From the NCBI GenBank assembly GCA_016789955.1, contig JAEUPB010000081.1:1-40016 (forward strand): DNA of 40,016 nt. Direction: 5' to 3'. The stretch is from Rubrivivax sp. GTDB taxonomy: Bacteria; Pseudomonadota; Gammaproteobacteria; Burkholderiales; Burkholderiaceae_C. The notes beneath the pieces were generated by a model. That model was not told where the DNA came from, made no database searches, and was given only the letters and a program-made list of their open reading frames with translations. Shown piece by piece: positions 1 through 40,016 of this stretch (position 1 is its first letter; every line of letters starts with the position of its first letter). The position numbers and the translations under genes were made by a program.

Positions 1-1
1 G

Positions 2-1744
2 GTGTGCAAGGACGTGTGCATCCCCGAGTCGGGCGAGTTCGCGCTCAGCGTGCCGGCGCAGGCCGCCACCGGTGGGCATGCGGCGCTGTTCGATGCGGCG
101 CGCGCCGCGCTGCCGCGCGCGGTGCCCGGGGCGAAGGCCAAGGCGGCCGTCGAAGGCGACGCGGTCGTCGTGCAGGTCGAGGGCCTGCCCGCGGCGTGGC
201 GCGGCCGCACGCTGCTGTTCCTGCCCGAGACCGCTGGCGTCATCGCCAATGCTGCACCGCAGCAGGCCGCGTGGAACGGCGAGCGCTGGCAGACCCGCGT
301 GCCGCTGGACCCGCAGCGCAGCGAGTCGCCCACCGCGATGCCCGCGGTGCTCGTCGCCACCTCGGCCGATGGCCAGCCTGCCCCGGTGGACGGCGCCGCC
401 GGTCTCGCCGTCACGGTCTCGGTCACCACGCCTTGGCCGCAGGCGTCGCCCACGCCCGGCGCCCCGGTCGCGGCCATCGCCCCGCCCGCGCCGGTTCCTT
501 CGACGGCACCGAGCGTCGCCGGCGGATCGTCCTTGGGCCTGCCGATGGCGCTGGTGTTCGCGCTGATCGGCGGCGCGCTGCTGAACCTGATGCCGTGCGT
601 GTTCCCGGTGCTGTCGCTGAAGGTGCTGGGGCTGGCGGCGCCGGGTTCGCGGGGCCGCCTCGCGTCGGGAGTGGCCTACAGCGCCGGCGTCGTGGTCTCG
701 TTCGTGCTGCTGGCCGCGCTGCTGATCTCGCTGCGCGCCGGTGGCGAGCAGCTCGGCTGGGGCTTCCAGTTGCAGAACCCCTACGTGGTGGCAGGGCTGG
801 CGGCCCTGTTCACGCTGATCGGCCTGAACCTCGCGGGCGTCTACGAGATCGGGTCTTTGCTGCCCAACCGGCTGGCCTGCGCACGCGCCGAGCACCCGCT
901 GGCCGACGACCTGCTGACCGGCGTGCTGGCGGTGGCGGTGGCCGCACCGTGCACGGCGCCGTTCATGGGCGCCGCGATGGGCGTGGCGATGACGCTGCCG
1001 CCGGTGCAGGGCCTGGCGATCTTCGCCGCGCTGGGCGTGGGCATGTCGCTGCCCTACCTGCTGCTGGCCGCGTCGCCGGCGCTGGCGCGGCAGCTGCCGC
1101 GGCCCGGCGTGTGGATGCAGCACTTCAAGGTGCTGATGGCCTTCCCGATGCTGGGCACCGTGGTCTGGCTGGTGTGGGTGCTCGGCCAGCAGGTCGGCAT
1201 CGACGGCGCCGCGGCGCTGCTGGGCGCGCTGCTGGCGCTGGCCTTCTGCGCCTGGGCGCTGGGCTCTCCGACGCTCGGGCGCAAGGGCCACCTGTGGTTC
1301 GGCGCGGCTTCGGCCTTCGCGCTGCTGGTGGCGCTGGCGTGGGCGCTGCCGAGCCTGGCGCCGAACGGTGGCGCGCATGCGCGCGCGGACGCGGCTCAGG
1401 ACCATTGGCAGCCGTGGAGCCCCGCCCGTGTGGCCGAGTTGAACGGGCAGGGCAAGGCGGTGTTCGTCGACTACACCGCCGCCTGGTGCGTGACCTGCCA
1501 GTTCAACAAGCGCACCGTGCTGCGACAGCCCACGGTGCTCGACGACTTCGCGCGCCGAGGCGTGGTGCCGATGCGCGCCGACTGGACCCGCCGCGACCCG
1601 GCCATCACCGCCGAGCTGCAGCGGCTGAACCGCACCGGCGTGCCGGTGTATGCGCTGTACCGCCCCGGCCACGACGCGCCGCTGCTGCTGACGGAGATCC
1701 TCAGCGTGCAGGAAGTGCGCGACGCTCTGGCCACCTTGAACTGA
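2..1744 (+). CDS. dsbD: Protein-disulfide reductase DsbD/ScsB family (5' end outside window)
   Basis: Carries electrons from cytoplasmic thioredoxin across the inner membrane to periplasmic thiol proteins, which supports disulfide isomerisation and cytochrome c maturation. The visible part opens inside the N-terminal periplasmic domain at a CKDVCIPE motif typical of the end of DsbD-alpha, so the true start lies left of the window. A Pro/Ala-rich linker (about residues 140-175) leads to a multi-helix membrane domain. The two membrane cysteines sit in LMPCVFPVLSLK (about 198) and APCTAPFMG (about 315). The C-terminal thioredoxin domain has the active site AAWCVTCQFNK (about 495-505). The gene ends 22 bases before a secreted redoxin on the same strand, which suggests a shared periplasmic redox unit. 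Family assignment is firm; only the N-terminus is missing. Confidence 0.93.
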   Translation: MCKDVCIPESGEFALSVPAQAATGGHAALFDAARAALPRAVPGAKAKAAVEGDAVVVQVEGLPAAWRGRTLLFLPETAGVIANAAPQQAAWNGERWQTRVPLDPQRSESPTAMPAVLVATSADGQPAPVDGAAGLAVTVSVTTPWPQASPTPGAPVAAIAPPAPVPSTAPSVAGGSSLGLPMALVFALIGGALLNLMPCVFPVLSLKVLGLAAPGSRGRLASGVAYSAGVVVSFVLLAALLISLRAGGEQLGWGFQLQNPYVVAGLAALFTLIGLNLAGVYEIGSLLPNRLACARAEHPLADDLLTGVLAVAVAAPCTAPFMGAAMGVAMTLPPVQGLAIFAALGVGMSLPYLLLAASPALARQLPRPGVWMQHFKVLMAFPMLGTVVWLVWVLGQQVGIDGAAALLGALLALAFCAWALGSPTLGRKGHLWFGAASAFALLVALAWALPSLAPNGGAHARADAAQDHWQPWSPARVAELNGQGKAVFVDYTAAWCVTCQFNKRTVLRQPTVLDDFARRGVVPMRADWTRRDPAITAELQRLNRTGVPVYALYRPGHDAPLLLTEILSVQEVRDALATLN

Positions 1745-1766
1745 TCACGCGTCAGGAGTCCCCACG

Positions 1767-2390
1767 ATGAAACCCGCCGCACTGCTCGTCATGCTGATGG
1801 CCGCCGCGCTCGCCGGCTCGGCCGGGATGTCGCAGGCCGCCGCCACGGTCGGCAGCCCGGCGCCGGCCTTCACCGCCACCGACACCCAGGGGCGGCCGGT
1901 CTCGCTGGCCGACTACAAGGGCAAGACGGTCGTGCTCGAGTGGGTGAACCCGGGCTGCCCGTACGTGCAGAAGCACTACGGCGCCGGCAACATGCAGGGC
2001 ACGCAAAAGGCCGCCGCCGCGCGTGGCGTGGTGTGGCTGACGATCAACTCCACGCATGCGGCACACGGTGACTACCGCGCGCCGGCACAGATGGCGTCCT
2101 GGATGCAGGGCCACCAGGCCGCGGCCACCGCCACTCTGATGGATGCCGACGGCAAGGTCGGCCGCGCGTACGGCGCCCGCACCACGCCGCACCTGTACGT
2201 GATCGACACCTTCGGCAAGCTCGCCTACGCCGGCGCGATCGACAGCAAGGCGACGGCCAACCCCGCGGACATCGCCGGCGCGACGAACCACGTCAACGTC
2301 GCGCTCTCCGAGCTGCTCGCCGGCAAGCCGGTGACGGTGGCGCAGACGCGTGCCTACGGCTGCTCGGTGAAGTACGACGGCGCGCTGTAG
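1767..2390 (+). CDS. Secreted redoxin-domain (thioredoxin-fold) protein
   Basis: A 207-residue periplasmic thiol protein. It has a clear signal peptide (basic start, hydrophobic stretch, cleavage near MSQAAA), then the AhpC/TlpA-like opening VGSPAPAFTATDTQGRPVSL. The usual CxxC is reduced to one cysteine in NPGCPYVQKHYG, and a second cysteine lies near the C-terminus (AYGCSVKY). The cis-Pro segment is TTPHLYVID. This pattern is seen in thioredoxin-like proteins found beside dsbD, and the probable reductant is the DsbD encoded 22 bases upstream. Whether it is a peroxidase or a thiol chaperone cannot be told from sequence. Confidence 0.85.
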   Translation: MKPAALLVMLMAAALAGSAGMSQAAATVGSPAPAFTATDTQGRPVSLADYKGKTVVLEWVNPGCPYVQKHYGAGNMQGTQKAAAARGVVWLTINSTHAAHGDYRAPAQMASWMQGHQAAATATLMDADGKVGRAYGARTTPHLYVIDTFGKLAYAGAIDSKATANPADIAGATNHVNVALSELLAGKPVTVAQTRAYGCSVKYDGAL

Positions 2391-2411
2391 TTCGGCGCCG
2401 TTGGCGCTGGA

Positions 2412-4067
2412 TCACGGCAGCGTCGCGTACGACGCGGCGAGTGCCTCGAACTCCGAGGTGTCGACCTCGCGGCCGAGTTCCTCGCCGAGGATCCGCGCCA
2501 CGGCGGCCGCCTGACGCGCGGCCTCACGCGCATCGAGGAACAACAGCCGGCAACGCCGCGCCAGCACGTCCTCGACGCTGCGCGCCATCTCGTGCCGCAC
2601 CGCGAAGCGCACCATCGCCTCCGAGAGCCCGCCTTCGCCATCGCGCCACAGCCAGCGATCGGCGCCCGGCAGTGCGCGCAAAGCTGCGGCCTCGCTGCCG
2701 TACAGGTGCTCGCCCGGAGGGTCGGTCAGCGGCCGCCCCGGCGCGGCGCCGACCAGCGGCAGCCGCTCGGTGACGCCGCCGGGCCGGTGCGCCAGCACGC
2801 CGCGCGTCATCGCGCGGTCCAGCACGTCCTCGGCCATCGCGCGGTAGGTGGTCCACTTGCCGCCGGTGACGGTGACCAGCCCCGAGCGACCGACGATCAC
2901 CGTGTGCTCGCGGGAGATCTGCTTGGTGCCGCCACCGTCCTCGTCGTCGGGCCGGACCAGCGGCCGCATGCCGACCCACGCCGACAGCACGTCGTCGCGG
3001 CGCGGCGGCGTGGCCAGGTAGCGGGCGGCCTCGCGCAGGATGAACTCGACCTCCTCGGGCAGCGGCCGCGGCTCGGACTCGATGTGCTGGCGCGGCGTGT
3101 CGGTGGTGCCGAGGATGGTCTTGCCCAGCCACGGCACGGCGAACAGCACGCGGCCGTCGCCGGTGCGCGGCACGAGGATCGCGTGATCGCCCGGCAGGAA
3201 GCGCCGTGCCACGACGAGGTGCAGGCCCTGGCTGGGCGCCACGATGGGCGCGCGCGGCGGCGCACCCGGCTCGCGGTCCATGTCGCGCACCTCGTCGACC
3301 CAGATGCCGGTGGCATTCACCACGCAGCCGGCCTGCACGTCGATCGTGCCGCCGCCTTCGCGGTCGTGCATGCGCAGCCCATGCACGCGGCCGCCCTCGC
3401 GCAGCAGGCCGGTCACGGCGATGCGGTTGATCACCAGCGCGCCGCGCGCGGCCGCGGTGCGCGCCAAGGCCACCGCGAGGCGGGCGTCGTCGAACTGGCC
3501 GTCCCAGTACCTCACGCCGCCGGCGAGGCCGCGCGGCTGCACGCCGGGCACGAGCTGTTGCGTGCGCCGCGCCCCGAGGAACTCGGTGTCGCCGATGCCG
3601 CGGCTGCCGGCCAGCGCGTCGTAGGCCTTGAGGCCCGTGCCGTAGAAGGCCGTCTCCCACCAACGGTAGCTCGGCATCACGAGCGGCAGCCGCTGCGCGA
3701 GGTGCGGCGCGTTGGCGAGCATCGCGCCACGCTCGCGCAGCGCTTCACGCACGAGGCCGATGTCGCCCTGCGCGAGGTACCGCACGCCGCCGTGCGCGAG
3801 CTTGGTGGCGCGCGACGACGTGCCCTGCGCAAAGTCGCGCGCTTCCACGAGCACCGTCGAGAAGCCGCGCGCCGCTGCGTCGAGCGCCACGCCCAGGCCG
3901 GTGGCGCCACCGCCGATCACCGCCACGTCCCAGCGCCGGCCCTCGCGCAGCCGTTCGACCAGCGCGGCCCGCGGCAGAGGCTGCAGCAGGCTCATCCGGC
4001 GCTGCACCCAGTCATCGTGGGCCCTCAGCGCTTGCGCTCTCTGGGGTGAGCGCTTGGGAGCGGCCAT
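2412..4067 (-). CDS. glpD: Aerobic glycerol-3-phosphate dehydrogenase (GlpD)
   Basis: FAD enzyme that oxidises sn-glycerol-3-phosphate to dihydroxyacetone phosphate at the inner membrane and passes electrons to quinone. The N-terminal dinucleotide-binding motif VAVIGGGATGLGVALDAAARG is followed by the family block TSSRATKLAHGGVRYL. GKTILGTTDTP and VTVTGGKWTTYRAMAEDVLD mark the substrate/FAD domain, and a C-terminal helical domain completes a normal-length protein. The longest start (4067) falls inside a repeat and gives an unusual basic leader. The internal Met at 3995 (MSLLQPLPRAALVERLREG) lies close to the conserved fold and may be the true start; neither has a strong ribosome binding site. 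It is last in a minus-strand run of sugar-related genes. Confidence 0.93.
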   Translation of the reverse strand: MAAPKRSPQRAQALRAHDDWVQRRMSLLQPLPRAALVERLREGRRWDVAVIGGGATGLGVALDAAARGFSTVLVEARDFAQGTSSRATKLAHGGVRYLAQGDIGLVREALRERGAMLANAPHLAQRLPLVMPSYRWWETAFYGTGLKAYDALAGSRGIGDTEFLGARRTQQLVPGVQPRGLAGGVRYWDGQFDDARLAVALARTAAARGALVINRIAVTGLLREGGRVHGLRMHDREGGGTIDVQAGCVVNATGIWVDEVRDMDREPGAPPRAPIVAPSQGLHLVVARRFLPGDHAILVPRTGDGRVLFAVPWLGKTILGTTDTPRQHIESEPRPLPEEVEFILREAARYLATPPRRDDVLSAWVGMRPLVRPDDEDGGGTKQISREHTVIVGRSGLVTVTGGKWTTYRAMAEDVLDRAMTRGVLAHRPGGVTERLPLVGAAPGRPLTDPPGEHLYGSEAAALRALPGADRWLWRDGEGGLSEAMVRFAVRHEMARSVEDVLARRCRLLFLDAREAARQAAAVARILGEELGREVDTSEFEALAASYATLP

Positions 4068-4139
4068 GCGCGCTCATAAGGCAACCTCCGCGCTGGTCGC
4101 GCTCCGGTGTGAGCGCTTTGGAGCGGCCATGCGCGCTCA
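4028..4139. repeat. Tandem REP-like repeat, two copies, overlapping glpD 5' end
   Basis: Two copies of a 31-base unit at 4046-4076 and 4109-4139 differ at one base. They lie exactly 63 bases apart, and weaker similarity extends about 18 bases to the left of each. Each unit has inverted ends (TGAGCGC / GCGCTCA) that can form a hairpin with a 17-base loop. One copy begins at the stop codon of the SMP-30 gene and the other covers the longest possible glpD start. The unit resembles a dispersed palindromic element rather than coding sequence. Confidence 0.75.
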
Positions 4140-5060
4140 CGGCCGCACGTAGTGCACCGGCAGCCCCGGCACGTCCACGGCGAGCATCAGCACGCAGCCG
4201 GCCAGCGGCTGCTGATGCAGTTCCTCGGGCGGCCGCTTCTCGCGCGACGTGGTGACGAACAGCGTGCGCAGGTCGGCGCCGCCGAAGCACGGCATCGTCG
4301 GGCAGCGCACCGGCAGACGCAGCTCGCGCAGCACCTCGCCGCGCGGCGACAGCCGCAGCAGCCGGCTGCCCTCGAACATCGCCACCCACAGGCAGCCCTC
4401 GGCGTCGACGGCCGCACCGTCGGGGCGGCCGCCGTACTGCGACAGGTCACCGTCGGCCGGCTTGCGCGGGAAGCCCGCGAACAGGCGGCGGTTCGACAGC
4501 CGCCCGCTGCCCGACTCGACGTCGAAGGCATCGATGCGATGCGACCACGTGTCGGCCCAGTACACGGTGCGGCCGTCAGGCGAGAAGCCGAGGCCGTTGC
4601 CCACCGTCGCATCGCCGGCCACGCGGTCGAGCCGCCCATCGGCCCAGCGGTACAGCGCGGCCTTCGCGGCGTCGCGCGGCTCGTAGATCGTCGAGACCCA
4701 CAGGTGCCCGGGAGCGTCGCACTTGCCGTCGTTGAAGCGCTCGCGCGTGGGGTCGTAGGGCGGCTCGGCCAGCGCCGTACGGCTGCCGGTGGCGGGGTCG
4801 AAGTGCCAGAGGCCGTCACGCATCGGCACGAGCCAGGTGCCACCGGGCACGGGCGCGATGCAGCCGGGCTCGTCGGGCAGCGCCCAGCGCCGATGCGCAC
4901 GTGTCGTGGCCGACCAGCATTCGATCTGCCGGCCGGGGATGTCGCACCACCACAGCATGCCGCCGCCGTCGGCCAGCCACACCGGCGACTCGCCGAGCAG
5001 GCTCGGCGGCACGCCCGGCAGCGGCTGCACCGCCGGCGCGTCGACACGCACCGCCGTCAT
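4137..5060 (-). CDS. SMP-30/gluconolactonase-family lactonase
   Basis: A 307-residue six-bladed beta-propeller predicted to hydrolyse sugar lactones using a divalent metal. Metal-site motifs of the family are visible: GESPVW (Glu), RFNDGKCDAPGHLWVSTI and VGNGLGFSPDGRTVYWADT (Asn), and GGRPDGAAVDAEGCLWVAMF (Asp). The ATG start overlaps the stop of the upstream aldose epimerase by four bases (ATGA), so the two are translationally coupled. A mutarotase next to a lactonase suggests an oxidative sugar pathway (aldose to lactone to aldonate). The specific sugar is unknown. The stop codon lies in the repeat at 4109-4139. Confidence 0.88.
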   Translation of the reverse strand: MTAVRVDAPAVQPLPGVPPSLLGESPVWLADGGGMLWWCDIPGRQIECWSATTRAHRRWALPDEPGCIAPVPGGTWLVPMRDGLWHFDPATGSRTALAEPPYDPTRERFNDGKCDAPGHLWVSTIYEPRDAAKAALYRWADGRLDRVAGDATVGNGLGFSPDGRTVYWADTWSHRIDAFDVESGSGRLSNRRLFAGFPRKPADGDLSQYGGRPDGAAVDAEGCLWVAMFEGSRLLRLSPRGEVLRELRLPVRCPTMPCFGGADLRTLFVTTSREKRPPEELHQQPLAGCVLMLAVDVPGLPVHYVRP

Positions 5061-5935
5061 CCGCGCACCGCGCCGATCTCCAGGCGCATCCAGGCCTCCA
5101 CGCGCGCCGAGGGCGCCACGGTCGCGAGGCCATGCGCGGCGGGGTCGCTCATGTGGATCGCGTTGGCGACATGGCTCACCGGCTCGACGCAGAAGTACTC
5201 GCGCAGAGGTGGCGTGAACACCACGAGGTAGGGCAGCGACGAGGTCATGCGCAGCGACAACCGCTCGTCGCGGATGCGCGCGGCGCCGCCGCTGCCCTCG
5301 AAGCAGTGGTCGTAGTCGAGATGCGCCACGTCGGCGTCGATGCCGCTGTGCGGCACGTGGCGCGTCGGCAGCCCGGTAGGGTCGGTCTCCCAGCGCTCGC
5401 GCGACTCCACGTGCAGCCGGCTGCGCGGGCGCTTCGGGAAGTACGGGTGCCAGCCCAGGCCGATCGGCTGCGGGTGCGCCGCCGTGTTGGTCACCGTCAT
5501 GCGGCAGGTGAGCACGTCGGCGGTCAGCTCGAACTCCTGCTCGGCGCTGAAGGCGAAGGGCCAGTGCGCGTCGCCGGGATGGACCAGCGCGAGGGTGGCG
5601 GAGGTGGCGGTGCTGGCCGCGACCCGCCACGGCCGCTGCCACGCCACGCCATGCAGCGAATGCGGGCTGTCGTCGAAGTTCGGCTGCGTGGTGTGCTCGT
5701 GCCCCATCCAGCGGAAGCGCCGGTAGCCCAGGCGCCCGGAGTAGGGCACGAGCGGGAAGCAGGCCGACAGGCGCGACGACGCGAGCGCCGCGGGCTCCGA
5801 GCTGCGCATCACAGCCCACTCGTCGCGCCACAGGCCGGCGATCGAGCCGCCGAGGTCGGGACGCAAGGCCAGGCGCAGCGGGCCCGCGCGCAGGTCGACA
5901 GCGGGCGCGGCGGCATTCGGGGTGTCGGTGGTCAC
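5057..5935 (-). CDS. Aldose 1-epimerase (mutarotase) family protein
   Basis: Interconverts the alpha and beta anomers of a free sugar, here probably feeding the lactonase downstream. The 292-residue protein carries the early basic/aromatic signature HSLHGVAWQRPW, the catalytic histidine segment GLGWHPYF and the late glutamate segment YFCVEPVSHVANA. All fit the galactose-mutarotase fold. The start is GTG at 5935, overlapping the acetyltransferase stop by four bases (GTGA). The end overlaps the SMP-30 start in the same way. Family is certain; substrate is inferred only from context. Confidence 0.9.
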   Translation of the reverse strand: MTTDTPNAAAPAVDLRAGPLRLALRPDLGGSIAGLWRDEWAVMRSSEPAALASSRLSACFPLVPYSGRLGYRRFRWMGHEHTTQPNFDDSPHSLHGVAWQRPWRVAASTATSATLALVHPGDAHWPFAFSAEQEFELTADVLTCRMTVTNTAAHPQPIGLGWHPYFPKRPRSRLHVESRERWETDPTGLPTRHVPHSGIDADVAHLDYDHCFEGSGGAARIRDERLSLRMTSSLPYLVVFTPPLREYFCVEPVSHVANAIHMSDPAAHGLATVAPSARVEAWMRLEIGAVRG

Positions 5936-6426
5936 AGGTCGGCTTTCAGGTAATGCGCCCCGGGAACGGGGTTGTGGTAGTACGGCGGCACCTCGACGAA
6001 CCCGAGCGAGGCGTACATCTCGCGGGCGGCCTCCATGTCGTCGAGCGTGTCCAGCAGCAGCGTGGAATAGCCGGCCTGCGTGGCCGCGTCGATCAGCCGC
6101 TGCGCGATCTGCCGGCCCAGGCCCAGGCGCCGGAACGCGCGCCGCACGTACAGGCGCTTCATCTCGCAGGCATCGGGGTAGTCGACGTCGGGCAGCGGAC
6201 GCAACGCGCCGCAGCCGGCCAGCGCACCGTCGACGTAGGCCAGCAGCAGCGTGCCGCCCGGCGCGCGGTAGTCGCCCGGCAGCGCGGCCAGCTCGTCATC
6301 GAAGTTCTGGAAGCACAGGTCCACGCCGAGGCCGGCGGCGTACTCGCGGAAGATCTCGCGCGCGTCCTCCACCTGCTCGGGCACGGACGCGGTGACGATC
6401 TCGACGGTGGGCATGCGGCGGCTCAT
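5932..6426 (-). CDS. GNAT-family N-acetyltransferase
   Basis: A small acetyl-CoA-dependent transferase of about 160 residues. The acetyl-CoA pyrophosphate-binding loop is RRLGLGRQIAQRLI, preceded by the beta-strand CEMKRLYV. The C-terminal part LLLDTLDDMEAAREMYASLGFVEVP is the usual GNAT motif B. Two starts four codons apart (6426 and 6414) are possible and neither has a strong ribosome binding site. It is the first gene of a coupled run with the mutarotase and lactonase. The substrate cannot be inferred. Confidence 0.88.
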   Translation of the reverse strand: MSRRMPTVEIVTASVPEQVEDAREIFREYAAGLGVDLCFQNFDDELAALPGDYRAPGGTLLLAYVDGALAGCGALRPLPDVDYPDACEMKRLYVRRAFRRLGLGRQIAQRLIDAATQAGYSTLLLDTLDDMEAAREMYASLGFVEVPPYYHNPVPGAHYLKADL

Positions 6427-6427
6427 C

Positions 6428-6489
6428 AAGGTGATCCGGCTTTGCCGGTCACCTTGAACCCCCGCGGGGGGCGGGCTGGGCGCAGCCCG
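6428..6489. repeat. Intergenic cluster of three palindromes
   Basis: Three inverted repeats follow one another in the 97-base gap between the cytochrome b gene and the acetyltransferase. 6428-6455 has 12-13 base arms around TTT with one bulge. 6459-6470 is a perfect C5/G5-type palindrome. 6472-6489 has 6-base arms. There is no U-tract, so this is either a GC-rich terminator for the cytochrome b gene or a dispersed extragenic element. Confidence 0.65.
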
Positions 6490-6523
6490 GCCCTGGGGGC
6501 GCACGGCAGCCTGTGCCGATGCG

Positions 6524-7207
6524 TCACGGCGCCATCCGCATCACCCACACGGCCAGCGCCACCCCTGCGGCGGCCACGATCAGGGCGGTCACGCGGGCAC
6601 GCGTGTCGTCGGCGGCGGCCGGCGTGTCGGGCGGCAGCAGCTTGTCGCCGCTGACCATCGGGCCGATGAGGTCGGTGCGCTTGCCGTAGCGGTAGTAGAG
6701 GATGGCGCACACGTGCAGCAGGATCAGCGTGACGAGGATCCACTGCCCCCAGGTCTTGTGCCACGAGGTGGCGAGCAGCCCGGTCTCGGTGGCTACCAGC
6801 TTGTTCAGCGGGCCGATGTTGGCGATCTCGTCGTCGGACACGAGGCCGGTGCCCACCTGCACCGCGAGCAGCGTGATCAGCGCATACACCGAGAAGCTGC
6901 CCATCGGGTTGTGGCCGACCTCGAAGTGGTCGCCCGGCCGCACGTCGCCGCGCAGGTAGCGCAGCACCGTCCGCGGCGGATAGAAGAACGACGCGAAACG
7001 CGACCAGCGCCCGCCCACGAAGCCCCACACGATGCGGAACACCAGCAGCGCCAGCGCCAGGTAGCCGAGCCGGAAGTGCCAGGGCATCGCGTTGCCGCCG
7101 ATCTTCGCGGTGATCACCGACCCGATCACGCTCGCCGCGAGCAGCCAATGGAACACGCGGGTGGGCAGGTCCCAGACGCGAATGCGCTCGAGCGGAAGGT
7201 TCGACAT
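6524..7207 (-). CDS. Cytochrome b561-type membrane protein (cytochrome b/b6 domain)
   Basis: A 227-residue di-heme membrane cytochrome related to the cytochrome b subunits of Ni-Fe hydrogenase and formate dehydrogenase. It begins RIRVWDLPTRVFHWLLAASV, with the first heme histidine, then MPWHFRLGYLAL. Later helices carry SWHKTWGQWILVTLILLHVCAI with further heme histidines. A last hydrophobic helix closes the protein. It is divergent from a cytochrome c'-like gene, and a b-type/c-type pair of this kind usually moves electrons between the quinone pool and the periplasm. No hydrogenase genes are nearby, so the partner is probably the c-type cytochrome. Confidence 0.9.
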   Translation of the reverse strand: MSNLPLERIRVWDLPTRVFHWLLAASVIGSVITAKIGGNAMPWHFRLGYLALALLVFRIVWGFVGGRWSRFASFFYPPRTVLRYLRGDVRPGDHFEVGHNPMGSFSVYALITLLAVQVGTGLVSDDEIANIGPLNKLVATETGLLATSWHKTWGQWILVTLILLHVCAILYYRYGKRTDLIGPMVSGDKLLPPDTPAAADDTRARVTALIVAAAGVALAVWVMRMAP

Positions 7208-7375
7208 GCAGCGGCAACAGGCGTGGCGGCGACAATCGCAACCTTAACCGAGGCCCGGGGCACTCAACCACTGCCGGCGTCGCCTTCAGGATTTGTCCCG
7301 ATGTCGACGCGATCCGTTCGGCGTTTACGTATATTGCACCCCTTCCCGCATCCCCCCACCCCTGAGGAGCCCTGC

Positions 7376-7831
7376 ATGATTCGTCCGATGGTCGCCCTGA
7401 CCGCCCTGGTGGCTGCTGCCGCTGCCATGCCTGCCGCGGCACAGTTCCAGAAGCCCGAAGACGCGGTGAAGTACCGCCAGAGCGCCATGTTCCTGCTGGC
7501 GAACCACTTCGGCCGGGTCGGCGCGATGGTGCAGGGCCGCGTGCCCTACGACGCGGCAGCGGCGTCGGCCAATGCGGACATCGTTTCCACCATCTCGCAC
7601 CTGCCGTTCGCCGGCTTCGTCGACGGCACCGCCAGCACCGAAAAGGGCAAGGCCAAGGCCAGCATCTGGTCCGACCGCGCCAAGTTCGACGCCGCGGCGA
7701 AGAAGATGCAGGAAGAGACCGCGAAGCTGGCGGCCGCTGCCAAGACCAACAGCCTCGACAACCTGAAGGCGGCGTTCGGCCCCGTCGGCCAGACCTGCAA
7801 GGGCTGCCACGACGATTTCCGCAACCAGTGA
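7376..7831 (+). CDS. Cytochrome c'-like class II c-type cytochrome
   Basis: A 151-residue periplasmic mono-heme cytochrome. Signal peptide: MIRPMVALTALVAAAAAMPAAAQ. The mature part is helical and ends with the single heme site CKGCHDDFRNQ, the C-terminal placement typical of cytochrome c'. KYRQSAMFLLANHFGRVGAM fits the first helix of the family. The ATG at 7376 has a good ribosome binding site (GAGGAG, six bases upstream), which removes the longer upstream reading. Roles for the family include NO binding and electron transfer. A divergent cytochrome b lies 168 bases away. Confidence 0.92.
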   Translation: MIRPMVALTALVAAAAAMPAAAQFQKPEDAVKYRQSAMFLLANHFGRVGAMVQGRVPYDAAAASANADIVSTISHLPFAGFVDGTASTEKGKAKASIWSDRAKFDAAAKKMQEETAKLAAAAKTNSLDNLKAAFGPVGQTCKGCHDDFRNQ

Positions 7832-7874
7832 TCCTCCAGGCCCCCGCGCAATGCGGCGGCCATCCCGGATCGAC

Positions 7875-7901
7875 GACGAGGCGCCCGCGTGGCGCCTCGT
7901 C
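7875..7901. terminator. Bidirectional stem-loop terminator
   Basis: A perfect 11-base stem (GACGAGGCGCC / GGCGCCTCGTC) with a 5-base loop lies between the stop codons of two convergent genes (7831 and 7907). On the plus strand it is followed by CGCTTT, a short T-rich tail. Confidence 0.8.
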
Positions 7902-7906
7902 CGCTT

Positions 7907-8641
7907 TCAGGCCGGCGTCTCGGCGATCGCGGCGAACCCGAGCACCACGCGCCGCGTCATCGCCGACTTCTTCTCGAGCTTGGTGACGACCACGGCGCCG
8001 ATGTCCGCCGTGTTGCTGACGTGCGTGCCGCCGCAAGGCTGCAGGTCCACGCCCTCGATCTCGATCACGCGCACACGACCCAGGCCGCGCGGCGGCTGCA
8101 CGCTCATGCTGCGCACGAGGCCCGGGTTGGCGTCGAGCTCGGCTTCGCTGATCCAGCGGTGGCGCACCGGGCGCGCCTCGCGCACCAACCGCGCGAGGCC
8201 CTCGTTGAGCGCCTCCTTGTTCAGCGGCTCGTCGGTGTGGAAGTCCAGCCGCGCGTAGCCCTGCGTGATCGAGCAGCCGTTTACCGGATGCGGGATCAGC
8301 GCACACAGCAGGTGCGTCGCGGTGTGGAAGCGCCGATGGGCGCTGCGCCGCGCGACGTCGATGCGCGCGGTCACCGGCGTGCCGGGCGTGAACAAGGACA
8401 GGTCCGCGTCCGCCGCGGCCACGTGCACGATGCCGCCCGGATGCTCCTTGCTCTTGCGCGCGTCGACGATCGCGAGGTGTGCGCCGCCCGAGGCGACCAT
8501 CTCGCCGGCATCCCCGGCCTGCCCGCCGCCCAGCGGGTAGTACACCGTGCGGTCGAGGATCAGCCCACCCTCCGCGTGCGCGAGCACGGTGGCGGTGCAC
8601 TCGGCGAGGTCGGCATCCTCGCGGAACAGTTCGTCGGTCAT
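7907..8641 (-). CDS. AlaX-type alanyl-tRNA editing protein
   Basis: A free-standing homologue of the AlaRS editing domain (244 residues) expected to deacylate mischarged tRNA-Ala. The zinc/catalytic motifs are intact: HTATH within RRFHTATHLLCALI (HxxxH), and CGGTH within LQPCGGTHVSNTADIG (CxxxH). The N-terminal YYPLGGGQAGDAGEM is the family's Gly-rich segment. It starts ATG at 8641, overlapping the upstream VOC gene by four bases. It is last of six coupled genes devoted to amino-acid chemistry, which hints that the operon handles an amino acid that can be misloaded on tRNA-Ala. Confidence 0.92.
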   Translation of the reverse strand: MTDELFREDADLAECTATVLAHAEGGLILDRTVYYPLGGGQAGDAGEMVASGGAHLAIVDARKSKEHPGGIVHVAAADADLSLFTPGTPVTARIDVARRSAHRRFHTATHLLCALIPHPVNGCSITQGYARLDFHTDEPLNKEALNEGLARLVREARPVRHRWISEAELDANPGLVRSMSVQPPRGLGRVRVIEIEGVDLQPCGGTHVSNTADIGAVVVTKLEKKSAMTRRVVLGFAAIAETPA

Positions 8642-9291
8642 CGGGTCTCCAGCGTCACGCTGCCGAAGCCGGCAGCCCGGGGTCCGCGCAGCGTCGCGCG
8701 CAGCCCGGCAGCGCCGCGATGATGCACGCCCGGCGCGACCAGCAACGCCGCGGCCGCCGGCGGCAGCCCACCCACCTCGACCCGCTCGATGGACAGCACC
8801 GGCTCGCCCATGCGCAGCGTCGGGTGCTCGCCGCGCCAGGCGATCAGCGTCGGCAGCGCGCCGCGGCACTGCGGCCGGCCGTCGGCGCGCACGCTGATGG
8901 TCCACGCCAGCACGCCGTGCGGCGTGGGCCGGGTCGCCGCGGTGGGCGTGCCGGGGTCCAGGCCGAGGGCCGCGAGCGTGGCGCAGCGGGCGTCCAGGTC
9001 GTCGCAGCGCGCCACCCAGTGCACGAGCGACGGCGGCGCGGCCGGGTCGCGCTCGTCGAGCCCGAACCAGCGCGGATGCGTCGGGGCCGAGGCCTCGGGG
9101 TCGATCGCGATGATCTCGAGATAGGCCTGCGGGCAGGCCCCGCCCAGCGGCAGCAACCGGTTGTGCGTGCCCATCAGCAGATGCTTGCCTCCGGGGCCCG
9201 GTGTGACGCCGAAGGTCTGCTCGCACCAGCGCACGCCGTCCTCGAGCGTGGACGCCGCGACCACCAGGTGGTCGAGTTCGACGACGCTCAC
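8638..9291 (-). CDS. VOC-family (glyoxalase-like domain) protein
   Basis: A 217-residue protein opening VSVVELDHLVVAASTLEDGVRWCEQTFGVTPGPGGKHLLMGTHNRLL. This is the glyoxalase-like domain signature with its first metal-ligand histidine (LDHLV). YLEIIAIDPEA supplies the glutamate-containing strand and LVHWVARCDDLDA starts the second half. The start is GTG at 9291, overlapping the phzF stop by four bases, and the stop overlaps the AlaX start by four bases. The reaction is unknown: VOC proteins include lyases, dioxygenases and binding proteins. Confidence 0.85.
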   Translation of the reverse strand: MSVVELDHLVVAASTLEDGVRWCEQTFGVTPGPGGKHLLMGTHNRLLPLGGACPQAYLEIIAIDPEASAPTHPRWFGLDERDPAAPPSLVHWVARCDDLDARCATLAALGLDPGTPTAATRPTPHGVLAWTISVRADGRPQCRGALPTLIAWRGEHPTLRMGEPVLSIERVEVGGLPPAAAALLVAPGVHHRGAAGLRATLRGPRAAGFGSVTLETR

Positions 9292-10124
9292 AGCGAAACG
9301 CTGCCTTCGATGCAGCGCACCACGTCGCCGCCGATCCAGATGTCGCTGCCGAGGCGCTCGACGAACACGCGGCCGTCGCGGCCGAGTGCCGTGCCCTGCG
9401 TGGCGACGTAGCGATCGGGCGCGAGACCTGCTCCGATCAGCCATTGCGCGAGACCGGCATTCAGGCTGCCGGTCACCGGATCTTCGGGCACCGAGAGCGT
9501 GGGCACGAAGGCGCGCACCTCGAACCGCGTCGCGTGGCCAGCCGGCTGCGCCGCGACCACGCCGAGCTTCAGCGCGCCCATCGCCGCGAAGTCGGGCTTC
9601 AGGCCGATGACCTGGGCCGCCGAACGCAGCATCACCGCACACCAGCCCGGGCCGTTGTCGACCCACTGGTGGTGCAGCACGTCGCCCGGCGCGAGGTGCA
9701 GCGCGCGCCCGATCTGCTGCAGCGTCGCGTCGTCCAGCGGCCCGGTGCGACGCAGCGGCGGTGCCGCGAAAGCGAGCCGGGAGCCGTCCTGCTTCACGCG
9801 CACCAGGCCCACGCCGCACTCCTGCAACACCACGCCGGGCTGCCGAGGCTGCCCGCCCGCGGCCAGCCACGCATGGCAGCTGCCGAGCGTCGGGTGGCCG
9901 GCGAAAGGCAGCTCGCCGCCGGGCGTCCAGATGCGCACGCGGTAGTCGGCCTGCGCATCGGTGGGCGGCAGCAGGAAGGTCGTCTCGGACAGGTTGGTCC
10001 AGCGGGCGAACGCGGCCATCTCGGCATCGCCGAGGCCGCTCGCGTCGTGCACCACGGCCAGCGGGTTGCCTTTCAGCGGCACGGCGCTGAAGACATCGAG
10101 CTGGTGGAAGCGGCGGGGGGTCAT
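9288..10124 (-). CDS. PhzF-family isomerase
   Basis: A 278-residue epimerase/isomerase of the PhzF / diaminopimelate-epimerase fold. It starts MTPRRFHQLDVFSAVPLKGNPLAVV and carries the family motifs NLSETTFLLPP (catalytic Glu), GELPFAGHPTLGSCHAWL and EDPVTGSLNAGLAQWL. A strong ribosome binding site (GGAGGAG at 10134-10140) sits nine bases before the ATG at 10124, which selects this start over longer ones. PhzF makes phenazine precursors, but no other phenazine gene is here. Homologues in amino-acid operons are usually uncharacterised isomerases. Confidence 0.9.
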   Translation of the reverse strand: MTPRRFHQLDVFSAVPLKGNPLAVVHDASGLGDAEMAAFARWTNLSETTFLLPPTDAQADYRVRIWTPGGELPFAGHPTLGSCHAWLAAGGQPRQPGVVLQECGVGLVRVKQDGSRLAFAAPPLRRTGPLDDATLQQIGRALHLAPGDVLHHQWVDNGPGWCAVMLRSAAQVIGLKPDFAAMGALKLGVVAAQPAGHATRFEVRAFVPTLSVPEDPVTGSLNAGLAQWLIGAGLAPDRYVATQGTALGRDGRVFVERLGSDIWIGGDVVRCIEGSVSL

Positions 10125-10146
10125 GGCCGGCATCTCCTCCTTCACG

Positions 10147-11319
10147 TCACGGCGCGGCCCGCAGCACCTGGCCGAGCAGCGCCACGCCGCGGGTGATGGT
10201 CTCCGGCGGCACGGTGACGAACGAAAGCCGCAGCGTGTTCGCGCGCGGTTGATGCGCGAAGAACGTGGCGCCGGGCACGTAGGCCACGCCGGCCGCCACG
10301 GCCTTGGGCAACAGCGCCGTGGCGTCGATCGCCGCGGGCAGTTCCAGCCAGAAGAACATGCCGCCGATCGGCGCGTGCCAGCGGCAGCCGGCCGGCAGGT
10401 GCTGCTCCAGCGCCGCCCGCATCGCGTCGCGCTGGGCGCGGTAGCGCTGGCGGATCGTCGGCACGTGCTGCGTGAGGAAGCCGTCGCGGATCACCTCGTG
10501 CACCACGCGCTGGTTGAAGCCCGGCGTGTGCAGGTCGGCCGCCTGCTTGGCTTGCAGCAGCTTGGGGTACAGCGCTGCCGGCGCGACCACGTAGCCCAGG
10601 CGCAGCCCCGGCGCCAGCACCTTCGAGAACGAGCCGAGGTACACCGCCTGGTCGCCGAGCTGCGCACTGATCGGCGGCGGCGGCGGCGTGTCGAACCACA
10701 GGTCGCCGTAGGGGTTGTCTTCCACCACCGGCAGGCCGATCGTGCGCGCGGCAGCGGCCAGCGCCTCGCGGCGCGAGGCCGACAGGCAGCGGCCGGTAGG
10801 GTTCTGGAAGTTCGGCAGCAGGTACAGGAAGCGCGCGCCGCGCGCCGCCTGCAGCGCCTGCGGCAGCGGGCCTTCGTCGTCGCCCTCCACGGGCGTGAAC
10901 TCGGGCTCGTACGGCGCGAAGGCCTGCAGCGCGCCGAGGTAGGTGGGCTGCTCCACGGCCACGCGGCTGCCCGGGTCGATCAGCACCTTGCCGACGAGGT
11001 CGAGACCCTGCTGAGAGCCGGTGGTGATCAGTACCCGCCCGGCGTCGGCCGCCACGCCCATGCGCGACAGCTCGTGCGCCACCCACTCGCGCAGCGGCCC
11101 GTAGCCTTCGCTGGCCGCGTACTGCAGCGCCTCGCGCGGGGTGTCGCGGAGCACCCGCGCGGTGGCCTCGGCCATCGCGGCCACCGGGAAGGTGTCGGCC
11201 GAGGGCAGCCCACCGGCCAGCGAGATGATCCCGGGCTTCTCGGTGATCTTCAGGATCTCGCGGATCGTCGAGGGGTTGAGCCGCTCGGCGCGGCGGGCCA
11301 TGGTCCAGTCGAAGGTCAT
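10147..11319 (-). CDS. Fold-type I PLP-dependent aminotransferase (2-aminoadipate/MocR-like without HTH)
   Basis: A 390-residue class I/II aminotransferase. Signatures: ISLAGGLPSADTFP near the N-terminus, LQYAASEGYGPLREW, LITTGSQQGLDLVGKVLIDPG, NFQNPTGRCLS, VVEDNPYGDL (PLP Asp) and SFSKVLAPGLRLGY with the Schiff-base lysine. It resembles LysN / 2-aminoadipate and valine-pyruvate type enzymes. It lies 20 bases after the racemase and 22 bases before phzF on the same strand. In this operon it probably links the amino acid handled by the racemase to its keto acid. Substrate not determinable. Confidence 0.92.
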   Translation of the reverse strand: MTFDWTMARRAERLNPSTIREILKITEKPGIISLAGGLPSADTFPVAAMAEATARVLRDTPREALQYAASEGYGPLREWVAHELSRMGVAADAGRVLITTGSQQGLDLVGKVLIDPGSRVAVEQPTYLGALQAFAPYEPEFTPVEGDDEGPLPQALQAARGARFLYLLPNFQNPTGRCLSASRREALAAAARTIGLPVVEDNPYGDLWFDTPPPPPISAQLGDQAVYLGSFSKVLAPGLRLGYVVAPAALYPKLLQAKQAADLHTPGFNQRVVHEVIRDGFLTQHVPTIRQRYRAQRDAMRAALEQHLPAGCRWHAPIGGMFFWLELPAAIDATALLPKAVAAGVAYVPGATFFAHQPRANTLRLSFVTVPPETITRGVALLGQVLRAAP

Positions 11320-11339
11320 TCGGGGTCGCTTTCGGAAAG

Positions 11340-12035
11340 TCAGGCCAGCATCCAGTCCACCGCGGCGGCGGCATGCAGCGCGGTGCTGTCGAGCACTGGC
11401 AGCGGGCTGCACCGGTCGTCGATGATCAGCGTGATCTCGGTGCAGCTCAAGGCCACCGCGTCGGCGCCTTGCGCGGCGAGACGCTCGATGATCGCGACGA
11501 TGCGCTGTCGCGAGGCATCGCTCACCACGCCGCGGCACAGCTCGTCGTAGATGATGCGGTGCAGCTCGATGCGGTCTTCGTCGCCGGGCACCAGCGCCTG
11601 GAGGCCGTGGCGCGACTGCCAGCGGTCGACGAGGATCGAGCGGTCTTCCATCGTGTAGCGCGTGCCCAGCAACGCGATGCGCCGCAGGCCGCGGACCCGC
11701 GCTGCGTCGGCCGTGGCATCGGCGATGTGCAGCAGCGGCAGCCCGCTGCCGGCCTCGACGCGCGACGCGAGCTTGTGCATCGTGTTGGTGGCGATCACCA
11801 GGCCTTGCGCACCGGCCGCCCGCAGCCCCTGCGCCGCCCGGGTCAGCGCATCGCCCAGCTCGTGCCACTGGCCGGCCGCCTGCGCGGCGGCCACCTCGGC
11901 GAAGTCCACGCTGTGCAGCACCAGTTCGGCACTGGCGAGCCCTCCGAGCCGCTGGGCCACGCCCCGGTTCAGCAGCCGGTAGTAGACGAGCGTGGACTCC
12001 CAGCTCATGCCGCCGATGACGCCGAGCCGCTTCAT
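11340..12035 (-). CDS. YgeA-type aspartate/glutamate-superfamily amino-acid racemase
   Basis: PLP-independent racemase of 231 residues that interconverts L and D amino acids with two active-site residues. The N-terminal KRLGVIGGMSWEST and C-terminal AVALSCTEITLII (catalytic Cys) are clear. The first catalytic position reads IATNTMHK, with Thr where many family members have Cys. That Thr/Cys pair is the one described for the broad-specificity racemase YgeA of E. coli, which is of similar length. The start overlaps the exporter's stop by four bases (ATGA), so racemase and exporter are co-translated. Confidence 0.9.
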   Translation of the reverse strand: MKRLGVIGGMSWESTLVYYRLLNRGVAQRLGGLASAELVLHSVDFAEVAAAQAAGQWHELGDALTRAAQGLRAAGAQGLVIATNTMHKLASRVEAGSGLPLLHIADATADAARVRGLRRIALLGTRYTMEDRSILVDRWQSRHGLQALVPGDEDRIELHRIIYDELCRGVVSDASRQRIVAIIERLAAQGADAVALSCTEITLIIDDRCSPLPVLDSTALHAAAAVDWMLA

Positions 12036-12967
12036 CTCGAAGCGCCTGCCGGCTGCCCCACCGGCATGCGCCGGCTCACCGCCACCACGGCCATCACCGC
12101 GAGCGCGAAGGCGACCGTCCCGGGCTCCAGCTGCTCGCCCAGCAGCGGCACCGCCGCCAGCAGTGCGAGGAAGGGCTGCAGCATCTGCACCTGGCTCACA
12201 CGCACCACGCCGCCCAGCGCGAGGCCCCGGTACCAGGCGAAGAAGCCCAGCCACATCGAGAACACCGACACATAGCCGAGCGCGCCCCAGGCCGCGGCCG
12301 AGGCGGCGTGCTCGGGCCACCACCACAGCGTGGCCGGCAGCGTGAACGGCAGCGAGCCCACCAGCACCCAGCAGATCACCTGCTCGGGCGGCAAGCCGGC
12401 GGCGGCGCGCGCTCCGGCCACGTAGCCCACGGCGCCGATCAGCATCGCCGCCAGCAGCCAGCCATCGGCCGCCGAGAGGCGCCCGCCGCCGGACCACGCC
12501 GCGAACGCCACCACCAATGCCGTGCCCAGCAGCGCGCAGGCCCAGAAGCCCCACGACGGCCGCTGCCGCAGCACCAGCGCCGCGAGCACCGCGGTGGCCA
12601 GCGGCAGCAGCCCCGAGACCACCGCCGCGTGCATCGATTCGACCTCGCGCAGCGCCAGCGCCAGGCACAGCGGGAAGCCGACCACGGTGCCCAGCGCACT
12701 GAGCGCCAGCGGCGCGTGCAGCCGGCGCGCCGGGCGGCGCGCACGCACTGCCACCAGGTACGCGGCCGCGAGCAGCCCCGCCAGCGCGGCACGTGCCGCG
12801 GTGACGAAGGCCGGCGGCAGCTGCGGCGCCGACGCGTCGCCGACGGCCAGCCGCGTCATCGGCATCGTCAGCGCGAAGATCGCCACGCCCAGCGCGCCGA
12901 GCGCGTAGCCCAGCGAGGCCTGTGACCCCGGAGCGGGCGCGGCGGTGGCGGGGGCTGGCGTCGTCAT
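12032..12967 (-). CDS. EamA/DMT-family transporter
   Basis: A 311-residue drug/metabolite-superfamily permease with about ten hydrophobic helices in two EamA repeats. Features: GALGVAIFALTMPMTRLA in helix 1, AAVVSGLLPLATAVLAALVLRQRP ending repeat 1, and VVRVSQVQMLQPFLALLAAVPLLGEQL ending repeat 2. Many DMT proteins next to MocR regulators export amino acids. It heads the coupled minus-strand operon and diverges from the MocR gene. No Shine-Dalgarno sequence precedes the ATG, and a weak -10-like TAGACT ends seven bases before it, so a leaderless mRNA is possible. Confidence 0.9.
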   Translation of the reverse strand: MTTPAPATAAPAPGSQASLGYALGALGVAIFALTMPMTRLAVGDASAPQLPPAFVTAARAALAGLLAAAYLVAVRARRPARRLHAPLALSALGTVVGFPLCLALALREVESMHAAVVSGLLPLATAVLAALVLRQRPSWGFWACALLGTALVVAFAAWSGGGRLSAADGWLLAAMLIGAVGYVAGARAAAGLPPEQVICWVLVGSLPFTLPATLWWWPEHAASAAAWGALGYVSVFSMWLGFFAWYRGLALGGVVRVSQVQMLQPFLALLAAVPLLGEQLEPGTVAFALAVMAVVAVSRRMPVGQPAGASR

Positions 12968-13020
12968 CGGGTCAGTCTAGTCGACGACACCAGCACACAA
13001 GCAATACACTCTGCGACCAC

Positions 13021-13037
13021 AGTACACGCCCTGTACT
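13021..13037. promoter_or_regulatory. Probable MocR operator (inverted repeat)
   Basis: AGTACA and TGTACT form a perfect 6-base inverted repeat around CGCCC in the 89-base gap between the divergent EamA and MocR genes. Further TACA half-sites occur at 13005-13008 and 13052-13055. MocR-type regulators normally bind the divergent intergenic region with direct or inverted repeats. Assignment as operator is inferred. Confidence 0.5.
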
Positions 13038-13056
13038 GCTGACTGAGGCGATACAG

Positions 13057-14496
13057 ATGAGCCCCGAGATCGACCCTGCCACCGGCCCTGCGGGCCGCCT
13101 GGCCCGCGGCAGCGACGAGCCGCTGACGGCGCAGCTCGCGCAGCGCTATGCCGAGCGCATCGGCCAGAAGCTGCTCGCCCCCGGCACGCGGCTGCCGTCG
13201 GTGCGCGACTGCGCGCGCCGGCACGGCGTGAGCCCGAGCACCGTGGTCGGCGCCTACGACCTGCTGCTGGCTCAGGGCCTCGTGGAGGCGCGGCCGCAGC
13301 GCGGCTTCTACGTGCGTGCCGCGTCGACCCCGCCACGCGCGGCCGCACCCGTGGCCGCGGCGCCGGCTTCGCTGCAGCCGCGGCCGGTGGACGCCACCGC
13401 GCTGATCCGCGGCATGTTCCAGGTGCGCGGCGGCAAGTCGTCGCCGGGCATGGGCACGCTGCCCGAGGACTGGCTGGACGCCGCGATGCTGCAGCGCGCG
13501 CTGCGTCGCGTGGCCGGCGAGAGCGGCACCGATTGGCTGCGCTACGGCCACCCCGAGGGCGACGAGTCGCTGCGGCGCGCGCTGGTGCAACGGCTCGCCG
13601 ACCTGGGCATCGAGGCGGGCGCAGCGCAGATCGTCACCACCATCGGCGCGACGCAGGCGCTGGATGTGATCTCGCGCACGCTGCTGCAGCCCGGCGACGC
13701 GGTGCTCGTCGACGAGCCTGGCTGGGCGGTGGAGTACGCGCGGCTCACGCGGGCCGGCATGCGGCTGCTGCCGGTGCCGCGCGGGCCCGTCGGCCCCGAC
13801 CTCGACGTGCTCGCGCAGCTGCTCGAACGGCACGCACCGCGCCTGTACGTCACCGTCTCGGTGCTGCACAACCCGACCGGCTACTCGCTCTCGCCCGCGG
13901 TGGCGCACCAGGTGCTGCGGCTGGCCGAGCGGCATGACCTGACGATCGTCGAGGACGACACCTACAGCTGGTTCGCGCCGGCGCACGCCACGCGCCTGGC
14001 GCAGCTCGACGGCCTGCAGCGCACGGTGCTGGTCTCGGGCTTCTCGAAGATCCTCGCGCCGCAGTGGCGCGTGGGCTGGCTGGCCGCACCGGCGCGGCTG
14101 GTCGAGCGCTTCGTCGACACCAAGCTGCTGTCCACGCTGACCACCGCCGCGCCGCTGGAGCGCGCGCTGGCGGCCTGCCTGGAGCAAGGCGCGCTGCGCC
14201 GCCACGCCGATCGTGTCGTCGACCGGCTCGATGCGGCGCGGGCGCGCACCCAGCGGCTCGTGCGCGAAGCGGGCTTTCGCTTCGCCACACCGCCGGCGGG
14301 CCTGTTCGGCTGGGTCGACGTGGGCGCCGACACCGCGCGGCTCGTGCAGCCGCTGCTGGACGACGGTTGGCTGATCGCGCCGGGCACGCTGTTCCACGCC
14401 GCACCGCGGCCGAGCACGCTGATGCGCATCAACTTTGCAACAGCACAGGACGCCCGCTTCTGGCGCACCGTGAAGGCCCTCGCTTCACGGACGTGA
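13057..14496 (+). CDS. MocR/PdxR-family transcriptional regulator (GntR wHTH fused to aminotransferase)
   Basis: A 479-residue regulator with an N-terminal GntR winged helix: LTAQLAQRYAERIGQKLLAPGTRLPSVRDCARRHGVSPSTVVGAYDLL, about residues 22-75, ending in GFYV. An Ala/Pro linker leads to an aminotransferase-like effector domain with HNPTGYSLS, IVEDDTYSWF and GFSKILAPQWRVGWLAAP, so the PLP lysine is kept. The start is ATG at 13057 with GAGG eight bases upstream. It diverges from the exporter and is the natural regulator of that six-gene operon. The effector is probably a PLP-amino acid adduct of the compound handled there. Confidence 0.93.
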   Translation: MSPEIDPATGPAGRLARGSDEPLTAQLAQRYAERIGQKLLAPGTRLPSVRDCARRHGVSPSTVVGAYDLLLAQGLVEARPQRGFYVRAASTPPRAAAPVAAAPASLQPRPVDATALIRGMFQVRGGKSSPGMGTLPEDWLDAAMLQRALRRVAGESGTDWLRYGHPEGDESLRRALVQRLADLGIEAGAAQIVTTIGATQALDVISRTLLQPGDAVLVDEPGWAVEYARLTRAGMRLLPVPRGPVGPDLDVLAQLLERHAPRLYVTVSVLHNPTGYSLSPAVAHQVLRLAERHDLTIVEDDTYSWFAPAHATRLAQLDGLQRTVLVSGFSKILAPQWRVGWLAAPARLVERFVDTKLLSTLTTAAPLERALAACLEQGALRRHADRVVDRLDAARARTQRLVREAGFRFATPPAGLFGWVDVGADTARLVQPLLDDGWLIAPGTLFHAAPRPSTLMRINFATAQDARFWRTVKALASRT

Positions 14497-14534
14497 CAGC
14501 GAGACCGCAAGCCCGGAAACAGTTGCAACAGTGC

Positions 14535-14562
14535 TTGCGACGAGTCGGCGCGTCGCTAGGAT
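14535..14562 (+). promoter_or_regulatory. Candidate sigma-70 promoter for the gene at 14672
   Basis: TTGCGA (14535-14540) and TAGGAT (14557-14562) are separated by 16 bases and face the downstream gene, giving a leader of about 100 bases. A palindromic GTTGCAAC (14522-14529) lies just upstream. Confidence 0.5.
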
Positions 14563-14575
14563 TTCCCCACGCCGA

Positions 14576-14652
14576 CGCCGGGGTCTGCCCCGGCGGCTGT
14601 ACCGAACAACATGCCGACGTGTCCGCGGAGAGCGTAGCCGCAGGAAGGTCGG
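14576..14652 (+). other. Stem-loops in the 5' leader (terminator or leader structure)
   Basis: The first stem CGCCGGGG/CCCCGGCG with loop TCTG (14576-14595) is perfect over eight pairs. A second structure pairs CCGAC (14614-14618) with GTCGG (14648-14652) around an inner GCGG/CCGC stem. No U-tract follows either. The first could terminate the upstream regulator gene; both could form a structured leader. I do not recognise a known riboswitch here. Confidence 0.4.
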
Positions 14653-14671
14653 GCCAACAACGGGCAGCGCC

Positions 14672-15439
14672 ATGCATTTCCGTCCGACGGTCCCTGTCGA
14701 TGATCCTGCCGAGCTGATGCGTGTCAGCGCATTCCGGCGCCAGCTCGACGCGGGTGCGTCGTCCACCGGCGCCGACGAGATGGCCACGCGCAACTCGGCA
14801 CTCGGCCCCTCGCTGCTGCAGGACCTGCAGCGCTTCGAGCGCGACGGGCACAAGGGCGAGCTGCTCGAGGTGCTGGCGGCCTGCGTGCGGCACGGCCGCA
14901 GCCTGCTCGTGCACCTGCAGATCGAGGACCGCATGCTGCCGATGTCGGTGTTCCCGGCCGACCGCCTGGTGCACCTGCCGATCGAGATGGAGCGCTTCCT
15001 GTCGATGCCGCTGGGCGACCTGCGCGTGGCCGCCTACGAGCCGCCGACGCTGCGGCCGCCGGCCGAGTCGAAGCCGCGCGGCCTGGGCGCCCTGCTGGCC
15101 GACGCGCCGACGTTCGAGCCCCTGGGCCCGCTGCTGTGGGAGTTGGCGCTGCGCGGCTCGCGCGACGAGCTGCTCCCCGAGATCGCCGGCGTGGTGGCGT
15201 ACCGCGTGGCGCCGGGCATGGAACTGCGGGCGCTGAAGCTCACCGGCTCGCTCGCCACGGCGGCCCAACGCCTGCAGCGCGAGACCTGCAGCCTGCGCGA
15301 GATCGCCGCCTGGCCGTCGTTCGACCGTCAGCGGGCGATGCGCATGCTCAACGGCCTGTACCTGCAGGCCGGTCTGATCGTCAGCCGCACGCACCCGGCA
15401 GCGATCAACGACCACTGGCGCTCGTCGACCGCAGCGTGA
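14672..15439 (+). CDS. Conserved-looking protein of unknown function
   Basis: I do not recognise a characterised family. The 255-residue product has no signal peptide or membrane helix. The first half includes a segment rich in hydrophobic beta-strands (SLLVHLQIEDRMLPMSVFPA, then RLVHLPIEMERFL). The second half (about 155-245) is helical and ends LREIAAWPSFDRQRAMRMLNGLYLQAGLIVSR, which looks like a helical or winged-helix output region. The ATG is weakly supported: AGGAAGG lies about 22 bases upstream, too far for a normal site. It sits alone between a MocR regulator and the convergent uup gene. Composition matches its neighbours, so recent transfer is not indicated. A regulatory role is only a guess. 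Confidence 0.75.
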   Translation: MHFRPTVPVDDPAELMRVSAFRRQLDAGASSTGADEMATRNSALGPSLLQDLQRFERDGHKGELLEVLAACVRHGRSLLVHLQIEDRMLPMSVFPADRLVHLPIEMERFLSMPLGDLRVAAYEPPTLRPPAESKPRGLGALLADAPTFEPLGPLLWELALRGSRDELLPEIAGVVAYRVAPGMELRALKLTGSLATAAQRLQRETCSLREIAAWPSFDRQRAMRMLNGLYLQAGLIVSRTHPAAINDHWRSSTAA

Positions 15440-15452
15440 CCTCGGTGCGGCA

Positions 15453-17402
15453 TCAGCGCCGCGCCTCCAACGCTTCCCAGCGCTCCATCGCGTCGAGCAG
15501 TTCGGCGTCGATGGCGTCGTGCCGGGCCTGCAGCTCGGGCACGCGCTGCGGTTCGAGCGTGTACAGCTCGGCGCTGGCCAGCCGCTCGGCGATGGTGCGC
15601 TGCTCGGCCTCCAGCGCCTCGATGCGGGCGGGCAGGTCGTCGAGCTCGCGCGTCTCCTTGTAGCTGAGCTTGCGCGGCGCGGCGGCGGCCTCGGGCCGGG
15701 CCGCTGCCGGTGGCGCCGCGCCGGCCGGACGAGCCGCGGCCGGCGCAGGTGCCGCAGGCGCCAGCGCCTGCCGCGTGCGCTCGCGCTGCACCAGCCAGTC
15801 CTCGTAGCCGCCTTCGTACTCGCGCCAGCGGCCGGGGGCGCCGCCCTGCGCCGGGTCGCCTTCCCAGGCGATGGTGCTGGTCACCACGTTGTCGATGAAG
15901 CGGCGATCGTGGCTGACGAGGAACAGCGTGCCCGCGTAGCCCTGCAGCAGCTCCTCGAGCAGTTCGAGCGTGTCGATGTCGAGGTCGTTGGTCGGCTCGT
16001 CGAGCACCAGCACGTTGGCCGGCAGTGCGAACAGGCGCGCCAGCAGCAGCCGGTTGCGCTCGCCGCCCGACAGCGTGCGCACCGGCGAGTTGGCGCGCTC
16101 GGGCGCGAACAGGAAGTCACCGAGGTAGCTCATCACGTGCTTGCGCACGGCCTTGCTGCCCTGGCCGATCTCGATCCATTCGCTGCCCGGGCTGATGGTG
16201 TCGGCCAGCGTCGCGTCCAGATCGAGCGCGGTGCGCATCTGGTCGAAGTAGGCCACCTGCAGCGCCGTGCCGCGGCGCACGCGGCCGGCGGTGGGTTCGC
16301 TCTCGCCGAGGATGAGCTTCAGCAGCGAGGTCTTGCCGCAGCCGTTGGGCCCGAGCACGCCGATCTTGTCGCCGCGCAGGATGGTCGCCGAGAAGCGCTC
16401 GATCAGCGTGCGCGGCGGGTCGCCGACGCGCAATGTCACGTCGGTGAGCTCGGCCACGATCTTGCCCGGCGACAGCCCGGCGTCGAGCTCCAGCCGCACG
16501 CGGCCGAGCTGCTCGCGGCGCGCCGCGCGTTCCTCGCGCAGCCGCACCAGCCGCGCCACGCGGCCCACGCTGCGCGTGCGGCGGGCCTCCACGCCCTTGC
16601 GGATCCACAGCTCCTCCTGCGCAAGCAGCTTGTCCTCGCGCGCGCGGGCCAGCGCCTCGGACTCGAGCTCGCGCAGCCGTGTGGCCTCGAAGTCGGCATA
16701 GCGGCCCGGGTAGCTGCGCAGCACGCCGCGGTCGAGCTCGACGATGCGCGTGGCCACCGTGTCGATGAAGGCGCGATCGTGCGAGACGAACACCAGCGCG
16801 GACTGGTTGCCGGCGACCGTGGCGCGGCTGTCGCGCAGCAGTTCCTGCAGCCATTCGATCGCGCCGATGTCGAGGTGGTTGGTGGGTTCGTCGAGCAGCA
16901 GCACGTCGGGCCGCGCCACCAGCGCGCGCGCCAGCGCCACGCGCTTCTTCGTGCCGCCCGAGAGCGCCGCCACGTGCAGGGCGCCGTCCAGCGCCAGCCG
17001 CTGCAGCGCCTCGGCCACGCGCTGCTCCCAGGTCCAGCCGCCGAGCGCCTCCAGGCGCGTCTGCACCGCGTCGAGGTCGTCGCCCGGCTCATGGCGTTCG
17101 AAGCGCTCGCGCAGCGCGCGCGCCTCGGCCACGCCCTCGGCCACCGCGTCGAACACCGTGGCGTCGGCGGCGAACGCAGGCTCCTGCGCCACGTACACGC
17201 GGGTCAGCCCGCCCTGCCACTGCAGCTCGCCGTCGTCGGGCTTCTCCAGGCCTGCGAGGATCTTCAGCAGCGAGGACTTGCCGCTGCCGTTGCGGCCGAT
17301 CAGCGCGACTCGCTCGCCGGCCTCCAGCGCCAGCTGCGCGCCGTCGAGCAGCGGCACGTGGCCGTAGGCGAGGTGTGCGTCGGCCAGCGTCAGCAGCGCC
17401 AT
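15453..17402 (-). CDS. uup: ABC-F family ATPase Uup
   Basis: A 649-residue soluble tandem ATPase of the ABC-F class; Uup is linked to ribosome function and suppression of transposon excision. Nucleotide domain 1 has Walker A GRNGSGKSS (K42), signature LSGGTKKRVALARAL and Walker B VLLLDEPTNHLD. Domain 2 has GPNGCGKTS, LSGGERNRLLLARL and VLVLDEPTNDLD. Between them lies the charged linker rich in Arg/Glu (ARRTRSVGRVARLVRLREER). The C-terminus has an Ala/Pro linker and a predicted coiled coil (ETRELDDLPARIEALEAEQRT), the feature that marks Uup. The methyltransferase gene ends four bases upstream on the same strand. Confidence 0.95.
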   Translation of the reverse strand: MALLTLADAHLAYGHVPLLDGAQLALEAGERVALIGRNGSGKSSLLKILAGLEKPDDGELQWQGGLTRVYVAQEPAFAADATVFDAVAEGVAEARALRERFERHEPGDDLDAVQTRLEALGGWTWEQRVAEALQRLALDGALHVAALSGGTKKRVALARALVARPDVLLLDEPTNHLDIGAIEWLQELLRDSRATVAGNQSALVFVSHDRAFIDTVATRIVELDRGVLRSYPGRYADFEATRLRELESEALARAREDKLLAQEELWIRKGVEARRTRSVGRVARLVRLREERAARREQLGRVRLELDAGLSPGKIVAELTDVTLRVGDPPRTLIERFSATILRGDKIGVLGPNGCGKTSLLKLILGESEPTAGRVRRGTALQVAYFDQMRTALDLDATLADTISPGSEWIEIGQGSKAVRKHVMSYLGDFLFAPERANSPVRTLSGGERNRLLLARLFALPANVLVLDEPTNDLDIDTLELLEELLQGYAGTLFLVSHDRRFIDNVVTSTIAWEGDPAQGGAPGRWREYEGGYEDWLVQRERTRQALAPAAPAPAAARPAGAAPPAAARPEAAAAPRKLSYKETRELDDLPARIEALEAEQRTIAERLASAELYTLEPQRVPELQARHDAIDAELLDAMERWEALEARR

Positions 17403-17406
17403 CGCG

Positions 17407-18216
17407 TCAGTCGCCCTTCACCGCGACGTACCACGCGCGGCTGTACTGCCGGCGCAGCGCGAACTCCTCGCCGATCTCGAAGGTGCCGTAGATCGGGTAC
17501 ACGCGGTCCCAGCCGCCGCGCAGCAGCGCCGCGATGAGCGCCGGCTCGGTGGGCCAGAACGAACGCGCGTTCGACACCGAGGTCCAGGCCTCGTCGGGCG
17601 CCTGCGCGCCGTCGTACTCGTGGTACCAGCGGCCGGCGTAGTCGTGGCCGCGGTGTGTCAGCGTCACCAGCGGCGAGAGCGCCGCGCGGCCGCCGAAGCC
17701 GGCCATCGCGGCGTCGTCGGGCGGCGCGACGTGGGTGTCGAGGAACATCACCGCGCGCGGCGTCGTCAGCTCGCGCGCGAGATGCTCGACGAAGGCCATC
17801 GGGTCGTCGAGGTGGTACAGCAGGCCCAGGCACAGCACGGCGTCGAACCGCCCGTGGGTCGCCTCAGCGAGCGCCTTCACGTCGCACAGCTCGAAGCGCA
17901 GGCCCGGCAGCGCCAGGTGCCGCGCCAGCGCCGCGCACTTGGCGTGGTTGCTCGCGCGGCCCTCGACGCCCAGCGCGTCGAAGCCGGCACGCGCCAGCTC
18001 CACCGTGAAGCCGCCCTCCAGGCAGCCGAGGTCCAGCGCGCGCAATCCATCGCCGCGTCCGTCGTGCATCGCGTGGCGGCGCAGCTCGCGCATCACCGCG
18101 CGCGTGCGCGCCTCGTCGCGCAGCAGCGGCTGGCCCGGGCGCGTCTGCACGCCCGGGGCGATCTCGACGGTGTGGCTCGTCCAGTCGAGGGCGAGCAGGT
18201 CGTCCAACGTGGTCAT
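17407..18216 (-). CDS. SAM-dependent methyltransferase (CmoB-like/DUF1698-like)
   Basis: A 269-residue class I methyltransferase. Motif I is LRALDLGCLEGGFTVELA, the acidic end of strand 2 is ALGVEGR, and the motif IV region is FDAVLCLGLLYHLDDP. The phrase LYHLDDP and overall order recall the CmoB / DUF1698 group, but the long N-terminal and C-terminal parts differ, so tRNA modification is not shown. It is between gshB (seven-base gap) and uup (four-base gap) on the same strand, probably in one transcript. Confidence 0.85.
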   Translation of the reverse strand: MTTLDDLLALDWTSHTVEIAPGVQTRPGQPLLRDEARTRAVMRELRRHAMHDGRGDGLRALDLGCLEGGFTVELARAGFDALGVEGRASNHAKCAALARHLALPGLRFELCDVKALAEATHGRFDAVLCLGLLYHLDDPMAFVEHLARELTTPRAVMFLDTHVAPPDDAAMAGFGGRAALSPLVTLTHRGHDYAGRWYHEYDGAQAPDEAWTSVSNARSFWPTEPALIAALLRGGWDRVYPIYGTFEIGEEFALRRQYSRAWYVAVKGD

Positions 18217-18223
18217 CGAAGGG

Positions 18224-19183
18224 CTATGCCGCGGCCACGCCGGCTTCCAGCGCGTCGACGAAGCGCCGCGCCACGTCCCAGCCGGTCTGGTCCATGATCT
18301 CGCGGAAGCAGGTCGGGCTCGTCACGTTGATCTCGGTGAGGCTGTCGCCGATCACGTCCAGCCCGATCAGCAGCAGCCCGCGCGCGGCGAGCCTCGGGCC
18401 GACGGTCTCGGCGATCTCGCGGTCGCGCGCCGAGAGCGGCTGCGCCACGCCCTTGCCGCCGGCGGCCAGGTTTCCGCGCACCTCCCCGCCCTGCGGGATG
18501 CGCGCCAGGCAGTGCGGCACCGGCTCGCCGCCGATCACCAGCACGCGCTTGTCGCCCTGCGCGATCTGCGGCAGGTAGCGCTGCACCATCACCGTCTGCG
18601 CGCCGTCGCGGTTGAGCGTCTCGATGATCGCGCCGAGGTTCATGCCGTCGGCGCCGACGCGGAATATGCCCATGCCGCCCATGCCGTCGAGCGGCTTCAG
18701 GATCACGTCGCGGTGCTCTGCGTGGAAGTCGCGGATGGCCTGCGGATCGCGCGTGACGAGCGTCGGCGCGATCAGGTCCGGGAACTCGAGGATCGCCAGC
18801 TTCTCGGGGTGGTCGCGCAGCGCCGACGGCTTGTTGAAGACGCGCGCGCCGTCGCGCTCGGCTTGCCCCAGCAGGTGGGTGGCGTAGAAGTACTCGCTGT
18901 CGAACGGTGGGTCCTTGCGCATCACGACGGCGTCGAGCGAGGCCAGCGGCACCGTGGCCTCCTCGATCGTCTCGAACCACGCGCCACCGCCGTCGCCGGA
19001 GCCGACGAGCCGGATCTCGCGCATCGCCGCCACCACCGGGCCGCCGCGCACCCAGCGCAGGTGGCGCGGCTCGCAGGCCAGCACGGCGTGCCCGCGGCGC
19101 GCGGCCTCGCGCATCATGGTGTAGGTGCTGTCCTTGTAGATCTTGAAGTCTTCCAGCGGGTCGGCGACGAAAAGCAGTCTCAT
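18224..19183 (-). CDS. gshB: Glutathione synthetase
   Basis: ATP-grasp ligase that joins gamma-glutamylcysteine and glycine to make glutathione. The 319 residues match the normal length (about 316 in E. coli). The start [27 protein letters not shown] is diagnostic. The central [16 protein letters not shown], the glycine-rich ATP loop [16 protein letters not shown], and [17 protein letters not shown] with [24 protein letters not shown] near the end are all intact. No gshA lies in the window. It heads a likely gshB-methyltransferase-uup transcript and diverges from the amidotransferase gene. Confidence 0.96.
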
Positions 19184-19317
19184 GGCGATGGCCTGGCGGT
19201 GCGGACGGCTCCGCGAGGCGCGGTGCCGGCAGGTCCGGGGCCGAGACTGTGGCACAACACACGGATGACCCTGCCCCACCCGCTACAGCGCGCCTTCGGC
19301 CAGCCGAGGTTCCCACC

Positions 19318-20058
19318 ATGTGCCGCTTCGTCGCCTACCTCGGGGACCCGATCTTCCTCGAGGACCTGATCGCCCGCCCCGCCCATTCGCTGATGCGCCA
19401 GTCGCTGCGCGCCGAGGAAGCCAAGACCGTCACCAACGGCGACGGCTTCGGCATCGGCTGGTATGCCGAGCGCGAGGAGCCGGGCGTCTACCGCGAGGTG
19501 CTGCCCGCGTGGAGCGACGACAACCTGCTGGCGCTGGCCGGCACGTTGAAGTCGCGCCTCTTCTTCGCGCATGTGCGTGCGGCCACCGGTGGCGGCATCG
19601 CGCGGCAGAACTGCCACCCGTTCCGCCACGGGCGCCACCTGTTCATGCACAACGGGCAGATCGGCGGCTATGCGGGGTTGCGTCGCACGCTCGAATCGCT
19701 GCTGCCCGACGACCTCTACGCCGCACGCCGCGGCGCCACCGATTCCGAGCTGCTGTTCCTGCTCGCACTGGCCCGCGTGCAGCGCGGCATGGCGCCGCGC
19801 GAGGCGGTGCTGACGGTGATCGACGAGACGCATACGCTGATGCGCGGCCGCGGCATCGATGCGCCGCTGCGCTTCGCCGCCGCGCTGGCCGACGGCGACG
19901 AGCTGCATGTCTTCCGCCTTTCCACCGACGAGCGCCCGCCCACGCTCTACAGGCGCGAGTGCGAACGCGGCGTGGTCATCGCCTCCGAGCCGCTGGACGA
20001 CGACGGCGCCGCGTGGCGTCTGCTGCCCGCCGGCGCGGCGATCACCGTCCGGATCTGA
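19318..20058 (+). CDS. Class II glutamine amidotransferase (YafJ-like)
   Basis: N-terminal-nucleophile amidotransferase of 246 residues with no synthetase domain. The nucleophile is Cys2 of MCRFVAYLGDP, so the ATG at 19318 must be the start. NGDGFGIGWYAE, FFAHVRAATGG and NCHPFRHGRHLFMHNGQI form the glutamine pocket. TDSELLFLLAL fits the family. YafJ-like proteins are thought to act in gamma-glutamyl or ergothioneine-type chemistry, but the role is unproven. Its last 17 bases overlap the 3' end of the convergent transporter. Confidence 0.9.
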   Translation: MCRFVAYLGDPIFLEDLIARPAHSLMRQSLRAEEAKTVTNGDGFGIGWYAEREEPGVYREVLPAWSDDNLLALAGTLKSRLFFAHVRAATGGGIARQNCHPFRHGRHLFMHNGQIGGYAGLRRTLESLLPDDLYAARRGATDSELLFLLALARVQRGMAPREAVLTVIDETHTLMRGRGIDAPLRFAAALADGDELHVFRLSTDERPPTLYRRECERGVVIASEPLDDDGAAWRLLPAGAAITVRI

Positions 20059-21220
20059 ACCGCTGCACGGCCAGCGCCAGCGCACCGGCCACGACGCCCC
20101 AGAACGCCGAGGCCACGCCCAGCAACGTGAGCCCGCTGGCGGTGACGACGAAGGTGATCAGCGCGGCCTCCCGGCTGCCCTCGTCCTTCATCGCGGTGGC
20201 CAGCCCCGAGCCGATCGTGCCCAGCAGCGCGAAGCCGGCCACCGCCAGCACCAGCGCCTTCGGGAACGCCGCGATCAGCCCGACCACGGCGCCGCCGGCC
20301 AGCCCGAGCGCGATGTAGAAGACGCCCGCCATCACCGCCGCGGTGTAGCGCCGCGCCGGGTCTGCGCTGGCCTCGCGGCCCATGCAGATGGCCGCGGTGA
20401 TCGCCGCGAGGTTCAGCGCATAGCCGCCGAACGGCGCCAGCAGCAGCGTGGCCAGGCCGGTGGCGGTGATCACCGGCGAGACCGGCGTGTCGTAGCCCGC
20501 GGCGCGCTGCGCGGCCACGCCGGGCAGGTTCTGCGACGCCATCGTCACGACGAACAGCGGCACCGCCACGCCGACCAGCGCCTGCAGGCTGAAGGTCGGC
20601 ATCACGAACTCCGGCACCGCCCAGCCCCACGCGATGCCCTCGCCGTGCAGCCGCTGCTGCCACGCCGCCACCGCGACGCCGGTGGCCAGCACCAGCGGCA
20701 CCGCGTAGCGCGGCACGAAGCGGCGCGCCAGCAGGTAGGCGGCGAACATCGTCCACACCAGCGTGCCGTCGGTCTTCGCGGCGAGGAAGGCGTCGAACGC
20801 GAAGCGCGCCAGCACGCCGGCCAGCAGCGCCGCGGCCAGCGCCTGCGGGATGCGGTCCATCACGCGGGCGAACCAGCCGGTGGAGCCGGCCGCGACGATC
20901 AGCAGCGCGCAGACGATGAAGGCGCCGATGCCGTCGCTCATCGGCACGCCGGCCCCGGCGGTGGCCAGCAGCGCGGCGCCTGGCGTGGACCAGGCCGTGA
21001 GCACCGGCTGCCGGTACCAGAGGCTCAGCCCCGCGCTCGTGATCCCCATGCCCAGGCCGAGCGCCCAGATCCACGAGGTCGTCTGCGCCGACGTCGCGCC
21101 CAGCGCCGCCGCGGCCTGGAACACGATCACCACCGAGCTGGTGAAGCCGACGAGCACGGCGACGAAACCGGCCACGACGGCCGGCAGCGAGAGATCACGG
21201 AAGAAGGACATGCGGGGCAT
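20042..21220 (-). CDS. benE: BenE/YdcO-family transporter
   Basis: A 392-residue membrane protein of the benzoate/H+ symporter family, with about twelve hydrophobic helices and the family blocks FTSSVVIVFQAAAALGA, LTAWSTPGAALLATAG and VFYIALGLAGGAVVGLIAAFPKALV. No benzoate-degradation gene is present, so the substrate is open. Start may be 21220 or the Met at 21211 (MSFFRDLSLPAVVAGFVAVLVG); neither has a clear ribosome binding site. The stop lies inside the coding end of the convergent amidotransferase. Confidence 0.9.
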   Translation of the reverse strand: MPRMSFFRDLSLPAVVAGFVAVLVGFTSSVVIVFQAAAALGATSAQTTSWIWALGLGMGITSAGLSLWYRQPVLTAWSTPGAALLATAGAGVPMSDGIGAFIVCALLIVAAGSTGWFARVMDRIPQALAAALLAGVLARFAFDAFLAAKTDGTLVWTMFAAYLLARRFVPRYAVPLVLATGVAVAAWQQRLHGEGIAWGWAVPEFVMPTFSLQALVGVAVPLFVVTMASQNLPGVAAQRAAGYDTPVSPVITATGLATLLLAPFGGYALNLAAITAAICMGREASADPARRYTAAVMAGVFYIALGLAGGAVVGLIAAFPKALVLAVAGFALLGTIGSGLATAMKDEGSREAALITFVVTASGLTLLGVASAFWGVVAGALALAVQRFRSGR

Positions 21221-21233
21221 TGTCCAAGCACAA

Positions 21234-21286
21234 GGGCCGCCCGAAGGCGGCCCCTGCCGTGAGGCGCCGTCCGGGTGGACGGCGCC
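21234..21286 (-). terminator. Two consecutive stem-loop terminators after amt
   Basis: Read on the minus strand: a perfect 10-base stem (arms at 21277-21286 and 21263-21272), then a perfect 8-base stem with a UUCG tetraloop (21234-21253), followed by TTGTGCTTGG. They lie between the amt stop and the BenE start. Confidence 0.75.
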
Positions 21287-21298
21287 CGGAGTCGATCG

Positions 21299-22813
21299 CT
21301 ACTTCGAGTACGCCGTCTCGCCGTGCGACGTGATGTCCAGGCCCTCGCGTTCCTCTTCCTCGCCGACGCGCAGGCCGATCGTCAGGTCGACGATCTTGTA
21401 CGCGATGATGGAGACCACGCCCGACCACACCACCGTCACCAGCACCGCCTTCAGCTGCGTGATGAACTGGTCCATTACCGGCACCGAGCCCACCGCGGCG
21501 GTGACCCAGTCGGTCACCAGGCCCGGGCCGCCCAGCGCCTGGTTGTTGAAGATGCCGGTCAGCAGCGCGCCGACGATGCCGCCGACGCCGTGCACGCCGA
21601 ACACGTCCAGAGAGTCGTCGGCACCCAGGAGGCGCTTCAGACCGTTGACACCCCACAGGCAGGCGAAACCCGCCGCCGCGCCGATGATGAGCGCGCCGAC
21701 GATGCCGACGTTGCCGGCCGCCGGCGTGATCGCCACCAGCCCCGCCCCGGCACCCGAGGCCGCGCCCAGCATCGAGGCCTTGCCCTTCAGCATAGACTAG
21801 CCCAGGCACCACGCCAGCACTGCGGTGGCGGTGGCGGAGAAGGTGTTCAGGAAGGCCAGCGCCGCGCTGTTGCCCGCTTCGAGCGCCGAGCCGGCGTTGA
21901 AGCCGAACCAGCCCACCCACAGCAGCGAGGCACCGACCATCGTCAGCGTCAGGCTGTGCGGCGCCATCGACTCGCGGCCGTAGCCGATGCGCTTCTTGAC
22001 CATGTACGCACCCACGAGGCCGGCGACGGCCGCGTTGATGTGCACCACCGTGCCGCCGGCGAAGTCCAGCGCGCCCCATTGCCAGATCAGGCCGGCCTTG
22101 GCGTTCATCGCGTCGACCACTTCCTTGCCGGTGTAGGCGTCTGGGCCCATCCAGTACCACACCATGTGCGCGATCGGCGTGTAGCTGAAGGTGAACCACA
22201 GCGTCATGAACATCAGCACCGCCGAGAACTTGATGCGCTCGGCGAAGGCGCCGACGATCAGCCCGCAGGTGATGGCCGCGAAGGTGGCCTGGAACACGAC
22301 GAACACGATCTCGGGGATCACCACGCCCTTGCTGAACGTGGCGGCCATCGCGAACGTGCCCGCCGCGGGATCGAACACGCCCTTCAGGAACAGCCGGTCG
22401 AACCCGCCGATGAACGCGTTGCCTTCGGTGAACGCCAGGCTGTAGCCGTACACGACCCACAGCACCGTGATCAGCGAGAAGGTCACGAAGACCTGCATCA
22501 GCACCGACAGCATGTTCTTGCTGCGCACGAGGCCGCCGTAGAACAGCGCCAGGCCCGGGATCGACATCATGATCACGAGCAGCGTGGAGACGAGCATCCA
22601 GCTCACGTCGCCCTTGTTGGGCACGGGCGCGGCCGCGGCCGACGCCGCCTCGGAGGCCGGCGCCGCGGCAGGAGCCGCCGCGGCGGGCGCGGATGCAGGA
22701 GCAGCGGCCTCGGCGGCCGCGGAAGCCGCCGGTGCCGGCGACTGGGCCATCACGGCCCCCGCGAAGCCCAGGGCCGCAAGGCCCAGGGCGATCGTCGCGA
22801 TGAACTTTTTCAT
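21299..22813 (-). pseudogene. amtB: Ammonium transporter gene interrupted by an in-frame amber codon
   Basis: Full frame of 504 codons plus stop, encoding an Amt-family channel with a signal peptide and an Ala/Pro-rich leader (residues 1-70). The first part (338 residues) has IPGLALFYGGLVRSKN, VFQATFAAITCGLIVGAFAERIKF and the first twin histidine in TVVHINAAVAGLVGAYM. A TAG at 21797-21799 then follows AVLAWCLG. The rest (164 residues) continues in the same frame with SMLKGKASMLGAASGAGAGL and FGVHGVGGIVGALLTGIF, holding the second histidine. One base change (GAG to TAG) would explain it. The next codon, TCT, is unusual for this GC-rich gene. An ATG directly after TAG-TCT could allow re-initiation. 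Alternatives: true pseudogene, split expression or sequencing error. Confidence 0.85.
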
Positions 22814-22844
22814 GGGAGGTGTCTGGTGTTGTGGGTGGTTCGCG

Positions 22845-23946
<1,102 letters not shown>

Positions 23947-23991
23947 GGAGGGTCCTTGCACAGGGTTGGTCGAGACTTTCGTCACCCCTGT

Positions 23992-24008
23992 TTGCAGCTT
24001 CCATGCCA
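23992..24008 (-). promoter_or_regulatory. Sigma-54 (RpoN) promoter of the torF-like/glnK/amt unit
   Basis: On the minus strand the sequence TGGCATGGAAGCTGCAA matches the -24/-12 consensus, with the GG and GC doublets exactly 10 bases apart. Predicted transcription starts near 23982, about 36 bases before the porin ATG. Confidence 0.75.
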
Positions 24009-24097
24009 TCGGCGAGCCGTGCTGGAACGCCCTCGACTGGTGCATCTGCGGATGGGCTGGTCGGCGTCGCGCGCCGAAACGGGGCCCCCGACGGGGC

Positions 24098-24114
24098 TGC
24101 ATCACGTTGGTGCG
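24098..24114. promoter_or_regulatory. NtrC-type enhancer site
   Basis: TGCATCACGTTGGTGCG matches the dyad TGCACCA-N3-TGGTGCA at 12 of 14 positions. It lies about 115-130 bases upstream of the predicted sigma-54 start, a normal distance for NtrC. A further TGGTGCA half-site occurs at 24038-24044. Confidence 0.65.
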
Positions 24115-24166
24115 CGGGGTCGCGGCAGGGCCCCGCACAAATGGGGACAGCCGCGCCGTTGCCGGG

Positions 24167-26710
24167 CTACAGCGTGAGCTGCAGGGACACGCCGACGAGG
24201 GTCGCGCGGTAGCCGCCGGGCCCGGCGTCGAGGTAGACGCGGTTGCCCACCACCGTGCCCGCGTCGAGGCCGGTGGCGTGCCAGTCGGTGATGCGAACCG
24301 TCTCGCGGCGCAGGAACAGGCGCAGTGCCACGTCGGGCGTCACCGGCATGCGCAGCGCCATGTCGAACACCCGCCACTCGTAGGCGATGTCCGCGAAGCC
24401 GGTGCCCGACTGCGCAGCCAGCGACGGGCTCTGCAGCGCGTCGGCCGAGGCGTAGTCGTAGGCCAGCGGCGAGCGTGACTTCACGCGCGCGGCCTGTAGT
24501 TCCAGCCGCGGCCGGCCGAAGTCGTGCCGCAGCCCGAGCCCCATCGACGTCGTGCGCTCGCCCGACTGCGCACCCCAGGCCAGCGCGGCCGGGTAGATGC
24601 TGCGTGGCACGCCGAAGGCGTTGGAGCAGCTCGGCGGCAACGACAGGCAGCCCGCGGCGGCCGCGCTGCCGAGGTCGGCGGCATCGGCCTGCTGCATGCG
24701 CGCCGTCTGCCGCGACAGGTGCGCGTGGACCGCCGTGGTCGTGGCTGGCAGCCAGCCCGCGTCGAGGTTCACCGAGCGCTGCGACTGCGTGCCGACGCGG
24801 CCGAACTCGGCAGGGTAGTCGGCGAGGCGCGCCTGCAGCGAGAGGCCGAGGTCGAGGTCGGGCCGCGGCAGCCAGCCCACGCGTGCACGCAGTGTCTGCT
24901 GGCGACGGTCGGCGAGGTCGAACTTGCGCAGCTCCTCGAGGTTGTGCAGCTGTTCGAGCAGCGTCGACGTGGTCACCCGGTAGCCCGGCAGCGTCTCGGT
25001 GTAGAAGTCGCGGTAGGGGTTGCTGACGTAGTCGCTGCCGCGCCGGTCGGCGTGCTCGTACGAGCCCTGCAGCGTCAGCGACTCGAAGCCGCGGTCGCTG
25101 TAGCTCAGGCGCAGCCGGTCCTCGCGCGTCCGCTCGCGCTCGCGCCAGGCGCGGTGCACGTCCTCGCGCTCTACCTCGGCCGCGACCATCGCGCGCCGCA
25201 TGCGCCACTCACCCGACACCCGCGCCAGATCCTGCGAGCCCTCGAACGGGATGCTGCGGTAGTGGATGTCGTTGGTGCCGGTGTAGATGCGGCTCGGGTT
25301 GGTGTCCTGGATGATGTAGCCGTACAGCCCGGCGAGCGGGTTGTAGGCGGTGTACGCGGTGTGGTTGCGCGTCTCGCGGCGGCGCAGCGTGGCGCGCACG
25401 GTGAGCCGGTCGAGCGGGCTCAGCGCAAGGCCGAGGTCGACCAGGCGCGTGTCGATACGGGCATCGGCGCGCTCGCGGCTGAGCGCCGCGGTGGTGTTCC
25501 ACAGGTCGTAGTTGCCGTTGAAGGCATTGCCGAAGGGCGCGCCGGTGCCGCTGGTGAGCGTCGGCGGGATCAGGCGGTCGTTCTGCCGCTGGCTCGACAC
25601 GTCGACCACGGCCGTGAAGCGCGCGCGCCACGGCGACGCCACCACCTGAGCGAACTCGACCTTGGCCTGATAGGCCTCGTTGTCGGGCACGAGGTCCATG
25701 CGGCCGCCGGCGAGGTTCAGCGCGCCCGAGGGGTGGCGGAACGGGTTCTGCCAGGTCAGCGTGTCGATGGCGTTGCGGAAGAGCGAGGCGGCCAGCGCCA
25801 CGTTGAGCTGCGTGGTGCCGTCGGCGTACTGCACGCCGGCGCGCAGCTCGTGCGTGTGGTGGTCGATCGGCTCCACGGTCTCGCCGTTGCCTTCGTTGGC
25901 GCCGAAGGCGCGCGCACCGCGTCGGCGCTCGAGCGAGTAGCTGCCGTTCAGCGTCCAGCCGTCGGCCAGCGTGAGATCGAGGCGCGCCGAGCCGGTGCGG
26001 CGCACCACGGCCAGTTCGGTCGGCGGCATCGAGCGGATCAGCGCCTGCACCGCGGCGGCGTTGGCCGCGTTGTTGGCACTGGCGCCGCCCGCCGCCACGC
26101 CGGGGGCCGTCGGCAGCGTCAGCATGCCGGTGCCCACGCCCAGCCACATCGCCTGCGCGCCGGCGGCGCTGACGTGCGGCGTCTCGTCGTACCGCAGCGA
26201 CACGCGCCAGTCGTTGTAGCGGCCGAACTGCACGCCCACGTAGGCATCGCGCCGGCCGAGGCCGCCGCCGCTCACCTCGACGTAGCGCGCATCGCCGGGC
26301 GACTGCGCCTGCAGCTCGAAGCGCTCGATCACCGGGCCGTTGTCGACATCGCGGTAGGTGCGCAGCAGCGTCTCGCGGCGCCCACCGTCGCTGCCGCCGA
26401 GCACGCCGATCTGCAGGAATCCGCCGACTTCCCAGCCCGCCACGCGGTTGCCGGGCTCCGGCAGCGCGTACGGCACGTCGTAGAGGCGGCCCCACGGCGA
26501 GCGCGAGGCGGGCTGCCGGTAGGGGCTGAGGCCGACGGGGTCGCGGTCGCCGGTGCCGGTGGCGGGCGGCGCCGGGTTCAGCCCGTTGCCGCCGGTGACG
26601 GGCCACACCAGCGAGGAGTCGGCACGCGCCGCGCCCGCCGCCAGGCACAAGCCCGCGGCCACCGCTGCGAGCGCAGGCGGCCGGGGGCGAGGGCGGATCG
26701 GGCGAGTCAC
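24167..26710 (-). CDS. MtrB/PioB-family decaheme-associated outer-membrane porin
   Basis: Large beta-barrel (847 residues from the GTG at 26710) that sheathes a multiheme cytochrome so electrons can cross the outer membrane. The signal peptide is the run ALAAVAAGLCLAAGAARA after an Arg/Pro-rich start. The body has many amphipathic strands with Tyr/Arg/Trp pairs (RYNDWRVSLRYDETPH, NGSYSLERRRGARAFGANEG). It ends YRATLVGVSLQLTL. The N-terminal CXXC of Shewanella MtrB is absent; the mature protein has only two cysteines, in GCLSLPPSC. The start lies four bases after the decaheme stop. A longer frame to 26767 would overlap the upstream gene by 53 bases and is less likely. Direction of electron flow is unknown. 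Confidence 0.9.
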   Translation of the reverse strand: MTRPIRPRPRPPALAAVAAGLCLAAGAARADSSLVWPVTGGNGLNPAPPATGTGDRDPVGLSPYRQPASRSPWGRLYDVPYALPEPGNRVAGWEVGGFLQIGVLGGSDGGRRETLLRTYRDVDNGPVIERFELQAQSPGDARYVEVSGGGLGRRDAYVGVQFGRYNDWRVSLRYDETPHVSAAGAQAMWLGVGTGMLTLPTAPGVAAGGASANNAANAAAVQALIRSMPPTELAVVRRTGSARLDLTLADGWTLNGSYSLERRRGARAFGANEGNGETVEPIDHHTHELRAGVQYADGTTQLNVALAASLFRNAIDTLTWQNPFRHPSGALNLAGGRMDLVPDNEAYQAKVEFAQVVASPWRARFTAVVDVSSQRQNDRLIPPTLTSGTGAPFGNAFNGNYDLWNTTAALSRERADARIDTRLVDLGLALSPLDRLTVRATLRRRETRNHTAYTAYNPLAGLYGYIIQDTNPSRIYTGTNDIHYRSIPFEGSQDLARVSGEWRMRRAMVAAEVEREDVHRAWRERERTREDRLRLSYSDRGFESLTLQGSYEHADRRGSDYVSNPYRDFYTETLPGYRVTTSTLLEQLHNLEELRKFDLADRRQQTLRARVGWLPRPDLDLGLSLQARLADYPAEFGRVGTQSQRSVNLDAGWLPATTTAVHAHLSRQTARMQQADAADLGSAAAAGCLSLPPSCSNAFGVPRSIYPAALAWGAQSGERTTSMGLGLRHDFGRPRLELQAARVKSRSPLAYDYASADALQSPSLAAQSGTGFADIAYEWRVFDMALRMPVTPDVALRLFLRRETVRITDWHATGLDAGTVVGNRVYLDAGPGGYRATLVGVSLQLTL

Positions 26711-26714
26711 GCCA

Positions 26715-27653
26715 TCACCGCAGGAAGCGCACGCCGGCGGGGTGATTGCTGCCGTGGATCTGCGCATGGCAGGTTTGGCAACTGCGCCCGATCAGCCAGG
26801 TGCTCGGGTCGCCGCCGTTGGCCTGGTTGACCGTCGTCACCAGCTTGTTCTGGTGCGTGCGGTTGGTGTGGCACTGCTGGCACAGGAAGGGCCGCGGCGC
26901 CACCAGCAACATCTCGTGGTTCGAGCCGTGCGACTCGTGGCAGTTCATGCAGTTCTCGCGCACCGGCGCGTGTTCCCACAGGTACGGCCCGCGCTTCTCG
27001 GCATGGCACGACGCGCACAGCTCGTTGACCGAGTTGGTCTTCAGCAAGGGCCGCGTGGCCGATCCGTGCGGGTTGTGGCAGCTGCCGCACGACATCTTGC
27101 CCTCCGGCAGCGGCATGTGCGACCGCTTGCGGAACTCGGCGCGCTGCTGGGCGTGGCAGGTGTAGCAGGTCTCGGACACGCCGGCAGTGCGCAGCAGGCC
27201 GGACTCGGAGTAGCGCGCCATCGGGTTGTGGCAATCGCTGCAGGCCACCTCGGCCGACGCGTGCGCCGAACCAGGCCAGAAGATGCGTTGGCGACCCTGG
27301 TGGCACTCGAGGCACTGCGCGTTCTGCCTGGCCACCGGCGTGCCCCAGCGGCGCGTGTAGCCGATCAGCAGCTCTCGGTTGGCGGTGTCGGCCACGTGGG
27401 CCGAGCCCGGCCCGTGGCAGGCCTCGCACAGCTGGCGTTCGCGCTCGTTGCGCGGGTTCTGGCGGAACGTGCGCGCGTGCAGCGTGTGGCCGAAGTGCCG
27501 CGCCTCGAACACGTGGCAGCGGATGCACACGGCCTCGCCCACGTAGCTCGCCTCGGCGGCCTGCACGGTGGATGGCAGCACCACGCCCAGCCAGGCGGAC
27601 CATGCCAGCGCGGCCGCGGCCAGGCCGCGCCGGCAGAGCTGCCGCAAGCTCAC
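26715..27653 (-). CDS. DmsE/MtrA-family decaheme c-type cytochrome
   Basis: A 312-residue secreted cytochrome with a signal peptide (cleaved near STVQA-AEASY) and exactly ten CXXCH sites: CIRCH, CEACH, CLECH, CSDCH, CYTCH, CGSCH, CASCH, CMNCH, CQQCH, CQTCH. The count and spacing match MtrA, MtoA and DmsE, which form a heme wire inside the MtrB-type porin. It starts at GTG 27653, four bases after the CHRD gene stop, and ends four bases before the porin start. No outer-surface decaheme (MtrC) or HiPIP (PioC) gene is in the window, so the set resembles the MtoAB/PioAB layout. Confidence 0.95.
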   Translation of the reverse strand: MSLRQLCRRGLAAAALAWSAWLGVVLPSTVQAAEASYVGEAVCIRCHVFEARHFGHTLHARTFRQNPRNERERQLCEACHGPGSAHVADTANRELLIGYTRRWGTPVARQNAQCLECHQGRQRIFWPGSAHASAEVACSDCHNPMARYSESGLLRTAGVSETCYTCHAQQRAEFRKRSHMPLPEGKMSCGSCHNPHGSATRPLLKTNSVNELCASCHAEKRGPYLWEHAPVRENCMNCHESHGSNHEMLLVAPRPFLCQQCHTNRTHQNKLVTTVNQANGGDPSTWLIGRSCQTCHAQIHGSNHPAGVRFLR

Positions 27654-27657
27654 GCGC

Positions 27658-28257
27658 TCAGCGCAGCGGCGTGGCGCCGGAGAGGCGGAAGGTGAAGGCC
27701 GCGTCGTTCTGGAACGCGAGCTCGGCGTTGTACGACGCCGTCGGGCCTGCGAGGCCCGGCGTCAGCACCACCGGCAGCGTGAGCTTGCCGTTGGCGAACG
27801 TGGGCAGCACCAGGGTGCTGGAGTTCTCGATCAGTTGCGCGCGCATCTCGCCGCCGCCGGCCAGCGTGCTGTGGATGTTGAAGTACCACCGGCCGGCGAG
27901 CAGGTCGGCCTCCTGTGCGGCCGTGAGCGTGACGATGCCGGTGAGCTTGCCGGCGTTGCCGGTGGGCTGCGTCGGCAGCCCGATCTGCACGCCGGCGTTG
28001 GCGCCCAGCAGCGCCGGGCCGTGGAAGTGCGCGGCGGTGGCGGTGGCACCCGGGTTCAGCTGGTAGACGATGCTGTAGATCATCACCTTGGTGCCGGAGT
28101 CGTACAGCGCGGTGACGCTGCCGGTGCCGACGCTGGCCGGCGCGACCGGCTCCTGCGTGGGCGTCAGCGGCAGGGCGACGTAGGCGTAGATCTCGGCCGA
28201 GGCGGCGACGGGCAGCGCCAGAGCGGCGACGGCGAACAGACGGGTGATCGGGGACAT
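27658..28257 (-). CDS. Secreted CHRD-domain protein
   Basis: A 199-residue protein with a signal peptide (MSPITRLFAVAALALPVAASA). One CHRD domain (about residues 20-145) is marked by TATAAHFHGPALLGANAGVQIGLP and GRWYFNIHSTLAGGGEMRAQLIE. A C-terminal extension of about 50 residues is beta-rich. AGGAG lies seven bases before the ATG. CHRD domains occur in chordin and in many bacterial exported proteins, and their bacterial function is unknown. Its stop is four bases from the decaheme start, so it is almost certainly co-expressed with the conduit. The two conserved His segments could bind metal, which is speculation. Confidence 0.88.
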   Translation of the reverse strand: MSPITRLFAVAALALPVAASAEIYAYVALPLTPTQEPVAPASVGTGSVTALYDSGTKVMIYSIVYQLNPGATATAAHFHGPALLGANAGVQIGLPTQPTGNAGKLTGIVTLTAAQEADLLAGRWYFNIHSTLAGGGEMRAQLIENSSTLVLPTFANGKLTLPVVLTPGLAGPTASYNAELAFQNDAAFTFRLSGATPLR

Positions 28258-28387
28258 GCGGAATCTCCTGGCGGCGAGGGGTTGGCATCGAGGAACCCGG
28301 CAACACGGGCTGTCGGGCTCCACGGCCCCGGGCGTCCCACGAAGCCGTGAGTGCCGGCTTGTGCTCGGGGTGGTTGCCCGCCACGTC

Positions 28388-28423
28388 GCCGGGTCGGGTT
28401 TGTCTGATCCGTAGCGACCCGGC
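28388..28423. terminator. Inverted repeat between the DUF3570-type and CHRD genes
   Basis: GCCGGGTCG and CGACCCGGC form perfect 9-base arms around an 18-base loop, just after the stop of the gene ending at 28433 and within the 175-base gap to the CHRD gene. No U-tract. It could attenuate transcription or separate two transcripts. I see no strong promoter in the rest of the gap. Confidence 0.35.
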
Positions 28424-28432
28424 TCCGGCGCT

Positions 28433-30946
28433 TCACAACGCCCGGCCGATCGCGAGCACCCACCGCGTGCGGGGCTCGGGCTGCACGCCGCGCACCCAGC
28501 TGCGCAGCGGCTGCACGGCCTCGACCGACAGCGTGCCCGCACTGCCCGTCATCGACACGCCCACGCCCAGCTCGACATGGCGGCCGCCGTGGTTGGCCGG
28601 GTCGTCCGGCGACGACAGCACCGCCGGCGCGGCGGTGCGCTCGCCCACCACGCCCGGCTCCACGCGCCACGCGCCACGCACGGTGGCTGCGAGGCCGCTG
28701 CCCGCCGCCCAGCCCAGCCAACCGGTCACCTGTCCGCCCGGGCCCCAGGCGTAGCCGTCGCGGTTGCGGGCCTGCAGGCGCAGCGCGGCAGTGGCCTGGG
28801 CGCCCCAGCTCAGCGTCCCCGCGACGCGCTGCAACGTGACGCTGGGCAGCAGGTCCCAGGTGCCGGTGCCGGTCTGCATCGCGTAGTCCATCGCGGTCCC
28901 GTCCTGCTGGTGCACGCGCCGGTGCGCGAGCGTCGTGTGCCCGGTCGGGATGCCGAGGCCCAGGCCCCAGCGCCACAGCGCGGCCCCACCCGGTGCGGGC
29001 CGCCAGAACAGGTGGACCTGCGTGTCGCCGAGCGCGCCGCTCTCATGGCTGCCCAGGTGCACCGGCGCGTGGCCGGCATCGGTGCCGGGCACCAGCGCGC
29101 TGTCCATCGCGGTGACGCGGTACTGCAGCGCCACGAGCAGCGCCCGCCGGGCGTCGAGGCGGACCAGCACGTCGACCGTCTGCAGTTGCTGCGCCGTGCC
29201 GGTGGGCATCGCGCCGCACGGGTCGCCGCAGGCACGGGCCGCGGCGTCGGCCGGGTTCAGCGTCCGGCTGCCGGCCTGCAGCGCACCGCCGCTGCGCGAC
29301 CGCTGCTGCCGGTAGCCGAGGCGCCACTCGCCGGGGGCCGGCCACGCGAGGGCCGGCAGCAGGTCCGCGGGAACGCCCGCCTCGTCTGCCCGTGTCGACC
29401 TGGTGATCCCACTGGACGGCATCGCCGGCACCTGGCCCGCACGCGGCTCGAGATCGATCTTCAGGCTCGCCTGGATCACCCGGTAGCGCACGTCGGCGTA
29501 GCGGCCGTCGCCGTTGCCGCCCCAAGCGTAGCGACCCGACTGCAGCGAGGTGTCGATCGACACGTCGAGCTGCGCCCCGCGGCCCAGCCGAGCGGTCCAG
29601 CCCAAGCCCGCGGTGAGCACGCCGTAGGCGCCCAGCCGGTTGTCGCTGGCGTAGTGGGTCGGCAGCAAAGCCGGGTCGTAGCCGGTCAGCACGAACTGCC
29701 CGTCGGGCCCGATCGAGATCTGCCGGTAGGCCTGCCGCGACACGAGGTAGGGCACGTAGAAGCGCGCCGCCTGCTGCGAGTAGCCGCGCAGCCGTGCGCT
29801 GAACAGCGCGTCGCCGGCGAGCGGCAACCACCACTCCAGCTCCGCCCGCCGCGCGCGCACGCCCCAGTCGTCGCCCGAGGCGCCGAGGCCGATGTGCCAG
29901 GCCGCATCCGAGGCACCCTGCTGCAGCACCAGCTTGCCGTCGGCGCCCCATTGCCGGCGCCGCGCGGGGCGCTGCTCGAGCAGCGCGCGCAGGTCGCCGT
30001 CGCGCACGCCGTCGCCGCCGCCCGGCGCCGCGAAGATCACGCTGGTCGCCTTGTACGGGTTGCCGAGGTAGCCGCGGCTGCCCGAGCCCGAGAGCGATGC
30101 CGACAGCAGCGCGCCCGGCCCCAGCACCTGCGTGGCTGATGCCGTGGCACCCCAGTCGTCGCGGCGGCCGGTGAGCACCTGCTGGCCGTCGCGGGCCTCG
30201 ATCTGCGACGCGTAGGCGGTGCGCGTGAGGTAGGGCACCGCATCGTGGTCCAGCGCGGCGGCGATCGTGCTGCGCGTGGCGCTCAGGCCGAGCATGACGG
30301 TGGTGCCGCCGCGGTCGATGCGGCCGGCGAGGTTGACGAAGCGCGAGTGGAAGTCGCGCTCCAGCGACACGCCGCCGCCCAGCGCGATCGAGCCGCCGTC
30401 CAAGCGCCGCGTGAGCTTGAGGTCGAGCTGCTGTCGCGTCTCGGGCGACGCGCTGGACATCGTGTGCACGAGGTCGGGCATGTCGCGCAGGCGGCCGCTC
30501 GCCGGATCGCGTAGCACCGGGCGGTCGGCGGCGTCGAGCAGCAGGTGGCCGTTGAGCATCGGCGACGCCCCGGAGAAGACCAGCCCGTCGGGGCCTGGCC
30601 GCGGCACCGCGCGGTTGCCCCCGGCGATCACCGGCGCGGTGGACACCGGCGTCGCGCCCGACCAGGTGTCCTGCGCGTAGCCGAGGTCGAGCCGGTCGCG
30701 GCCCTGCGCGCCGAGCGTCACGCGCAGCGTGCGGGTGTCGACGGCCAGCGGCTGCCCGTGCCCCCCGGCGATGCCGGTCGGCCGCGGCGACTCGCGGTAG
30801 CGCGACGCCTGCAGCGATGCCGCGTCCTCCGCCTCCTGGGCCCGCGCGGCGGTGCCGGTGACGCCGGGCAGCAGCAGCGCCGCGGCGACGATCGCGTCGA
30901 GTGCGGCGGCCCCGGCGGCGCCCGGACCCTCAGTACGAACAGCCAC
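28433..30946 (-). CDS. DUF3570-type outer-membrane protein, probably fused to a second beta-barrel
   Basis: An 837-residue exported protein whose signal sequence ends near TGTAARA. The N-terminal half (about 35-470) resembles DUF3570: ASRYRESPRP, then DTRTLRVTLGAQGRDRLDLGYAQDTWSGATPV, SSASPETRQQLDLKLTRR and RFYVPYLVSRQAYRQ, a strand-rich barrel. The second half (about 540-837) looks like a separate transporter/porin-like barrel (LGDTQVHLFWRP, GLGLGIPTGHT, WDLLPSVTLQRVAGTLSWGAQ). The size is about twice that of a typical DUF3570 protein. The start is unsure: the frame opens at 31003, but GTG at 30946 leaves only a 17-base overlap with the DUF4266 gene. Function unknown. A porin or cofactor-related outer-membrane role is inferred from the neighbours. 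Confidence 0.8.
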   Translation of the reverse strand: MAVRTEGPGAAGAAALDAIVAAALLLPGVTGTAARAQEAEDAASLQASRYRESPRPTGIAGGHGQPLAVDTRTLRVTLGAQGRDRLDLGYAQDTWSGATPVSTAPVIAGGNRAVPRPGPDGLVFSGASPMLNGHLLLDAADRPVLRDPASGRLRDMPDLVHTMSSASPETRQQLDLKLTRRLDGGSIALGGGVSLERDFHSRFVNLAGRIDRGGTTVMLGLSATRSTIAAALDHDAVPYLTRTAYASQIEARDGQQVLTGRRDDWGATASATQVLGPGALLSASLSGSGSRGYLGNPYKATSVIFAAPGGGDGVRDGDLRALLEQRPARRRQWGADGKLVLQQGASDAAWHIGLGASGDDWGVRARRAELEWWLPLAGDALFSARLRGYSQQAARFYVPYLVSRQAYRQISIGPDGQFVLTGYDPALLPTHYASDNRLGAYGVLTAGLGWTARLGRGAQLDVSIDTSLQSGRYAWGGNGDGRYADVRYRVIQASLKIDLEPRAGQVPAMPSSGITRSTRADEAGVPADLLPALAWPAPGEWRLGYRQQRSRSGGALQAGSRTLNPADAAARACGDPCGAMPTGTAQQLQTVDVLVRLDARRALLVALQYRVTAMDSALVPGTDAGHAPVHLGSHESGALGDTQVHLFWRPAPGGAALWRWGLGLGIPTGHTTLAHRRVHQQDGTAMDYAMQTGTGTWDLLPSVTLQRVAGTLSWGAQATAALRLQARNRDGYAWGPGGQVTGWLGWAAGSGLAATVRGAWRVEPGVVGERTAAPAVLSSPDDPANHGGRHVELGVGVSMTGSAGTLSVEAVQPLRSWVRGVQPEPRTRWVLAIGRAL

Positions 30947-31172
30947 ACCCGCCGCCCTCGGCGCGCGACGCCGACACCGCCGCCTCGCGGCTGGCCTGCA
31001 CATGCGAGCGCAGCGCGCTGCGCAAGGGCGAGGGCTCGAGGGCCATCTGCGGGCGTGCGAGCACGTCGCGCTCCCAGGGCGCCACGGCCGTGCAGCCCAT
31101 CGTAGCCAGGCCGGCGACGACGGCCACGAAGCCGCGCAGCGATCGGATCGACAGGGTGCAGACGGTGCTCAC
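30930..31172 (-). CDS. DUF4266-type small lipoprotein
   Basis: About 80 residues from a GTG at 31172. A short hydrophobic segment ends in a lipobox-like LATMGC. The DUF4266 core is CTAVAPWERDVLARPQMAL, followed by a helical segment (LRSHVQASREAAV) and the characteristic Gly/Cys tail GGGCGCSY. DUF4266 genes are typically found immediately upstream of DUF3570 genes, as here, often with a thioredoxin-like gene and an ApbE flavin transferase. Those two are not adjacent in this window. The start is weakly supported (no clear ribosome binding site). Too small for confident automated calling, but the tail and context make it convincing. Confidence 0.78.
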   Translation of the reverse strand: MSTVCTLSIRSLRGFVAVVAGLATMGCTAVAPWERDVLARPQMALEPSPLRSALRSHVQASREAAVSASRAEGGGCGCSY

Positions 31173-31366
31173 GAAACGTGAGTGCCCGCCGGGCTCATGC
31201 CGGCTGCCACGCCGGGGATGTCCGCCGCTCCGGGCTCGTCGCACAACCCGCACATCCCCCGCGAGGGGGTGGTCCGCGACCCACGCACCCACCCCTGCGC
31301 TGGATGGCCGCGGAAGCAGCGCTGCGAAGAATCGGGCGCGGTTCCCACCTGTCCCGGAGCACCGCG

Positions 31367-32905
31367 ATGTCGCTGGCCGTCGTCCACAGCCGAGCCCTCG
31401 AAGGGCTGCACGCCCCCCGCGTGAGGGTCGAAGTGCACCTGGCGCGCGGGCTGCCGGCGTTCACCTTGGTGGGCCTGGCCGACACCGAGGTCAAGGAAGC
31501 CCGCGAGCGCGTGCGCGCGGCGCTGCTGACCAGCGGGTTGCCGTTCCCACACGACCGGCGCATCACGGTGAACCTCGCGCCGGCCGACCTGCCCAAGGAC
31601 TCGGGCCGTTACGACCTGCCGATCGCACTGGGCATCCTGGCCGCGGCCGGCGAGATCGACGCGGCGCGGCTGGAGACGCACGAGTTCGCCGGCGAACTGT
31701 CGCTGGCCGGCGAACTGAAGCCGGTGCGCGGAGCGCTCGCGCTGGCCCTGGCGCTGCGCAGCGAAGGCTCGGCACGCACGTTAGTGCTGCCGCGGCCGAG
31801 CGCGGAGGCGGCGGCACAGGTGGCGGGCATCGACGTGCGCGGGCCTGTGCACCTGGCCGAAGTGGTCGCGGCGCTGCGGCCGGCCGAGCCCGAGGCGCCG
31901 CTGCCCGATCTCGCGCGGGTGCCGCCCCCGCCGCCGCCGGCACCGGTGCCCGTTCGCCTCGACCTGGCCGACGTGCGCGGGCAGGCGGCCGCCAAGCGCG
32001 CGCTGGAGATCGCCGCGGCCGGGCAGCACAGCCTGCTGATGGTCGGCCCGCCGGGCAGCGGCAAGTCGATGCTGGCCGAGCGGCTGCCGACCCTGCTGCC
32101 GCCGATGACCGACGACGAGGCGCTGTCCAGCGCGGCGCTGCTCGGCCTGTCGTCGGCCACGCTCGACGGCGGCGCGTTCGGCCAGCGGCCGTTCCGCGCG
32201 CCGCACCACACGGCCAGCGCCGCGGCGCTGGTGGGCGGGGGTTCGCCGCCGCGCCCGGGCGAGATCTCGCTGGCGCATGGCGGCGTGCTGTTCCTCGACG
32301 AGCTGCCCGAGTTCCCGCGCATGGCGCTGGAGGCGCTGCGCGAGCCGCTGGAGACCGGCGCGATCACGCTCTCGCGCGCCGCACGGCAGGCCACCTACCC
32401 CGCCCGCTTCCTGCTGGTGGCCGCGATGAACCCCTGCCCCTGCGGCCAGCTGGGTGCCGCCACCGGCGCGGGCTGCCGCTGCACCCCCGACCAGGTGGAG
32501 CGCTACCGGGCGCGCCTCTCGGGCCCGCTGCTGGACCGGATCGACCTGCAGATCGAGCTGCCCGCGGTGCCCCCCTCCGAGCTGCTGGCCGACCGCCCCG
32601 CGGCTGCCGAACCCGGCACGGCGGTGGCCGCCCGCGTGGCGGCCGCGCGCCGGCGGCAGCAGCAGCGGCAGGGCCGGGCCAACGGGCTGCTCGATGCCGC
32701 CGGCATCGACGCCCAGGTCGCGCTCGACGACCACGCCCGCGCGTTCGCGCGCGCCGCGGCCGAGCGGCTGGGCTGGTCGGCACGGCGGCTGCACCGCACG
32801 CTGCGCGTGGCGCGCACCATCGCCGACCTCGCGGCGTCGGCAGCGGTGCACCCGTCGCACATGGCCGAGGCGCTGCAGCTGCAACGGCTGCTGGCGTCGA
32901 ACTGA
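31367..32905 (+). CDS. comM: ComM/YifB-family AAA+ ATPase
   Basis: Magnesium-chelatase-like helicase that promotes branch migration during natural transformation. 512 residues. The N-terminal Lon-protease-like fold has the family block GLPAFTLVGLADTEVKEARERVRAAL. The AAA+ domain has Walker A VGPPGSGKSML (about 225-236) and Walker B GGVLFLDELPEF. MNPCPCGQLG with GCRCTPDQVERYRARLSGPLLDRIDL includes the cysteine cluster. GGAG lies seven bases before the ATG. It diverges from the DUF4266 gene across 194 bases that contain a C5-GCGA-G5 hairpin (31256-31269). Confidence 0.95.
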   Translation: MSLAVVHSRALEGLHAPRVRVEVHLARGLPAFTLVGLADTEVKEARERVRAALLTSGLPFPHDRRITVNLAPADLPKDSGRYDLPIALGILAAAGEIDAARLETHEFAGELSLAGELKPVRGALALALALRSEGSARTLVLPRPSAEAAAQVAGIDVRGPVHLAEVVAALRPAEPEAPLPDLARVPPPPPPAPVPVRLDLADVRGQAAAKRALEIAAAGQHSLLMVGPPGSGKSMLAERLPTLLPPMTDDEALSSAALLGLSSATLDGGAFGQRPFRAPHHTASAAALVGGGSPPRPGEISLAHGGVLFLDELPEFPRMALEALREPLETGAITLSRAARQATYPARFLLVAAMNPCPCGQLGAATGAGCRCTPDQVERYRARLSGPLLDRIDLQIELPAVPPSELLADRPAAAEPGTAVAARVAAARRRQQQRQGRANGLLDAAGIDAQVALDDHARAFARAAAERLGWSARRLHRTLRVARTIADLAASAAVHPSHMAEALQLQRLLASN

Positions 32906-32983
32906 CGCAGAAATCCGGCACTCATGCGGCTGACCCCGATGCGCGTGGCGGGTACCGTCACAAGTTCGAGAGGGACGCACCGC

Positions 32984-34996
32984 ATGAACGCACGCACATT
33001 GGTCGACGCCGGGACCCGGTCTGCCACGCCCGTCGCGTCGGGCTTCGGCGACTTCTTCCGCTACCACGGCTGGCTGGCACCGGGCGTGCGGCTGTTCCGC
33101 CGGCTCTCGTTCAAGGCCAAGGCCGCCTGGGTCTCGGCCGCGTTCGTCGCGCCGCTGCTGATGACGCTCACCTTCCTGCAGGCGGATGCCCGCGAGCAGA
33201 TCAGCGTCGCGCGCTCCGAGCGCGACGGCGTGGCCTACGTGCAGCCGCTGCTCGAACTGCTGGCCGCGGCGCAGGAGCGCCGGCGCGTCGCCGTGCTCGG
33301 CTCCGGCGGGCTCGACGAAGCCCAGCAGAAGGTCGACGCCGGCCTCAGGGCCGTGGAGGCCGCGCAGGCTCGATACGGCGAATCGATGCACACCGGCGAA
33401 GCCTATGCAGCCTTTAAGAAGGCGCACGAGGCGCTGCGCGGTGCACCCACACGTGCGAACAGCGACGAGACCTTCGCCGCGCACGCCGAGTACGTCGATG
33501 CGATCCTGGACCTGGTGCGCAGCGTGGCCGACGGGTCGCAGCTCTCGCTGGACCCGGAGCTGAACACCTACCACATGATGGTGTACGCGGTGCAGCGCGG
33601 CCCGGGCCAGCTGGAGAACACCGACCGCCTGCGCACGCTGGGCATGCTCTCGGTGAAGGAACAGCTGCGCGGCCGCGAGGTCACCGCACGCCGGCACGAC
33701 TGGATGACGCAGGCGCTGGCGCTGTGGCAATTCATCGAGGACGAGGCCGAGAGCTCGTTCCAGATCAGCATGAAGGCCGAGCCCGAGGCGGCGCGCGGAT
33801 TCGACATGAAGGCCGCCGACGCTGCCTCCGAGGCATTGCGAAAGGCGACGGCGCATCTGCTGGGCGCCTCGGCGGAAACGCCCGGGGCCGACGCGGTGGA
33901 GCGCTTCGCCCAGGTCGGCAACGACGCGCTGCAGCGCCAGCAGAAGCTGGCCCAGCAGGTGCTCGGCCTGCTCGACACGCGGCTGCAGGACCGCGCCGAC
34001 CGCGTGCAGAACCGCCTCATCACCCAGGTCGCGCTGGCCGGCGCCTTCGTGCTGCTGGCCGGCTACCTGTTCATGGCCTTCTACCGCGTGATGCTGGGCG
34101 GCCTGCAGGAGGTGTCGGGCCACCTGCGCGAGATGACGCAGGGCAACCTGACGACGGCCCCGCGCCCCTGGGGCAGCGACGAGGCCGCCGAGCTGATGCT
34201 GACGCTGGGCGCGATGCAGGCGAGCCTGCGGCGCGTCGCGACCACCGTGCTCGACGGCTCGGCGCACGTGCTGCAGGCCAGCCACGAGATCTCGTCGGCC
34301 TCGCAGGACCTGTCGCAGCGCACCGAGTCGACCGCGTCGAGCCTGGAGGAGACGGCCTCGAGCATGGCGCAGATCGGCACCGTGGTGGCCCGCACCGGCG
34401 AGACGGTGTCCGGCGCCGGCGCCATCGTGCGCACCAACGCCGACGCGGCCTCGCGCGGCAGCGACGTGATGGCGCAGGTGGAGCGCACGATGCAGGGCAT
34501 CCAGACCGCCTCCAACCGCATCGGCGAGATCATCGGCGTGATCGACGGCATCGCCTTCCAGACCAACATCCTCGCGCTCAACGCCGCCGTCGAGGCGGCG
34601 CGGGCCGGCGAGCAGGGCCGCGGCTTCGCGGTGGTGGCATCAGAGGTGCGCGCGCTGGCCGGCCGCTCGGCCGCTGCGGCGCGCGAGGTCAAGACGCTGA
34701 TCGGCGCCAGCCTCACCGAGGTCGAGACCGGCACGCAGGTGGTGGCCGAGGCCGGCGGCACGATGCGCGACATCCTCGCCAATGCCAACCGCATCGCGTC
34801 GATGATCGGCGAGATCGATCAGGCCACGCGCGAGCAGGGCGCGGGCATCGGCCACGTGGGCTCGGCGATCCACGACATCGACCGCGCCACGCAGCAGAAC
34901 GCGGCACTGGTCGAGCAGACCGCCGCCGCGGCGGCCACGCTGTCGGCGCAGTCCCGGCGGCTGGCCGAAGAGATCGCGTTCTTCAAACTGAAGTAG
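32984..34996 (+). CDS. Methyl-accepting chemotaxis protein
   Basis: A 670-residue inner-membrane chemoreceptor. TM1 is at about 47-66 (AAWVSAAFVAPLLMTLTFLQA). A helical periplasmic sensor of about 275 residues follows. TM2 is at about 346-370 (LITQVALAGAFVLLAGYLFMAFY), then HAMP (VMLGGLQEVSGHLREMTQGNL). The conserved signalling hairpin (about 513-575) holds IDGIAFQTNILALNAAVEAARAGEQGRGFAVVASEVRALAGRSA. It ends in FFKLK with no CheR-tethering pentapeptide. The ATG at 32984 is chosen for its AGGGA site; an upstream in-frame ATG (32924) has none. No che genes adjoin it. The ligand is unknown. Confidence 0.95.
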   Translation: MNARTLVDAGTRSATPVASGFGDFFRYHGWLAPGVRLFRRLSFKAKAAWVSAAFVAPLLMTLTFLQADAREQISVARSERDGVAYVQPLLELLAAAQERRRVAVLGSGGLDEAQQKVDAGLRAVEAAQARYGESMHTGEAYAAFKKAHEALRGAPTRANSDETFAAHAEYVDAILDLVRSVADGSQLSLDPELNTYHMMVYAVQRGPGQLENTDRLRTLGMLSVKEQLRGREVTARRHDWMTQALALWQFIEDEAESSFQISMKAEPEAARGFDMKAADAASEALRKATAHLLGASAETPGADAVERFAQVGNDALQRQQKLAQQVLGLLDTRLQDRADRVQNRLITQVALAGAFVLLAGYLFMAFYRVMLGGLQEVSGHLREMTQGNLTTAPRPWGSDEAAELMLTLGAMQASLRRVATTVLDGSAHVLQASHEISSASQDLSQRTESTASSLEETASSMAQIGTVVARTGETVSGAGAIVRTNADAASRGSDVMAQVERTMQGIQTASNRIGEIIGVIDGIAFQTNILALNAAVEAARAGEQGRGFAVVASEVRALAGRSAAAAREVKTLIGASLTEVETGTQVVAEAGGTMRDILANANRIASMIGEIDQATREQGAGIGHVGSAIHDIDRATQQNAALVEQTAAAAATLSAQSRRLAEEIAFFKLK

Positions 34997-35020
34997 ACAG
35001 GGCGGGCGCCCCCCCAGCAG

Positions 35021-36216
35021 TCAGCGCGGCGGATTGAGCCGCGCCAGCTCGTCGAGCCACGTCGGCCAGTGGCGCTCACCGTTGCGCTGGCCCAGGCGCA
35101 GCGCCACCGTCTGCGACACCGGGTCGACGAGCATGATCTGCGCGTACAGGCCTTGCGCATAGACCGCTGCGCCCGGTTGCGCCGGCTGCGCGCCGGCCAC
35201 GGGGCGGCGCCGCCATTGCCACGCGTAGAACGCCTGCTGCGGCTGCCCCGCCCGCTCGATGTTGCGGCGCGCCGCGTCGCCGCTGCCGGGGAGGTCCTGC
35301 TGCGCGGCGGTGCTGCGGTCGAGCCAGGCGGCGCTGACGATGCGCCGCCCGTCCCACAGCCCGTGCTGCAGCACGAGCTGTCCGATGCGCAGGTAGTCCT
35401 CGGCGCGGGCGTTCAGGCAGCAGAAGGCGCGCACCACGCCGCCGGCGCGGCTGTCCAGGCTCCAGCTGGCGTCGTAGGCGGCCCCCAGCGGCTGCCACAG
35501 CCGCGACTGCGCGTACGCCGCCAGCGGCATGCCCACCGCGCGCTCCAGCGCCATGCCCAGCAGCTGCGTGTCGCCGCTCTTGTAGGCGTAGGCCCGGTCG
35601 GGCTCGCCCTCGATGCGCAGCTTGGCCACCTCGCGCTTCAGGTCGGGCGTCAGGTAGAAGCGCGCGGCCTCGGTGAACGGGCTGCCGTAGCCCTCGTCGA
35701 AGGCGATGCCGCTGCGCATCGAGAGCAGGTGGCGCAGCGTGATGCGCGCGAAGCGCGGCTCGTTGGCCAGCAGTTCGGGCAGGAAGCGCGTGACGGGCTC
35801 GTCGACGCCCGCGATGCGGCCTTCGTCGATGGCGATGCCCAGCAGCAGCGACACCACCGACTTGGCCATCGAGAACGACGTGGCGATGCTGCCGGCGTCG
35901 TAGCCGTTGAAGTAGCGCTCATAGACGATCTGCCCGCGCTGCGCCACCAGCAGCGCCACGGTGCCGTCGGCGGCGGCCCGCTGCTCCATCACCTCGGTGG
36001 ATTCGCCGCGCGGCCAGCGCAGCGGCTGCGGTGCGCGAGACCACGCGCGCGGGATGGCGGCCGCGGCGATGGGTGCGTTGTCGAAGTGGCGGTGGTCGGT
36101 GATCTGCGAGCGGCCCTGGGCCACCATCCAAAGCGGCAGCGTGTCGCAGCCGGCGAGCACGACGGCGGCCGCCAGCCCGGCAAGTACCGGCTGGCGGATG
36201 CGCGGGGAACGCTGCG

Positions 36217-36220
<4 letters not shown>
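35021..36220 (-). CDS. Serine hydrolase, beta-lactamase class C-like lipoprotein
   Basis: A 399-residue lipoprotein (lipobox VVLAGCDTL) of the beta-lactamase/transpeptidase-like family, probably in the periplasm. The catalytic SxxK is [14 protein letters not shown] (about residue 118) and the second motif is [12 protein letters not shown]. Further family blocks are [13 protein letters not shown] and [23 protein letters not shown]. It is likely an esterase or carboxypeptidase-like enzyme rather than a resistance determinant. The ATG overlaps the metH stop by four bases (ATGA), so it is co-translated with methionine synthase although no metabolic link is evident. Confidence 0.9.
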
Positions 36221-38979
<2,759 letters not shown>

Positions 38980-38982
38980 GGT

Positions 38983-39011
38983 CTCACCCGGGGATCTGGA
39001 CATCGGGTGAG
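38983..39011 (-). promoter_or_regulatory. Hairpin that can sequester the metH Shine-Dalgarno
   Basis: CTCACCCG (the 3' strand of the riboswitch) and CGGGTGAG (containing the ribosome binding site) are perfect 8-base complements with a 13-base loop, ending three bases before the metH ATG. Confidence 0.65.
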
Positions 39012-39090
39012 CGCCGTTGCGGGCGCCGCGGTGGGCGGCGGTTCCGAGCCTGGCGGGGTGCGGGACGCACGCCGTTGCAACGCTCCTCGG
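39005..39090 (-). ncRNA. S-adenosylhomocysteine (SAH) riboswitch
   Basis: On the minus strand the element runs from CCGAGGAGCGTTGCAACGG through CCCGCCAGGCTCGGAAC to CAACGGCGCTCACCC, which reproduces the conserved core of the SAH riboswitch. CCGAG pairs with CTCGG (P1). GGAGCG can pair with CGCTC to form the pseudoknot. It lies directly upstream of metH, a usual target. The class activates expression when SAH accumulates, allowing SAH-derived homocysteine to be recycled. Confidence 0.9.
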
Positions 39091-39117
39091 AAAGGAGGCG
39101 AATGGTAATCGCGCGCG

Positions 39118-39131
39118 CTGCACCCGTGCAG
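39118..39131. promoter_or_regulatory. Palindrome upstream of the metH riboswitch
   Basis: CTGCACCCGTGCAG has perfect 6-base arms around CC. A weak -10-like TACCAT (minus strand, 39102-39107) lies between it and the riboswitch. It may be an operator or promoter-proximal site; no regulator is identified. Confidence 0.3.
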
Positions 39132-39197
39132 TCGGATGACGCGCGCGGTGGGCGAATCGGTCACGGATCAGCGGGCCCCGGGGTTGGCCGCCTCCTA

Positions 39198-39221
39198 GAA
39201 TACACATTCGGAGGTGTATTC
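39198..39221. promoter_or_regulatory. vapBC autoregulatory operator
   Basis: GAATACAC and GTGTATTC form perfect 8-base inverted repeats around an 8-base spacer. The element ends one base before the vapB ATG and covers its ribosome binding site (GGAGGTG, 39210-39216). Antitoxins of this family usually bind such a palindrome as a toxin-antitoxin complex. Confidence 0.7.
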
Positions 39222-39222
39222 G

Positions 39223-39438
39223 ATGCGGACCAACATCGTGCTCGACGAACAGCTCGTGAAGCAGGCGCTGGAGCTCTCGGGTGCCCGCACGAAGCGCGAG
39301 GTCGTCGACCTGGCGCTGCGCCAGATGGTGGCGCGGCACCGTCAGCGGGAACTGAAGGCGCTGGTGGGCCGCGACCTCATCGCACCGGAGTACGACGTGC
39401 GCGCCGTGCGGCGCTCCATGAAACGTGGTGCTGGTTGA
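39223..39438 (+). CDS. vapB: VapB-family antitoxin (ribbon-helix-helix)
   Basis: A 71-residue antitoxin. The N-terminal [39 protein letters not shown] is the DUF2191/VapB ribbon-helix-helix DNA-binding unit. The C-terminal tail ([26 protein letters not shown]) would wrap the toxin. GGAGGTG lies six bases before the ATG at 39223, which excludes the GTG three codons upstream. Its end overlaps the toxin start by 14 bases. The pair lies on the strand opposite to metH and between its two halves. Confidence 0.92.
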
Positions 39439-39815
39439 CACCGGCGTCTGGATCGACTGGTTGCGGCAGGTGCCCTCGCCGCAGACCACGGCGCTGGGCG
39501 CACTGCTCGACGACGGAGACGCCTGCCTCGCACCGGTGATCTTCCAGGAACTGCTGCAGGGTGCCCGCACTCCCGCGGCGCTGCAGACGCTGCGTCGGCG
39601 CTTCGGGGCGTTGCCGATGTTGCTCGGAAGCGATCCGACGCACACCCACCGGCGCGCCGGCGAGCTCTACGCGCGCGCCCGCTGGCAAGGCATCACGCCG
39701 CGCAGCCCGCACGACTGCCTGATCGTCGCCACGGCGGTCGAGCATCGTGTGCCGCTGCTGCACGGCGACCGGGACTTCGACGCGCTGGCCCGCATCGAGC
39801 CGGCACTGACTCTCT

Positions 39816-39838
<23 letters not shown>
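39425..39838 (+). CDS. vapC: VapC-family toxin (PIN-domain ribonuclease)
   Basis: A 137-residue PIN-domain endoribonuclease. Acidic active-site residues appear in order: [11 protein letters not shown] (Asp near the N-terminus), [12 protein letters not shown] (Glu), [27 protein letters not shown] (two Asp positions). The frame opens with two consecutive GTG codons (39425 or 39428) inside the end of vapB, so the two are coupled. The last 23 bases overlap the 3' end of the convergent metH first-half gene. Probable targets are tRNA or rRNA, as for the family. Confidence 0.92.

Positions 39839-40016
<178 letters not shown>

Follow-up and report, generated by a model that had tools for sequence, protein, structure and literature searches.

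The window, i.e., the whole stretch of 40,016 nt that was analysed, holds on its minus strand a 7-kb block of five genes, which encode a DUF4266 lipoprotein, a DUF3570 protein, a CHRD protein, a ten-heme MtrA-type cytochrome and an MtrB/PioB barrel. The block is flanked by YifB on one side and by TorF-GlnK on the other. The respective features are:

23206..23946, minus strand: TorF-type porin, block flank (TIGR02001, 1.2e-45)
24167..26710, minus strand: MtrB/PioB-type outer-membrane barrel (PF11854, 4.7e-85; PDB 6r2q_B, 1.1e-8; gene call)
26715..27653, minus strand: MtrA/DmsE-type decaheme cytochrome c (10 CXXCH; TIGR03508, 1.1e-75; PDB chain 6r2q_A, 2.6e-62)
27658..28257, minus strand: exported CHRD-domain protein, 199 aa (PF07452, 3.3e-16; start by gene call)
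28433..30946, minus strand: long DUF3570 protein, 837 aa (PF12094, 1.3e-60, residues 36-507 of the 856-aa frame)
30930..31172, minus strand: DUF4266 lipoprotein, 80 aa (PF14086, 1.1e-18; lipobox LATMGC, by eye; C-terminal CxC)
31367..32905, plus strand: YifB/ComM ATPase, opposite block flank (TIGR00368, 2.2e-161)

Family matches and gene calls bear out the five genes, their common strand and their positions as given in a first-pass annotation of this DNA. Its spacing is correct as well, i.e., four-base gaps separate CHRD from the cytochrome and the cytochrome from MtrB, and a 175-base gap lies between DUF3570 and CHRD. Neither a recognised terminator nor a promoter-like site was found in the latter. 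According to the gene calls, DUF4266 and DUF3570 share 17 nt, which equals the overlap at the paralogous locus of the same bin. The annotation's single grouping also holds: the interval between YifB and TorF consists of exactly these five genes on one strand. Within the other congener loci, YifB adjoins TorF (16) or GlnK (12) in 28 of the 29 loci read. When comparing short flanks at the block ends, the best direct repeat has 8 nt, a length reached by 449/487 random pairs and thus at chance level. A search of the plasmid collection gave no DUF3570 match at 1e-5. The cytochrome query gave one distant match there, to a Photobacterium record at 1e-30.

The identity of the MtrAB pair is confirmed by the ten CXXCH motifs and the matches to TIGR03508, PF11854 and 6r2q. 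With regard to TIGR03508, the cytochrome reaches 254.5 bits (cut-off 192.2). For MtrB, the GTG at 26710 was adopted as start, and the gene call begins later, at 26662; the barrel scores 286.9 bits against PF11854 (cut-off 23) and 214.5 bits against the narrower TIGR03509, i.e., under the cut-off of 240.05. A gene for an MtrC/OmcA-type outer-surface decaheme cytochrome was not found in the window, in agreement with the annotation. Outside the window, the bin shows three weak matches of the MtrC/MtrF domain (best 1.6e-4), and one such match reaches the cut-off only when summed over the frame. In the MtrA tree, the window protein belongs to a clade of 11 rows with 100/100 support. Two small c-type cytochromes follow MtrB in 9/10 of the other rows, and by heme count none of these ten rows has an adjoining large multiheme gene. 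The question posed by the locus is which partner exchanges electrons with an MtrAB pair that has no outer-surface cytochrome.

Here, the DUF3570 protein is of interest. PF12094 covers its N-terminal half only, and the C-terminal half of about 340 residues matches no Pfam family; among five relatives scanned, this half gives a match in one (L168, Phenol_MetA_deg, 8.8e-5). Solved structures compared with the DUF3570 alignment yield FapF as best match with an E-value of 0.072, which was not counted. Four stretches of the protein bear on its function:

30647..30670, minus strand: predicted flavin site 1, DTWSGATP, residues 93-100
30560..30574, minus strand: predicted flavin site 2, SGASP, residues 125-129
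29366..29461, minus strand: inter-domain linker, His-rich in relatives and with no His in the window copy, residues 496-527
29090..29209, minus strand: most of the Met-ladder stretch of relatives, lost in the window copy, residues 580-619

The window copy shows [ST]GA[ST] at both predicted flavin sites. Among the matches listed (81 relatives), 78 retain the strict form of site 1 and 80 have GA[ST] at both sites; the only exception, L214, is a partial translation. At site 2, S or T is not the rule in the first position, i.e., [ST]GA[ST] at both sites is present in 25/81 of these listed relatives. According to PMC8238504, ApbE is a flavin transferase that attaches flavin to the DUF3570 protein of Chlorobium luteolum, DUF4266 is the usual CxC neighbour of DUF3570, and flavin proteins and cytochromes replace one another in related systems; MtrB goes unmentioned in its main text. 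The DUF4266 protein of the window ends in GGGCGCSY and therewith carries the CxC. ApbE flavinylation of DUF3570 and the CxC neighbour, as described in PMC8238504, together with both motifs support the earlier proposal that DUF3570 and DUF4266 take part in electron transfer. The window contig itself holds no ApbE gene; three are found elsewhere in the bin, one of which adjoins a sister DUF3570 gene. Flavin chemistry is absent from the first-pass annotation.

This sister copy (contig C29 of the bin) is 58-59% identical to the window copy, and both group at 100/100 in the tree. They differ in two features that set the window copy apart from the family. Among the matches listed, all 80 relatives with data show 9-11 Met at the 11 ladder positions, while the window copy retains one. 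Likewise, its linker has no His compared to 4-11 in the other 80 of the listed matches. Among the relatives compared, the combined loss of Met ladder and linker His is found in the window copy only. The conservation of both features in the long DUF3570 family suggests, from residue patterns, a role in metal handling. The metal would be copper, judging from the Met/His make-up, the taxa retrieved and one PCuAC gene, which follows the ApbE gene of the sister copy. In the DNA examined around 80 named DUF3570 relatives (best 80 of 561 matches), a PCuAC query gave no match, and PCuAC is therefore not taken as a feature of the cluster. In this search, the long family belongs mainly to ammonia and methane oxidisers (again among the best 80 of 561).

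We also assessed whether or not the cluster recurs. A single-protein search of genome contigs confirmed no relative; the relatives reported here are the best 80 of 561 matches from an alignment-based (A1) profile search of these contigs. Within the DNA examined around these 80, neither MtrB nor the decaheme cytochrome was found, and ApbE lies beside the long DUF3570 gene in 64/80. Starting from the other side, 33 other MtrB-bearing congeners were inspected, and DUF3570, DUF4266 or CHRD lies in the MtrB region of 0/33. Samples of the order (300 genomes) and the class (274 genomes) show MtrB near DUF3570 in no genome except the own one, and sampled genomes with both families keep them apart. A recurring CHRD-MtrAB-DUF3570 cluster is rejected by the neighbourhood survey, with an outcome that the annotation itself had named as refuting: MtrAB is kept without CHRD, DUF3570 and DUF4266 nearby in 33/33 of the other MtrB-bearing congeners. 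The pairing of a heme conduit with a predicted flavin barrel is so far known from a single bin and not seen in the relatives examined.

A shared regulator was considered based on two similar leader elements, both of doubtful significance and ordinary by the control:

28336..28353, minus strand: leader element CACTCACG-NN-TTCGTGGG before CHRD
31168..31184, minus strand: leader element CACTCACG-N-TTCGTGAG over the DUF4266 start

The own genome contains the pattern CACTCACGN{1,2}TTCGTGRG only twice, namely in both leader regions, and the pattern was picked after both sites had been seen. By local alignment, 699/3827 upstream pairs and 1276/4956 random segments score as high as the two leaders, i.e., they are no more alike than chance and a regulator shared via this element was rejected. 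Given the post hoc choice and the chance-level alignment, the pattern is not counted as evidence. A looser palindrome shows one occurrence in 44 loci scanned (L141), distant from MtrAB.

The CHRD protein is the weakest part of the explanation. Its gene lies four bases before the cytochrome gene, and solved structures give antibody light chains as best matches (E-values of 0.13 and worse), which were not counted. CHRD is present in 39/81 congeners (own counted), and outside the window no listed CHRD place is on an MtrB contig. The protein perhaps serves substrate or surface binding; concerning its proposed service to the conduit, the analysis found no evidence for any CHRD role.

Given these observations, we read the window DUF3570 as a flavin-carrying barrel that was freed from its metal role and placed with MtrAB, to which it would be coupled. 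We hold tentatively, at close to an even chance, that the 7-kb block combines an MtrAB conduit with a flavin-carrying DUF3570 protein, probably of the outer membrane, and DUF4266 as a thiol lipoprotein. ApbE made elsewhere in the cell would attach two FMN groups to DUF3570, which would no longer bind metal but still pass electrons. Electrons may then pass between its flavins and the ten hemes of the MtrA-type protein inside MtrB, such that DUF3570 would take the position that two small c-type cytochromes have in sister MtrAB clusters and MtrC has in others. The full form of this reading is a hybrid heme-flavin outer-membrane conduit, in which a two-flavin DUF3570 barrel lost its Met/His ligands after duplication and replaces MtrC or the small carriers as partner of MtrAB; we regard this form as possible, yet rather unlikely.

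A substantial possibility is that DUF4266-DUF3570 and CHRD-MtrA-MtrB are independent units that share an insertion site by chance, with DUF3570 doing extracytosolic redox work of its own and never meeting MtrAB. This would fit the 175-base gap between the halves, the congeners that have MtrAB without DUF3570, the long DUF3570 genes with ApbE (64/80) and without found MtrAB (80/80 of the named relatives, best 80 of 561), and the separation of both families in the order- and class-sample genomes. On the other hand, exactly five same-strand genes fill an interval whose ends are neighbours in 28/29 other congener loci, and the DUF3570 copy without its usual partners is also the only one that lost the metal features.

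It is improbable that the window copy is a relic duplicate, i.e., drifting and no longer flavinylated, with the Met/His losses as decay. It does come without ApbE and the two genes for exported proteins that usually belong to the cluster, as well as without the thioredoxin-like gene that was noted by eye for L187 and L195, and 64 positions are changed among those that 90% or more of the relatives conserve. However, the reading frame runs for 837 codons without interruption, 147 positions of at least 90% conservation and both flavin motifs are kept, and the flavin sites persist despite the loss of Met ladder and linker His. Furthermore, 72 such positions are changed in the sister copy by a near-identical count and, thus, decay is no faster in the window copy.

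The bin may be mixed, given its completeness of 79.6% and its two YifB loci, and the ApbE gene on C29 may belong to another organism, since AmtB-GlnK-TorF-YifB is found twice. Very improbable, finally, is an assembly or binning artefact, i.e., a contig that fuses pieces of two organisms into a neighbourhood existing nowhere: the bin's 116 contigs, its incompleteness, the second AmtB-GlnK-TorF-YifB locus (contig C92), the separate branches of the two YifB in a weakly resolved tree, an in-frame stop within the amtB frame and a tetranucleotide fit of the block to the rest of the window of 0.88 (low end of the 0.88-0.93 of other 7-kb pieces) are countered by an even G+C through block and flanks (save a dip at TorF-GlnK), block ends between rather than within genes, the 100/100 pairing of DUF3570 with its sister on contig C29, and block profiles of 0.80 and 0.86 against the two immediate flanks and of 0.88-0.89 against C29, C3, C92 and C70 (1-20000) of the own bin, with eight foreign pieces lower at 0.73-0.85.

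If the hybrid conduit reading is true, a covalent-flavin partner would mean that cytochrome and flavin modules swap in a trans-outer-membrane wire, which would extend the modularity known from other respiratory systems (PMC8238504). For the long DUF3570 family, the conservation of Met ladder and His linker adds a testable feature, and the window copy is a natural variant in which both are lost and the flavin sites are kept.

Porin-cytochrome clusters without MtrC exist, i.e., MtoAB and PioAB (PMC5566968, PMC4245776 and PMC8805035). As described there, the window resembles MtrAB, MtoAB and PioAB in the adjacent genes for a decaheme cytochrome and an MtrB-type barrel. It differs in that the block has neither a further cytochrome nor a recognised PioC-like gene, but DUF3570/DUF4266 and CHRD. 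The congener MtrAB clusters L131, L133-L137 and L139-L141 share with the window the 100/100 MtrA clade, a long MtrB and the lack of a large multiheme neighbour. In contrast to the window, these have two small cytochrome genes after MtrB (L135, the sole one scanned, matches Cytochrom_C) and none of CHRD, DUF3570 and DUF4266. Compared to the ApbE-DUF3570-DUF4266-thioredoxin-like clusters of PMC8238504, the window lacks ApbE and the other cluster genes, its DUF3570 copy is without Met ladder and His linker, and MtrAB is present; shared with them are the DUF4266-then-DUF3570 order, both flavin motifs and the CxC end of DUF4266.

The block comprises five genes, listed here in transcription order.

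30930-31172, minus strand: DUF4266 lipoprotein
28433-30946, minus strand: long DUF3570 protein
27658-28257, minus strand: CHRD protein
26715-27653, minus strand: cytochrome with ten CXXCH motifs
24167-26710, minus strand: MtrB/PioB barrel

The observation of the first-pass annotation is confirmed. Four-base gaps part the CHRD, cytochrome and MtrB genes, and DUF3570 and CHRD are 175 bases apart, an interval in which no terminator or promoter was recognised. The DUF4266 and DUF3570 genes overlap by 17 nt. As judged by eye, all five proteins carry signal sequences and DUF4266 a lipobox. Residues 33-308 of the cytochrome (312 residues) match chain A of PDB 6r2q (2.6e-62), and MtrB matches chain B across about 200 residues (1.1e-8); we take this entry to be the Shewanella MtrABC complex, which its depositors' labels do not state.

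With regard to DUF3570 and DUF4266, the sole paper found in the literature searched is PMC8238504. It shows that ApbE flavinylates a DUF3570 protein at two [S/T]GA[S/T] motifs. The usual DUF3570 neighbours named there include DUF4266 with a C-terminal CxC and a thioredoxin-like gene, and one set of clusters also has DsbD; the role of the DUF3570 gene set with ApbE is termed uncertain. Both motifs are present in the window DUF3570 (SGATP and SGASP), and the genome bin that contains the window encodes three ApbE genes. On contig C29 of this bin, DUF4266 and a paralogous DUF3570 are directly followed by ApbE and then by a PCuAC copper chaperone. The two DUF3570 copies share 58-59% identity. In a tree built from 22 long DUF3570 proteins that we selected from 82, they pair with 100/100 support, and Ideonella sp. 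A 288 is placed next to them. A search of 59 congeners with the window DUF3570 gave weak short-stretch matches in 21 (best 2.3e-11) and nothing in 38, i.e., the long form is not seen there.

Relatives were taken from a scan of genome contigs with alignment A1, and the best 80 of at least 561 confirmed ones (L168-L247) together with the C29 copy form a comparison set of 81. L214 is truncated in our translation and has no ladder, linker or site 2 data, such that 80 relatives have data there. By record title, 63 of the best 80 are Nitrosomonas-type (36) or from methane oxidisers (27). This long family with its Met ladder and His-rich linker is common in Nitrosomonas and methane oxidisers, both of which use copper monooxygenases. 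Among the 11 ladder positions of the C-terminal half, all are Met in 72 relatives, ten in 6 and nine in 2; the window DUF3570 has one. In the linker that joins the two halves, the 80 relatives (L214 excluded) have 4-11 His, compared to none in the window. GA[ST] is found at both predicted flavin sites in 80/81 relatives, while the strict motif (S or T in front) occurs at site 1 in 78/81 and at both sites in 25/81. That is, site 2 of most long relatives departs from the published motif, unlike that of the window protein, which fits it. Of 211 positions that are conserved in 90% or more of the relatives, the window protein retains 147, and the C29 sister copy is changed at 72 when counted in nearly the same way. 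Metal-type residues lost and flavin sites kept argue, on sequence grounds, that the window DUF3570 is not simply decaying.

The first-pass annotation had proposed that CHRD, DUF3570 and DUF4266 serve the MtrAB conduit. The flavin chemistry ties DUF3570/DUF4266 to electron transfer and thus supports part of this reading, but the cluster does not recur in the genomes examined. Counting the own genome, 35 of 81 congeners carry MtrB, and we compared 40 MtrB regions, i.e., 39 from 33 of the other 34 MtrB genomes plus L166 from another genus; G004, whose MtrB lies at the end of a contig, a second G034 piece and three weak matches were left out. By tblastn, all 40 regions contain MtrB and 38 of them the decaheme cytochrome. 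None of the 40, five of which are below 10 kb, has a match to DUF3570 (in its long or its short form), DUF4266 or CHRD. The sole ApbE match in these regions, an ApbE-family gene of a congener (L136, G001:C242, 975-2045; 33% to the C29 ApbE), is located upstream of a window-type MtrAB cluster at a distance of 1.3 kb and hints at flavinylation close to MtrAB of this type.

For the opposite direction, window and C29 proteins served as tblastn queries, so distant relatives could be missed. Around the best 80 of at least 561 DUF3570 relatives, DUF4266 lies near 77, ApbE near 64 (several contigs end early) and the C29 cluster's two exported genes near 72 and 66; MtrB, decaheme cytochrome, CHRD and PCuAC were detected near none of the 80, a count that distant homologues could escape. 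The first-pass annotation had also named co-occurrence near MtrAB as a check, and the other order and class genomes with both families keep them apart. Of 300 genomes sampled from the order, the own one among them, 32 carry PF12094 (DUF3570) and 35 carry PF11854 (MtrB; 30 over cut-off). Besides the own genome, three carry both, with 0.8 Mb or more in between. For the class, the numbers are 71/274 and 32/274 (24 over cut-off), and 18 other genomes have both, on separate contigs except for a single weak match at a distance of about 0.7 Mb; in both samples, adjacency could be hidden where genomes are fragmented. The five-gene cluster is unusual for being the only one of its kind in the material examined and not for any recurrence.

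The most likely mechanism would be that an ApbE encoded elsewhere loads two FMN onto a DUF3570 protein in the outer membrane, that DUF4266 acts as lipoprotein thiol partner, and that electrons pass between these flavins and the hemes of MtrA on one side of MtrB. The C-terminal half of L168, the nearest named relative among the best 80 of at least 561, matches Phenol_MetA_deg (8.8e-5), a family without match in the C-terminal halves of four other relatives scanned or of the window DUF3570, and PMC8238504 reports that a Chlorobium luteolum DUF3570 protein went to the pellet on expression. These two observations tentatively hint at the outer-membrane place. The sequence data show the gene identities, the single block, the flavin motifs, the lost residues and the paralogy of the two DUF3570 copies; flavinylation in this organism, a DUF3570 barrel fold and electrical contact with MtrAB are inferred. 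Functional coupling of DUF3570/DUF4266 to the MtrAB conduit seems to us to have slightly less than an even chance, and its bold form, a hybrid heme-flavin conduit, is rather unlikely.

The insertion site was examined in congeners via YifB, which has a match in 79/81 genomes (own included), and 30 returned loci were read. TorF (16) or GlnK (12) directly adjoins YifB in 28 of the 29 loci other than the window's own; the one exception is L325, with gshA (identified by eye) in that place as read from L333. In the window, 7.4 kb separate YifB from TorF, and this interval holds the five genes alone, which supports that all five came in together by a single insertion or a single rearrangement.

The own bin (stated completeness 79.6%, contamination 2) holds a second AmtB-GlnK-TorF-YifB locus without the five-gene block (L329, G000:C92:78000-90000). 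Its YifB has 66% identity (blastp) to that of the window and is placed on a separate branch of a tree with weak resolution, so that we face either a duplication of the region or a mixed bin. An amtB-like frame of the window (21299-22813, minus strand) is split into 338 and 164 aa by an in-frame TAG (21797-21799), which is a true change or a sequence error, and another such frame on C92 (L329) has 440 aa by gene call. At 39223-39838 (plus strand), two short overlapping genes resemble a VapBC-type toxin-antitoxin pair by eye. Elsewhere in the bin, two adjacent genes called with 27 and 53 CXXCH (L331, G000:C40:80000-88957, 2591-8958; the second runs off the contig end) encode multiheme cytochromes of very large size and may represent a further electron-transfer system. 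An 885-aa protein with 11 CXXCH (L330, G000:C92:28000-40000, 5259-7916) has three small genes in its vicinity, each with 3 CXXCH.

In a tree of 37 cytochromes, the window cytochrome falls into a 100/100 clade of 11 rows. Two small c-type cytochromes follow MtrB in 9 of the other 10 rows (a scan of L135 alone identified them there as Cytochrom_C; one of the genes has only one CXXCH by gene call), the tenth (L132) has the MtrA-MtrB pair alone, and no large multiheme gene lies beside MtrA/MtrB in any of the ten. Outside this clade, a large gene with ten hemes by count lies near MtrA in 19 of 26 rows; in L148, the single row scanned, it is MtrC/MtrF-like. In the congener locus L143 (G012:C158, 6915-10718), one open frame of 1267 aa is called that spans MtrB and a decaheme-type cytochrome with 9 called CXXCH, which may reflect a natural fusion or an error in the sequence.

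Like its clade congeners, the window cluster is MtrC-less, but in place of the two small cytochromes it carries DUF3570/DUF4266, suggesting that one redox module is substituted by another. Two small periplasmic cytochromes by the mto operon of a Gallionellaceae bacterium are hypothesised carriers in PMC5566968, and PMC8238504 describes such module swapping in other systems. In PMC8805035, the MtrCAB-encoding strain Ideonella sp. A288 is reported to deposit iron oxides, and mtrCAB loci often break otherwise syntenic regions, as the window block does.
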